The notes under the pieces: generated by a model
Seen by the model: the letters and a program-made list of their open reading frames with translations, nothing else
Told to the model about the DNA's origin: nothing
Database searches by the model: none
IMG/VR virus record: IMGVR_UViG_3300031975_001825
Span: 1 to 40,203 of that record
DNA: 40,203 bases
Origin: a virus
Direction: 5' to 3' (one strand)
Shown: piece after piece, positions 1 to 40,203 of the stretch
How the letters are laid out: every line of letters starts with the position of its first letter
Numbering within the stretch: position 1 is the first letter of the stretch
Program-made: the position numbers and the translations under genes

Positions 1-151
1 TCGTCATCGTAGTCCAGGCCGCTCACATCGACTGGGGGCGGCGCAGTGGCGAGCGTCGCAGTCACAGCAGCCCAGCCGCCGCATAGGGTCACGTCGTCGT
101 TGCAGGGCCAGGGCTCGCCCGTGTGCTCGCGCGAGGCCGCGCGCGATGCGT
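1..151. repeat. Terminal overlap, left copy
   Basis: Bases 1-151 match 40053-40203 except at two positions (35 G against 40087 T, and 104 A against 40156 C). The repeat marks the join of a circular map or a terminal redundancy. The metallophosphoesterase frame continues across the join with no break. The unique genome length is therefore about 40,052 bp. Confidence 0.95.
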
Positions 152-257
152 CGCGGGTCCATGGCAGCGGCGAGCCGCAGCGGCGCCACAGGTCAGCGAA
201 GCGGGCCAGCGTCCACGTTGCGCGCTCCGGGCTGCCAGCGGGGGGCCGCGCGCTCAC
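1..257 (-). CDS. Metallophosphoesterase, N-terminal part (gene continues across the join into 40052-39164)
   Basis: This is the first 85 codons of the calcineurin-like phosphoesterase whose catalytic part lies at the right end of the window. A GTG start at 257-255 overlaps the TGA stop of the HslV-like gene as GTGA, the coupling style of the whole operon. Joining 257-1 to 40052-39164 gives 1146 nt, exactly 382 codons including the stop, so the protein has 381 residues. This segment is a Trp/Arg-rich N-terminal extension with no recognised domain. In this copy two residues differ from the right-end copy: Pro instead of Thr and Cys instead of Gly. Confidence 0.85.
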   Translation of the reverse strand, partial: MSARPPAGSPERATWTLARFADLWRRCGSPLPWTRDASRAASREHTGEPWPCNDDVTLCGGWAAVTATLATAPPPVDVSGLDYDD

Positions 258-775
258 CGCGCCACCTCCGCGAGCGACATTGGCCCGCGCACACCCGCGG
301 CGTGCCGCTCAGCCGCGTCGAGCGCGAGTCTCACTCTGTCCACTGCTGACATGGCCAATCCCTCCGTGGCGGCCAGGGCGCCGAGCGCGGCGCTGCCACC
401 GCTCCCGATCGCCGCGTACCCGTGGAGCGGCCGCACGAGGCCGCCGCCCTCATCCATCGTGAACACCGCACCGCCGACCACGATCAGCAGGTCGAGCGAG
501 TCCTCCTTGAGATCCATCGCGGCGACCACCGGGGCGAGGTGCGTGGCTGGCCAGTTCGCCAGCGTCTGCCCCTTGCGCACCGCAGACACCTTCGCCCGCG
601 CCACTCTCGCAGCGGCGGCCATGTCGCCAGCGAAGCCGATCGTTGCAGGTCCGAGGCGGAACCACTTGGGCAGCGCGGTCAGTTCGACGAAGCCGTCCGC
701 CGAACCGACGCACGCGTCCGAGCCGATGACGGCCTCGCCGCCTGCGCTTGCTGCCACGGCGACGACGGCGGTCAT
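254..775 (-). CDS. HslV/proteasome beta-type Ntn-hydrolase peptidase
   Basis: The 173-residue product has the length and layout of HslV, the peptidase of the HslUV protease. Met1 is followed by Thr, which after Met removal would be the catalytic N-terminal nucleophile. A GSD motif supplies the Asp and a PKWFRL motif supplies the Lys that partner Thr1 in HslV. The FAGD loop and the AIGSGG stretch near residue 126 match the HslV core. No HslU-type ATPase is encoded in the window, so the enzyme would use a host ATPase or act alone. It is coupled by TGATG to the gene upstream and by GTGA to the phosphoesterase downstream, within the late operon. A role in virion assembly, host takeover or lysis timing is only inference. 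Confidence 0.85.
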   Translation of the reverse strand: MTAVVAVAASAGGEAVIGSDACVGSADGFVELTALPKWFRLGPATIGFAGDMAAAARVARAKVSAVRKGQTLANWPATHLAPVVAAMDLKEDSLDLLIVVGGAVFTMDEGGGLVRPLHGYAAIGSGGSAALGALAATEGLAMSAVDRVRLALDAAERHAAGVRGPMSLAEVAR

Positions 776-993
776 CAGTGCTCGGTCCCGTCACTGCCAG
801 TCGCCGCACCGAGACTCGCGGCGGTTGCGTCGAAGATGGCTTCACCAAGTTGGTCGTGAAGCCGCTGTGCGCTCTCGATGCTGAACCCGCCCTCGGGCTC
901 GCCACCGAGCAGCATGATCACGATGTGCCCGTCATCGGTCTCACCGTGCACGAAGGCCACCGAGTCCGCGCCGTCGTCGTCATCGTCCATCAT
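775..993 (-). CDS. Small acidic protein, unknown function
   Basis: The 72-residue product begins MMDDDDDG and is acidic, with a predicted beta-strand segment followed by a helix. The start at 993 was chosen because its ATG overlaps the stop of the gene upstream (ATGA); a longer frame runs to 1197 but its extra part is Arg-rich shadow sequence. The stop overlaps the start of the HslV-like gene by one base (TGATG), so the two are probably translated together. It could be a partner or substrate adaptor of the peptidase, but nothing in the sequence proves this. Confidence 0.65.
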   Translation of the reverse strand: MMDDDDDGADSVAFVHGETDDGHIVIMLLGGEPEGGFSIESAQRLHDQLGEAIFDATAASLGAATGSDGTEH

Positions 994-1178
994 GCCGGCC
1001 ACTCCCTCCGCGCGGCAAAGTCGCGCATCTCGCGTTGCAGTCCGTAGAGCGCGAGCGCGCGCGCAGTCTCCGAGTCCGCGCCGAGCGCCATCCACCCGCG
1101 CACCATGTGCAGCGCGACCAGGTCGTGACGCCGCGCCGCTTCGCGCGTCACCACGAGCAGGGCGCGCGGGGAGGTCAC
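990..1178 (-). CDS. Small helical protein, unknown function
   Basis: The product has 62 residues. The GTG start at 1178 overlaps the upstream TGA as GTGA. The sequence is mainly helical and Arg/Ala-rich, with no membrane segment or known motif. Its place in an unbroken chain of overlapping late genes supports it as real. No function can be assigned. Confidence 0.6.
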   Translation of the reverse strand: MTSPRALLVVTREAARRHDLVALHMVRGWMALGADSETARALALYGLQREMRDFAARREWPA

Positions 1179-1351
1179 TGGCCCTCGACCAGCGCAAGGG
1201 TGAGCGGGCCGCTGCGCAGCGGGCACCACTGAGGCGGCCGCACGACCGACGCGGGAAGCTGGCGCGTCGGCTCCAGCGCGCACATCCACGCGCTGCGAAG
1301 CTGGCGCAACGGGCAGCCGCCGCAGCCCCACACCTTGCGCGGCTCGGTCAC
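1175..1351 (-). CDS. Small Cys-containing protein, unknown function
   Basis: The product has 58 residues with a GTG start at 1351 that overlaps the previous stop. It carries a CGGC pair near residue 10 and two further Cys (about 24 and 43). Four Cys could bind one metal ion, although the spacing fits no family I know. A longer frame to 1435 exists, but the coupled start is preferred. Confidence 0.55.
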   Translation of the reverse strand: MTEPRKVWGCGGCPLRQLRSAWMCALEPTRQLPASVVRPPQWCPLRSGPLTLALVEGQ

Positions 1352-1512
1352 GTCACCAGCTCCGAGGAAAGCTCCGAGGAATGTTCGCGCAACATCTCGG
1401 CCGCGCACCACTCGCACAGGCCATCGAACGGACACACGCCCACGTCGCGGGCAAGCTCGCGCTGCTCACGCTCGCGGTCGGCCTCGCGACGCTCTTGCGG
1501 GCGGGGCCTCAC
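1348..1512 (-). CDS. Small Arg/Glu-rich protein with Cys motif, unknown function
   Basis: The gene reads from GTG at 1512 to TGA at 1348 and gives 54 residues. The N-terminal half is an Arg/Glu-rich helix; the middle holds a C-P-F-D-G-L-C-E-W-C cluster. Both ends overlap neighbours as GTGA. It may be a tiny metal-binding protein. The evidence is the coupling and an open frame only. Confidence 0.5.
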   Translation of the reverse strand: MRPRPQERREADREREQRELARDVGVCPFDGLCEWCAAEMLREHSSELSSELVT

Positions 1513-1817
1513 GTGACCGGCCGGAAGGCTGCGAGCTCCTCGGCGCTCAGGTGCCCAGCCGCCTTGAGCCGCTCGACGGTGCGCGCACGGATGCCCTTGT
1601 CGAGCGCGTCGATGGGCAGCGCGGGCGGCGCGAGCTCGGAGCGTCGAGCCGCCACAGCAGCCGCCAGCGCCGGCCCGATGGACTCACCGACCGGCGTGTC
1701 GCGCATCTCGCGTAGCGCGTCCTCGAGGGCGCGCGAGCCGTCCGCGTGACTCGCGATGAAGCGCACCAACTGGATGACGGTCGGCACGAGCGACAACGCG
1801 AAGGCTCCGGCGTCCAT
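1509..1817 (-). CDS. Conserved-looking small late protein, unknown function
   Basis: The product has 102 residues. The ATG at 1817 follows a strong GGGAGGTGA ribosome site and overlaps the upstream stop as TGATG; the GTG one codon earlier is less well spaced. The first 25 residues are hydrophobic and may form a membrane or amphipathic helix; the rest looks helical. It follows the lysis candidates directly, so a lysis accessory role is possible but unproven. Confidence 0.65.
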   Translation of the reverse strand: MDAGAFALSLVPTVIQLVRFIASHADGSRALEDALREMRDTPVGESIGPALAAAVAARRSELAPPALPIDALDKGIRARTVERLKAAGHLSAEELAAFRPVT

Positions 1818-2302
1818 CACTCACCTCCCAGCGCGGCGAGCAGGCCGCGGACGATGGCGGGCAGCGGCGGCAGGTCCACGGCTATCCGCGCGAGCGCGGC
1901 AACCACGGCGTCCCACTGGCGCACAACGCGCGCGAGGGCGACCACGAGCGCGGCGAGCACGTCCTCGCCAGCGTCGGCCACAGCGGCGACCTCGACGGCC
2001 TCACGGTAGGCGATCGTCGCGACGCGCAGTGCCTCGTGGGCGACGCCCACCGCGCCCGAAACCTGCTCCACATCGGCCAAGCACGCCTCATCGCCGCAGC
2101 CCTGCGCGGCAGCCTCGACGCTGGCGACTGCCACCTCCCCAGCGCCGCGGGTGGCGACGGTGAGGATGGTGGCAGCCGAGGCGTGGTGCTGGACGGCAGA
2201 CGCGCCGCAGCCGGACAGCAGCGTCACGAGCAGCGCGCCCACGAGGCCGATGCCAGCGAGCACCGCCACCGTGTCGACGATGGCCCCGACGCGCGGAGTC
2301 AC
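1817..2302 (-). CDS. Lipoprotein in lysis region (o-spanin candidate)
   Basis: The 161-residue product has a classic bacterial lipoprotein signal: a positive N-terminus, a hydrophobic core (residues about 9-29) and the lipobox L-S-G-C near residue 32. After the Cys comes an Ala/Val-rich helical domain. The GTG start at 2302 overlaps the stop of the holin-like gene. Lying just behind an i-spanin-like and a holin-like gene, it could be the outer-membrane half of a spanin pair. It is longer and less Pro-rich than typical o-spanins, so an exclusion lipoprotein is the alternative. Confidence 0.7.
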   Translation of the reverse strand: MTPRVGAIVDTVAVLAGIGLVGALLVTLLSGCGASAVQHHASAATILTVATRGAGEVAVASVEAAAQGCGDEACLADVEQVSGAVGVAHEALRVATIAYREAVEVAAVADAGEDVLAALVVALARVVRQWDAVVAALARIAVDLPPLPAIVRGLLAALGGE

Positions 2303-2481
2303 GACGGATCCGCCTTGAGGAGCTGCGGCATGGCGGCCGCGGCGGCGGTGAACAGCGCCGCGAGCCCGGCGACCAGGCGGCCGGCGATGTCCTCGGGGGC
2401 GAAGATGGCGACGAGCGTCACCGCCGCGATGCCGGCGATGGCGACTGCCGCGGTAGGCCACTGGATAGCGTAGGTCTTCAT
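2299..2481 (-). CDS. Holin-like small membrane protein
   Basis: The 60-residue product has two hydrophobic helices (about residues 10-28 and 34-54) joined by a short APEDIAG turn, with a Lys/Asp tail. This layout fits a two-helix (class II) holin, which pores the inner membrane to release endolysin. The ATG at 2481 is preceded by GGAGAAG at a somewhat long distance. Its place between the i-spanin-like and lipoprotein genes supports the call. Sequence alone cannot separate a holin from an antiholin. Confidence 0.6.
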   Translation of the reverse strand: MKTYAIQWPTAAVAIAGIAAVTLVAIFAPEDIAGRLVAGLAALFTAAAAAMPQLLKADPS

Positions 2482-2581
2482 GGCTGCTCACTTCTCCCGG
2501 GGTCATGCCCCGCGCTGCGGAGGCGTTGCCGCTCTCGACGCGGCGTCTCAAATCGCGACTGCGCACCATGCGCACCGCGGA

Positions 2582-3001
2582 CTAGTCTTCGGTCGGCTCG
2601 ATGGGCTCCATCTGCTCGGAGTCATAGGCGGGGATCCCGAGCGGCGGCGACAGTGAGCGGAGCGAGCGACGCACGGTGGACAGGTCGCGCCGCACCTGCC
2701 GGATCTGCTCCGCGCACTCGGCCTTCGCTTCGTCCAGCTTGCGTTGGCACTCGTCCGCGTCATCGTCGCGCTTCTGGCGCTCTTCGTCGTAGCGGTGCCG
2801 GAAGCAGTCGAGGTCCGAGCGCGTCTGCTTGAGGTCGTCACGGAGCGAGTCCACGAGCGTTCGCAGCGTCTCGGCCGCGGTCTTGTCCGCGTCCGCGCGC
2901 GATGCGCTGGAGTCGCCGTGCTTGCGCACCCAGTACGCCAGCGCGCCGAGTAGGCCCGCCGCCGCAGTGAGGATGCCGCCGAGTTGGATAGCGTCCGTCA
3001 T
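2582..3001 (-). CDS. i-spanin-like membrane-anchored coiled-coil protein
   Basis: The product has 139 residues: one N-terminal membrane segment (about 8-26) and then a long charged heptad-type helix (about 35-115) ending in a short Pro-containing acidic tail. Inner-membrane spanins (Rz type) have this architecture and bridge to an outer-membrane lipoprotein during the last step of Gram-negative lysis. The ATG at 3001 overlaps the upstream stop. About 100 bp separate it from the holin-like gene. Another membrane-anchored coiled-coil protein cannot be excluded. Confidence 0.6.
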   Translation of the reverse strand: MTDAIQLGGILTAAAGLLGALAYWVRKHGDSSASRADADKTAAETLRTLVDSLRDDLKQTRSDLDCFRHRYDEERQKRDDDADECQRKLDEAKAECAEQIRQVRRDLSTVRRSLRSLSPPLGIPAYDSEQMEPIEPTED

Positions 3002-3342
3002 CGCGACCTCACCGGCCCTTCCATCGACGCGGCCGATAAACGCGACCCGGTGCGCCGTGTGTCGTCCACGTCTGTCGCCGTGGCGCGCAGTGGGATCGTG
3101 GCGGGGCGCCCTTCTACGGTCGTCGCGTACGCGCGCACGGTGTCGAGTAGGCGGCGCTTGTCGACGAAGCCGAACAGCGCGCCGCCGTCGATCTCGATGA
3201 CCTGCGACATGGGCAGCCGCGCGCGCTCTTCGGTGCGCCCGTTGGGGAGTCGCACCGTCTCGCGAGCGCCCATAGCCTCCGTCCACGCCTCGATCACATC
3301 GCGGCATGCACGCTCAGTGGAGTAGGTGTGAACGAGTGCCAT
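2998..3342 (-). CDS. Small late protein behind the fibre gene, unknown function
   Basis: The product has 114 residues, and its ATG at 3342 shares a base with the fibre stop (TGATG). The middle has a compact alternating pattern (VIEIDGGALFGFVDKRRLL) that suggests a small folded domain. There is no signal peptide or membrane helix. Genes directly after tail-fibre genes often encode fibre chaperones or small tail parts; here this is inference from position only. Confidence 0.6.
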   Translation of the reverse strand: MALVHTYSTERACRDVIEAWTEAMGARETVRLPNGRTEERARLPMSQVIEIDGGALFGFVDKRRLLDTVRAYATTVEGRPATIPLRATATDVDDTRRTGSRLSAASMEGPVRSR

Positions 3343-4457
3343 CACGCTACCCCGGTCTTGTTCTGAAAGAACGCGTACAAGTCCGCGTTCTGCGACGAGT
3401 CGAGTACCGCCGACGCAGAGTCGCGCGCACCGAGCGCCCAGCCGATGCAACGCAGGTTGACCGCCAGCGTCCCGCTCGCGCTCGCGCCCATCACGAACTG
3501 CTGCCCGTCCGTCCATGCGGCGACGGTGATCGCGTCAGAGTCCTCCGCGGCACCGTTGTTGATGTGCAGCGACTGCACGCCGGACGCGAGCGCCACGGCA
3601 CGCGCCGACATGAGCCGGTGACTGCCGGTGATCGTCGTTGTGCCGACCGACGTGGTGCCGCCAGTGCCGCTCGTGATGAACCGCATCTGCGGCGTGCTCG
3701 TCACCGTGAAGGCGGCAGAGCGACCGGCCGGCTCGTAGCGCATCATGATGTCACCGGCCGTCTCTGCGCCCACGCAATAGCCGACGATGTGCATACAGTG
3801 CGCGTTCCAGTCGTAGCCCATCGTCACCGCGGTTGAGCGGAGCACGTTGTCTACGCCGTCCCACGTCACCAGCGGCCGACCGCCGGGTCCGCCCGTCGCG
3901 TCGTACGCGGGGCGGTTGGTGGCAGCGGGTGCGGAGAGCGTGACCGCCGACTTCTTGCCGCCGTACATCGCGGCCCAACTGTCAACGGTAGTGTCGGAGT
4001 CTGCGAGCGTCAGGCCCGTTGTGCTGATGCCGATGGCGAGCAGCGGGAAGCGGGTATCAGGCGCGAACGCGAGCGCGTTGCTTGTGGCGTAGTTGCCGCC
4101 GACGGAGTCGGTCTCGCGCACGGTGATGTTGACCGTGTCGTCGATGGCCGATGCGGTGAGCAGGTACGCCTCCACCGTCGCCTCGCTCGCGCCGGGCCCT
4201 ACCACCGCAGTCGCTCCGCGAAAGAGCGTGTACGTCAGCGACGGTGTGCCGGTCCATGTGCCGGGAGTGAGCGCGATCGAGTTGCCGATCGACACGGTCC
4301 CGGAGATGACGGGCGCGACCGTGTTGGTTGGCGCAGCCGCACCACCGCCCCCGCCGCGCGCACGTCGCCCGCCAGGGCCGCGGCCCTGCATCTGGCGCCG
4401 ATGCATCGCGCGCCCGAAGCGCGCGCAGTCGTCGAGGGTGGGACGGTGGATGGGCAT
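3342..4457 (-). CDS. Tail fibre / receptor-binding protein with Ig-like and LamG-like domains
   Basis: The 371-residue product has a short basic head with a Gly tract (about 35-39), an Ig-like domain (about 43-132, with the P-x-I-x-G-T and G-T-W-T-G motifs), and a C-terminal domain (about 160-371) that resembles concanavalin/LamG folds, including WDGVDN and ITGSH. Such beta-rich domains bind sugars or surface proteins. It is the last large structural gene of the morphogenesis block, where podoviruses keep their receptor-binding fibre or spike. It is smaller than most tailspikes and has no visible depolymerase motif. Confidence 0.7.
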   Translation of the reverse strand: MPIHRPTLDDCARFGRAMHRRQMQGRGPGGRRARGGGGGAAAPTNTVAPVISGTVSIGNSIALTPGTWTGTPSLTYTLFRGATAVVGPGASEATVEAYLLTASAIDDTVNITVRETDSVGGNYATSNALAFAPDTRFPLLAIGISTTGLTLADSDTTVDSWAAMYGGKKSAVTLSAPAATNRPAYDATGGPGGRPLVTWDGVDNVLRSTAVTMGYDWNAHCMHIVGYCVGAETAGDIMMRYEPAGRSAAFTVTSTPQMRFITSGTGGTTSVGTTTITGSHRLMSARAVALASGVQSLHINNGAAEDSDAITVAAWTDGQQFVMGASASGTLAVNLRCIGWALGARDSASAVLDSSQNADLYAFFQNKTGVA

Positions 4458-4460
4458 GAG

Positions 4461-4823
4461 TCAGACTCGCGGGCTAGAGGTCCAGGCGTGCGCTTCGAAT
4501 GCCGATGAGCCGTCTGCGGCCTCGAGGTACGGCACGCGCGTGTCAGCCTCCACGAGCCAATCCAGGCGCCCGTACGCGGGCAGGATGGGATCGGTGGTGG
4601 CCACCTGTGTTGACAGGCCCGTCGCGCTGGCCAGCCGGTAGCGGACAGCCGTGGCGCCGATCGTCATCGTGGCCATGGCGCCAGTCAGAAGCGCGGCAGT
4701 CGGAAGCGTTGCCTCCGTGGTGCCGGTGCCTGAGATGCGCTGCGGGGGGCGCGTGTCGGTGGCCGTGGCCGTGCCGGGCTTGGGGCCGAGCATCTCGGCC
4801 GCGATTCGCTCGAAGTCGCTCAT
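4461..4823 (-). CDS. Small structural-type protein before the fibre, unknown function
   Basis: The product has 120 residues. A short helical N-terminus (about 1-12) is followed by a Thr/Ala-rich, beta-rich part. The ATG at 4823 overlaps the stop of the 655-residue ejection-type gene (ATGA), and the fibre gene starts four bases after its stop. It may join the fibre to the tail, as small adaptor proteins do in other podoviruses, but no motif proves this. Confidence 0.6.
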   Translation of the reverse strand: MSDFERIAAEMLGPKPGTATATDTRPPQRISGTGTTEATLPTAALLTGAMATMTIGATAVRYRLASATGLSTQVATTDPILPAYGRLDWLVEADTRVPYLEAADGSSAFEAHAWTSSPRV

Positions 4824-6787
4824 GGGGTCACTCCTGCACTTTCCTCGATGGCGCCCATGGCGGGCGTGTCGGCGTAGGGGTCGGGCTCGTCGTCGAAGTC
4901 GATTTGCTCAAGAAGCGCGCGGTACTCCGCGTCACGCTGCGCGAGCACGTAGCTCTGTGCGGTGAGCGCCTCGGAGCCGCGAGCGGCGGCGGCGCGCAGA
5001 ACGTCGGCGTAGCGGCCGAGCTCGCGAGCGCGTGGCGACGAGAGCAGCCGCGAGAGCCGCTCAGCGGTGACGGCTGCCGTGTAGCGGATGCGCGGCTCGC
5101 GTCCACGGAGCAGGTGCGAGCCGACCGCCAGCGCGGTCCCGGCGAGCGGGCCTGCCGCGGGGAAGCCCATCGCATCCGCACCAGAGTGACCAGCCGAGTA
5201 CGCGGCCATCTCGGAGAGACCGATGGTGCGCCGCTGCGCCTCGCGGTCCACGCCCTCCGCGGAGAGCTCGGCCGCCGTGCGTAGCGCGCGCTCGCGACGT
5301 CGCGCCATCTGGAATGCGTCGCGCTCGGCAGCGCCCAAGGTGGACTCTACCGCGTCGTCGTAGGCGCCCCGGAGAGTGCCATAGGTCTCTTCGATGGCCT
5401 GTCGCGGGATGGGCACATCGCGCCCCGCGCGCGTGCGGTACGCGCCGAGGTCGCGCAGCCGCGACAGCTCACCCGGGCGTCCCGGCGAGCCTACGAGAGA
5501 CTGGTAGTCGATCGGCCGGTCGCCGTAGGTCTCTTCGATGCGCCCGGCCATGTCCTCCGCGATCTCACGGAAGGTCGAGCCGAAAGCGGTTGTGTCGCGC
5601 GAGGCAGACTCGCGCAGGCGTGCGGCAACGTCGCGCCCAGTCGCTCCGCGCTCGCCCATCTGCGTCGCGATGCGCTCGAGCACTTCGAAGCCACGGCGCC
5701 GCGCCGCGTCGATGCGCTCGCTCGTCTGACGCGTCGTGCCCATGTGCGGGATGGCGTCGGCCTCGCGCAGAGAGCGAGCCGCCTCAGTGCGCGTGCGGTC
5801 CCGGGCCTGGGGGCTGCTGCCGCTCTCGTAGCGCTGCAGCGCGTCGGAGATTCCGCCGCCCGACTGCCGAGGAGCCGCGAGCGTCGCATCGTCGAGGCGC
5901 CGCGTTGCGCTCGGGACGTCGGAGAGCGCCCGCAGCGCCCGCCGAGCGGTCTCGCCGCCCGCGCCCAGGCCGAGGCCCAGGCCGCCACCGATGAGCGCGC
6001 CCTCTGCGCCCATGTCGAGCGCCTGGCCAGCGTCCACCGGGTCGCCTGTGCCGATGGCGTTCCCCGCGCCGTAGAGCGCGCCCTCTGCGCCCATCGTGGC
6101 GACGCGACCCAGCGCGGACTCCGCGCTCGCGCCGGGGACGGCCATCTGCCCAGCGATGCCCGCCGTCTCGGTCGCGCCGTAGACCTCGGGCGCGCGTCCG
6201 CGCAGGTCGTCGCGCGCGCTGCGCATGTGCTCGATGGCCTCGCCCTGGGCAGGCGCGTCCGGCGCGAGCGAGCCGGCCCACGCGGAGCCAGCAAGCTCGT
6301 CGAAGAGTCCGCCGCTGATGCCCTCGAGAGCGCCCATCCCAGCCGCACCCACGGTGCCCATCGGGTCGCGGCGGAAGCGCTCGGCGGCGCGGCCCATGCG
6401 GTCGCTCGTGCGGCGGCGGGCGTCCAGCGATTCCTGGCGGCCCATGCGCGGGCCCAGGCCCGTGGTGGCCTGTACGAAGTCGAGAAGCGGCGAGTGGTCG
6501 TCCGCCTGCCGGTCGTAGGCGGCCGCCTCTGCGGCGTGCTGGCGCTCGCGGGCCTCGGGCGTGATGGGCGCCGGCGCGCGCTTGCGGTAGGTCGCGTGCT
6601 GAACGGTGGACTCTGCCGCGTCCGGGTCGGTGTCGACGGTGTAGCCGCGCCCGTCCGCCCGCCCGACGACCTCGAAGGGCGCGAGCCTCGTCACGGCGGG
6701 GGAGGCGACCTCGTAGGCGTCACCGGTCCCAGCGGGAGGCCCGGGGGGCGTCTCGTCGTCCCACTCTATTTCGAGCTCGTCATTCAT
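4820..6787 (-). CDS. Large internal virion / DNA-ejection protein
   Basis: The start at 6787 is chosen because GAGGTGG stands at proper distance; the product then has 655 residues. It is Ala/Arg/Gly-rich and largely helical, with a Gly-rich hydrophobic stretch (about 255-285) that could insert in membrane, and long charged helices in the C-terminal half. With the two preceding genes it forms a trio of large, low-complexity proteins between nozzle and fibre. This is where P22 keeps gp7/gp20/gp16 and T7 keeps gp14/gp15/gp16, which leave the virion and form the ejection channel. The assignment rests on position, size and composition. No transglycosylase motif is visible. Confidence 0.6.
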   Translation of the reverse strand: MNDELEIEWDDETPPGPPAGTGDAYEVASPAVTRLAPFEVVGRADGRGYTVDTDPDAAESTVQHATYRKRAPAPITPEARERQHAAEAAAYDRQADDHSPLLDFVQATTGLGPRMGRQESLDARRRTSDRMGRAAERFRRDPMGTVGAAGMGALEGISGGLFDELAGSAWAGSLAPDAPAQGEAIEHMRSARDDLRGRAPEVYGATETAGIAGQMAVPGASAESALGRVATMGAEGALYGAGNAIGTGDPVDAGQALDMGAEGALIGGGLGLGLGAGGETARRALRALSDVPSATRRLDDATLAAPRQSGGGISDALQRYESGSSPQARDRTRTEAARSLREADAIPHMGTTRQTSERIDAARRRGFEVLERIATQMGERGATGRDVAARLRESASRDTTAFGSTFREIAEDMAGRIEETYGDRPIDYQSLVGSPGRPGELSRLRDLGAYRTRAGRDVPIPRQAIEETYGTLRGAYDDAVESTLGAAERDAFQMARRRERALRTAAELSAEGVDREAQRRTIGLSEMAAYSAGHSGADAMGFPAAGPLAGTALAVGSHLLRGREPRIRYTAAVTAERLSRLLSSPRARELGRYADVLRAAAARGSEALTAQSYVLAQRDAEYRALLEQIDFDDEPDPYADTPAMGAIEESAGVTP

Positions 6788-8771
6788 CGACCACCTCGAC
6801 GCCACGGGTACGGGTCACGCGCTCGCGAAGCTGCTCGAGCGTCTCGCCCGGGCGCGCGCGGACGGTGCCCTCGCGCCCGCCGCTGCGAACGCGGATGGAC
6901 ACAGCCTCGGCCTCTTCGGCGGGTGCCTCGGGGGAGCCGCCAGCCTCAGCGCGCCCGCCTCCACCACCGCCGCCACCGCCAGCGCTCCACGAGCCGGACC
7001 ACAGCGCGCCGATAGCTCGCTCGATCTGGTCCTGCGGAACGCCGCGCGCGCCGAGCCTGCCGCGGACGCTGTCCTCGATGGCGCGACGCCATTGGCCCAG
7101 GCGCGCTTGGAAGGTGCCAAAGCTCATCTGCTCCAGCTCGGCCGGGTTGGGGAGCGCCGCGTTGATGGTCGGCACCTCGCCCTCGTTGATGGTGCCGGTG
7201 TTGCCGAGTGTGGCGACCATGCCACGCATGAGCGTCAGCTCTGGGATGAGGCGGGCGCGCGCGTCGGGCGTGAGTGCGTCAGCCCCGGAGTGCTGGCCCT
7301 GGATCTCGAGCACGCGTCGGAGGCTGGCCATCTGGCCCTGTGCGACCGCGAACCCATCTCGGATGCGGCTCGCCTCAGCGTCGTTGATGTCCACGCTGGC
7401 ATACACGCCGGGCAGAATCTGAACCCCGCCCTCGGGCCCCGAGTGCCGCGCAGCCTCGCGCCCGCGCGTCTCGACCGCCGCCGCAAGTTGCCGGCTCGAC
7501 ATCGCCGCCGCCGCACGCTCGTCGCCGCCCGCCTCGACATAGGCTTGCACGAGCCCCTGTCGCGTCGCGCCGCCGCCATGGCCGCTGCCGGCCCGACGCC
7601 CGCGGATGCCGATGCGGCTGAGCGGGGCCAAGAGGCGCTCGATCTGTTGGGCGCTCATGCCATCGAGCTGTTCGTCGGACACGCCCACGCGCGCGGCGAA
7701 CTGGTCGCCGAGCTGCGAGCGCGCGAGCTCCATCGCTTCGCGGTACTCGATCCGGCGCGCCTCCGCGAGGCTGCTCCGCGGGTCGCGCTGCTCCTCGACC
7801 GCTTGCTCTGCCGCCGCGCGCCGGGCCTGCCGGTCAGCCGACAGCGAGCCCTGCGCGTCCTCGTAGGCCGCCGTGCGCCGCTCAGCGAGCCCAAGCTCAG
7901 CGTCTCGCCGAGCGCGCTCCGCTTCGCGCTGCTCGGCCTGTGCAGCCTGCGCCGCGTCGCGGCCTGCCCGCCGCTCGTCGAGCGCCTCGGCGCGGAGCCG
8001 TGACTGCTCTTGCGACGCCTTGGTCTGCCGTAGCGTCTCGCCCTGCGAGCGCTGCCGCGCCTCGAGCTGCGACGCCTCGCTCGGCCCGCGCCCGGGCTGC
8101 GGGCGGCCCGCGTAGGCGCGGAGCGCGCGACCAATACGCGACGGAATCTCGCGCAGGCCATCGCGCAGCCGCGCGTCGCCGATGTCGCTGTCCGTGATGA
8201 GGTGCGGGCCCTCGTCGGCCGCGTCCATCACCTTGGGCGCCGGAGCGGAGGCTGGGGACGGGGGAGCGGCCGCAGGGTCGCCCAGCGCGCGCGCAGGCGA
8301 TGTCGGAGGCGGCGCGGCGGGCGGGGGCGGCGCTGCCTCGGAACGCTGCAGCGCGCGGAGCGCCTCGCGCTCGATCTCAGGGTCCACCGGCTCCGGGTCG
8401 GGCATCGGAGCCGACACGGGCTCGGGGGCCGCGACAGGCTCTGGCGCCTCAACCTCGCCGCGCAGCATCCGATCCACGTCGAGCGCGCGAGGCGACAGCG
8501 GGAGCGAGTCCACGGGGCCGCCCTCGATGGTGCCCACCCTACCCGCACGCGTCGGCTGGCGCGGCTCCGGCACGCCATCGGGCGAGTAGCGCAGGCCCAC
8601 GGGCGGCGAGTCGTCCACCGGAGGCGGCGCGGCGCCGAGCCCAGCGAGCGCCTCGTCCGCGCCGTACTCCTCGAGGATGCGGCTCGCCTCGTCGGCCGCG
8701 CGCCGGCTTTCCGGGCGCACCTCGATGGGCGTCAGAAGCTCCTCGTCTTCGGTGAGGTCAACGTAGCCCAT
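6780..8771 (-). CDS. Large internal virion / ejection protein with Pro-rich and coiled-coil regions
   Basis: The product has 663 residues. It has an acidic N-terminus, a Pro/Ala-rich disordered region (about 85-180), a long Arg/Glu/Ala coiled coil (about 225-350), a globular part (about 350-590), a run of ten Gly near residue 610 and a small C-terminal domain. It overlaps the next gene by eight bases and the previous one by TGATG. Position and composition suggest an ejection protein. The disordered and coiled regions fit a protein threaded out through the portal. No enzyme motif is visible. Confidence 0.55.
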   Translation of the reverse strand: MGYVDLTEDEELLTPIEVRPESRRAADEASRILEEYGADEALAGLGAAPPPVDDSPPVGLRYSPDGVPEPRQPTRAGRVGTIEGGPVDSLPLSPRALDVDRMLRGEVEAPEPVAAPEPVSAPMPDPEPVDPEIEREALRALQRSEAAPPPPAAPPPTSPARALGDPAAAPPSPASAPAPKVMDAADEGPHLITDSDIGDARLRDGLREIPSRIGRALRAYAGRPQPGRGPSEASQLEARQRSQGETLRQTKASQEQSRLRAEALDERRAGRDAAQAAQAEQREAERARRDAELGLAERRTAAYEDAQGSLSADRQARRAAAEQAVEEQRDPRSSLAEARRIEYREAMELARSQLGDQFAARVGVSDEQLDGMSAQQIERLLAPLSRIGIRGRRAGSGHGGGATRQGLVQAYVEAGGDERAAAAMSSRQLAAAVETRGREAARHSGPEGGVQILPGVYASVDINDAEASRIRDGFAVAQGQMASLRRVLEIQGQHSGADALTPDARARLIPELTLMRGMVATLGNTGTINEGEVPTINAALPNPAELEQMSFGTFQARLGQWRRAIEDSVRGRLGARGVPQDQIERAIGALWSGSWSAGGGGGGGGGRAEAGGSPEAPAEEAEAVSIRVRSGGREGTVRARPGETLEQLRERVTRTRGVEVVDE

Positions 8772-10060
8772 CAGTCGAACAGCTCCCCGACGAGCGCGAG
8801 AGTGTCCTTCTCGCCCTGCCGTTGCTCGGCCCGCTCACGCGAGCGCGCCTGAGAGTCGCTGCCGTACTGGTCGGTCATGCCAGCGACGCCGCGCTCTTGG
8901 TTCTCGTACGCCTGCTGACGTGAGCTGGCGCGGCTCTCGGCCGTGCGCCCGCGGCGCTCGGTGTTGCGGCCCTCGCGCCCGCGCGCATAGTCGGTCTGCC
9001 AGCGCATGAAGTCGTCAGCCGCGCCGCGACGGGTCGCGTCCTCTTCGAAGCTCTGCCCGCGCATCCCGCTCGACAACGAGCCCTGCGCCTGCATCGCCTG
9101 CAGCGCGCGCTGTTGCGCCGCCACCTGCGCCTGTGCGTCGCGCGACCACAGCGCATCTGCGCCGGACTGCTGACTGCCGATCATCGAAGCGAGCTCGGCA
9201 CCGCTGCCGCCCAGGCCGCGAGCCTGCATCGCCGCCGCATCAGCCTCGCGCGCACTGCGCACCTGCCGGCCCACCTCGGCCTGTGACATCTGCATCCGGG
9301 CCATGTCCGCAGACGTCAACCCGCGGCCCATATCCTGGAGGCCTTGCAGCGCCGAGCGCTGCGCCTCGATGCTGCCGGCGTCCGCGCCAGCGCCAGCGAG
9401 CTCCGAGCGCTCGGGCCCGCCAATGAAGCCCTCTTCGCCGTAGTCGACCGCGAGATCGTCTGCCGACGGGGCCCGGCCCATGAGGCCGGCCCAGAGGCCC
9501 ATGTTCTCGACGCGCCGGCGCTCCTCGGCCGTCGCAGCGTTGCGGCCCGCCGAACCGAGGATGTTGCCGACGAACGGGATGTCCCCGGTGGCCGCGTCCA
9601 TGTCGCGCAGCCAGTCGGGCTGGCCATCGCCACCGCCGCCACCTCCACCGGAGCCGCCGCCCGTGCCGCCCACAGAGCCCGACAGGTGACGCTGCTGCGC
9701 CTGCTCGGCGGCTGCGTCCGGGTCGCGCGGGTAGCGAGGCGCGCGTCCCGCGTCCATGTCGCGCTGGCCCTCGCCGCTCTCCCAATACTCGATGGACTCG
9801 GCACGAGCTCGAGCGCCGGCCGCCGCTGCCTCGCTCTGAGCGCGCTCGTCCTGGTCGCCGAGCGAGCGGCGGCTCCGGTCGCGCAGTCCAGCGGTTCGAC
9901 GGTGCGACCACGCCGAGCGGGTCTCGCCCGTGTTGTCGTCGATCCAATCGCCGTCCTCGTCGGTGAACGGGTACGGGTCTTCGACCGGCCGAGTGATCGG
10001 ACGCGTGTCTGGCGACGTCGGGCGCCTTACAGAGACGGTCTGCTCTTCTTCGTCGTCCAT
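8771..10060 (-). CDS. Ejection-type / internal virion protein
   Basis: The ATG at 10060 gives 429 residues. The first 150 are charged and Arg/Asp-rich, followed by a Gly-rich linker (about residues 135-150), then a helical region rich in Met, Gln and Ala (about 150-350) and an Arg/Glu/Gln C-terminus. The Met/Gln/Ala helical pattern is common in podoviral internal proteins. It is the first of three consecutive genes of this type. A head-tail or tape-like role cannot be excluded. Confidence 0.55.
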   Translation of the reverse strand: MDDEEEQTVSVRRPTSPDTRPITRPVEDPYPFTDEDGDWIDDNTGETRSAWSHRRTAGLRDRSRRSLGDQDERAQSEAAAAGARARAESIEYWESGEGQRDMDAGRAPRYPRDPDAAAEQAQQRHLSGSVGGTGGGSGGGGGGGDGQPDWLRDMDAATGDIPFVGNILGSAGRNAATAEERRRVENMGLWAGLMGRAPSADDLAVDYGEEGFIGGPERSELAGAGADAGSIEAQRSALQGLQDMGRGLTSADMARMQMSQAEVGRQVRSAREADAAAMQARGLGGSGAELASMIGSQQSGADALWSRDAQAQVAAQQRALQAMQAQGSLSSGMRGQSFEEDATRRGAADDFMRWQTDYARGREGRNTERRGRTAESRASSRQQAYENQERGVAGMTDQYGSDSQARSRERAEQRQGEKDTLALVGELFD

Positions 10061-10062
10061 CT

Positions 10063-10434
10063 CTACTCCATGGCCGCGAGCGTCACTTGGTAGCGCGTCG
10101 CCCCGGTGATTTCTGACAACCCGCTGAGCACAACGGCGCCGTTGGCGAATGACCACGTCACCGCGCCGCCGCTGATGACGATGCCAGTCCCGGAGTCGGC
10201 CTCGACCGCGCTGAGCATCAGCACGCACACGGGAGGCGAGAGCAGGCCATCGAAGGCGAGCGACAGCGGCAGGTCATCGCCCGCGAGGGTCACGGTCTTG
10301 ACGTGTTGCACCTGCTCGCGCCATCGCCAGCCGCCCTCGAGGATCTCTCGAATCGAGCGCATCGCCGCGTCAAGCACGCGACGCAGCGGGGCAACGGTGT
10401 CCGCGGGGAGCGGGTCGAACACGAGGCGGCTCAT
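10063..10434 (-). CDS. Small tail-associated protein, unknown function
   Basis: The product has 123 residues: an N-terminal helix (about 15-35) and a beta-rich C-terminal part (about 45-123) with VTWSFANGAVVLSG. The ATG at 10434 overlaps the nozzle stop as ATGA. The fold pattern resembles small virion proteins that sit on the tail hub, but I do not recognise the family. Coupling to the nozzle gene suggests a tail role. Confidence 0.6.
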   Translation of the reverse strand: MSRLVFDPLPADTVAPLRRVLDAAMRSIREILEGGWRWREQVQHVKTVTLAGDDLPLSLAFDGLLSPPVCVLMLSAVEADSGTGIVISGGAVTWSFANGAVVLSGLSEITGATRYQVTLAAME

Positions 10435-13229
10435 CGGCCCGACCTCGTTGAGACGGGGGCGATCTCGGCGCTCACACCGACCAGCCGCCACGGGATGCCG
10501 ACATCGCACGTCGAGACGCGCGGGTAGAAGTGCGCGCAGCGGGACAGGTCCCGATCCACCATCACGCGCAGGGTGCGCGACGGGTACGCGGCGGGCGTCT
10601 CGGTGTGCGCGACCATCTGCGGCGTGACCACGCGGTCGGTCGACGCGCCGATCTCCGTGCGCGTCACACCAGGCCCCGGCGCCCCGCTGCTCACGTAGTC
10701 GCTCAGGTCCTCGAGGACGCGCACGTCGGCCACCTGCATCGTGCGGCCCGGCGAGCCCGCCGAGAGCCCCTGCCAGTGCACCACACTCGGGACGCCCTCG
10801 TAGCCCGTCCACGTGCCGGTCACGGCCGGAAGCTCGCCGTCGATGGTGACCGTGTAGTCGCCGCTCCCCTGCGTCGCGCCAGTGACCCGGAACCACACCG
10901 TAACCGGCGGCTCCAAGGGGCGGATGACGGCGAGCCAGTCGCACGCCGCGGGAATCCAATCCCCGCGCGCGGCGTCGGTGATCGTGAACTGTGTGTCCGA
11001 GTCCCGGGTGATGCCGCCCGTGTCGAGGTCGTGGCTCGCGTCGTATCCACGCCACGCGGTGCCCGGCGTGTGCGACGTGCTCTTGCGGACGTGGTAGCCG
11101 TCGTCCTCGCCCGCGAGGGTGAGGTAGAGCTCGCCCGTGTTGACGTCCTGCGCCGCGGCGTAGGTGGACACCATCCACCGACTCCACGCGTTGGTCACGG
11201 TGTGGAACACATAGAGCAGCTCGTCGAAGGTGCTCGTGTTCCCGACCGGCGGGACGCCCACGAGGACCGCATTCTCGGCGCGCCACGAGCGCACGTAGGC
11301 CCCCGTCGTACCGGGGTCCTGCATCACCTGACGCGCGCGGCCTTCGATCTCTCGGCCGATGAGCCCTTCGCTCAGGTTCTCGCCGAGCCCGGACTCATCG
11401 AGACGCATCACGCCACGGTCGGTCCACGCGTATGCGAAGGGCCCTTCGACCGCCACCGTGGTTCCGCGCAGTAAGCGCGTGCCCGGGTCGACGAGGTCCA
11501 CGCGCCAACCGTCCGGCGCCGTGCCTGTGACGCGGAAGATGCCGTCCGTCTTGAAGACGAGCATCGCATCACGGAGCGGCGCGAACGCGAGAATGCCCGC
11601 GTCCTCGTCGCCCATGCGGAGGTAGTTCAGCAGCGGGACCGCCTCGGGCTCGTCGGGCTTGCTGTAGTAGGCGCGATTGGGGTAGCGCGCATCGACGGTC
11701 GTCCACGGGTCGCCTGGCGTGTCGGGCTCGTACTCGACCGGGACGCGGTAGGAGCCGATCGGGAAGGTGTCCGTCTCGACTTCAACCTTCGATGTGTCGG
11801 AGACCGTGCGCCGGATGACGAGCTTGGCCGGCTGCAGCGAGAGCGACGCGTTCGGGTCGAGGAGCACGTAGGACACGAGCTCGGTGGCGTCAGCGTTCAG
11901 CAGGCGCGCGAACGACTTCGCCGCAACGCGCGCATCTGCGCCAGCAAATCCGGTGCTCGAGCCGGTCGCGAGGACCGCGAAGGTGCGGTGGGTCGCGTTG
12001 TAGTCGACGTCCGCGTAATACTCGGTGCCGTCCACGTCGATCACGTCGTGCGTGGTGACGCTCACGCCCGTTCCCGTCGCGGTCGCGTTGTTGCTCATCG
12101 TGAACGACGCGCCCACGCTCACGCCCGTGACGTAGGTGTTGATCGGGACGTATGAGCCAGCGACGCCGGGCGAGCCCTCGCTCACGAGCTGTCCAACGCG
12201 GATGTTGTCGGTGCTCGAGGTGCTCACAGTCTGGGAGCCGCTCGAGAAGCTGCACGTGGGGCGACAGAACGCAATCGCGGCCCGGTTGGTGCCAGTCGAG
12301 CCGGTGCCCTCGATGGCGTTGAGCCACTCCATCGAGAAGCGGCTCGGGTTGCGAACGTTGCCGTACCACATCACCCCACGCCACGAGGCCAGCGCGACGC
12401 ACGGCGGCGGGTCGTAGTTGCTCTTGAGGATGCCTTCGCGCGTGCTGTTGGTGTAGAGCTCGCGGCCACCCTCGCCGGACAGCGTCGAGTCGGAGATTGT
12501 GATGGTGCGTGCCGTGATTTCGCTCGACGTCAGCGGGCCATACTCCTGCACGAGTGACATGAGGTCGCTCGGGATGCCGGAGGCGGTGGGCGAGCGGTAG
12601 AGCTCGATGGTGTCGCCCACCCCGACCGAGTCGGGAAGCGCGACCGTCACATCCACATCACGCGCCCCCGCCGCGCTGTTGAAAATGTAGTTCCACGCGC
12701 TCGGCGCGGAGCGCACGACGTACTTGTTGGCGTCCGTGCGCACGACGCAGATGCGATAGGCGACGTAGTCGCTGGCAGGCAGAAACCCGCTCGACCCGGT
12801 GAGCGCAAGCGTGGTCTGCGGCGCCTCAGCAAGCCCAGCCTTCGGCAGGTCTGAGACGGCCGGGCTCGTCAGTTTCCTGACGAAGCTGTCACCCGTGACG
12901 TAGAGGTTGCGCCGCGCCGTCGCGAGCTGCGGGAGCGACGCGCCTTCGTCGAGCGGCGAGACGTCCCCGCCGTGCAACGTGGTGTCGTCCTCGACCTGCC
13001 AGACGGTGCTGTTGCTCACCGTCCACATCGGGGTGCCGTTCCACACGATGCCGCCGCGCGGGTAGCGCGTGACGTCCTTGGTCGCCTCGATGTCGAAGGT
13101 GGGCCGCTGCTCCGCGACGCCGGGGCGCCGGATGCTCACGTCATCGGCCACGCGCAGGCCGCCAGCCTGCGCCGACACGAGCGGGGACGGGTCCGTAGCC
13201 AGGCCCGCGCATCGCAGGATGTCAGTCAC
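10431..13229 (-). CDS. Podoviral tail nozzle / tail tubular protein B-like
   Basis: The 932-residue product opens with a pattern typical of podoviral nozzle proteins (RRPGVAEQRP within the first 45 residues). It carries repeated beta-rich, propeller-like segments. The stretch around residues 528-575 (RAYYSKPDEPEAVP, then AFAPLRDAMLVFKTDGIF) is characteristic of T7 gp12 / P22 gp10-like tail stabilisation proteins. The nozzle closes the tail tube and holds the DNA until infection. A GTG start at 13229 overlaps the adaptor stop. At 932 residues it is longer than the T7 protein (794), mainly through an insert at about 310-400 rich in Ser and Thr. Confidence 0.8.
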   Translation of the reverse strand: MTDILRCAGLATDPSPLVSAQAGGLRVADDVSIRRPGVAEQRPTFDIEATKDVTRYPRGGIVWNGTPMWTVSNSTVWQVEDDTTLHGGDVSPLDEGASLPQLATARRNLYVTGDSFVRKLTSPAVSDLPKAGLAEAPQTTLALTGSSGFLPASDYVAYRICVVRTDANKYVVRSAPSAWNYIFNSAAGARDVDVTVALPDSVGVGDTIELYRSPTASGIPSDLMSLVQEYGPLTSSEITARTITISDSTLSGEGGRELYTNSTREGILKSNYDPPPCVALASWRGVMWYGNVRNPSRFSMEWLNAIEGTGSTGTNRAAIAFCRPTCSFSSGSQTVSTSSTDNIRVGQLVSEGSPGVAGSYVPINTYVTGVSVGASFTMSNNATATGTGVSVTTHDVIDVDGTEYYADVDYNATHRTFAVLATGSSTGFAGADARVAAKSFARLLNADATELVSYVLLDPNASLSLQPAKLVIRRTVSDTSKVEVETDTFPIGSYRVPVEYEPDTPGDPWTTVDARYPNRAYYSKPDEPEAVPLLNYLRMGDEDAGILAFAPLRDAMLVFKTDGIFRVTGTAPDGWRVDLVDPGTRLLRGTTVAVEGPFAYAWTDRGVMRLDESGLGENLSEGLIGREIEGRARQVMQDPGTTGAYVRSWRAENAVLVGVPPVGNTSTFDELLYVFHTVTNAWSRWMVSTYAAAQDVNTGELYLTLAGEDDGYHVRKSTSHTPGTAWRGYDASHDLDTGGITRDSDTQFTITDAARGDWIPAACDWLAVIRPLEPPVTVWFRVTGATQGSGDYTVTIDGELPAVTGTWTGYEGVPSVVHWQGLSAGSPGRTMQVADVRVLEDLSDYVSSGAPGPGVTRTEIGASTDRVVTPQMVAHTETPAAYPSRTLRVMVDRDLSRCAHFYPRVSTCDVGIPWRLVGVSAEIAPVSTRSGR

Positions 13230-14212
13230 CGCCAGCCACCGCCCCAGACGCCAGCGCGCCCGCCCCGCAGCACCGTGTTGCGGACGATGACGCGCCCCGG
13301 CTCGCCGTCGACGCGCGGGAGCATCTGGCCCAGCGCCGCCTCACGCTTGCGGGTCGCCATCATGTCTGCAATCTGCATCCCTCGAGCGTCGCCAACGGCC
13401 TCCGCGTAGGCGCGGGCAGTCACCGCCACGAGATACGGATAGACGGTCTCGGGAACGGGCGGGTAGACGGATTGTCCGGCGAGGCACACGTAGTCGGTGC
13501 GGCCGCCAGGGGTCGCTGTGGCGATGTCTGCGACCACGACCGGGGTGGACGCGTCCACGTCCAGCGTGGGAGCGCCGTAGGTGTCAATGATGCGGTCCCG
13601 GAAGGTCGCTTCGAACATCCCATCGCCGCGCACGATGTCGGCCAGCGAGCCGTTGGCCTGCAGGTCGGCGGGCGGGTCTGCGGCGAGCTCGATTTGCGTC
13701 GTCGAAGTGGCCTCGACGATGGCAGCCGCCGAGGACGTCGCCACGAGCTGCGACGGACGCTCGTAGTAGCGCATCCGCAGCGTGTAGGAGCCGCTCCCGG
13801 ACGGCACCGGGATCAGAACGAGCTTGCCGTTCTCGAGCGCGAAGGCGAACGGTGAGCGCCCAGGCGCCCATTGCGCGCCGGTCCACCGGTACCGCTCGGA
13901 CGTCGGCACGAACACCGCGTTGTATTCGCGCTGCCCGTTCGCGTCGAGGATGGTCACATCGTGGAGCGTCTGACCTAGCGCGCGGTCGGGGAGCCGATAC
14001 TCGGCAAGCCCAATCGTGATGCTCACTTCGTAGGTGCGGACCCAATACTGAGAGCGCGTGCTCATGATGAGCGACGCGACCTCGCCGCGAAGCTCTTCGT
14101 TGGCGAGCTCGAGGAGCGCGGAGTCGGGGACTACGCCGTCGTAGGCCGACGCCGGAGCGGCAACGCGAGCGCGCACGTCAGAGACGAGATCGTCAGTCGT
14201 GCGCGCTCCCAT
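13226..14212 (-). CDS. Head-tail adaptor / tail tubular protein A-like
   Basis: The 328-residue product fits podoviral adaptor proteins that ring the portal and join head to tail. An N-terminal helix-rich part (residues 5-50, TTDDLVSDVRARV... ELANEELRGEV) precedes a beta-rich middle with RYYERPSQLV near residue 148, and a C-terminal helical part ends in an Arg/Gly tail. The typical gene order adaptor then nozzle supports the call. Four bases separate its ATG from the upstream TAA. Confidence 0.7.
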   Translation of the reverse strand: MGARTTDDLVSDVRARVAAPASAYDGVVPDSALLELANEELRGEVASLIMSTRSQYWVRTYEVSITIGLAEYRLPDRALGQTLHDVTILDANGQREYNAVFVPTSERYRWTGAQWAPGRSPFAFALENGKLVLIPVPSGSGSYTLRMRYYERPSQLVATSSAAAIVEATSTTQIELAADPPADLQANGSLADIVRGDGMFEATFRDRIIDTYGAPTLDVDASTPVVVADIATATPGGRTDYVCLAGQSVYPPVPETVYPYLVAVTARAYAEAVGDARGMQIADMMATRKREAALGQMLPRVDGEPGRVIVRNTVLRGGRAGVWGGGWR

Positions 14213-14215
14213 TGC

Positions 14216-14410
14216 TTACAGCTCCTCGTCTTCGACGCCCTCGCTCTCGACCTCCACGCCCTCGACGGACGTGGGTTCGCTCTCTTCCGACCGCTCCTCT
14301 TCCCCGCTGTCGAGCCCGATGGCGATGCGCAGCTCGCGGGACGGGCGGCGAGCGCCGCTCATCCCGCTCTTGCGCAGGCCGCGGAGGGCGTTGCGCAAGA
14401 CGTCGCTCAC
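14216..14410 (-). CDS. Small protein with basic head and acidic tail, unknown function
   Basis: The product has 64 residues. The N-terminal 30 are basic and helical; the last 30 are almost all Glu, Ser, Asp and Val. A GTG start at 14410 overlaps the upstream stop as GTGA. Such two-faced small proteins in head regions may act in capsid assembly or completion, but no family is recognised. Confidence 0.6.
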   Translation of the reverse strand: MSDVLRNALRGLRKSGMSGARRPSRELRIAIGLDSGEEERSEESEPTSVEGVEVESEGVEDEEL

Positions 14411-15339
14411 GTCGCCGCTCCCAGCGCGTAGGTACGCGTGGACTGCGACGCCGCGAACGTGCCGGTGACCGCCATCGCCACCGTGGACTGGGCCGTTGCA
14501 TCGCTCACCGCGAGGCGCAGGAGCCGGCCCTCACGAGCCGAACCCAGGTAGGTGAGCGTGACGACGCCAGACGCGTTGGACGCGCTCACGATGCCCGAGA
14601 GCCGCGAGTGTGCGTTGATCATCGTCGCGAGGTTGTCGCCCGAGAGCGTCGCGCTCGCACCAATGGTCACCTGGTCCTCGTTCGCGCTCGCGACGACCCA
14701 TGTCAGCGTCACCGTGCCGATGGTCTGCGTGTCCGTGGTCGCGGTGAGGTTGCCGTTGTTGTCGATGGTGATCGACCCGACCGCGCGCTCACCGACGCCG
14801 CTCGCGCTCGCCAGGCTGCCGCCCGCGGGCGAGAGCCCGTTCACCGTGCCGTCGATGACAGAGATGGTCTTGCCGACCGGCCCCGTCTCGACCGCCGTGA
14901 TGATGAGGTCCGCAGAGTTGGTGCTCGCGGTGACGAGTCGATTCAACCCGTACCGGGTGTTGATGGCGGCTGCCATGTTGGTCGCCGCCGTCGCGCTCGT
15001 GCCCGAGACGTTGAACGTCCCATCACCCGACGCGGCGCCGGAGGTCACGCCCGTGATGCGATAGGCGGGAAGCCCAGGCATCGCGATGTCGATGTACTCG
15101 CCCGCCGCGATGTTCGCCCCGGTGACGGCCATCGTGAGCGCGGCCTTGGCCGGGGTGACGCTGTCGACGCGCACGCGCACCGACGACGGGACGAGGGGCA
15201 GGCCGCCGAGGAACTCCGAAAGGCGCTCGACCTCCTCGGCTGGCCTGTCCGTGGTGATGGCGACGTCGCCCGCCACGGCGCCCGGCGCCTTGCCGGTCTG
15301 CTGGGCCACTTCGATCGTGACGATTGCGTCAGTCGCCAT
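14407..15339 (-). CDS. Head decoration-like or head-completion structural protein
   Basis: The ATG at 15339 (after GGGGTGA) gives 310 residues. The sequence is Thr/Ser/Val-rich and beta-rich. It seems to hold two related modules (about 65-155 and 185-275), each with a helix of the type NLATMINAH followed by a strand and a Gly-x-x-Gly turn. The gene lies directly behind the major capsid gene, the common place for capsid decoration or stabilising proteins. An alternative GTG start one codon earlier is possible. The function is inferred from position and fold style. Confidence 0.55.
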   Translation of the reverse strand: MATDAIVTIEVAQQTGKAPGAVAGDVAITTDRPAEEVERLSEFLGGLPLVPSSVRVRVDSVTPAKAALTMAVTGANIAAGEYIDIAMPGLPAYRITGVTSGAASGDGTFNVSGTSATAATNMAAAINTRYGLNRLVTASTNSADLIITAVETGPVGKTISVIDGTVNGLSPAGGSLASASGVGERAVGSITIDNNGNLTATTDTQTIGTVTLTWVVASANEDQVTIGASATLSGDNLATMINAHSRLSGIVSASNASGVVTLTYLGSAREGRLLRLAVSDATAQSTVAMAVTGTFAASQSTRTYALGAAT

Positions 15340-15343
15340 CACT

Positions 15344-16621
15344 TCACCCCGCGCTGTTGACGATGTTGGTGCACTTCACCAGCGAGGCGGGACGCATCGG
15401 GATGATGGCCTGCTGCCAGTAGCCGCGGATCTCGAAACCCGCATTGCTCTCGAGCTCGCGGAAGAAGCGCGGATTGCTCGGCGACGAGCCCGGCAGCGTG
15501 AACGTGATGTCCGTCGCGCCAACGCGCTTGAAGCAGCTGTCCCACTCGGCCACGAACGCCTCGCCGTTCTTCACCAGCGCCGAGGCGACGATATCCACCT
15601 GGATGCCGGGGCCATAGAACGTGATGACGCCCATCGTGCCCGCATCGACGGAGCCCTTGACGGACTCAGCGTAGCGGCGCAGCGCGGCGAGGTTGTTGTT
15701 GAGGTCGTTCCACGAGGGGTACGACACCATCGCCTTCCAACGCTTGCCCTTGCGGCCTCCGCGCTGGATGCCGACCGAGATGGAGCGCAGGAAGCGCAAC
15801 ATCGTCGCCTGGCCGCTCGAGAACGTGCTCTCGTTCGCGCGCCACAGCGGGTAGGTGGTCGCCGAGATGCCGAAGAGGCTTCCGGTGTTGGTGGCCACCT
15901 TGTCGACACCCGCGAACACGCCGCTCGAGATCCAGCCGCGCGGCACGAACTTGTCCCCGACGATGATGGCGTCGAGGTCCGCGGTGTTGCCGGTGAGCGA
16001 GAGCACGACGGTCTGTCCGTCGGTGTCGAGCGACGCCGACGCGAGCACGATCGCCGCGTTGGTGTTGCGCTGCGTGGTCAGCGTGGTGTCGTAGGCGTCG
16101 AGGTCCGCGCCGACGAGCTGCAGCCACAGGCCGATCGCGCTGGACGCGGTCGTCAGGTTGAAGGTCTGCGGGCTCGACGCAGCGCCGGCCGTGTTGCTCG
16201 TGCCGATGCTGGTCTGTCCGTAGAGGATGGCCAGCTCACGATGGAAGCCCATCGTGTTGACCATGTCGCGGACGATCTCGTCGAAGACGTCGCCGAAGCT
16301 GGTTTCGTCGTTGACGCCGCGCGCCGCCGCGTCATACGCGACCTGCTCGCGCATGGTGTAGCTGGTCGCCTGGACGCTCGCGGGGAGCGTGAGACCGGGC
16401 TTGGCGTCGTTCAGCGCGTAGGCGGTGCCGCCGGTGCTGAACGTGAAGCCCTGCGCGCGCTGGACGCGGACGGGGAACTCGAAGCGATCGCCGAGGGCGG
16501 GGCGCTTCTCGAACTTGATTGCCTCAGCGAAATCGGCGTGGTCGGGGACGAGGTCCTCGAGCTTGTCGCCGTAGCGCTTCTTGAACATGCCATCGAGCGT
16601 GGTGGTCGTTTCCTGGGCCAT
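15344..16621 (-). CDS. Major capsid protein
   Basis: The ATG at 16621 has a good CGGAGAG ribosome site; an upstream in-frame start at 16639 lacks one. The 425-residue product has features of a podoviral coat protein: an N-terminal arm rich in Thr, long segments of mixed helix and strand, and a basic RGGRKGKRWKAMVSYPSW region near residue 290. Length and place (scaffold upstream, adaptor and nozzle downstream) match the P22 coat (430 residues). It forms the icosahedral shell, probably with an HK97-type fold. No maturation protease gene lies next to it. Confidence 0.85.
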   Translation of the reverse strand: MAQETTTTLDGMFKKRYGDKLEDLVPDHADFAEAIKFEKRPALGDRFEFPVRVQRAQGFTFSTGGTAYALNDAKPGLTLPASVQATSYTMREQVAYDAAARGVNDETSFGDVFDEIVRDMVNTMGFHRELAILYGQTSIGTSNTAGAASSPQTFNLTTASSAIGLWLQLVGADLDAYDTTLTTQRNTNAAIVLASASLDTDGQTVVLSLTGNTADLDAIIVGDKFVPRGWISSGVFAGVDKVATNTGSLFGISATTYPLWRANESTFSSGQATMLRFLRSISVGIQRGGRKGKRWKAMVSYPSWNDLNNNLAALRRYAESVKGSVDAGTMGVITFYGPGIQVDIVASALVKNGEAFVAEWDSCFKRVGATDITFTLPGSSPSNPRFFRELESNAGFEIRGYWQQAIIPMRPASLVKCTNIVNSAG

Positions 16622-16831
16622 GGGACTCTCCGTGAGCAAGCACCGGGTAGGTGCGGGTTCACGCGGTCGCCTCGATGCTCAGGAAGCCCCACGAGGTCGG
16701 CTTAGCCGGTGCTCGTGCGCTCGGGAGGTCTCGACGCTGCGTCGGTCGTTGAGCTTGCAGTCTGACAGACGGAAGTGCGAAGCGCAACTTCCTACTCCCA
16801 ACTTTCTGTCAGGGGTAGGAAGTTCAGCTTT
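16622..16831 (-). other. Intergenic leader between scaffold and capsid genes with competing hairpins
   Basis: This is the longest gap in the structural block (210 bp). Three pairings are visible: CTGACAGA/TCTGTCAG (16762-16769 with 16805-16812), GGAAGTGCG/CGC-A-ACTTCC (16771-16792), and the perfect 10-bp pair AACTTCCTAC/GTAGGAAGTT (16786-16795 with 16815-16824). The first two can coexist; the third excludes both. An 8-bp pair AGCACCGG/CCGGTGCT (16639-16646 with 16706-16713) lies nearer the capsid gene. No U-tract follows, so this is not a simple terminator. It may be a processing or stability element that raises capsid expression. Confidence 0.6.
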
Positions 16832-17755
16832 TCACTTCTTCAGGCTGGCGAAGAAGTCGTCCACGTGGACGCCGCGGCGCTCCTCTCGGCGCCGTCCGAT
16901 GGACGCGGGAGCCGCCGGGGCGGCAGCCGGCCGTTGCTTGGCGCGGACGCGCTCGACGTCCCATTGCCGGAAGCTGCGGAGCTTCTCGTCGCCGAGGAGC
17001 TTGGCGAGCTCGTCCGGTGGAAGCGCCTTGAGCATCGAGCCAATGTCGCCCTCTCGGTAGTCGCGCGCGACCTGTCGGGCGAGGTCGTCCGGGTCGATGG
17101 GAATGCCGGCGTCGAGGTCCGCTTCGGCCAAGGCCGCCATGCGCGCGATGGTGTACTCGGTCGGCTTGAGGCCGGCTGCCTCGAGCGACTTGCTGAACCG
17201 CTGGCCGATGGCCTGCTGTGCGCGCTGTGTCTCGCTCCGCTGGCACTCCTGCTTCTCGCGCTCCTCGGCGGCCTTGATGCGCGCCTCGCGCTCGGCGAGC
17301 TCGCGCTCACGCTGCCGGAGCTTGCGCTCGGCCTCCGGCACCTTGGCCTCCTCGAGCTCGCCAGCAATCCACTCCTCGGCGAGCGCGCGGCTGCCGCCGT
17401 TCTCGCCGTAGATGTGGTCCAGCACGCGCCGAAGCTTCTTCGGGTCCTTGAGGTCTGCGGCCATCGCGCGGAGCTTCTTTTCGTGCTCACTGGCCGAGCG
17501 CATCCGCTCGCGCGCGGCCTTGGCGATCTGCGCCGCGGACTTGACCCCGTCCTCGCCGAGGTCGCCGATCAGCGTCTCGATGAGGCCGGCGTCATCGAGC
17601 TCTTGCTCAGCGCCGCCCACCTGCAGCTTCCACTTGCGCGCCTGCTCTGCGGCGGGCGACGAGGGGGTTGTGTCGGTGGCGTGGCTGGCCCCTTCGGTCG
17701 GGGTCGCCGCGCTGGTCTCTGCGGCCGGGGCTGCCGCTGCCGTTGCTTCGCTCAT
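16832..17755 (-). CDS. Scaffolding protein
   Basis: The 307-residue product lies between portal and coat, as in P22, where the scaffold has 303 residues. It has an Ala/Thr-rich disordered head (1-40), a helical charged middle with a strong coiled coil (about 120-185), a Pro/Asp segment (about 215-225), and a basic C-terminal tail (about 285-307, RRREERR) like the coat-binding hairpin of scaffold proteins. It guides procapsid assembly and leaves before or during packaging. The ATG at 17755 overlaps the portal stop as ATGA. Confidence 0.8.
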   Translation of the reverse strand: MSEATAAAAPAAETSAATPTEGASHATDTTPSSPAAEQARKWKLQVGGAEQELDDAGLIETLIGDLGEDGVKSAAQIAKAARERMRSASEHEKKLRAMAADLKDPKKLRRVLDHIYGENGGSRALAEEWIAGELEEAKVPEAERKLRQRERELAEREARIKAAEEREKQECQRSETQRAQQAIGQRFSKSLEAAGLKPTEYTIARMAALAEADLDAGIPIDPDDLARQVARDYREGDIGSMLKALPPDELAKLLGDEKLRSFRQWDVERVRAKQRPAAAPAAPASIGRRREERRGVHVDDFFASLKK

Positions 17756-19893
17756 TGCATCGCTCCTTCCGCGCCGGCCACTTCGGCAGGCTCACCAGTC
17801 ATCGGGTTGTTGGGCATGCTCGGCAGGTCCGCGCCGAGCTCGCTCTCATCGACGCCAGCGACCCCGGGCGGGCCTCCGGCGTCAGGCGGCGGCGGGGCGC
17901 CATCTGGGCCAGGCGCGGGCGGCGGGGGCGCACCCATGCCCATCGGACCAGCGGGGGGTGGCGGGGGCCGCTGCCCGGTCGCCGCGAGGATGCTCGGCAT
18001 CGTGGCCGCGACCTCCTGCCACGCCATTGCGTGCGCCTGGATGTGGCCCATGACCAGGTTGGCCAGGTTCGCGTCCGTGCGTGCCGTGGGCGACGAGAGC
18101 AGGCCGAGGTGCTCGCGGATGTGGCACTCGTGGTTGTCGGCCAGCAGCACCGGTACCACCTGCCCGCGGCTCATCGACGCGTTCTCGCTGCGCACGAGAA
18201 TCACCTCGTTGCGAGCGGCCTTCCAGAGCGGCTCCAACCGACCGGTGTCGAGGAACGTCAGCCACTCCTGCGGGCCCACCTGAGTCGGCCACGCCTCGAG
18301 CATCTGGTCAGCCAGCGCCTTGCGGCCCTGCATCGAGCGCATGAGCGGATTGCCCACCTCGACACTGATGGCCGCGACCTCGGCGAGGTGCTCGCCGCGG
18401 AAGCGAGCCATGAGCGGCTGCTCGTCCTCACCGACGACTTGCAACGTGCGTTCGTCGCTGGCGAAGCGGCGTAGGCACTCGATGACGCCCAAACACAGCG
18501 CCTCGACCGTGTCCGCGTAGGCTGTGCCGAGTGGCGCGTTGTACTGAACGGCCTGCGCCTGCAAGAGCGCGTTGTCTGCGCCGCTGCTGCCCTCGGCCTC
18601 GCCGCGGACGGTGGCGTTGATGCCGGAGAGCGTGCCCATGATGCGCTCCCACATCTCGACCATCTTGAGCGACGAGTCCGACGGTTGCGGCATCTGCATC
18701 ATTGCAGGCGCTCCACCGTTTGGCGCTCCTGGGTTCACGTCGTAGCGCAGGAGTCGGCCGCTCCCGATGTCCTCGGCGGCCACGTTGCTCGTGCGCGGAG
18801 CCGTCCACGTCGCTGTGCTGCCCGCGTCCTGTGCGCTGAGCGCTGCGTCCGCCGCGCCGTTGTAGGCTTGCTGCGGGCCGAGTAGGTCCCAATTGCTCGA
18901 GTAGCCCATGGCCGTGTCGAAAATCTCTTCGGGCAGCACGGGGATCACGGGTAGCCGCTCGTAGGGCAGGTCATCCGCGGACCAGATGACCTCGCCGCCG
19001 ATGATGACCGCCTCGCGTCCGTTGGGCAGCGCGTCGCACTTGGCGTGCAGGAGTCGGAGGCGGTGGATCTGATCTGTGTCGCCCGCCGCGTTCTCGTTCA
19101 TCGTGCCGAGCTCCCAGATGCTCAGGTCGTCTCGGTCGTAGCGAGCCTGGGCGAGGATGTGCGCGCGGTGCTCCGGGTAGCGTGCGGCCTCTTCCCACTT
19201 GTCGCAGCGCTCGCGGATGATGAACCAGCGCGCGTCAGCGTGTGAGCGCAGGCCGACATCGCGCGCAACGTCCTCGGGGCCGTAGACGACCATCGAGACA
19301 TCGCCCGCGCGCATCACGCGCTCCGGCTGCACGGTCTCGCCATCGGCGAGCACGCGCTCAGGCTCCACGCCGCTCTCGGGGCCGGCGTGGACGTCCCACA
19401 GTTGCGTGATGTAGCCCGCGCCGCACACGAGGGCGCGCTCGAGCGACGCCTTCGCGGTGCGCTCGAGTCCTCCGCGCTCGAGGTACCATCGCGCAATCTG
19501 TGTGCCCAGCACAGCCTGTGACGCGCTCTGCGCGCTGTCGTTGGTGGCGATGGCCTGGACGTGCAGGCGGTTCGCCGTGGCAAGCACGAGTTGGTGCTTG
19601 AGGAACGCGCGAAATTGGTTCACGTGAACGGCGAGGAGTTCGCCCTCCTCGCCAGCGGGCAGCACGTTGTCAGCGACGGCCCCGGTCTGCGGGTCGTAGC
19701 CGTAGTAGGTGCGCTCGCACTTCTGCACGAGGCCGAGCCAGCCGCTCGCCTGCAAGTGCTTGCCCCACTCGCGGTATCGCGAGACGACTTGTGCGCCCAG
19801 CTCCTCCTTGGGGACCGAGGCCCAATAGATGTCATCGGGCCGCCGTCCGGCTTCGCCCGCGTTGCTTCCCATCTGCCCGCTTCCGATCTGCAT
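17752..19893 (-). CDS. Portal protein
   Basis: The 713-residue product matches large P22-type portals (725 residues). The core (about 30-560) contains typical portal segments, such as SRYREWGKHL near the start, the helix FRAFLKHQLVLATANR near residue 95, and the AMGYSSNWDLLGPQQAYN region near 330. The C-terminal 100 residues are Pro/Gly/Ala-rich and probably disordered, in place of the long helical barrel of P22. The portal forms the dodecameric DNA gate at one vertex. The ATG at 19893 has a GGTGA ribosome site. Confidence 0.85.
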   Translation of the reverse strand: MQIGSGQMGSNAGEAGRRPDDIYWASVPKEELGAQVVSRYREWGKHLQASGWLGLVQKCERTYYGYDPQTGAVADNVLPAGEEGELLAVHVNQFRAFLKHQLVLATANRLHVQAIATNDSAQSASQAVLGTQIARWYLERGGLERTAKASLERALVCGAGYITQLWDVHAGPESGVEPERVLADGETVQPERVMRAGDVSMVVYGPEDVARDVGLRSHADARWFIIRERCDKWEEAARYPEHRAHILAQARYDRDDLSIWELGTMNENAAGDTDQIHRLRLLHAKCDALPNGREAVIIGGEVIWSADDLPYERLPVIPVLPEEIFDTAMGYSSNWDLLGPQQAYNGAADAALSAQDAGSTATWTAPRTSNVAAEDIGSGRLLRYDVNPGAPNGGAPAMMQMPQPSDSSLKMVEMWERIMGTLSGINATVRGEAEGSSGADNALLQAQAVQYNAPLGTAYADTVEALCLGVIECLRRFASDERTLQVVGEDEQPLMARFRGEHLAEVAAISVEVGNPLMRSMQGRKALADQMLEAWPTQVGPQEWLTFLDTGRLEPLWKAARNEVILVRSENASMSRGQVVPVLLADNHECHIREHLGLLSSPTARTDANLANLVMGHIQAHAMAWQEVAATMPSILAATGQRPPPPPAGPMGMGAPPPPAPGPDGAPPPPDAGGPPGVAGVDESELGADLPSMPNNPMTGEPAEVAGAEGAMQ

Positions 19894-19894
19894 G

Positions 19895-20188
19895 TCACCT
19901 GCTCCTGAGCGCGTCCAACGTCGCGCATGAATCCGCCTCGGCGTACTCGCTCACCGTCGCGTGGCACTCGACGCCACAGCACGACGGCAGGCAGCAACCG
20001 AGCCGCTCGGCTGCCTCGAAGAACGCGTCCTCGCGCGCGAAATACTCGGCGCTCGAGTCGGCGCAGTAGAGCGGGTGCCAGCCGCTCGCCGTGTACCGCG
20101 GGAAGTGCTCGCACGGACCCGCGTCCGTCGGGGTCACGGACGCCACCGTCGAACATCCCACCATCAACAACGCGATCGCTGCTCTCAT
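19895..20188 (-). CDS. Cys-rich lipoprotein inserted between terminase and portal genes
   Basis: The 97-residue product starts with a short lipoprotein signal (MRAAIALLMVGC; lipobox ending at Cys12). The mature part holds eight further Cys (two CC pairs and four single), enough for four disulfides in the periplasm or on the cell surface. It has no helix typical of virion proteins. It is coupled to the large terminase stop by ATGA and read as part of the packaging operon. Phage lipoproteins such as T5 Llp mask receptors against superinfection, so such a role is a reasonable guess. Confidence 0.7.
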   Translation of the reverse strand: MRAAIALLMVGCSTVASVTPTDAGPCEHFPRYTASGWHPLYCADSSAEYFAREDAFFEAAERLGCCLPSCCGVECHATVSEYAEADSCATLDALRSR

Positions 20189-21603
20189 CGTCTCCCCCTT
20201 CGCGCTCCCACGAACGCCAGTGACTCATTCGCCGGGCGTTCCGGCACGAGAATCGTGTGCGTGTTCGCGCTCACCATCGGGTCCAGCGCGGGGTACGGGT
20301 TGCGGCTGCGGTTCAGGTGCCGCGACCAGTAGTTGAGCGCTGCCACGCCGTCGAAGTGCCCGAAGCCTTCGACGCGCTCGAAGTCGCGCCCAGGCACGCG
20401 CCAGATAGCCGTGCGAGCGTGGGCGCGTAGCTGAACGCAGCGCGGGTGCACGCGCATCCGACCGGAGCCGATGCGCACGCGCAGGCGGTTCACGGCAGCG
20501 CTCAGGTCGTCTTTTGCAGCCGAGAGCCAGTGCCGCCCGTTGGCCTCGTTCAGCTCTGCCACGATGAACGGCGGGGCGTCAGCGTGACGCGCGACCATGG
20601 GCGCGCCATCGCGGCCCACCTTCGACAGCTCGCCCCATAGCTCGAGCTCCATCGCCCTGATGTCGTCGTCAATCGTCCTCGACGTCGCGCGCTGCCAGGT
20701 GAGCTCGCCCTCGATGACGTCCAGGTCCGCGCGGAAGTCGTAGTATCCGAACACGGCGAAGCTCAGGTCAGCGTATCCGACATCGAGCGCGACCTGGTAG
20801 AAGCGATGCGGCGGCGCGACGTGCTCGACGCAGACGGCGGCCTCTTGCTCGATCCACTCCGGCAGCACGGCGCGCGTCGAGTCCACGACGTCGCGGGCGA
20901 GCCCCTCACGCTGCCACGCAACCGAGTCCTCGCCGCCAGCCTCGGCCGCGTACTCGGCGGCCTGCTCCGCTGTGATGTGCGGCGCGTCATGGATGGTGCG
21001 GTGAACGAAGGCGCCCTCTGCCTCGGCACGAGCGCAGTAGAGCGTGAACGGGTGGGCGGGCGTCACGGGCGGCGTGCTGATGAGGAAGATTCGCCCGTCC
21101 GTCGTGATGAGCTGCGGCAGCAGCACCGACTGAACGAGATACTCCAGGTCGTCCACGAAACCCGCCTCGTCGACGATGGCCAGATCCGTTGAGACGCCGC
21201 GCAGCCGGTCGGCCCCGCCTGAGTCCACGCCTGCGACGTGGAGCTCGGAGCCATTGGGGAACACGAGCACACCCTCTGCGAGCTTCCACTCAGGCATGAT
21301 GTCGGGTGGGCAGTCCTCGAGGAGCATCCGCAAGTGCGGCCGCACGATGGTGCGTACCATCTTCGCGGTGGGCGCCGCGTAGCGCACCTGCGCGCCCGGC
21401 TTCTGTAGACACATCTCGACGCCGATGGCGACCGCGAGGACGCTCTTGCCCCAACGTCGCGCGCACTTGGCCACGAAGCGACGCGACGCAGAGGCGCACA
21501 GCGCATCGCGCACCCGCTCTTGGTCCTCGTGGAGCAGGTACGACAGGTCCCCCGCGCGCCAAAGCGCGTGAGTCACCGCGAGCGGGTCGAGCGCAGGCGT
21601 CAA
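20185..21603 (-). CDS. Terminase large subunit
   Basis: A TTG at 21603-21601, overlapping the TGA of the upstream mini-gene, is the best start and gives 472 residues; a longer frame to 21942 is unlike protein at its N-terminus. The ATPase domain shows a Walker A of terminase type (CARRWGKS, residues 47-54), Walker B LAIVDEAG (Asp145-Glu146) and the coupling motif LISTPP near residue 172. The C-terminal nuclease domain begins with VALDVGYAD near residue 265, whose Asp would bind metal. The enzyme pumps and cuts DNA at the portal. A TTG start is unusual and could limit its level. Confidence 0.85.
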   Translation of the reverse strand: MTPALDPLAVTHALWRAGDLSYLLHEDQERVRDALCASASRRFVAKCARRWGKSVLAVAIGVEMCLQKPGAQVRYAAPTAKMVRTIVRPHLRMLLEDCPPDIMPEWKLAEGVLVFPNGSELHVAGVDSGGADRLRGVSTDLAIVDEAGFVDDLEYLVQSVLLPQLITTDGRIFLISTPPVTPAHPFTLYCARAEAEGAFVHRTIHDAPHITAEQAAEYAAEAGGEDSVAWQREGLARDVVDSTRAVLPEWIEQEAAVCVEHVAPPHRFYQVALDVGYADLSFAVFGYYDFRADLDVIEGELTWQRATSRTIDDDIRAMELELWGELSKVGRDGAPMVARHADAPPFIVAELNEANGRHWLSAAKDDLSAAVNRLRVRIGSGRMRVHPRCVQLRAHARTAIWRVPGRDFERVEGFGHFDGVAALNYWSRHLNRSRNPYPALDPMVSANTHTILVPERPANESLAFVGARRGRR

Positions 21604-21737
21604 CGCGCGTACCCCGCGAGCGCAACGCGCCACTCCTCGAGGGCGCGCATGTTCCACATGTGCAGGATGCGCATGGAGCGTTGATGCGCGATGGACTGCT
21701 CGTACCAGGCCGCGCTCATCGCGACTGTGACGTTCAC
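21600..21737 (-). CDS. Mini-protein before large terminase, unknown function
   Basis: The gene reads GTG (21737) to TGA (21600) and gives 45 residues, rich in Met, Trp and Arg and probably one or two amphipathic helices. Its start overlaps the previous stop (GTGA) and its stop overlaps the TTG of the large terminase. Position in the coupled chain is the main support. It could act as a translational coupler or a small packaging factor. Confidence 0.5.
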   Translation of the reverse strand: MNVTVAMSAAWYEQSIAHQRSMRILHMWNMRALEEWRVALAGYAR

Positions 21738-21970
21738 CGACGCACCCCCATCCGTGCGAGTGAGTCGTCTCGCTGCCACTTCTCGAGCGCGGCCACGCGC
21801 ACGCCGAGCGCCTCTGCCTCAGCGCTCGCCGCCTTGGCCTGTGCAGCGGCCGCCGCCACCGCGTCACCGACGGCGACAGCGATGCGTGCCGCCGCTCGGT
21901 CTGCGAGCGTGCGTCGCCACGCATCCCACGCGGCGAACGCAACGACTGCGACGGCGAGCAGCGCTACCAC
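21734..21970 (-). CDS. Small membrane-anchored Ala-rich protein
   Basis: A GTG at 21970, overlapping the upstream TAG, gives 78 residues. An N-terminal hydrophobic helix (about 2-16) is followed by a long Ala/Glu/Arg helix (about 20-62) that looks like a coiled coil. The design is like a small i-spanin or a membrane-anchored accessory protein. It sits with another tiny membrane protein between the two terminase genes. A longer frame reaching 22111 has an Arg-rich shadow-like extension. Confidence 0.5.
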   Translation of the reverse strand: MVALLAVAVVAFAAWDAWRRTLADRAAARIAVAVGDAVAAAAAQAKAASAEAEALGVRVAALEKWQRDDSLARMGVRR

Positions 21971-22098
21971 CGCGTCACCAGTTCGAAGAGCCAGACCACG
22001 AAGAGCCCGCACGCGAAGCCGAAGCCGCACGACCCCGACGCGACTGCGACGGTGGTCACGAGGCGCAGCGGCCTGGCGTTGGTGCGATACGGACTCAT
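21964..22098 (-). CDS. Tiny single-span membrane protein
   Basis: The product has 44 residues: a basic N-terminus (MSPYRTNARPLR) and one membrane helix (about 13-40) with two Cys. The ATG at 22098 overlaps the previous stop (ATGA). It resembles small toxins, holin-like proteins or superinfection-immunity peptides in form only. With the next gene it makes a membrane pair of unknown role. Confidence 0.5.
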   Translation of the reverse strand: MSPYRTNARPLRLVTTVAVASGSCGFGFACGLFVVWLFELVTRW

Positions 22099-22280
22099 AC
22101 GCCCTCCACAACCTTCCGGCCCACCCACTCCGTGCACACCGGCAGGAAGTCGGGGCCGTAGTCCTGGACCTCCTCGACGATGACGGCGCGCACCTTGGTC
22201 ACGCGGTAGCCGCCCGCCTCCGGTGCGAACGTGTAGCACTCGACCGCAGTCTCTTCCTTCGCCTTCGATTGCTTGCTCAT
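22095..22280 (-). CDS. Small soluble protein, unknown function
   Basis: The product has 61 residues with alternating hydrophobic residues that suggest a small beta fold (AVECYTFAPEAGGYRVTKV and following strands). No motif is recognised. The ATG at 22280 overlaps the small terminase stop. It lies between the terminase subunit genes with other mini-genes, so it is read early in the packaging part of the transcript. Confidence 0.55.
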   Translation of the reverse strand: MSKQSKAKEETAVECYTFAPEAGGYRVTKVRAVIVEEVQDYGPDFLPVCTEWVGRKVVEGV

Positions 22281-22714
22281 GTCTTGCCCTTCCGTGTGCG
22301 CGCGATGCGCTTGGCCTCGTCCACTGTGACGCTCACCGAGAGCGTGTGTTGCTGCGCCTTGTCGCTCGGCTCCGGCGCCTTCTCCCAGCCGTGCAGCTTG
22401 GCCAGCAGCGTGTGTGCCCTGATGCGGTCTCCGTGGCTCACAGGGGGCGCGTCCTCGCCCCCGCCATAGGCCATCGACTCCAGGTCTGCGATGGCGTCAT
22501 CGCGGCTTCTCGCGGCGCGAGCGGCGTTGCCTGCCTTGAGCGCCGCGATGCGTGAAGCCACGTCACCCTTTGTCACCAGCGCAGACGCCTTCACGTCGGC
22601 CACGTGCCCGCGCGCCGTGTAGCCAGCCGCCTCGTATGCGCGGCCCGCAGCCATGCCGCTCGCGACGCCTTGCGCGAAGAGCTCGTGGCGCTGGTTGGCG
22701 AGGGGCTCAGTCAT
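22277..22714 (-). CDS. Terminase small subunit
   Basis: The 145-residue product opens with LANQRHELFAQGVASG and GRAYEAAGY (residues 5-32), a helix-turn-helix pattern found in many small terminases, which bind the packaging site on DNA. A long helix (about 45-70) follows for ring formation. The C-terminal Lys/Arg tail probably touches the large subunit. The order small-then-large terminase supports the call, although four mini-genes separate them. The ATG at 22714 overlaps the previous stop. Confidence 0.8.
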   Translation of the reverse strand: MTEPLANQRHELFAQGVASGMAAGRAYEAAGYTARGHVADVKASALVTKGDVASRIAALKAGNAARAARSRDDAIADLESMAYGGGEDAPPVSHGDRIRAHTLLAKLHGWEKAPEPSDKAQQHTLSVSVTVDEAKRIARTRKGKT

Positions 22715-22995
22715 CGCCGCATGCTCCAAAGCTGCCCCTCGTCGACCAGCGTGCTCTCGTCGCACGGCTCGCGCGGCACCGACTGCACCCACACGCGGCA
22801 CCCCGTGTCGTAGTCGCAAGCGAAGTACACACGCGACGGTGACCACGCGGTGAAGCGCAGCTCGTAGTTTTCGTCTGCGATGACGTCGAGCGTTTCGGCG
22901 GGCACGCTGAACCGAAGTTCGCTGATCGGCGTCTCGTCGCCAACGTAGCGCATCTCCTCGGCGAGCAGATCGCGCCATGTCTCTTGGCCAGTCAC
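22711..22995 (-). CDS. Small acidic protein, unknown function
   Basis: The product has 94 residues with a GTG start (22995) that overlaps the resolvase stop. It has an N-terminal helix (about 5-20) and a beta-rich middle with FRVPAE-like turns, three Cys and many Trp/Tyr. No membrane segment is seen. It sits between the resolvase and small terminase and may belong to either module. Confidence 0.55.
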   Translation of the reverse strand: MTGQETWRDLLAEEMRYVGDETPISELRFSVPAETLDVIADENYELRFTAWSPSRVYFACDYDTGCRVWVQSVPREPCDESTLVDEGQLWSMRR

Positions 22996-23387
22996 TGAAC
23001 CCCCAACACCTGCGAGAACGACCAGGACCCGCGAGAGAGCAACTCCACCCGCGCGCGCAGGTCAGCCAGCGCCTTCTCGCGAGCCTCCCAATCCGCGCGA
23101 CGCATCACCACGAGGTCACTCTTGCGCGGCGCGTGCATCACGACGACAGGCACGCGCCCATCGGTGTCCGCCTCTGCCTGCGCCATGTACGCCCACGGCG
23201 ACTCGTGACGCGCGCGGTTCTTCGCTTCGACCCAATACGGCGTGCCCTCGACGTCGCAGCCCTCGCGTGCCGCTGAGCGCGACTGCCCTAGGCCGCGCTC
23301 GGCGTGCGGGAACAGGCGCGAATCTCGCCACTCGCGCGCGATGGTGCGCTCGTACTCGGCGCCCTTGCGTCGGCTCTTCGCGCTCAT
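22992..23387 (-). CDS. Holliday-junction resolvase-like PD-(D/E)XK nuclease
   Basis: The ATG at 23387 gives 131 residues. The archaeal-Hjc-type nuclease core is clear: KGAEYER with Glu11, then Asp45 (GCDVEG) and Glu54-Ala-Lys56 (WVEAK), followed by a strand VVVMH and a helix. Such enzymes cut four-way junctions and branched DNA. Just before the packaging genes it could clear recombination or replication branches before DNA is packed. It is coupled to the genes on both sides by RTGA overlaps. Confidence 0.75.
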   Translation of the reverse strand: MSAKSRRKGAEYERTIAREWRDSRLFPHAERGLGQSRSAAREGCDVEGTPYWVEAKNRARHESPWAYMAQAEADTDGRVPVVVMHAPRKSDLVVMRRADWEAREKALADLRARVELLSRGSWSFSQVLGVQ

Positions 23388-23638
23388 GACCCCTCCTCGC
23401 CCCACCCTCGGGGCCGCTTGCTCCAACCGTGGCACACGCTCAGCGAGCCGTCCGCGTAGCGCACGTAGCGCGAGTCAGGCTCAGGTCCCGGCCCCAGGTC
23501 CGCCGCGATGGTGTCGCGCGCGCGCAGGGCCGCCAAGAACTCCAGCCGCCGCGCTTCGGCCGCGAGCGCTCGAGCGCGTGCGTCGGCGCGTGCGTCGTGC
23601 GTCAGGTCGCCGAGGCCGGTGGTGCCGCGCGGGGTCAT
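23384..23638 (-). CDS. Small protein between loader and resolvase, unknown function
   Basis: The product has 84 residues. The N-terminal half is one Ala/Arg-rich helix (about 15-45); the rest is Gly/Pro/Asp-containing with a HGWSKRPRGWG segment. The ATG at 23638 overlaps the loader stop as ATGA. No family is recognised. Confidence 0.5.
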   Translation of the reverse strand: MTPRGTTGLGDLTHDARADARARALAAEARRLEFLAALRARDTIAADLGPGPEPDSRYVRYADGSLSVCHGWSKRPRGWGEEGS

Positions 23639-24339
23639 CGGCCCACCCGTCGCATGTCGGCCCCGCGCCAGCTCTCGATGCGCCCGTGCTCAGCGAGCCG
23701 CGAGAGCAGCCGCGACGAGGCGCGCGCGTCGTCGGTGCTCCCGCCATAGCGCGCTTCGAACTCCGCCCGCGGCAGGTTGCCCACCAGCATCGTTGGCAGC
23801 CCTCGAGCGTGGCGGATGCCGACGAGCTCCTCGACCATGCCGACCGCCGTCTCGACGTTGCGCTCGGTCTTGAGCTCGTTGACGATGGCCAGGCGGCAGC
23901 CAAGGAACGCCTCCCAGCGCTCGCGCTGCGGGCCCCACTGCGACGCGTAGGCCAGTTCGGCATCGCGAGCCATCATCGCCATGCCGCTGCCGCAGCGACC
24001 GACGGCCCACGCGGCGGCAACGCTCTTGCCCACGCCGACCGTCGAGAGCAGCACCAGGGTGCGCGGCGTGCGCTTCTGCGTGAACGCCTGCCACCACGAT
24101 CGCGTGGCCTTGAGCGCCGGCGTGGGCTCGATGCGGCCAGTTGCGATGCGCTGGCGCATGTCGCCGTCAACGTCGATGCCGCTGAGCGCGATGGCCTTCG
24201 CGGTGCGCGCCGCGAGCTTGGCGGCGTGGCGTGCGAGCTCGGCGGCCTTCTCGGCCTCGAGCTCGCGGCGGCGCTCCTCGCTCGCGTCGAAGTCGAGCGC
24301 GTGCATGGTCTTGCTCAGGAGTGCGGCTAGGTCGGTCAC
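23635..24339 (-). CDS. DnaC-like helicase loader ATPase
   Basis: A GTG at 24339 gives 234 residues. An N-terminal helical part (1-70) precedes an AAA+ core with Walker A (STVGVGKS, about 99-106). The region GLPTMLVGNL, the YGG motif and an Arg-containing SSRLLSRL segment follow as in DnaC/DnaI. These proteins place the DnaB helicase on the origin. The Walker B place reads IVNE (Asn155-Glu156), where the family has Asp-Asp or Asp-Glu. The gene follows the initiator in the same operon, as in phages that recruit host helicase. No phage helicase is seen. Confidence 0.75.
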   Translation of the reverse strand: MTDLAALLSKTMHALDFDASEERRRELEAEKAAELARHAAKLAARTAKAIALSGIDVDGDMRQRIATGRIEPTPALKATRSWWQAFTQKRTPRTLVLLSTVGVGKSVAAAWAVGRCGSGMAMMARDAELAYASQWGPQRERWEAFLGCRLAIVNELKTERNVETAVGMVEELVGIRHARGLPTMLVGNLPRAEFEARYGGSTDDARASSRLLSRLAEHGRIESWRGADMRRVGR

Positions 24340-24620
24340 TTGGCACCTCGCATCGGGCACCCCGCTGGCGGCGGCGCCTCGGGGTCCACGTGCCAGCCCT
24401 GCGGGCACCTGGGTTGGCTGCGCTGGACCTCGGCAACCGAGCGCTCGTGATCGCACGACCAGCCCCCGGAGGTTGGTTCGCACCACCGGCAATCGCCGCA
24501 CCGCCGGAGCACCGGGAGCATGCGCACGAGCTTTGCGCGTCGACGCCAAGCCCGGAAGTCCCACACGGTGCTCACGACGAGCATGGCGAACACCAGAACC
24601 ACAGCGATCTCGTTGGTCAT
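24336..24620 (-). CDS. Membrane-anchored Cys-rich (zinc-ribbon-like) protein
   Basis: The ATG at 24620 (TGATG overlap with the initiator gene, ribosome site AGGTGG) gives 94 residues. One membrane helix (about 3-21) is followed by a basic stretch (WRRRAK). A cytoplasmic or periplasmic domain then carries CGDCRWC and three more Cys (SCD, RCP, GCP). Six Cys could bind one or two zinc ions or form disulfides. Its role is unknown; its place in the replication block may be accidental. Confidence 0.6.
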   Translation of the reverse strand: MTNEIAVVLVFAMLVVSTVWDFRAWRRRAKLVRMLPVLRRCGDCRWCEPTSGGWSCDHERSVAEVQRSQPRCPQGWHVDPEAPPPAGCPMRGAK

Positions 24621-25501
24621 CACGCCACCTCGGGCTCATCGGCCCACGCTGAGAGCGGGCTAGCCGCTCGGGTTGTCTGCTGGCGGCCGCCGACGTAGGC
24701 CGCGTGGCTCGCCGGGTCCTCGGCAAGCCATCGCAGCGGCCATCGGTTGCCGCCCGTCGTCAGGCGCTCTTGGCGGTCCGCGCCATCGATGAGCCGGTGC
24801 ATCGCCGCCTCGGTCCCCTCCGGCTGGCGGGACGCCCACGCCGCGATGGCCTGGAGTTGCCGGTGCGCCGAGTCGAAGCCGAAGAACGCATCGTTCCACC
24901 GGCGCTCGTAGCGCGCTTGGTAGACCCGCTTGACGATCGAGATGGGGTCGGGCGCGCGCACACTCTCCCTCTCCCTCTTATCTACCTCTCCCTCTCCCTC
25001 TCCCTCTTGTGTTTTCGAGAGGCCTGTTTTCAGGTACTTAGGTCCTGTTTCATTGCTCGGTCGTTGCTCGGTCGTGACACGGTCATTGCTCGGTCGTGAC
25101 ACGGTCGTGACCGCTTCGTGGTCGGTTCGTTGCTCGGTCGTGGTCGGTTCGTTGCTCCGTCGTGACCGCTTCGTGGTCGGGTCGAGGCCGTCGGTCTGCC
25201 ACTTGGACCACCCCGAGATGACCAGCGCGCACCCCTCTTCGTCGTGCTCGAGGTAGCCGTCTGCGAGCAGCAGGGCGACGTCCCGCGCGACCAGCCGGCG
25301 GTCGCTGCGGGTGGCGCCCATGGCCCAGCAGATGGCCTCGGCGGGCGGCTTGTTGCCGAGGCCGATGCGGCCGTCTGCGTCGGCGAGCTTGAGCAGTTCG
25401 GCGGCGAGCGCGCGGGTGTACAGCGGGAGCTGTGCGAAGCTGCCGCGCTCGTCGCGCCACAGCTTCACCCACGGTCGCGGGGCGGCCACGGGATGCCTCA
25501 C
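24620..25501 (-). CDS. Replication initiator, lambda O / DnaD-like, with iterons inside the gene
   Basis: A GTG at 25501 gives 293 residues. The N-terminal part (about 10-100) is like phage replisome organisers: PWVKLWRDERGSFAQLPLYTRALAAELL and a winged-helix pattern. A central linker (about 105-160) is low in complexity: repeated Thr-Glu-Gln-Arg and Asn-Glu words coded by the 11-bp DNA repeats, then an EGEGEGE tract. The C-terminal part (about 170-293, ARYERRWNDAFFGF) probably contacts the helicase loader encoded downstream. Lambda O has the same layout, with the origin inside the gene. No similarity search was possible, so the family is named by pattern. Confidence 0.7.
   Translation of the reverse strand: MRHPVAAPRPWVKLWRDERGSFAQLPLYTRALAAELLKLADADGRIGLGNKPPAEAICWAMGATRSDRRLVARDVALLLADGYLEHDEEGCALVISGWSKWQTDGLDPTTKRSRRSNEPTTTEQRTDHEAVTTVSRPSNDRVTTEQRPSNETGPKYLKTGLSKTQEGEGEGEVDKRERESVRAPDPISIVKRVYQARYERRWNDAFFGFDSAHRQLQAIAAWASRQPEGTEAAMHRLIDGADRQERLTTGGNRWPLRWLAEDPASHAAYVGGRQQTTRAASPLSAWADEPEVA
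24961..25009. repeat. Polypyrimidine/polypurine tract beside the iterons
   Basis: The plus strand is almost pure C and T, built from repeats of CTCTCC and CCCTCT. The coding strand is pure purine there and gives Glu-Gly repeats. Next to it, 25011-25052 is the richest A/T patch in the area. Lambda-type origins pair iterons with an easily melted, strand-biased tract, so this is probably the unwinding element. Confidence 0.65.
25053..25184. repeat. Array of 11-bp iterons, probable replication origin
   Basis: Twelve units of exactly 11 bp follow each other without a gap. Unit TTGCTCGGTCG is perfect at 25053, 25064, 25086 and 25130, with one mismatch at 25152. Related units are TGACACGGTCR (25075, 25097), TGACCGCTTCG (25108, 25163) and TGGTCGGKTCG (25119, 25141, 25174). 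Because 11 is not a multiple of 3, the repeats cross all reading frames, so the DNA rather than the protein is being kept. One helical turn per unit suits ordered binding of the initiator encoded by the same gene. Confidence 0.85.
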
Positions 25502-26157
25502 GTCTCTGCCCCCTCGCAGTGCTCGCCCGGCGCTGGTGCCGAGGGAGGGGGGATAACCTCGGCGCGCGCGGCGCCGGGCGAGCTGTTGCGGCTGCCCCGG
25601 GGGCGGCCTGGGTTGTCGAGGCCGGCGCTCGGGCCGAGCCATCGGCGGATGGTGCGGCTGTCGGCGCTGAGCGCGGCTCCGATCTGCGAGAAGCTGAGAC
25701 CCTCGGCGCGCATCTGAGCGGCGGCCTCCTGTGCCGCGCGCTTCTGCGGCGACACCTTGGTTGGGGCCGGCGTCGGAACGCGTCCGGCGACCCACTTCTG
25801 CACGGTGCTCCGCGCGACACCGAGCTCGGCCGCGATGTGCGCGAACGTGTGGCCGCGAGCGCGCATCGCGAGGCCGGCCTCTGCGATCGCTCGCTGGCGC
25901 TGGCGGATGTTGGTGATGTGCTCGTATGGCGCCCACGTTGACGGCGCCGCCGTGGTCGACGGCTCCGGCTCGCGGCGAGGCGGCAGCGTCGGCAGCTCGT
26001 TGAAGCGGCGCGGGTGGATGCGCCACGGGCGCTTGTCGCCGGGCACCCGCGCGATGATGAGCCCGTCTGCCGTGCGGCCGATGACCTCGACCGGGACGCG
26101 GGCCTCGTGCAGTCCGCCGTAGGGTGAGCGCACCTCGAGCAGCGCCGTACAGGTCAT
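25498..26157 (-). CDS. DNA-binding protein with two helix-turn-helix motifs
   Basis: The ATG at 26157 gives 219 residues. A beta-rich N-terminal domain (about 1-55, LLEVRSPYGG... LIIARV) is followed by two HTH motifs of homeodomain/resolvase style: HIAAELGVARSTVQKWVAG (about 105-123) and QIGAALSADSRTIRRWLG (about 150-167). The C-terminus is Pro/Gly/Ser-rich and disordered. It lies between the Cro-like gene and the replication initiator. It could regulate the leftward operon or help at the origin; which one cannot be read from sequence. Confidence 0.65.
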   Translation of the reverse strand: MTCTALLEVRSPYGGLHEARVPVEVIGRTADGLIIARVPGDKRPWRIHPRRFNELPTLPPRREPEPSTTAAPSTWAPYEHITNIRQRQRAIAEAGLAMRARGHTFAHIAAELGVARSTVQKWVAGRVPTPAPTKVSPQKRAAQEAAAQMRAEGLSFSQIGAALSADSRTIRRWLGPSAGLDNPGRPRGSRNSSPGAARAEVIPPPSAPAPGEHCEGAET

Positions 26158-26408
26158 CGCGCGCACCCCGCGAGCCGGCACGCGGCGTCGAGCACCTCGC
26201 CCCACCGCTTCCCGTTCGAAGCGGCCAGCGTCGCGACCCGCGCGCCCGACGTGGGCGCATCAGCGAAGAACGAGCGCACGAGCCACGCGTCCGGGTCGTG
26301 ACGCAGGAGGAACACCAGCTCATCAGCCAGCGCCTCGCGGTCCGCGGCCGAGTCCATCGAGCGTCCAGCGTGCTGCTCAAGCAGCGCGACCAGCACGGCC
26401 CGCGTCAC
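26154..26408 (-). CDS. Small helical early protein, unknown function
   Basis: The product has 84 residues with a GTG start (26408) that overlaps the upstream stop. It is helical throughout, with moderate acidity in the first half and two Cys at the end. It is read early after the Cro-like gene. No known family is recognised. Confidence 0.55.
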   Translation of the reverse strand: MTRAVLVALLEQHAGRSMDSAADREALADELVFLLRHDPDAWLVRSFFADAPTSGARVATLAASNGKRWGEVLDAACRLAGCAR

Positions 26409-26590
26409 GCGCGCACCTCGCGCCCATCCCGGCCGCGGTACGCGATGGGCTCATCGTCGGTCGGCGGCTTCACGACGCCGCGCTTCTCAGCGACGACGCG
26501 CATGGTGTAGAGCGAGAGCATCGCGCCCAGCACACACGACCAGAACGCGGCCACAGCGACCGCGTCGACAAGATCGAGCGCGCGCCTCAT
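26405..26590 (-). CDS. Small membrane protein of the early leftward operon
   Basis: The product has 61 residues: one membrane helix (about 9-30), then a basic and acidic tail (about 35-61). The ATG at 26590 overlaps the Cro-like stop as ATGA. Small membrane proteins near immunity genes are sometimes superinfection-exclusion factors, but this is only a positional hint. Confidence 0.55.
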   Translation of the reverse strand: MRRALDLVDAVAVAAFWSCVLGAMLSLYTMRVVAEKRGVVKPPTDDEPIAYRGRDGREVRA

Positions 26591-26829
26591 GACGCCACCT
26601 GGTCTGCGAGCCCCACCAGCTCGGCCGCCGTCATCACGTCGCCGTCGAAGTCGTCAGCAACCGCGCGACTTGCAGCCTCGATGCGCAATGCCGTCGGGAC
26701 GGTGAAGCGGTGGCGCCCGTTGAGCACTTCGTAGAAGCGAGCAACCGCCATTTCGCGGGGCTTACAGGCTCCTGCGACGGCTTTAAGCCCCTTCCAACCA
26801 TGGCGCCTCTTGTACTCGCTGAGATCCAT
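26587..26829 (-). CDS. Cro-like HTH regulator (YdaS-type)
   Basis: From the ATG at 26829 the product has 80 residues. It opens MDLSEYKRRHGWKGLKAVAGAC, in which HGW and the following helix resemble YdaS-type Cro proteins, and continues with a helix-turn-helix region around residues 20-45 (MAVARFYEVLNGRHRF). It is divergent from the XRE repressor and is first in the leftward operon, which fits a lytic switch protein. In-frame ATG codons at 26838 and 26880 are alternatives. No clear ribosome site precedes any of them, so a short or leaderless message is possible. Confidence 0.65.
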   Translation of the reverse strand: MDLSEYKRRHGWKGLKAVAGACKPREMAVARFYEVLNGRHRFTVPTALRIEAASRAVADDFDGDVMTAAELVGLADQVAS

Positions 26830-26925
26830 GGCTAGCATGGTACGCAAATGCGGCCCGCGGCGCAAGCTCCAATAGTACACAAGTCAGAATCTTACGCTCT
26901 TGCGTACGGTAGCTACTGTCAGTCT
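26830..26925. promoter_or_regulatory. Divergent promoter-operator region between Cro-like and repressor genes
   Basis: Three matches to the palindrome GTACNCANNTGNGTAC lie here: 26840-26855 (10 of 12 defined bases), 26875-26890 (9 of 12) and 26892-26907 (10 of 12). A leftward -10 hexamer TACTAT reads on the minus strand at 26877-26872 and overlaps the middle operator. A rightward -10-like TACTGT at 26914-26919 would start transcription close to 26926. No good -35 box is seen for either direction, so activator help or another sigma preference is possible. Confidence 0.7.
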
Positions 26926-26964
26926 GTGAACGCGGCACGCGTCAACAGCGACGAGCCCCGGACG

Positions 26965-27357
26965 ATGGTGTCTGGTGCGACGATTGGGGAGCGCATCGCT
27001 ACTCGGCTGGACCAGCTCGGCTGGTCTCAAGCGGAGCTCGCGCGGCGCCTGGGCATTGAGCGCAAGGGCACAGTCGGCGACTGGATACGGGGCAGGCAGG
27101 ACCCCTCAGCCGACTACCTACGCCGTCTCTCTGTGGTGCTTGAGATGACGCTCGAGGAGCTTCTGGGGGTTGCGGACGGCCAAGATCCGCCATTCGCAGC
27201 GTGGGCCGTGTTTCTTGAGACCCCGGAGGGTCTGAGCGTCACCCCGGACGAAAGGCGCGCGCTGGCGTCGTTCATGTGGCCAAGCGAGCCCACGGCAACG
27301 CAATACGCGATGCTGCTCGGCGTGGTCCGCATGGGCCCGCCGCGCGGCTCAGCCTAG
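26965..27357 (+). CDS. XRE-family CI-like repressor without peptidase domain
   Basis: The ATG at 26965 gives 130 residues; a GTG at 26926 would add 13 and could be leaderless if TACTGT is its -10. The N-terminal DNA-binding domain is an XRE HTH (ERIATRLDQLGWSQAELARRLGI, then VGDWIRGRQDPSADYLRRLS, residues about 8-60). The C-terminal 60 residues do not look like the S24/LexA peptidase that RecA triggers in lambda CI. Induction must therefore differ from lambda. It is divergent from the Cro-like gene and probably binds the palindromes next to it. Confidence 0.8.
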   Translation: MVSGATIGERIATRLDQLGWSQAELARRLGIERKGTVGDWIRGRQDPSADYLRRLSVVLEMTLEELLGVADGQDPPFAAWAVFLETPEGLSVTPDERRALASFMWPSEPTATQYAMLLGVVRMGPPRGSA

Positions 27358-27590
27358 CCCCCGCAGCTCCACGTCCGCTCGCACCCGCGCGAGCCGCAAG
27401 AGCACTGCTGACGTGCTCCGCGGCAGCCTGGCGGCGGCGGCCCTAGCGGCGGCACGCTCGCACACGAGCGATGCGCGGGCTCGTCCTGCGCCGGCATCGT
27501 CGACGCGGACTGCCCAGCGGTCCCCGACCCTCCGCAGCCCAGCCACACCGCGAGCATCAGGCCCGCGCACGAAATCCCCGCTTTCCGCAT
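27354..27590 (-). CDS. Cys-rich lipoprotein opposite the rightward operon (moron candidate)
   Basis: The 78-residue product has a good lipoprotein signal: MRKAGISC, a hydrophobic stretch, and the lipobox W-L-G-C ending at Cys19. The mature part has a Pro-rich middle and six more Cys, most in the last 35 residues (CRG, CSCGS, CERTW, SCGG). It is the only minus-strand gene inside the rightward region and converges with the repressor by four bases. A lone gene on the other strand near the repressor is typical of lysogenic conversion genes. No firm promoter or ribosome site was found, so the gene is probable rather than certain. Confidence 0.55.
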   Translation of the reverse strand: MRKAGISCAGLMLAVWLGCGGSGTAGQSASTMPAQDEPAHRSCASVPPLGPPPPGCRGARQQCSCGSRGCERTWSCGG

Positions 27591-27618
27591 CGCGAGAGCG
27601 TAGCAGGTCGATTTATTC

Positions 27619-27656
27619 TTGACGGGTACTCAAGTGCGTACTACGGTCATGCGTAC
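27619..27656 (+). promoter_or_regulatory. Rightward early promoter with two operators
   Basis: A sigma70-type promoter reads TTGACG (27619-27624), 17-bp spacer, TACGGT (27642-27647). The spacer's last 16 bases plus its end (27626-27641) form GTACTCAAGTGCGTAC, a 12-of-12 match to the operator palindrome. A second site (27641-27656, 9 of 12) abuts it over the -10 and start region. Repressor here would block RNA polymerase directly. The first gene begins at 27675 after an ideal AGGAGGAAC ribosome site. Confidence 0.85.
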
Positions 27657-27674
27657 CAACTAGGAGGAACGCAG

Positions 27675-27866
27675 ATGACCCCCGCCCCCGCCGCCGTCCC
27701 AATCCCCCGCCGCCTCGATCTGCCGCGCATCGAGTCGCCGCGCGACGCCTACGAGATGCCCGGCGTCGACGTGGTGTCGGTGCGCGTCTGCATGGTGTTG
27801 GTCGAGGTGTGCGCAGCCGTCCGGCGCGACGAGCGCCAGCTCGCTCTCCCCGGGGTGTCGCTGTGA
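27675..27866 (+). CDS. First gene of rightward operon, small protein of unknown function
   Basis: The product has 63 residues. The first 30 are Pro-rich and likely unfolded; the rest (VDVVSVRVCMVLVEVCAAV) is a hydrophobic helix or strand with two Cys. It has the best ribosome site in the window (AGGAGG, seven bases before ATG), so it should be strongly made once the promoter is free. Early first genes often act against host defence or metabolism; nothing shows this here. Confidence 0.65.
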   Translation: MTPAPAAVPIPRRLDLPRIESPRDAYEMPGVDVVSVRVCMVLVEVCAAVRRDERQLALPGVSL

Positions 27867-28018
27867 CCGCCGCCGTCGTGATCGGCGACGTCGCGCTGAT
27901 AGCGGACGCGCTCGCGCAGATGAGCGTGGCGGCTGGCGAGATGCGCGGCGAGTGCACGGGCGCGCTGAGCGCCGAGCAGGTGGCGCGGCTGTCGCGCGCG
28001 CATGGGGTGGCGTCGTGA
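27863..28018 (+). CDS. Small early protein, unknown function
   Basis: The product has 51 residues from a GTG start that overlaps the previous stop (GTGA). It is helical and Ala-rich with one Cys and is followed directly by the next GTGA-coupled gene. No motif is recognised. Confidence 0.5.
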   Translation: MTAAVVIGDVALIADALAQMSVAAGEMRGECTGALSAEQVARLSRAHGVAS

Positions 28019-28323
28019 GCGCCGACCTGGACGCGCGCATCGAGCGGATGCGGGTCGAACTCCGCGCCGGGGAGGCGTATGTCGCCGAGTCGCGGCAGAC
28101 GCTCGCCGCGCTGGAGGCCGAGCGCGAGGCGCTGGCGCAGTCGTACCCGCGCGCCATGAAGACGGAGCCCGACGACGATGGCGACTCGGTGACGCTGGAG
28201 CGCAGCCCGCACTCTGCCACGGCGAGCGTGGAGGTGGCCGACACCCTCGCGTTCGTCACCCCCGCTGACGCTCGCCGCATGGCCACCTGGCTCGCGGCGT
28301 TCGCCGAGGAGCACGGAGCGTGA
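28015..28323 (+). CDS. Small coiled-coil protein, unknown function
   Basis: The product has 102 residues. Residues 3-45 form a coiled coil (ARIERMRVELRAGEAYVAES). An acidic linker (EPDDDGDS) and a domain with ADARRMATWLAAFAEEHGA at the end follow. The GTG start overlaps the upstream stop. The shape suggests a dimeric protein that may bind nucleic acid or another protein, but no family is clear. Confidence 0.6.
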   Translation: MSADLDARIERMRVELRAGEAYVAESRQTLAALEAEREALAQSYPRAMKTEPDDDGDSVTLERSPHSATASVEVADTLAFVTPADARRMATWLAAFAEEHGA

Positions 28324-28535
28324 CCGACTACTACGTGACCGTCTGCGCCGAATGTATGCGCGCGTCGTGCTGGCACGGCGAGGCCCTGTGCGCCCTGAGC
28401 CGCGGCGCTGACACCGAGGACGTCCGCGCGAGCGACTTGCTCACGCTCGGCCTGGAGCACCGCGACCGCTTCTCGCGCGCCAAGATCGCCGAGGTCTGCG
28501 GGCAGGTGCGCGAGTGCGACGGGGTGGCATCGTGA
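28320..28535 (+). CDS. Small Cys-rich protein, possible zinc binder
   Basis: The product has 71 residues with six Cys, including CAECMRASCWH near the N-terminus (two C-x2-C-like pairs with a nearby His). Such spacing can bind zinc. The GTG start overlaps the previous stop. Function unknown. Confidence 0.55.
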   Translation: MTDYYVTVCAECMRASCWHGEALCALSRGADTEDVRASDLLTLGLEHRDRFSRAKIAEVCGQVRECDGVAS

Positions 28536-28735
28536 CCATGCACGCGAAACTCAGCGCCCGCGAGCGCGTCATGGTCGAGCACGGCGTCGGCGTCGGCCTC
28601 GCCATCGACGAAGCGGTCCGCGGGATTGCGGCGTCCTTCGTGCGCGACGCTGAGAGCGGAGTGGAGCCGAGTGCGGCTCTTTGGCGCGATCGCATTGCCG
28701 AGGCGATGTGCGCGCTCGGGCTGGGGCGGTCATGA
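28532..28735 (+). CDS. Small helical protein, unknown function
   Basis: The product has 67 residues and starts with GTG ACC ATG; the GTG is chosen for its GTGA overlap, while the ATG two codons later is possible. It is helical (LSARERVMVEHGVGVGLAIDEAV) with no special motif. Confidence 0.5.
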   Translation: MTMHAKLSARERVMVEHGVGVGLAIDEAVRGIAASFVRDAESGVEPSAALWRDRIAEAMCALGLGRS

Positions 28736-29085
28736 CCGCCGCCGCTCACCGCATCCTGCCAGGCTCGCCGCTGCCTGCGCTCGGCCACGACATCCGGCTG
28801 CGGCCGCTGCACGCGCTGCTGCGCGACGCGATGGCGCCGCACCTCGGCGTGGAGCTCGCGCACGAGCGGGCTGCCGCGCTGCTCTCGGCGCTCGACACGG
28901 TGCGCAGCGTGCACACGCCGGACGGCGTCGCCGAGGTGACGCGCATCGTCTTCGGCGCGCGCGCCCTGACGTCGCGCCCTGGCCGGTGGGTGGAGTACCC
29001 GCGGCCGACGCTGGCGGCGTGCGAGCTGGCGGCGCAGGCCGCGTGCGCAGTGCTCGGCGACTGGGCCGCTGCGGAGGTGGCGTGA
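28732..29085 (+). CDS. Small early protein, unknown function
   Basis: The product has 117 residues with an ATGA-coupled start. It is mainly helical and Ala/His/Arg-rich, with a short beta-type patch (VTRIVFGARALTSR) in the middle. There is no signal or membrane segment. Its family is not recognised. Confidence 0.55.
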   Translation: MTAAAHRILPGSPLPALGHDIRLRPLHALLRDAMAPHLGVELAHERAAALLSALDTVRSVHTPDGVAEVTRIVFGARALTSRPGRWVEYPRPTLAACELAAQAACAVLGDWAAAEVA

Positions 29086-29396
29086 TGAGCAGCGTTTGGG
29101 TCGTGACGCACACCTCGGGCGACTACTGCCCGGCGTTCGAGCTGGTCGCTGTTCGCTTGACCGAGGCCGAGGCGGACGCTTTCGTTGCGGGGCTGGTCGC
29201 CAGGTACGACGCGGTCTTGGCACGCGTCGGTCCAGAGCCGCACGTCGACGGCCTCGACGAGGAGGACTGTCGCGCGTGGGGGGCCTGGTGGGACCAGGTG
29301 GCGACGGCCATTGAAACCGACCCGCAGATTGCGCTGGTGCGCGACGGCCGAGACGGGTTCTCGGTGCGCGAAATGCCGACCGAGGCCGGCAAGTGA
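29085..29396 (+). CDS. Small mixed alpha/beta protein, unknown function
   Basis: The product has 103 residues and begins MSSVWVVTHTSGDYCPAFELV, a strand-turn-strand pattern. A helix rich in Glu and Ala follows (TEAEADAFVAGLVARYDAVL), then an acidic Trp-rich segment and a final strand. It looks like a compact single domain. The ATG shares one base with the upstream TGA. Confidence 0.6.
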   Translation: MSSVWVVTHTSGDYCPAFELVAVRLTEAEADAFVAGLVARYDAVLARVGPEPHVDGLDEEDCRAWGAWWDQVATAIETDPQIALVRDGRDGFSVREMPTEAGK

Positions 29397-29611
29397 CCCC
29401 CTTCCTGCGCATCAGCCTCGCCCTCATCGGCGGCGACGGCGAGCCGGAGACGGTGCCGGAGACCGACCTCGACTGCGCCGCGGTGCTCGCAATGGCGGCG
29501 CTGTGGCCGGAGGAGTGCCCGACTACGAACGAGCTGGCGGACCGCTGCGGGACGCGCGCGGCGAGTGCGCCGCATGTGCTGGAGACGTGGATGCTGACGG
29601 AGGTGGTGTGA
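29393..29611 (+). CDS. Small protein with possible winged-helix pattern
   Basis: The product has 72 residues from a GTG start. The C-terminal half (CPTTNELADRCGTRAASAPHVLETW) reads like a small helix-turn-helix where the second helix follows CGT. It might bind DNA or RNA. Coupled to genes on both sides. Confidence 0.5.
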   Translation: MTPFLRISLALIGGDGEPETVPETDLDCAAVLAMAALWPEECPTTNELADRCGTRAASAPHVLETWMLTEVV

Positions 29612-30012
29612 TGCTCGTAATCAAGACGCTCGACGAAGCGAAGGCTGCCGCGTGGCGCGGCGCGTACCGCGGGCTTCGCTCGCAGGAGTGGGTGCAGTCG
29701 ATGCGCGACGGCGAGTGCGCTCTGCGCGGCGACGGTGGCCGGTGTTGCGCGGTGGGGTGGCTCTTGGTCGACGTGCCGCCTGGCACGAGGCCGTCCGGCC
29801 ACTGCCTACGGAGACTGTCCCCGCCACTGCGTATGTGGCGTGACTGCGCGAGCGACCTGGACCGCGTTGAGTTCGATTGGTTCCTGTTCGTTCTGCAAGA
29901 CAAGCACGACGCCAAGGTTGTGCAGGCGGAGATGCGCGCCGCGTTCGACGCCATCGGTCGCCGGAACGGCTGGGCCCCGCCGTCGCTGCAAGCGTGGGAG
30001 ACGCCGTCGTGA
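29611..30012 (+). CDS. Early protein of unknown function, Trp/Cys-containing
   Basis: The product has 133 residues with an ATG directly after the upstream TGA. It has helices in the N-terminal part (TLDEAKAAAWRGAYRG), a Cys-rich turn (GGRCCAVGW) near residue 45, and a C-terminal helix (KVVQAEMRAAFDAIGRRNGW). It is one of the larger proteins in this run. No family recognised. Confidence 0.6.
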   Translation: MLVIKTLDEAKAAAWRGAYRGLRSQEWVQSMRDGECALRGDGGRCCAVGWLLVDVPPGTRPSGHCLRRLSPPLRMWRDCASDLDRVEFDWFLFVLQDKHDAKVVQAEMRAAFDAIGRRNGWAPPSLQAWETPS

Positions 30013-30209
30013 CCCGCGCCGCCGCATCATACGCGCGCGCCGCCGCTGCCCACGAGCGCGCCTATCGCGACGGCCCGCCCGAGACGGACGCCGAGTGCGA
30101 GGAGTGCGGGCGCCCGTGCGCCGAGGACGCCGTGGTGTGCCCGCGCTGCGAGCCGGAGCCGGAGTGCTGTGATGCCGCTGCCCACGGGCAGCACTGCGAG
30201 TGTTGGTGA
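30009..30209 (+). CDS. Small zinc-ribbon-like protein
   Basis: The product has 66 residues. After an Ala-rich helix it carries CEECGRPC, VCPRC, ECC and CEC, ten Cys in 34 residues plus two His. Two zinc-binding knuckles (C-x2-C pairs) are plausible. GTG start, coupled at both ends. Such mini zinc proteins can bind nucleic acids or host polymerase; this is not shown here. Confidence 0.6.
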   Translation: MTRAAASYARAAAAHERAYRDGPPETDAECEECGRPCAEDAVVCPRCEPEPECCDAAAHGQHCECW

Positions 30210-30598
30210 TGACCCCGCGCGACTACTGCCCCGGCGTGCCGGACGGCTCCAACCCGGCGCACGCCTTCGTTGCCGCCGAAGGCAGGTGCCACTTCTGCGG
30301 CGTCGCTGGCCCCGCCAGCGCGTGGCGACTGGTGCACCTCATGCGCCACGCGCTCGGCGTCCGGCGCGTCAACGGCCGGTGGACCAAGCCCTACCGCAAC
30401 CGCTTCGCTGCGAGCGGCGACAACGTGGCCGCGTGGGAGGAACTGGCGCGCGCCGGGTTCGCCTCCGAGCACCTGGACGCGCTCTCGCCGTTCCGCCTGT
30501 TCCACGTCACCGACCGTGGCCGCGAGGTCGCGCTTGATGGGATCGGGTTCAAGCGGCGATGGGGATACGGGCGGCCGCTGCATGGAGACGAGGCGTGA
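30209..30598 (+). CDS. Early protein with N-terminal Cys pair, unknown function
   Basis: The product has 129 residues from an ATG that shares a base with the upstream stop. A CHFC pair lies near residue 28 and a His/Trp/Arg-rich helical domain fills the middle; the end is basic (GIGFKRRWGYGR). It may contact nucleic acid. Its first 17 bases after the start's A are identical to those of the next gene. Confidence 0.6.
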   Translation: MTPRDYCPGVPDGSNPAHAFVAAEGRCHFCGVAGPASAWRLVHLMRHALGVRRVNGRWTKPYRNRFAASGDNVAAWEELARAGFASEHLDALSPFRLFHVTDRGREVALDGIGFKRRWGYGRPLHGDEA

Positions 30599-30897
30599 CC
30601 CCGCGCGACTACGCAGCCGAGGCGCTCGACCGCGGGCGCGAACTCGAGGACGACCGCGACCGCGAGGCGGAGGCGCGCGAGGCTGCCGGCTGCGAGCGGT
30701 GCAGCTTCTGCCGCGGCGGGCTGGCCGTTGACGACGATGGCCGCGAGCGCGACTGCCCGCGCTGCGACGGCACCGCGTACGTGCTGCCGGAGTGCCGCGT
30801 CTGCGGGCACACGCTGCGCGGCGAGGACTGCGCGCCCTGCGCCGCTGCTCGTGCGCAGGCTGAGCGAGAGGAGGTGTTCGATGAATGCCCGTGGTGA
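30595..30897 (+). CDS. Small DnaJ-type zinc-finger-like protein
   Basis: The product has 100 residues. An acidic helix (about 8-30, RGRELEDDRDREAEAREAAG) leads into CERCSFCRGG, DCPRCDGTAYV, ECRVCGH and DCAPC. The C-x-x-C-x-G spacing resembles DnaJ cysteine-rich repeats, which bind two zinc ions. GTG start. It overlaps the next gene by 17 bases. Confidence 0.65.
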   Translation: MTPRDYAAEALDRGRELEDDRDREAEAREAAGCERCSFCRGGLAVDDDGRERDCPRCDGTAYVLPECRVCGHTLRGEDCAPCAAARAQAEREEVFDECPW

Positions 30898-31231
30898 ACT
30901 CTGCGAGTTCTGCGCCTGCGCCGATAGCCATTACGGCGGCTGCGAATCTGTAGAGTGCAACTGCGCGCGCGCGGCATGTCGGCGTGAGAGCGGGCGCGGA
31001 CTCGCGGAACTGCGGGACCTCGCTGACGCTGACGGGTGGAACGATGCCGATGTCATCGCCGCAAAGCGAGCTTTCAGGCTCCTGGTGACTATGGCCGAGT
31101 CGGTCGACCACATGCGACAGAGCAACGACCTGGGATGCTCGTCGCGCCTGGCCATACGTGACGGGGTGCCGTGCGGAGACTGCTCGCGCTGCATGGCCGC
31201 CCAGGTACTGCATCACCTGAGGGGCGCGTGA
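30881..31231 (+). CDS. Cys-rich early protein, unknown function
   Basis: The product has 116 residues. The ATG at 30881 has a strong GAGGAGGTG site inside the end of the previous gene. Cys cluster at the N-terminus (CEFCACAD, CESVECNCARAAC) and near the C-terminus (CGDCSRC), with a helix between. The two clusters may share zinc. It lies just before the recombination genes. Confidence 0.6.
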   Translation: MNARGELCEFCACADSHYGGCESVECNCARAACRRESGRGLAELRDLADADGWNDADVIAAKRAFRLLVTMAESVDHMRQSNDLGCSSRLAIRDGVPCGDCSRCMAAQVLHHLRGA

Positions 31232-31995
31232 CTGACGCGCTCGACGCGCTCTCGTGCGACCCGGCCGTGATGGACGCGCAGCTTGCGGAGCGGCCCGCGC
31301 GCCGAACGAACCCCTACGGCATCGGCGCGGGAGAGGTCGCCAAGGCGATGCTCTGCCTCGGACTGCGCGACATGGAGAGCGCGCCCGACTGGCTACGCAA
31401 GGAGTGCGCGCCGATGAAGCGACACGGCAACGTCCCGCGCTTCATCCTCGTGAAGGCCGGGCGCGTGGCAAAGCGCAAGATGGGCGACGCGCAGCACATC
31501 GGCGTGCGCCGCGAAGAGGAGCTTTTCGAGCGGTGGCTGCGCGAGGTCCGCGCGGGCTACCCGATGCCGCTCGACATCGACCCCGACACCGCCGTATGGG
31601 CGGGGTGGCTGCCCGACGAGTTCCCGCCGTGGCTCGACAACATGCAGCGCGCCCTGACGGTGCGCACCGATGGCTGGGCGCGCACCTGGGACGGGCGCCT
31701 AGTCACGCTCTCAATCAAGTGCGCGCGCTACGGCTACAGCAAGCCCGCATGGTGGAACGGAATCGACCGCTTGCCCTGGTACTACCAGACGCAGTGTCAG
31801 GCCGAGATGGCCGCGCTGCGCGGCAAGCACGCACTCGCGATCATCGGGTGCGGCTGGAACCGCGACGCAGACGACCCGCGCTCTGATGGCCCCGTGCGCG
31901 TGCTGCGCGAGGACCGCGACGAGTGCGCGATCGAGGAGGTCCGCGGTGCTGCTGGTGCGGCATGGGCGGCCATCCAAAAGCTACGCGCGGCCTAG
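31228..31995 (+). CDS. YqaJ-like (lambda exonuclease family) recombination nuclease
   Basis: The product has 255 residues from GTG 31228. It follows the YqaJ order: IGAGEVAKAMLCLG (about 32-45), VRREEELFERWL (about 93-104), a TDG motif (Asp148), LSIKCA (161-166) and WYYQTQCQAEMA (about 185-196). Such 5'-3' exonucleases resect DNA ends for single-strand annealing. At the core D...ExK motif the Glu is replaced by Ser162 while Lys164 remains, so activity is uncertain. The next two genes (Sak4-like ATPase and SSB) are the usual partners. Confidence 0.75.
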   Translation: MTDALDALSCDPAVMDAQLAERPARRTNPYGIGAGEVAKAMLCLGLRDMESAPDWLRKECAPMKRHGNVPRFILVKAGRVAKRKMGDAQHIGVRREEELFERWLREVRAGYPMPLDIDPDTAVWAGWLPDEFPPWLDNMQRALTVRTDGWARTWDGRLVTLSIKCARYGYSKPAWWNGIDRLPWYYQTQCQAEMAALRGKHALAIIGCGWNRDADDPRSDGPVRVLREDRDECAIEEVRGAAGAAWAAIQKLRAA

Positions 31996-32018
31996 AGGGG
32001 TCGCGCCAGGAGAGAGAG

Positions 32019-32963
32019 ATGCAGACGACACAAGCAACGAACGGGAGCAGCGGCAAGCGGAGGATGATCCTCGCCGCGGTGACGAAGGGGCGGCAGGTGC
32101 GCCCGCAGCGGGTGGTCATCTACGGGCCGCACGGTGTGGGTAAGTCCACCTTCGCAGCGGACGCGCCAGATCCGATCTTCCTGCCCGCCGAGCACGGCAC
32201 CGACCACCTCGACATCGCACGCTTCCCGCTCGTCACGTCGTGGCGTGACGCCACCGATGCGATCGAGACGCTGCGCACAGAGGAGCACGCCTATCGCACG
32301 GCCGCACTCGACACCATCGACGCGCTAGAGCCGCACGTCTGGGCGCACACCTGCGCGACCAAGCGCAACGGCGACAAGCGCGCTGAGCACATCGAAGACT
32401 ACGGCTTCGCGAAGGGCTACATCTACGCGCTGGAGCCGTGGCAGTCGCTCCTCGAGCGGCTCGACGCCCTCGTGGACGAGCGCGGGATGAACGTCGTTCT
32501 CATCGCGCACGCACAGGTATCGACCTTCAAGAGCCCCGACACCGAGGACTTTCAGAGGTACAGCCTCAAGTTGCATCACAAGGCAAGCGCGCTCATCAGC
32601 GAGTGGGCAGATCACGTGCTCTTTGCGACGCACGAGACGCTGACGCACAAGCAGAACAACCGCGCCAAGGGCATCAGCACGGGAAACCGGCTGATCTACA
32701 CCGAGCGCACGGCGGCCTATGACGCGAAGAACCGCGGCGGGCTGCCGTCCTCTCTGCCGCTCTCGTGGGAAGCGTTCTTCACCGCGCTTGGCGGCGAGGC
32801 TCCCGAGGTGTGGCGCGACCGCATCGCGGCACTCGTGGAGCGTGCGACTCCCGAGCTTGCGGCGAAGGTCACAGCGACGGTTGCCGATGCGGGCGAGGAC
32901 TCCGCGCGGCTGGCGAAGATTCACAACAGGCTGAGCGCGGTGCTCAAGGAGAGTGGACGATGA
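32019..32963 (+). CDS. Sak4-like RecA-fold ATPase for recombination
   Basis: The product has 314 residues, ATG 32019 after AGGAGAGAG. The single-domain RecA-type core shows Walker A GPHGVGKS (36-43), a Walker B strand MNVVLIAHAQV near residue 160, and the PF13479 AAA_24-like pattern of phage Sak4 proteins. Sak4 proteins help strand annealing with a cognate SSB. The SSB-like gene follows with a four-base overlap, and the exonuclease precedes, so a three-gene recombination set is likely. Confidence 0.8.
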   Translation: MQTTQATNGSSGKRRMILAAVTKGRQVRPQRVVIYGPHGVGKSTFAADAPDPIFLPAEHGTDHLDIARFPLVTSWRDATDAIETLRTEEHAYRTAALDTIDALEPHVWAHTCATKRNGDKRAEHIEDYGFAKGYIYALEPWQSLLERLDALVDERGMNVVLIAHAQVSTFKSPDTEDFQRYSLKLHHKASALISEWADHVLFATHETLTHKQNNRAKGISTGNRLIYTERTAAYDAKNRGGLPSSLPLSWEAFFTALGGEAPEVWRDRIAALVERATPELAAKVTATVADAGEDSARLAKIHNRLSAVLKESGR

Positions 32964-33499
32964 TTTCGGCAGGACGACACAAGGCGCGGGCGGTCGAGGG
33001 TGCGCTGGGCATGACCGGCACCGGCAAGGAGCAGGTCGGGGTGATGATGGAGATCACCGCGGGTGAGCACGCGGGCGAGACCATCACCTGGTATGGCTTC
33101 TTCACCGAGAAGACGATCGAGCGCACGATGGAGTCGCTGCGTCACATGGGGTGGAGTGGTGACGACCTCTCCGACCTGACCGGCATCGACGCCAACGAGG
33201 TCACGATCGTGATCGAGCACGAGACGGGCGACGACGGCAAGGAGCGCGCGCGCGTCAAGTGGGTCAACGCTGGCGGCGGCGGACTCGCGATGCGCGATGT
33301 GATGGACGCAGACGCGGCGAAGGCGTTCGCGCAGCGCATGAAGGGCGCGGCCATCGCTTCGCGCCAAGCCATGGGCGCGCCGCCCGCGCAGCGGTCGAAC
33401 GGAGGCGGTCAACGTGGCGGCTACGGCAGCGGGAGCGGTGGCTCGCGCGGCGGCTACGACGACGACCCCGGCCCGGATGACCGGGACATTCCCTTCTGA
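32960..33499 (+). CDS. Single-stranded DNA-binding protein-like (DUF669 type)
   Basis: The product has 179 residues. The N-terminal 110 are beta-rich with VGVMMEITAGEHAGETITWYG, a pattern of the DUF669 family found in phage recombination sets. Then comes a Gly/Ser/Arg linker (about 140-165) and the acidic end DDRDIPF, the SSB tail that recruits partner proteins. It probably coats single strands made by the exonuclease and loads the Sak4-like ATPase. Confidence 0.8.
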   Translation: MISAGRHKARAVEGALGMTGTGKEQVGVMMEITAGEHAGETITWYGFFTEKTIERTMESLRHMGWSGDDLSDLTGIDANEVTIVIEHETGDDGKERARVKWVNAGGGGLAMRDVMDADAAKAFAQRMKGAAIASRQAMGAPPAQRSNGGGQRGGYGSGSGGSRGGYDDDPGPDDRDIPF

Positions 33500-33588
33500 C
33501 TGAGCAAGTGAGTCAGCGCCCGCACCGACCGCTCGCGCGGTGAGGTGCTGCCGGAGCGATACCGGCCGGGCGCGTGGAGGTGTGAGCG
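33500..33588 (+). other. Short gap after the recombination genes
   Basis: This 89-bp gap holds a small hairpin ACCGC-TCGC-GCGGT and then the GGAGGTGTGAG ribosome site for the next gene. There is no U-tract, so it is not a typical terminator. No promoter is clear. Confidence 0.4.
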
Positions 33589-33927
33589 ATGGCGTACGAC
33601 GGACCCGACCTAGACGACCAGCTACACGCGGCGATGATGTATGGGATCGCAGAGAGCCCGGAGGGCAGACGACGCGCGTCTGTCGAACGCCTGCACTCGG
33701 CGGCGCAGCGTGTCGTGCGTCATCTGCGATCGAACGCTCCGTGGCCGTGCGCCGAGTGCGGGCGAAAGCGGCCAGCGGACCCGCTGCGACTGCTTGAGAC
33801 CACGCTTGAGGGCGGGGTGCCCATCGTTGGCCGCGGCCCGATCTTGCACGGCTGCTCAGCGTGCAACGCGCGCGACGCGCTCGACGGGCTACACGAGGCG
33901 CTTGACGCCTTCACGAGCAAGCCGTGA
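33589..33927 (+). CDS. Small protein with zinc-type Cys pairs, unknown function
   Basis: The product has 112 residues. CAEC (about 54-57) and CSAC (about 89-92) stand 32 residues apart and may bind one zinc ion. The region between is a helix and short strands. It has its own ribosome site (GGAGG). The C-terminal helix ends the protein. Function unknown. Confidence 0.6.
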   Translation: MAYDGPDLDDQLHAAMMYGIAESPEGRRRASVERLHSAAQRVVRHLRSNAPWPCAECGRKRPADPLRLLETTLEGGVPIVGRGPILHGCSACNARDALDGLHEALDAFTSKP

Positions 33928-34490
33928 CTGACGACGTGACATCACTGGCGGCGCAGTGCGAGCGGCTACGGGCTGAGTTGGCGGCGGAGCGCAACCAGCA
34001 CGCGCTCGCACGTGTGGCGCTGGCGGCTCGGGAGCGCGAGCGAGACCAGGCGCGCGCTGAGCTGGCGGACGTGACGCGCGAGCGGGACGCGCTCCAGCGG
34101 CACTACGACGCGGCAGCGCCGGAGCACAATCTGCTCGCGCTGCTCGACCTGTATTGGGAGCGCGAGGAAGACGCGACCGCCGAGCGAGACCAGGCGCGCG
34201 CTGAGCTGGCGGCGGCGCAGACGGACGCGGCCGAGTGGGCGCGGGAGGCGGCGTCGCTGCGGGCGCAGCTCGCGCGGCTGATGATGAGCGACAGGCTCTG
34301 GAGCGCAGCGCTCGCCGTCTCGCGGGAAGCGCGCGACCAACTGCGCTCTCAGCTCGAGCTCGCGCGCACGTGGGGCGCTGAGGTCTGCCGGGAGCGCGAC
34401 GCGCTGGAGCACGCGCTGGCAACGCTGGAGGTTGCCACCGGCTACACCGTCGTCGTGGGTCGCGACGTTGTTGTGGGGTGGCAGCGGTGA
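33924..34490 (+). CDS. Coiled-coil protein with internal duplication
   Basis: The product has 188 residues, nearly all coiled coil (about 5-165), with many Arg, Glu and Ala. The word RDQARAELA occurs twice, coded by a perfect 32-bp DNA repeat. The tail (ATGYTVVVGRDVVVGW) is beta-like and may anchor or cap the rod. GTG start. Many phage coiled coils act as spacers or assembly guides; here it lies far from virion genes. Confidence 0.6.
   Translation: MTDDVTSLAAQCERLRAELAAERNQHALARVALAARERERDQARAELADVTRERDALQRHYDAAAPEHNLLALLDLYWEREEDATAERDQARAELAAAQTDAAEWAREAASLRAQLARLMMSDRLWSAALAVSREARDQLRSQLELARTWGAEVCRERDALEHALATLEVATGYTVVVGRDVVVGWQR
34037..34068 (+). repeat. 32-bp direct repeat, copy 1
   Basis: The 32 bases at 34037-34068 equal those at 34181-34212. 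Starts are 144 bp apart, which is 48 codons, so the frame is kept. The repeat codes for the end of one heptad unit and suggests recent duplication or repair in the rod. Confidence 0.9.
34181..34212 (+). repeat. 32-bp direct repeat, copy 2
   Basis: This is the second copy of the repeat at 34037-34068, with no mismatch. Recombination between the copies would delete exactly 48 residues and leave the gene open. Confidence 0.9.
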
Positions 34491-34675
34491 CCCACGATCA
34501 CGACCCCGACGAGGCGGACGCCACCTGGTGGGAGGACGACGCCGAGGGTTGGCGCGAGTGGGAGCGCGAGCGAGCAGCGACGGCCGAGCACGAGCGGCTT
34601 GCTGCGAGGGCAGCCGAGCTTTTCCGCGCAGCCGGGCGGCCGGTGCCGGCGTGGGTGACGGAGGTGCAGCGGTGA
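34487..34675 (+). CDS. Small acidic Trp-rich protein, unknown function
   Basis: The product has 62 residues. It has an acidic His/Asp head, a WWEDDAEGWREW segment, and a helical C-terminal half. GTG start overlapping the coiled-coil gene stop. It precedes the excisionase gene. No family recognised. Confidence 0.5.
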   Translation: MTHDHDPDEADATWWEDDAEGWREWERERAATAEHERLAARAAELFRAAGRPVPAWVTEVQR

Positions 34676-35172
34676 CCGCCGCGCGCACGCTGACGGACGC
34701 GGACACGTGGCTCGACGCGCACGAGGCCGCGACGTACACGGGGCTATCCGGGTCCCGGCTGCGCGACCTGGCGCGAGCGGGCGAGCTCCGCGAAGATGGG
34801 CGTGGCGCGCGTGGGATCCGCATGTGGAGGCGGTCCACGCTGGACGCGTGGTTTGTACGGAGGCGGGACGATGGCGAAGAGGCGAGACACGAAGCCGACC
34901 AGGTACCCAGGGATCGCGTCGACCGAGGGCGGGCACGTGGTGCGGGCGCGGGTGCGCGACCCACGGACGGGCCGCGAGCGCGACCTAAGCCGGTTCGTGG
35001 CGGGCAGCCTGCGCGACGCAAGGCGGGCACAGGACGAGATGCGCACGGAGGTGCGCGAGCTGGGGACAGTGTCGCGGACGCGATTGAGCGCATACGCGGA
35101 ACAGTGGCTCGAGCGAAAGGCGGGAACGCTACGGCCGCACACGCTGGCCAGGTACGCGGTGGCGCTGACTGA
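34672..35172 (+). CDS. Excisionase-like HTH protein; frame overlaps integrase
   Basis: The GTG at 34672 starts a MerR/excisionase-type HTH: LDAHEAATYTGLSGSRLRDLARAGEL (about 14-39), wing REDGRGARGIRMWRRSTLDAW. The domain is finished by about residue 65, yet the frame has no stop until 35172, so the protein would have 166 residues and run 302 bases inside the integrase gene in another frame. That extension is Arg/Gly/Ala-rich, as expected of shadow sequence. Excisionase bends DNA to direct prophage excision. The domain is clear; the real C-terminus is not. Confidence 0.7.
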   Translation: MTAARTLTDADTWLDAHEAATYTGLSGSRLRDLARAGELREDGRGARGIRMWRRSTLDAWFVRRRDDGEEARHEADQVPRDRVDRGRARGAGAGARPTDGPRARPKPVRGGQPARRKAGTGRDAHGGARAGDSVADAIERIRGTVARAKGGNATAAHAGQVRGGAD

Positions 35173-36043
35173 GCACATCTTCCCGACGCTCGGGGAATGG
35201 TACCTCGATGCGCTCACACCGGACGCGATCGTTGCGTGGCTAGGCGACATGCAGAGCAAGACGCACGACGGCCGCCCGTACAACCCGCGCACCATCAACG
35301 GCTGGCTCCGCGTGCTGCGGACGATGCTGGCCGACGCGTTCGTGGAACGCCGCCTCGGCCCATCGCCAGCGTCGCGCGTCCACCAGCTCACGGAGGCGCC
35401 CGTCTACACCGACGAGGATCCGAACATCCTCAGCGCCGAGGACTTGGGCGCGCTGCTCCTGGCGCTGCGCGAGCGCTCGCCCGTGTGGTTCGCGCTGTTC
35501 ACGACCAAGGCCATGCTGGGCTTGAGGACGTCCGAGGTGACCGCGCTCAAGTGGAGCGACATCGACGGCGACACGCTCAAGGTGCAGCGGTCCGCGGTGC
35601 GGGGTCACGTGGACGAGCGCACGAAGACGAAGCGCACGCGCTCGCTGCCGATGCCGCCCGCCGTGGTCGCGGTGCTGGCCGAGCAGCGGGCGCGCCTCGA
35701 AGCGGCCGCGCGCGCCGCCTCACAGGCTCGCGGCGAGATCGTGCCGTGCTCGCGCTGGGTGTTCCCGAGCGCGACCGACGCGCCGCGCTACGGCTCGACG
35801 CTGGCCAAGCCGTTGCGGGCCGCGATGAGGGCTGCCGGGCTCGAGCGCCGGCTCACGCCGCACGGCCTGCGACGCACGCTCAACGACGTGCTGCGGCTGG
35901 TCGCGAGCGCCGACGTGCAGCGCGCGATCGTGGGGCACTCGTCGGAGAAGATGAGCGAGCACTATTCGTGGGTGACGCCATCGGAGCGGGCCGGTGCGAT
36001 CGCGCGGGTGGCCGATGTGGTGAAGCTGGAGGCGAAGCGATGA
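34871..36043 (+). CDS. int: Tyrosine-recombinase integrase
   Basis: The ATG at 34871 follows GGAGGCGGG and gives 390 residues; longer frames begin in shadow sequence. An arm-binding N-terminus (about 1-60) and a SAM-like core-binding domain (about 70-165) precede the catalytic domain. All catalytic residues are present: Arg219 (GLRTSE), Lys254, His331 and Arg334 (TPHGLRRT), His356 (VGHSS) and the nucleophile Tyr365 (SEHYSW). The enzyme joins attP to a host attB. The tRNA-like core lies right behind the gene, as in most tRNA-targeting phages. Confidence 0.95.
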   Translation: MAKRRDTKPTRYPGIASTEGGHVVRARVRDPRTGRERDLSRFVAGSLRDARRAQDEMRTEVRELGTVSRTRLSAYAEQWLERKAGTLRPHTLARYAVALTEHIFPTLGEWYLDALTPDAIVAWLGDMQSKTHDGRPYNPRTINGWLRVLRTMLADAFVERRLGPSPASRVHQLTEAPVYTDEDPNILSAEDLGALLLALRERSPVWFALFTTKAMLGLRTSEVTALKWSDIDGDTLKVQRSAVRGHVDERTKTKRTRSLPMPPAVVAVLAEQRARLEAAARAASQARGEIVPCSRWVFPSATDAPRYGSTLAKPLRAAMRAAGLERRLTPHGLRRTLNDVLRLVASADVQRAIVGHSSEKMSEHYSWVTPSERAGAIARVADVVKLEAKR

Positions 36044-36049
36044 CGGGGA

Positions 36050-36063
36050 ACTTGCGGGGTACC
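36050..36063 (+). repeat. 14-bp repeat flanking attP, left copy
   Basis: ACTTGCGGGGTACC here and at 36236-36249 is identical. The two copies flank the tRNA-like core at unequal distance. They are candidates for arm-type integrase sites. Confidence 0.7.
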
Positions 36064-36089
36064 GCCGGCACCCCATCGACGAATCGGCA

Positions 36090-36136
36090 AGCGGGAGAAG
36101 GGATTCGAACCCTCGACGTCAACCTTGGCAAGGCTG
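36090..36136 (-). other. attP core: 3' half of tRNA-Gly(GCC)
   Basis: On the minus strand the sequence folds as a tRNA from the anticodon arm to the acceptor end: stem CAGCC, loop TTGCCAA with anticodon GCC, stem GGTTG, variable ACGTC, T-arm with TTCGAAT, acceptor strand CTCCCGC and discriminator T. The 5' acceptor strand and a proper D-arm are missing, so it is not a gene. Phages that insert in tRNA genes carry this 3' part to restore the host gene. It lies 47 bp behind the integrase stop. Confidence 0.9.
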
Positions 36137-36183
36137 CACCCGCTGAACAAACGGCGCGTGATTCGCGCGAAACCAGCGGCGAA

Positions 36184-36223
36184 AGTGACGGCCGGTGACG
36201 GTGGCTGACGGCGAGCGACGGCC
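36184..36223 (+). repeat. Four 10-bp phased repeats beside attP
   Basis: YGACG recurs at exactly 10-bp steps (36186, 36196, 36206, 36216) within units like AGTGACGGCC. Phasing at one helical turn puts all copies on one DNA face, suiting cooperative binding by excisionase or integrase. Confidence 0.65.
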
Positions 36224-36235
36224 AGCGCGCGGGGG

Positions 36236-36249
36236 ACTTGCGGGGTACC
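36236..36249 (+). repeat. 14-bp repeat flanking attP, right copy
   Basis: This is the second copy of ACTTGCGGGGTACC, 186 bp after the first and in the same direction. Confidence 0.7.
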
Positions 36250-36280
36250 AGATGACGGGCCGAGGCCCACGGAGGGTGAG

Positions 36281-36493
36281 ATGAGCAGCAAGAGCACAAG
36301 CGAACTGTGTGGGCCGGTGAGCCACGACGAGGCCCAGGAGATCGCGCTCCGCTTCGTGGATGGGCACTTCGGCAACGACAACGAGCGGCCCCGGGTGAGC
36401 ATCCCAGCGAACCCGAGGCGCGACGATGACCTGCGCCTGTTGGCCTACATCGAGCAGCAGCGCGCCACCGGAGGCAGCGATGCCGAGCGATGA
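36281..36493 (+). CDS. Small protein behind attP, unknown function
   Basis: The product has 70 residues, ATG after GGAGGGTGAG. It has helix SHDEAQEIALRFVDGHFG (about 14-31), then a polar segment and a final helix. It is acidic and lacks known motifs. In the prophage it would lie at the other end from the integrase, so it may be expressed in the lysogen. Confidence 0.6.
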   Translation: MSSKSTSELCGPVSHDEAQEIALRFVDGHFGNDNERPRVSIPANPRRDDDLRLLAYIEQQRATGGSDAER

Positions 36494-36812
36494 CCGCGAG
36501 CCGCGGGTGACGTGGACGGCGCGACTGATTCCGCGAGACATCCCCGTCGCGGAGCTTGAGGCAGCCGCGAAGGCCGCGGATGCCGCCGCGTACCGGCGCG
36601 CGCGCCGGTGGCTCGTGCCGCCCGCCGACCGCGAGGCAGCGATGTCCGCGCTGCTCGACGTGGTGGAGGCTGCGGAGGTGTGCGCCGGGTGTCGGCTGCG
36701 CGGCCTGCGCACGGCGCATCCGGGGTGCCGCTGCGAGGGATGCGTGCTGCGGCGCGCCCTCGACGCGTGGCGGGGTGAGACGGCGGACGGAGGCAGCGAT
36801 GACGAGAGCTGA
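36480..36812 (+). CDS. Small Cys-containing protein, unknown function
   Basis: The ATG at 36480 (ribosome site GGAGGC) gives 110 residues. Helices in the first 70 residues lead to CAGCRLRG, CRCEGC, a possible single zinc site. It overlaps the previous gene by 14 bases. Function unknown. Confidence 0.6.
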   Translation: MPSDDREPRVTWTARLIPRDIPVAELEAAAKAADAAAYRRARRWLVPPADREAAMSALLDVVEAAEVCAGCRLRGLRTAHPGCRCEGCVLRRALDAWRGETADGGSDDES

Positions 36813-37173
36813 GCGAATCGAGGCGGCGGCGCGTGCGCTGGCGCGCTATTATGACACGGCGATCGGGCCGCTTGAGGTCATCGGGGGCCACGTCGCCGAG
36901 CTTGAGGCGGCGCTCGCGTCACCCGCCGCGCCCGAGGCCGCGCCGGCTGGCTGGGTGGACGTGGAGATCCCCGTGCGCCTCATCCTCGACCGCGACCATG
37001 TGATGTTAGAGCCGGAGCGCGTGAGCGTGCGGCTGCCCGCGGACTCTCGCGCGTTCCGCGGCCACTATATCGCCATCCGCGCGCGCGTGCCCCTGCCGCC
37101 AGCGCCGGCCGTCGTGCAGGGTGCTATCGTCGAAGCGCCCGCGCTGGTCGCGGCAGCGAGCGAGGAGGGGTGA
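36799..37173 (+). CDS. Small protein, unknown function
   Basis: The product has 124 residues. An N-terminal helix (1-45) leads to a beta-rich domain (WVDVEIPVRLILDRDHVMLEPERVSV). Its ribosome region repeats that of the previous gene (CGGAGGCAGCGATG). No family recognised. Confidence 0.6.
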   Translation: MTRAERIEAAARALARYYDTAIGPLEVIGGHVAELEAALASPAAPEAAPAGWVDVEIPVRLILDRDHVMLEPERVSVRLPADSRAFRGHYIAIRARVPLPPAPAVVQGAIVEAPALVAAASEEG

Positions 37174-37457
37174 TGGACTGGACACGCGCGATGCTGGCTG
37201 CGATAGCTGATGACGATGACAACGTGCGCGACGCCGGGTGCGGGTACCTCGGCGTGCGCTGCCCGCGCTGTCTCCGCGCGCGGCTAGAGAACCTCGGCCG
37301 TGGATCGGCAGATGGCCCGCGCTGCGAGAAGTGCGGCTGGAAGGCCGACGATGCGCCGGAGTGGCCCGCCGTGCGCGCGTGGGTCACCACTGGGCACGGG
37401 CACCCGGACGACCACGGGCCGCGTGCCCTGTCGCGCCTAAACGCGGCCCGCGCTTAG
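37173..37457 (+). CDS. Small zinc-ribbon protein, last gene of rightward unit
   Basis: The product has 94 residues. CPRC and CEKCGW (about 29-32 and 50-55) form a zinc ribbon with a Gly/Arg loop. The ATG overlaps the previous stop; an in-frame GTG lies one codon before. It converges with the endolysin with 33 bp between stops, where no terminator hairpin is clear. Confidence 0.6.
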   Translation: MDWTRAMLAAIADDDDNVRDAGCGYLGVRCPRCLRARLENLGRGSADGPRCEKCGWKADDAPEWPAVRAWVTTGHGHPDDHGPRALSRLNAARA

Positions 37458-37490
37458 AATCTCAATGATTCCGCGGAGCGTCAACGCGGC

Positions 37491-38174
37491 CTATACGCGC
37501 GCCCACCCCGCGCCCGCTAGCGCGTCGCAGAGCAGACCCGCGGCGTCGACCTTCCGCGTGGACGCGCTGTGCAGGTGCTCCGCGCCGCCACGCCAGCGCC
37601 GAGCCTCGGCCCGCGTCATGCGGCCGGCGGCAGCCGGGACCACGCGCGGGATCGGCAGGTGCGCGGTCAGCGTCTCGGCGAGCCGGACCCACGCGGCGAT
37701 CTGCTCGTCGGGTGGCTCGTAGACGCGCACGCCTCGGCCGGCCACGCGCCGGGGCAACACGCCCCCGCCCTGGTAGCCGAGCCTGCGCGCCTGCCTCTCG
37801 GTGCCGGGCCAGCAGAGCTCCACGCCGACGCCGCGCCGGTTCCAGTCGCGGCTGACATGGATGGTGCCGTGCGCGAGGTCCGCCGTCTGGTGCGTGATGC
37901 CGTCCGCGCCGATGATGAAATGCACGCCGACCGCCATCGGCGAGCCGTCCTCGCGTAGCCGGGCCTTCATGGCGCGCACGACCCTGCACGCCGAGTCGGG
38001 CCCGGTGTGCATCCGGCCGCCGGTCCAGTGGCCGACGAGCACCTCGGGCGCGTCCACCGTGCGCTCGCAGGTGCCGCGCTCGCCGTCTGCCCACCATGCC
38101 GCGGGGTCGCGCATCACCCAGCCGGTACCGGGCAGCGCGGTGCCGCGGTAGAGGATGCCGGTTGCGGTCGTCAC
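37491..38174 (-). CDS. Endolysin: N-acetylmuramoyl-L-alanine amidase (Amidase_2 / T7 lysozyme type)
   Basis: A GTG at 38174 gives 227 residues. The zinc amidase domain is visible: VGHWTGG with His49, GVHFIIGADG and a conserved TIHVSRDWNRRGVGVEL core (about 104-120), and HLHSASTRKVDAAG at 200-213, with a zinc His (200 or 202), catalytic Lys208 and Asp210. The enzyme cuts the bond between muramic acid and the peptide. There is no signal peptide or anchor, so it should need the holin. It is the last gene of the leftward unit. Confidence 0.9.
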   Translation of the reverse strand: MTTATGILYRGTALPGTGWVMRDPAAWWADGERGTCERTVDAPEVLVGHWTGGRMHTGPDSACRVVRAMKARLREDGSPMAVGVHFIIGADGITHQTADLAHGTIHVSRDWNRRGVGVELCWPGTERQARRLGYQGGGVLPRRVAGRGVRVYEPPDEQIAAWVRLAETLTAHLPIPRVVPAAAGRMTRAEARRWRGGAEHLHSASTRKVDAAGLLCDALAGAGWARV

Positions 38175-38323
38175 GTCGCGATCCCCGTGCGCAGGAAGTG
38201 CGCCCACGCGGCGAGTCGCCGGGCCTCGCGCTTGTGGTAGTCGCTGCCGGTGAGCCACCCCGCGAGGTGGCGAGCGTGCGCCCGGTCATCCGCGTCTCGG
38301 GCCGCCGCGTCGCGCTCGGTCAT
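38171..38323 (-). CDS. Small helical protein before endolysin, unknown function
   Basis: The gene reads from ATG 38323 to TGA 38171 (50 residues) and overlaps both neighbours by four bases. It is Ala/Arg/His-rich and helical. No motif. Confidence 0.5.
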   Translation of the reverse strand: MTERDAAARDADDRAHARHLAGWLTGSDYHKREARRLAAWAHFLRTGIAT

Positions 38324-38667
38324 CGGTCGCTCTCCTCGTCGCTGAACACGCCGCGCGCGATGTCGGGCACGCTGGACCGGATGGCCTCGGTGGCGGCGTT
38401 GATCTGGTCCAGTTGGTGGCTCACGGAGAGCACGGCGGATATCGCTGGCGCGCTCGGGCGGCGCTGCCTGACGACGCGAGCGAGCTGCTGCGACCCGGTG
38501 ACCGGGGGCGGCTCCACGCGCGGGTCATCCGGCGCGACGCGCACGGCCTCGACCGTCTGCGAGCTCCGCGACGTGCGAGCCTCCAGGTGGGCGCACCGCA
38601 GCTCGAGCGCCTCGACACGCTGCATGAGGCCGAGCATCTGTCGGCGCTCGATCTCGGTCATGCTCAC
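38320..38667 (-). CDS. Small coiled-coil protein, unknown function
   Basis: The product has 115 residues from GTG 38667 (GTGA overlap); an ATG two codons later is possible. Residues 4-40 form a coiled coil (EIERRQMLGLMQRVEALELR). A Pro-rich middle and a second helix (VSHQLDQINAATEAIRSS) follow. It lies between the MazG-like and endolysin genes. Function unknown. Confidence 0.55.
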   Translation of the reverse strand: MSMTEIERRQMLGLMQRVEALELRCAHLEARTSRSSQTVEAVRVAPDDPRVEPPPVTGSQQLARVVRQRRPSAPAISAVLSVSHQLDQINAATEAIRSSVPDIARGVFSDEESDR

Positions 38668-39167
38668 CGGAGCGCCTCAGCGGGCGGGGTGTAGTGCGGG
38701 CCGATGGCAGCACGTCGAGCCAGCCGCCACGAGGCGAAGCCCTCCATGGCGAGCTGACGCGCGCGACGCTCGTCCTCGGGGCACGCGACGCGCAGCACCC
38801 ACGACCAGCCGGTGATGTCCACGCACTCCTCTTGGATCTCGCTGAGCAGCCGGCCGCGGTCCCGCGCGAAGCTGCCGTCTCCATACTCGGCGGCGCCGCG
38901 CTCGAGCTTGGCTCGCACGGTGGCGAGGTACTCGGTCCACAGCGGGTCCGCGCTCTCATCCGCCCACTCAGCGAGTCGCGCGATGGCGGCGTCGCTGACC
39001 GGCGTCGGCCCGATGCGCTCGCGGCGGATGTCGCTGGCCAGCTTGCCGAGCACCTCATCCTCGGTCGCGCCGTAGATGACGCGCGGGAAGCCGTCGACCG
39101 TGCGCGTCATTCGCCAGGTGCCGTCGCGCAGTTGCACGGTGCGATAGTCATTCAGAGCCTCACTCAT
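38664..39167 (-). CDS. MazG-like / all-alpha NTP pyrophosphohydrolase-like protein
   Basis: The product has 167 residues. The C-terminal half (about 75-150) is all helix, with YGDGSFAR then LLSEIQEECVDITGWSWVLR; the E-x2-E-E...D pattern is like the metal-binding helices of MazG-type enzymes that hydrolyse NTPs. The N-terminal part (1-45) has strands and a QLRDGTWRMTR pattern. Phage MazG may alter nucleotide or alarmone pools. The family is tentative, since the second Glu/Asp pair of MazG is not clear. Confidence 0.55.
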   Translation of the reverse strand: MSEALNDYRTVQLRDGTWRMTRTVDGFPRVIYGATEDEVLGKLASDIRRERIGPTPVSDAAIARLAEWADESADPLWTEYLATVRAKLERGAAEYGDGSFARDRGRLLSEIQEECVDITGWSWVLRVACPEDERRARQLAMEGFASWRLARRAAIGPHYTPPAEALR

Positions 39168-40203
39168 GCCGCACGCCTCCCGTATCGCTCAGTCAGCCGG
39201 TCGAGAGACCAGCACTCGATGTCGCCATGCCCAGGCCCGCGCAGGTGCACGAGCACGATGCAGCGCCGCCACATGCGCGACGTGGCCAGGCTCCACCCCT
39301 CGCTGTCGTCGGGGTGCGTGATGCAGCCAGCGACGATGTTCTGCGCGACCCTGCCAGCCGCAGTGCTCTCGGTGTGCGTGTCGTAGATGTGCGAGTGTCC
39401 CGAGAGCGTGGACTCGTGCATCTTCATGAAGTGCTGACGCGCTGGGCCGACGCCACCGATCGGCCGCCCCATGATGCCGGCGGGGTGGTAGTGGCTCGCG
39501 AGGTAGCCGGCCACGCGGACGCCCGGCTGCATGAAGCGATGCACGCGCCATCCCCAGCCAACCACGCCCAGCGTGTCAGTGCCCAGGATGCCCTCGACTT
39601 CTGGCGCGTCGTTCGCGTACTTGTCGAGCCGCGCCTCGTGGTTGCCCATGCAGAAGTCGAGGCTTGGCGAGTACGCGCGGCCCGCCCACGGCTGACAAAA
39701 GAGGTCCATCGCCTCGGCACCAGCGTCGATGTCAGCGCGCGCCCTGCGCCCCTCGCCGCTGCGCTTGCCCTTGTCGTACGACGAGAGCGCGGGCATGTCC
39801 CACCAGTCACCGAGACAGCACACGTAGTCGGGCCGGTGGTCCTCGACGAAGCGACCCATGAGACCGAACCGCGCGTTGTCAAACTCCGGGTGTGCGTGTG
39901 CGTCGGGGATGACAAGCAGCGTCTTGCCGCGTGGGTTGGCGTCATTTACTAAATGACACGCTTCCGGGGATGACACTCGCGGATGGCCCAGGCCAGTTGT
40001 TACAGAATCCGCAACAACTGGCCCGCTCGTCACGCCCGGCCGCGTGGGCGCGTCGTCATCGTAGTCCAGGCCGCTCACATCGACTGTGGGCGGCGCAGTG
40101 GCGAGCGTCGCAGTCACAGCAGCCCAGCCGCCGCATAGGGTCACGTCGTCGTTGCCGGGCCAGGGCTCGCCCGTGTGCTCGCGCGAGGCCGCGCGCGATG
40201 CGT
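39164..40203 (-). CDS. Metallophosphoesterase (calcineurin-like), catalytic part; 5' end lies across the join at 257
   Basis: This segment holds the catalytic domain. In the joined 381-residue protein the order is DAH (136-138), GDWWD (167-171), GNHE (222-225), SHYHP (about 272) and GHSH (304-307), the five motifs of two-metal phosphoesterases. Substrates of the family range from phosphoproteins to nucleotides and DNA ends; nothing here picks one. The ORF can also be read from an internal ATG-like GTG at 40144, but the coupled GTG at 257 fits better. It follows the HslV-like gene and precedes the MazG-like gene. Confidence 0.85.
   Translation of the reverse strand, partial: ASRAASREHTGEPWPGNDDVTLCGGWAAVTATLATAPPTVDVSGLDYDDDAPTRPGVTSGPVVADSVTTGLGHPRVSSPEACHLVNDANPRGKTLLVIPDAHAHPEFDNARFGLMGRFVEDHRPDYVCCLGDWWDMPALSSYDKGKRSGEGRRARADIDAGAEAMDLFCQPWAGRAYSPSLDFCMGNHEARLDKYANDAPEVEGILGTDTLGVVGWGWRVHRFMQPGVRVAGYLASHYHPAGIMGRPIGGVGPARQHFMKMHESTLSGHSHIYDTHTESTAAGRVAQNIVAGCITHPDDSEGWSLATSRMWRRCIVLVHLRGPGHGDIECWSLDRLTERYGRRAA
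40053..40203. repeat. Terminal overlap, right copy
   Basis: These 151 bases repeat positions 1-151 with two differences, both changing one amino acid of the phosphoesterase (Pro/Thr and Cys/Gly). The differences look like population variation or consensus error and not long divergence. Confidence 0.95.

Follow-up and report, generated by a model that had tools for sequence, protein, structure and literature searches.

Proteasome homologues are widespread in phages, yet they are poorly understood. They were described as a class, with the types PPH, AAH and CPH, by Fuchs et al. in 2021 (PMC8665760), and a Salmonella jumbo phage has been reported to carry HslV without HslU (PMC7823757). In the open-licence literature we could find no paper on the substrate, partner or phenotype of any phage member. 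The bacterial homologue BPH is the nearest structural analogue of P0001, the phage protein analysed here; in purified form it showed no activity on standard peptides or casein (PMC5777263), which means that P0001 cannot simply be taken to be active. A preliminary description of this DNA had presented a proteasome-type peptidase in a phage as uncommon, a view supported neither by these reports, of a published class and of HslV without HslU, nor by our own count: a single query from a Rhizobium phage, run at E up to 0.1 against 50,697 phage records, matched 443, and in 404 cases the match spanned 80% or more of the query, so that the kind is not rare.

The window analysed here is the whole virus record IMGVR_UViG_3300031975_001825, which is 40,203 bases long with 70.8% GC. 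Its ends carry a direct repeat of 151 bases (positions 1-151 and 40053-40203, 98.7% identity with two mismatches), and the record is therefore probably circular or terminally redundant, with a phosphoesterase gene running across the junction. An integrase, a repressor, a Sak4-like annealase, a DnaC-like loader and a RusA-like resolvase are encoded by the same phage, a gene set as in temperate phages. A tRNA scan and an Rfam scan gave no match. Between positions 3342 and 16639 of the window, the capsid, tail and fibre genes show almost no PHROG match, which marks this structural module as very divergent.

The peptidase open reading frame had been placed at 254-775, which proved exact; it encodes 173 amino acids and lies on the minus strand, on which the preliminary description was silent. 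The translation of P0001 begins MTAVVAVAASAGGEAVIGSDACVGSADGF, and its ATG is the sole ATG, GTG or TTG start 5' of Thr2, since only five further codons are available in the open frame back to the preceding stop. GC content at the three codon positions (0.75/0.56/0.85) follows the pattern of a coding frame. The gene and its surroundings are laid out as follows.

3..257, minus strand: first part of the metallophosphoesterase gene, which continues over the record end at 39164-40201
254..257, minus strand: GTGA overlap of four shared bases between the P0001 stop and the phosphoesterase GTG start
254..775, minus strand: coding sequence of the proteasome-like Ntn peptidase P0001, 173 aa, without propeptide
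773..777, minus strand: TGATG overlap between the stop of the upstream gene and the P0001 start codon, one base shared
775..1197, minus strand: upstream gene with no assigned function, true start probably near 1000
1817..2575, minus strand: ORF with a probable lipoprotein, spanin-like by eye, no family match
2582..3307, minus strand: ORF for a membrane and coiled-coil protein, holin- or spanin-like (PHROG 2658, hol-like, E = 1.7e-6)
37491..38258, minus strand: endolysin with Amidase_2 domain, two genes past the phosphoesterase (Pfam E = 7.1e-11; PHROG endolysin)
38664..39167, minus strand: gene without assigned function, between phosphoesterase and endolysin
39164..40201, minus strand: main part of the metallophosphoesterase gene (PHROG 221, E = 7.2e-36)

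The TGATG and GTGA overlaps place the P0001 gene inside a tightly coupled minus-strand operon, in which TerL, portal and tail genes are followed by the membrane/coiled-coil and lipoprotein ORFs and then by P0001, the metallophosphoesterase, the gene without assigned function and the endolysin. P0001 has spanin-like genes on one side and the endolysin on the other, with the head genes distant. The late-operon setting first proposed for it is supported, and the PHROG 221 match confirms the phosphoesterase neighbour that had been named. We also considered the peptidase and phosphoesterase as a conserved module and dropped this idea, as their joint recurrence is loose (~2.2 kb apart in Pseudomonas phage M1 and ~11 kb in V22) and phosphoesterases are common.

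P0001 matched PHROG 1040, "peptidase HslV family", with E = 1.4e-8, a weak match at 35.6 bits, and the same family was matched by all 12 aligned members (P0001 and 11 relatives). The Pfam Proteasome, NCBIfam HslV and archaeal beta models returned 14-19 bits, all under cut-off, and the curated HslV model gave 15 bits against a cut-off of 157.75. A profile of the sister proteins, built without P0001, scored 51.5 bits on it where the best of 1000 shuffles reached 8.7, a match beyond chance, and a profile of PPH-type phage proteins scored 20.7 bits (best shuffle, 6.7). Searched against the PDB, the clade profile found HslV 1m4y (1.9e-10), BPH 5ovs (2e-10) and proteasome beta (2.2e-6), spanning 1m4y and 5ovs over nearly their full length, with HslV and BPH about equal.

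A tblastn search with P0001 against phages (50,697 records) and plasmids at E up to 10 returned nothing, and neither single-sequence scans of viral contigs and of genome contigs nor an alignment-guided scan of genome contigs found a relative. The tblastn and single-sequence blanks reflect divergence, since alignment-guided scans of IMG/VR, reached with phage homologues as stepping stones, yielded 8, then 20 and then 53 viral loci. These 53 loci encode relatives in which the active site is kept, and P0001 is ~30-39% identical to them. P0001 belongs to a kind of protein that is known though unexplained, and to a branch that is little described and was not found among sequenced phage isolates.

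In trees of 36 and 39 sequences, P0001 joins these IMG/VR relatives (99/95 and 98/93), and together they join L037 (93/91 and 97/94 in the same two trees). The clade falls outside the HslV clade, itself held at 100/100, and it is separate from the sampled PPH-type phage proteins (98/93 and 97/94 in the 39-sequence tree). Its grouping with BPH is weak at 82/55, and the composition of P0001 deviates from the alignment. An AlphaFold2 model built with 12 sequences arranges its strands and helices in the order known from proteasomes, at low confidence and with poor geometry (pLDDT 61.5, pTM 0.56), and it predicts an H2 helix at residues 75-86 followed by a short loop at 87-95, a region modelled with low confidence. 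When the model was compared by Foldseek and VIA-align, the top matches were all proteasome, HslV, Anbu, BPH or phage homologues, with TM-scores near 0.4 and Z values no higher than 6.5; from the single sequence, AlphaFold2 reached a pLDDT of 38. We take the model as support for the alpha-beta-beta-alpha Ntn fold of proteasomes, not as proof, and given its low confidence the fold details and ring interfaces of P0001 are not established by it. The initial label "HslV-like" holds in that P0001 is a proteasome-type Ntn peptidase and fails in the strict sense of HslV, given the model score and the position outside the HslV clade. P0001 belongs to the group I proteasome-like Ntn hydrolases, within PHROG 1040, and would be mislabelled as HslV.

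We aligned P0001 with the HslV proteins of E. coli and T. maritima and with two BPH structures. Thr2, Asp20 and Lys37 fall on Thr1, Asp17 and Lys33 of E. coli HslV, in agreement with the initial claim that all three catalytic positions are kept, and Gly50 and Ser125 fall on the oxyanion-hole Gly and the Ser of the GSG motif. The catalytic set of BPH, T1, D17, K37, G50 and S139 (PMC5777263), is matched in P0001, and the role given here to the GSG Ser is taken from BPH Ser139 (PMC5777263). The codons are the following.

770..772, minus strand: Thr2, predicted nucleophile (Thr1 once Met is removed), aligned with HslV/BPH Thr1
716..718, minus strand: Asp20, equivalent of Asp17, invariant in 33/33 distinct clade proteins
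665..667, minus strand: Lys37, equivalent of Lys33, invariant in 33/33 distinct clade proteins
626..628, minus strand: Gly50, equivalent of oxyanion-hole Gly47, invariant in 33/33 distinct clade proteins
398..406, minus strand: Gly124-Ser125-Gly126, the GSG motif (GSGG), whose Ser supports Thr1, invariant in 33/33

Met is followed by Thr across the 33 distinct proteins, except in L037, which has Ser; the apparent gap at this position in L090 comes from the choice of start codon. The gene in question, L037:4692-5258, lies in a 62-kb phage contig and encodes Ser in place of Thr as the predicted nucleophile, and Ser1 is present in some BPHs too (PMC5777263). Among sister genes dN/dS is 0.06-0.16, the mark of purifying selection, which indicates that function is maintained in the sister family. 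Judged by its sequence, P0001 is a real, intact and probably active group I proteasome-like peptidase.

The preliminary description had reported a peptidase without an HslU gene, and our search agrees: neither HslU (TIGR00390) nor ClpX/HslU-type AAA_2 (PF07724) had a match in the 40,203-base record, in which the controls matched, and the clade loci, short as they are, showed none either. A peptidase related to HslV and close to it in length (173 versus 176 aa), in a phage lacking HslU, could form a ring that docks on the host unfoldase HslU and redirects degradation to phage-chosen substrates. However, the HslV residues that hold the C-terminal tail of HslU, F54, F57 and Q114 (PMC6429459), are A, A and R in P0001, and no triple like the basic cluster R86/R89/K90 could be recognised at its residues 75-95, a region that aligns poorly. 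The P0001 clade also stands apart from HslV in the trees, and the host may lack HslU. BPH, with similar losses of HslU-contact residues and no known partner ATPase, bound no HslU in pull-downs (PMC5777263). The common fold family and length would likewise allow P0001 to poison host HslV through mixed, inactive rings, but identity to HslV is only ~26-28%, and a poison needs no intact catalytic site, yet the site is conserved across 33 proteins. The loss of the HslU-contact residues and the low identity to HslV disfavour both proposals, and we regard docking on HslU as very unlikely and poisoning of HslV as highly improbable. Among the three uses first proposed, the one in which the peptidase would act alone is the best fit.

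In 46 of the 50 IMG/VR loci checked (L030-L094), TerL is found 0.6-2.6 kb (once 4.8 kb) downstream of the clade gene and in the same orientation, mostly with TerS and portal genes as well, and with TerL identity down to about 55%. The genes between the clade peptidase and TerL vary among loci. At L045:681-1970, a ParB-like/DNA methyltransferase gene sits between peptidase and TerS and is missing in some relatives. This steady terminase linkage, together with the place of P0001 in a late operon and the fact that PHROGs recognised no prohead protease in the window, would suit a protease that acts late, in virion assembly or maturation, for instance by removing scaffold or trimming packaging proteins. 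The linkage is found within related phages, however, and may be descent only, and in the present phage the gene is distant from the head genes. Homologues in other phages lie by holin and lysozyme genes, near the terminase, after the portal gene, among tail genes on the other strand or among metabolism genes. No single genomic context accounts for the phage homologues, as Fuchs et al. also found (PMC8665760), and we consider a virion protease unlikely.

The patchy presence and variable location of the gene across phages could instead point to cargo (a moron) that aids the host or lysogen by clearing damaged proteins or countering host defence, with no direct role in the virion. No peptidase homologue was found in phage records that share the terminase or the phosphoesterase with this phage, which fits such cargo, in a search that had no positive control. 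The tight translational coupling inside a late operon and the stable packaging-gene linkage in the sister group argue against it, and we hold a cargo role to be rather unlikely.

We favour, by a modest degree of belief, the reading that P0001 is a catalytically competent group I Ntn hydrolase, probably BPH-like rather than HslV-like in its working, ATP-independent and acting late. By this mechanism, P0001 would be made late, from a gene translationally coupled to that of the phosphoesterase and close to the lysis genes. There is no propeptide to cut, and loss of the initiator Met would expose Thr1, which together with Asp19 and Lys36 (T1 numbering) would make up the catalytic site. The subunits probably assemble on their own into a closed, ring-shaped chamber, in which polypeptides that are small or unfolded would be digested with no AAA+ partner. 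In short, the gene most likely encodes an active peptidase that is independent of ATP and serves late in infection.

In dozens of phages the clade gene keeps a steady place beside those for terminase and portal, which hints at a role in packaging or a lysis switch. P0001 could belong to a phage-specific lineage distinct from HslV, BPH, PPH, AAH and CPH, an ATP-independent chamber protease in head packaging or the lysis switch; this we think quite unlikely, in a comparison that holds no AAH or CPH sequences. The clade offers some 33 distinct sequences whose active site is invariant, its unusually steady neighbours, terminase and portal, suggest testable roles, and the P0001 branch could help show whether proteasome-type chambers work without an unfoldase.

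Set beside the known systems, P0001 shares its catalytic layout with PHROG 1040, although P0001 itself has no tblastn match in the 50,697 phage records that were searched. With HslV (ClpQ) it has in common the fold family, the length and Thr1/Asp17/Lys33, and it differs in the HslU-pocket residues, the model score and its separate clade. AAH and CPH (Fuchs et al. 2021) are group I and occur in phages too; their sequences were outside the comparison, and the branch of P0001 may turn out to be AAH. Like P0001, PPH (PMC8665760) is a group I phage gene with the catalytic residues and no AAA+ partner, but PPH is ~140 aa and lacks helix H2 (PMC8665760), whereas P0001 has 173 aa and an H2 predicted at low confidence. 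P0001 also lacks equivalents of PPH Asp166 and Ser169, which counts against the favoured reading; the Asp166-type residue is invariant in the 18 PPH-type proteins sampled. BPH (PDB 5ovs and 5ovu; PMC5777263) is a bacterial gene whose product has a known heptameric (tetradecameric) double ring, and the long acidic H2-S7 pore loop of BPH contrasts with the short loop 87-95 of P0001, which is accompanied by an alignment gap in a low-confidence region of the model. The two are alike in their Thr/Asp/Lys/Gly/Ser site, in having no propeptide and no known partner ATPase, and in a conserved Pro close to the C-terminus.

Follow-up and report, generated by a model that had tools for sequence, protein, structure and literature searches.

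Between the repressor and integrase genes of the virus record IMGVR_UViG_3300031975_001825 lies a run of thirteen very small genes, here g1 to g13, and the question is which kind of function such a run may serve in its phage. The window, i.e. the whole stretch of DNA analysed, is the complete IMG/VR virus record of 40,203 bases with a GC content of 70.8 %. Terminase and portal genes are located on the minus strand, the CI-like repressor and integrase genes on the plus strand; the phage is temperate and tailed. No relative on the DNA level was detected among 50,697 phage records with half of the window as query. When g11, g14 or Sak4 served as single-protein queries, no viral contig was matched. 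Terminase scans led to four distant contigs, in which the early genes are absent, and a search of GTDB genomes with the terminase alignment yielded no match.

Thirteen open reading frames of 51 to 133 aa on the plus strand tile positions 27675-31231 (Table 1), and all 13 end with TGA. A sequence-only reading of this DNA had described the genes as joined by RTGA overlaps; such overlaps were present at the step from g13 to g14 (31228) and at every internal junction but one, i.e. at 11 of 12. The exception is g12/g13 with an overlap of 17 bases, where AGGAGG precedes the ATG of g13. Nine junctions, g13/g14 among them, are RTGA overlaps of four bases, three have TGATG with an alternative GTG start, i.e. 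GTGATG (29082, 29608, 30206). Counted for ORFs of at least 50 aa, the longest RTGA/TGATG chain had a length of 12, compared to at most six in 1000 dinucleotide shuffles of the region. With codon usage modelled on other genes of the same phage, g1 to g12 obtained positive scores, each with its own frame scoring highest; the score of g10 was weak. The slightly negative score of g13 was the lowest of the run and not separated from that of its antisense, still it ranked top among the three forward frames; g13 is regarded as a gene because of its junctions. Tiling, shuffles and codon usage thus agree with the earlier description of thirteen tiny coupled genes.

Table 1. Position of the run genes, of the downstream module and of the putative control region in the window
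Feature	Position	Strand	Length (aa)	Remarks
Cro-like small protein	26587..26838	-		start codon uncertain; longest ORF to 26880; called from its position and from its orientation, which is opposite to that of the CI-like gene
Operator-like dyad O4	26840..26855			GTACGCAAATGCGGCC; 2 mismatches to GTACGCWNNWGCGTAC
Operator-like dyad O3	26892..26907			TTACGCTCTTGCGTAC; 1 mismatch to dyad consensus
CI-like HTH repressor	26926..27357	+		start uncertain; longest ORF from 26848
Candidate early promoter	27619..27647	+		TTGACG, 17 bp, TACGGT; read from the sequence
Operator-like dyad O1	27626..27641			in promoter spacer; GTACTCAAGTGCGTAC; 1 mismatch
Operator-like dyad O2	27641..27656			over -10; CTACGGTCATGCGTAC; 2 mismatches
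g1	27675..27866	+	63	AGGAGG just upstream
g2	27863..28018	+	51	
g3	28015..28323	+	102	weak phrog_8117 match, 9e-4
g4	28320..28535	+	71	phrog_10857; C-x2-C-x4-C-W-x5-C (Cys4)
g5	28532..28735	+	67	
g6	28732..29085	+	117	
g7	29085..29396	+	103	
g8	29393..29611	+	72	HTH_20 similarity 0.024, below significance
g9	29611..30012	+	133	phrog_17693; motif CAxRGxxGRxCAxGWL
g10	30009..30209	+	66	zinc-ribbon-like C-x2-C-x10-C-x2-C and Cys-rich tail
g11	30209..30598	+	129	phrog_13561 core after N-terminal CxxC segment
g12	30595..30897	+	100	5 CxxC: two CxxCxG repeats, then second ribbon
g13	30881..31231	+	116	11 Cys, 3 CxxC
g14	31228..31995	+	255	probable YqaJ/RecE-like nuclease (weak)
g15, Sak4 single-strand annealing ATPase	32019..32963	+		phrog_124 6.1e-42; AAA_24 2e-47
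g16, putative SSB-like	32960..33499	+		C-terminal end DDRDIPF
Integrase	34871..36043	+		end of strand; phrog_1 5.4e-51; longest ORF from 34796

The cysteine content of the run was 4.6 % versus 0.73 % in 21 other proteins of the same phage. Twelve CxxC pairs are distributed over exactly five run proteins (g4, g10, g11, g12 and g13), where at least five had been proposed, and none occurs in the 21 other proteins (7,964 aa). Shuffling of each protein yielded a mean of 3.7 pairs, and 12 pairs were reached in none of 5000 shuffles; the cysteine enrichment of the run is real. Genes with CxxC are also present outside the run in this phage, at 33589, 36480 and 24336. The earlier designation as zinc-knuckle-like had to be abandoned: the spacing C-x2-C-x4-H-x4-C is absent from all five CxxC proteins, whose cysteine patterns resemble Cys4 sites, ribbons and, once, a DnaJ-type hairpin; the two DnaJ-type CxxCxG repeats are located in g12. 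Zinc sites are predicted for g4, g10 and g12, and g11, which has one CxxC pair, and g13 probably possess them as well. Membership in the TraR/Orf73 (DksA-like) group of RNA polymerase regulators was ruled out by the cysteine spacing, x10 in g10 compared to C-x2-C-x17-C-x2-C in the TraR/Orf73 zinc finger; zf-TraR of Pfam did not match the run proteins.

Pfam and NCBIfam gave no credible match for any of the 13 run proteins, PADLOC none for ten of them, and in the same searches described anti-defence and anti-CRISPR families were without a match. For these collections the earlier statement that no protein is recognisable holds, but it goes too far, as g4, g9 and g11 match PHROG families, all unnamed, in the profile search that had been suggested for each protein (g3 matched weakly). 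The g4 match to phrog_10857 had an E-value of 4.3e-6. Relatives of g4 were found on nine other viral contigs with 50-70 % GC, where they are part of small-gene runs and frequently lie close to recombination genes; across nine sequences C9, C12, C17, W18 and C24 are invariant. An AlphaFold2 model of g4 reached a pLDDT of 86 and had no significant structural match in PDB or BFVD. Since the family recurs across unrelated phages and a structural match is absent, g4 is a tractable target. The g9 protein matches phrog_17693 (1.9e-5) and shares 49 % identity over 41 aa with gp146 of Sinorhizobium phage phiN3. Residues 42-109 of g11 match phrog_13561 (2.0e-10), with 35 % identity of g11 to gene 47 of Paenibacillus phage PG1; the additional N-terminal CxxC segment is a feature of g11. 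In 377 Myxococcota genomes phrog_13561 had a single marginal match. Folded alone, g11 yielded a pLDDT of 41 and the model was set aside. Sequence searches of the PDB with g12 and g14 gave no match.

Downstream of the run, g15 is Sak4, judged by its profile matches. A gap of 23 bases, with a ribosome site for g15, separates it from g14, and an ATGA overlap joins it to g16. The g14 protein is probably a YqaJ/RecE-like nuclease; the profile scores were 0.19 for YqaJ and 0.018 for phrog_434, and its core reads LSIKC at the place where ExK is expected, so that the glutamate is missing. One marginal match (E 1e-3) and nothing else was obtained for g14 across 377 Myxococcota genomes. The assignment of g16 as a putative SSB-like protein is based on its tail and on synteny: an acidic tip of the DxDIPF type, ending in DIPF, DVPF or EIPF, is shared by six of nine family members, and three of nine match DUF669 (best 2.9e-4).

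A scan of GTDB genomes with the Sak4 profile yielded 80 loci, of which only L015 exceeded 47 % identity. Four Myxococcota and related contigs (L015, L038, L104 and L105) begin the module with small genes, followed by nuclease, Sak4 and DUF669-like SSB, and also carry the integrase wherever the contig extends so far. Their slot for small genes holds six, one, three and three genes, respectively, versus 13 in our phage, and none of these is related to g1-g13 by BLAST. With nuclease, Sak4 and SSB constant and the small genes unrelated, the module is conserved, the cassette exchanged; the nuclease of the relatives differs from g14 by a RecB/Cas4-like N-terminus. Small CxxC genes occupy the slot in three of the four loci, L038 has none. 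Together with L103 and L106, CxxC was present in 7 of 18 slot genes compared to 4 of 55 genes upstream of generic Sak4 (Fisher p 0.003), a comparison of small numbers with gene calls of our own. CxxC-rich small genes as a general trait of Sak4 neighbourhoods were rejected on the 4 of 55. The Sak4 loci L016, L038 and L094 point to Myxococcota, and the g16 protein occurs in 5 of 377 genomes from the phylum of L094. The sequence relatives suggest that the host is probably a member of the Myxococcota, a relative of the myxobacteria; this assignment is tentative because L015, which has the closest Sak4, is a low-coverage contig listed with an Actinomycetota MAG.

Upstream of g1, the CI-like repressor matches HTH_3 (2.1e-11) and phage repressor PHROGs (3e-13 and weaker), and shares 40 % identity over 42 aa with the gene in the CI position of L015. 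The divergent small protein had no family match in Pfam or the PHROG profiles and is presumed to be Cro-like by position and orientation. Five places in the window match a 16-bp dyad, GTACGCWNNWGCGTAC, with no more than two mismatches: two in the gap between the Cro-like and CI-like genes, two directly before g1 and one inside the terminase gene. None of 300 shuffled gap pairs reached the observed dyad matching; the shared dyads are suggestive and not proof, because the consensus was derived from the same sites that it scores. In L015 and L038 no comparable shared operator stood out. A scan with a promoter consensus found no promoter for the run, thus we infer the early promoter from its candidate elements, of which the -10 (TACGGT) is poor; the CI-like protein would bind at the dyads. 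The earlier claim of a repressed promoter gains support from the operator-like dyads common to the Cro/CI gap and the region before g1. Located upstream on the same strand, the CI-like gene may also provide read-through into the run in a lysogen. As in a lambda-pL-type operon, a CI-type repressor gene stands beside a divergent, presumed Cro-like gene, shared operator-like dyads precede both early transcripts, and recombination genes and an integrase follow downstream on the same strand.

We consider it probable that g1-g13 form the accessory part of a delayed-early, lambda-pL-like operon that codes for mostly dispensable, host-directed proteins. In the lysogen, the CI-like repressor would occupy the dyads at 27626-27656 and shut the early promoter. 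Upon infection or induction a single message would extend across the small genes, nuclease, Sak4 and SSB and on toward the integrase, and termination-reinitiation at the RTGA overlaps would yield small products at similar levels. These may bind host proteins or nucleic acids, to the benefit of the phage early in its growth; recombination of phage DNA would be the task of the nuclease (g14), Sak4 and SSB. The roles ascribed to g1-g13 are presumptive throughout, and inhibition of a defence or of a polymerase is possible for any given run protein.

At 71 % GC long false ORFs are common, and the low codon scores of g13 and g10 would fit a reading of several run ORFs as by-products of codon bias rather than real genes. 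However, the coupled chain exceeds that of all 1000 shuffles, the own frame is best in 12 of 13 and homologues exist for g4, g9 and g11, which makes spurious ORFs highly improbable. A role of g10-g13 as zinc-dependent partners of nuclease, Sak4 and SSB, i.e. as recombination accessories not directed at the host, appears doubtful: the genes are located directly upstream of g14-g16 and the slot of the relatives is enriched in CxxC, yet the cysteine-rich proteins of the relatives lack BLAST homology to g10-g13, L038 has none, the slot genes were called in this analysis, and CxxC genes are found elsewhere in the phage.

The run may also be viewed as an anti-defence island, with most of the 13 proteins inhibiting restriction, CRISPR or abortive systems. 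It occupies the head of an early operon, like ral and gam in lambda (PMC10695390), and its proteins are small, quick to change and poorly conserved; however, defence and anti-CRISPR models had zero matches (PADLOC for ten of the proteins, Pfam and NCBIfam for all 13), and the spread of g4 across phages of widely differing GC and the kin of g9 in Sinorhizobium phages resemble general phage housekeeping more than inhibitors specific to a host. Such an island is unlikely. It is quite improbable that g10, g12 and g13, together with proteins of similar style in the Myxococcota relatives, constitute a fast-evolving class of phage zinc proteins directed at one host target, e.g. RNA polymerase or a repair nuclease, which would be a new mechanism of takeover.

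Reading g1-g13 as accessory early proteins relies on the comparison with lambda. In the lambda pL operon all genes but N are dispensable for plaques, some with known functions (PMC10695390), and the six-cysteine protein Orf73 reprograms host transcription, with ribosomal transcription decreased and phage yield increased (PMC9239242). The early-operon setting of the earlier reading is consistent with this, as the run holds a lambda-pL-like position, which in known phages is occupied by genes directed at the host (PMC10695390, PMC9239242). From the shared layout and the dispensable yet host-directed genes of lambda, g1-g13 are therefore read as accessory early proteins. Growth unaffected by removal of the run would be indecisive against a function because lambda pL genes with functions are dispensable, too. 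The run presents a bounded set of thirteen small proteins where model phages hold host-directed functions, and it belongs to a group of phages, probably of Myxococcota, of which few have been studied.

Common to both operons are the CI gene just upstream on the same strand, repressor sites (dyads in our phage) at both early promoters, small dispensable or host-directed genes, some of them coding for small CxxC proteins (Orf73 in lambda), a YqaJ-type exonuclease, probable here, an annealase and an integrase. Unlike in lambda, N, cIII, kil, gam and ral are not recognisable in this phage, Sak4 and SSB take the place of Bet, and the small genes are without sequence homology. Phage HK620 also has Sak4 beside an SSB, whose tail is acidic and ends in an aromatic residue (NDYPPF, here DDRDIPF); the SSB-like g16 is near DUF669, not in a scored SSB family, and other genes are in its neighbourhood. 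Full activity of the HK620 Sak4 depends on the neighbouring SSB and on the tail of that SSB (PMC5928155), which fits the pairing of g15 and g16. The layout itself is ordinary.

Relatives of g4, a 71-residue Cys4 protein of the small-gene run g1-g13, are located in other phages in small-gene regions, surrounded by many small CxxC genes and with CxxCxG proteins among their neighbours. Outside the run, the early regions of the virus encode three more small proteins. The large putative structural proteins (431-932 aa) encoded at 4820-16639 (-) had no PHROG match at 0.01. The operator-like dyad occurs a fifth time, with two mismatches, within the terminase gene (21342-21357).

Small CxxC proteins beyond the run and g4-family members
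Feature	Contig	Position	Strand	Location
Two CxxC pairs	window	24336-24620	-	early region
Two CxxC pairs	window	33589-33927	+	early region
Two CxxC pairs	window	36480-36812	+	early region
g4 family	L113	5968-6150		small-gene region
g4 family	L116	5992-6165		small-gene region

At least nine loci resembling the annealing ATPase Sak4 were present on one planctomycete chromosome, CP087563 (L041, L049, L064, L066, L070, L073, L074, L079, L087). The putative YqaJ-like nuclease g14 (31228-31995) has LSIKC at the position of the family ExK motif, which suggests that another residue may have taken the place of the catalytic glutamate. In relatives sharing the nuclease-Sak4-SSB module, a nuclease of another type occupies this slot.
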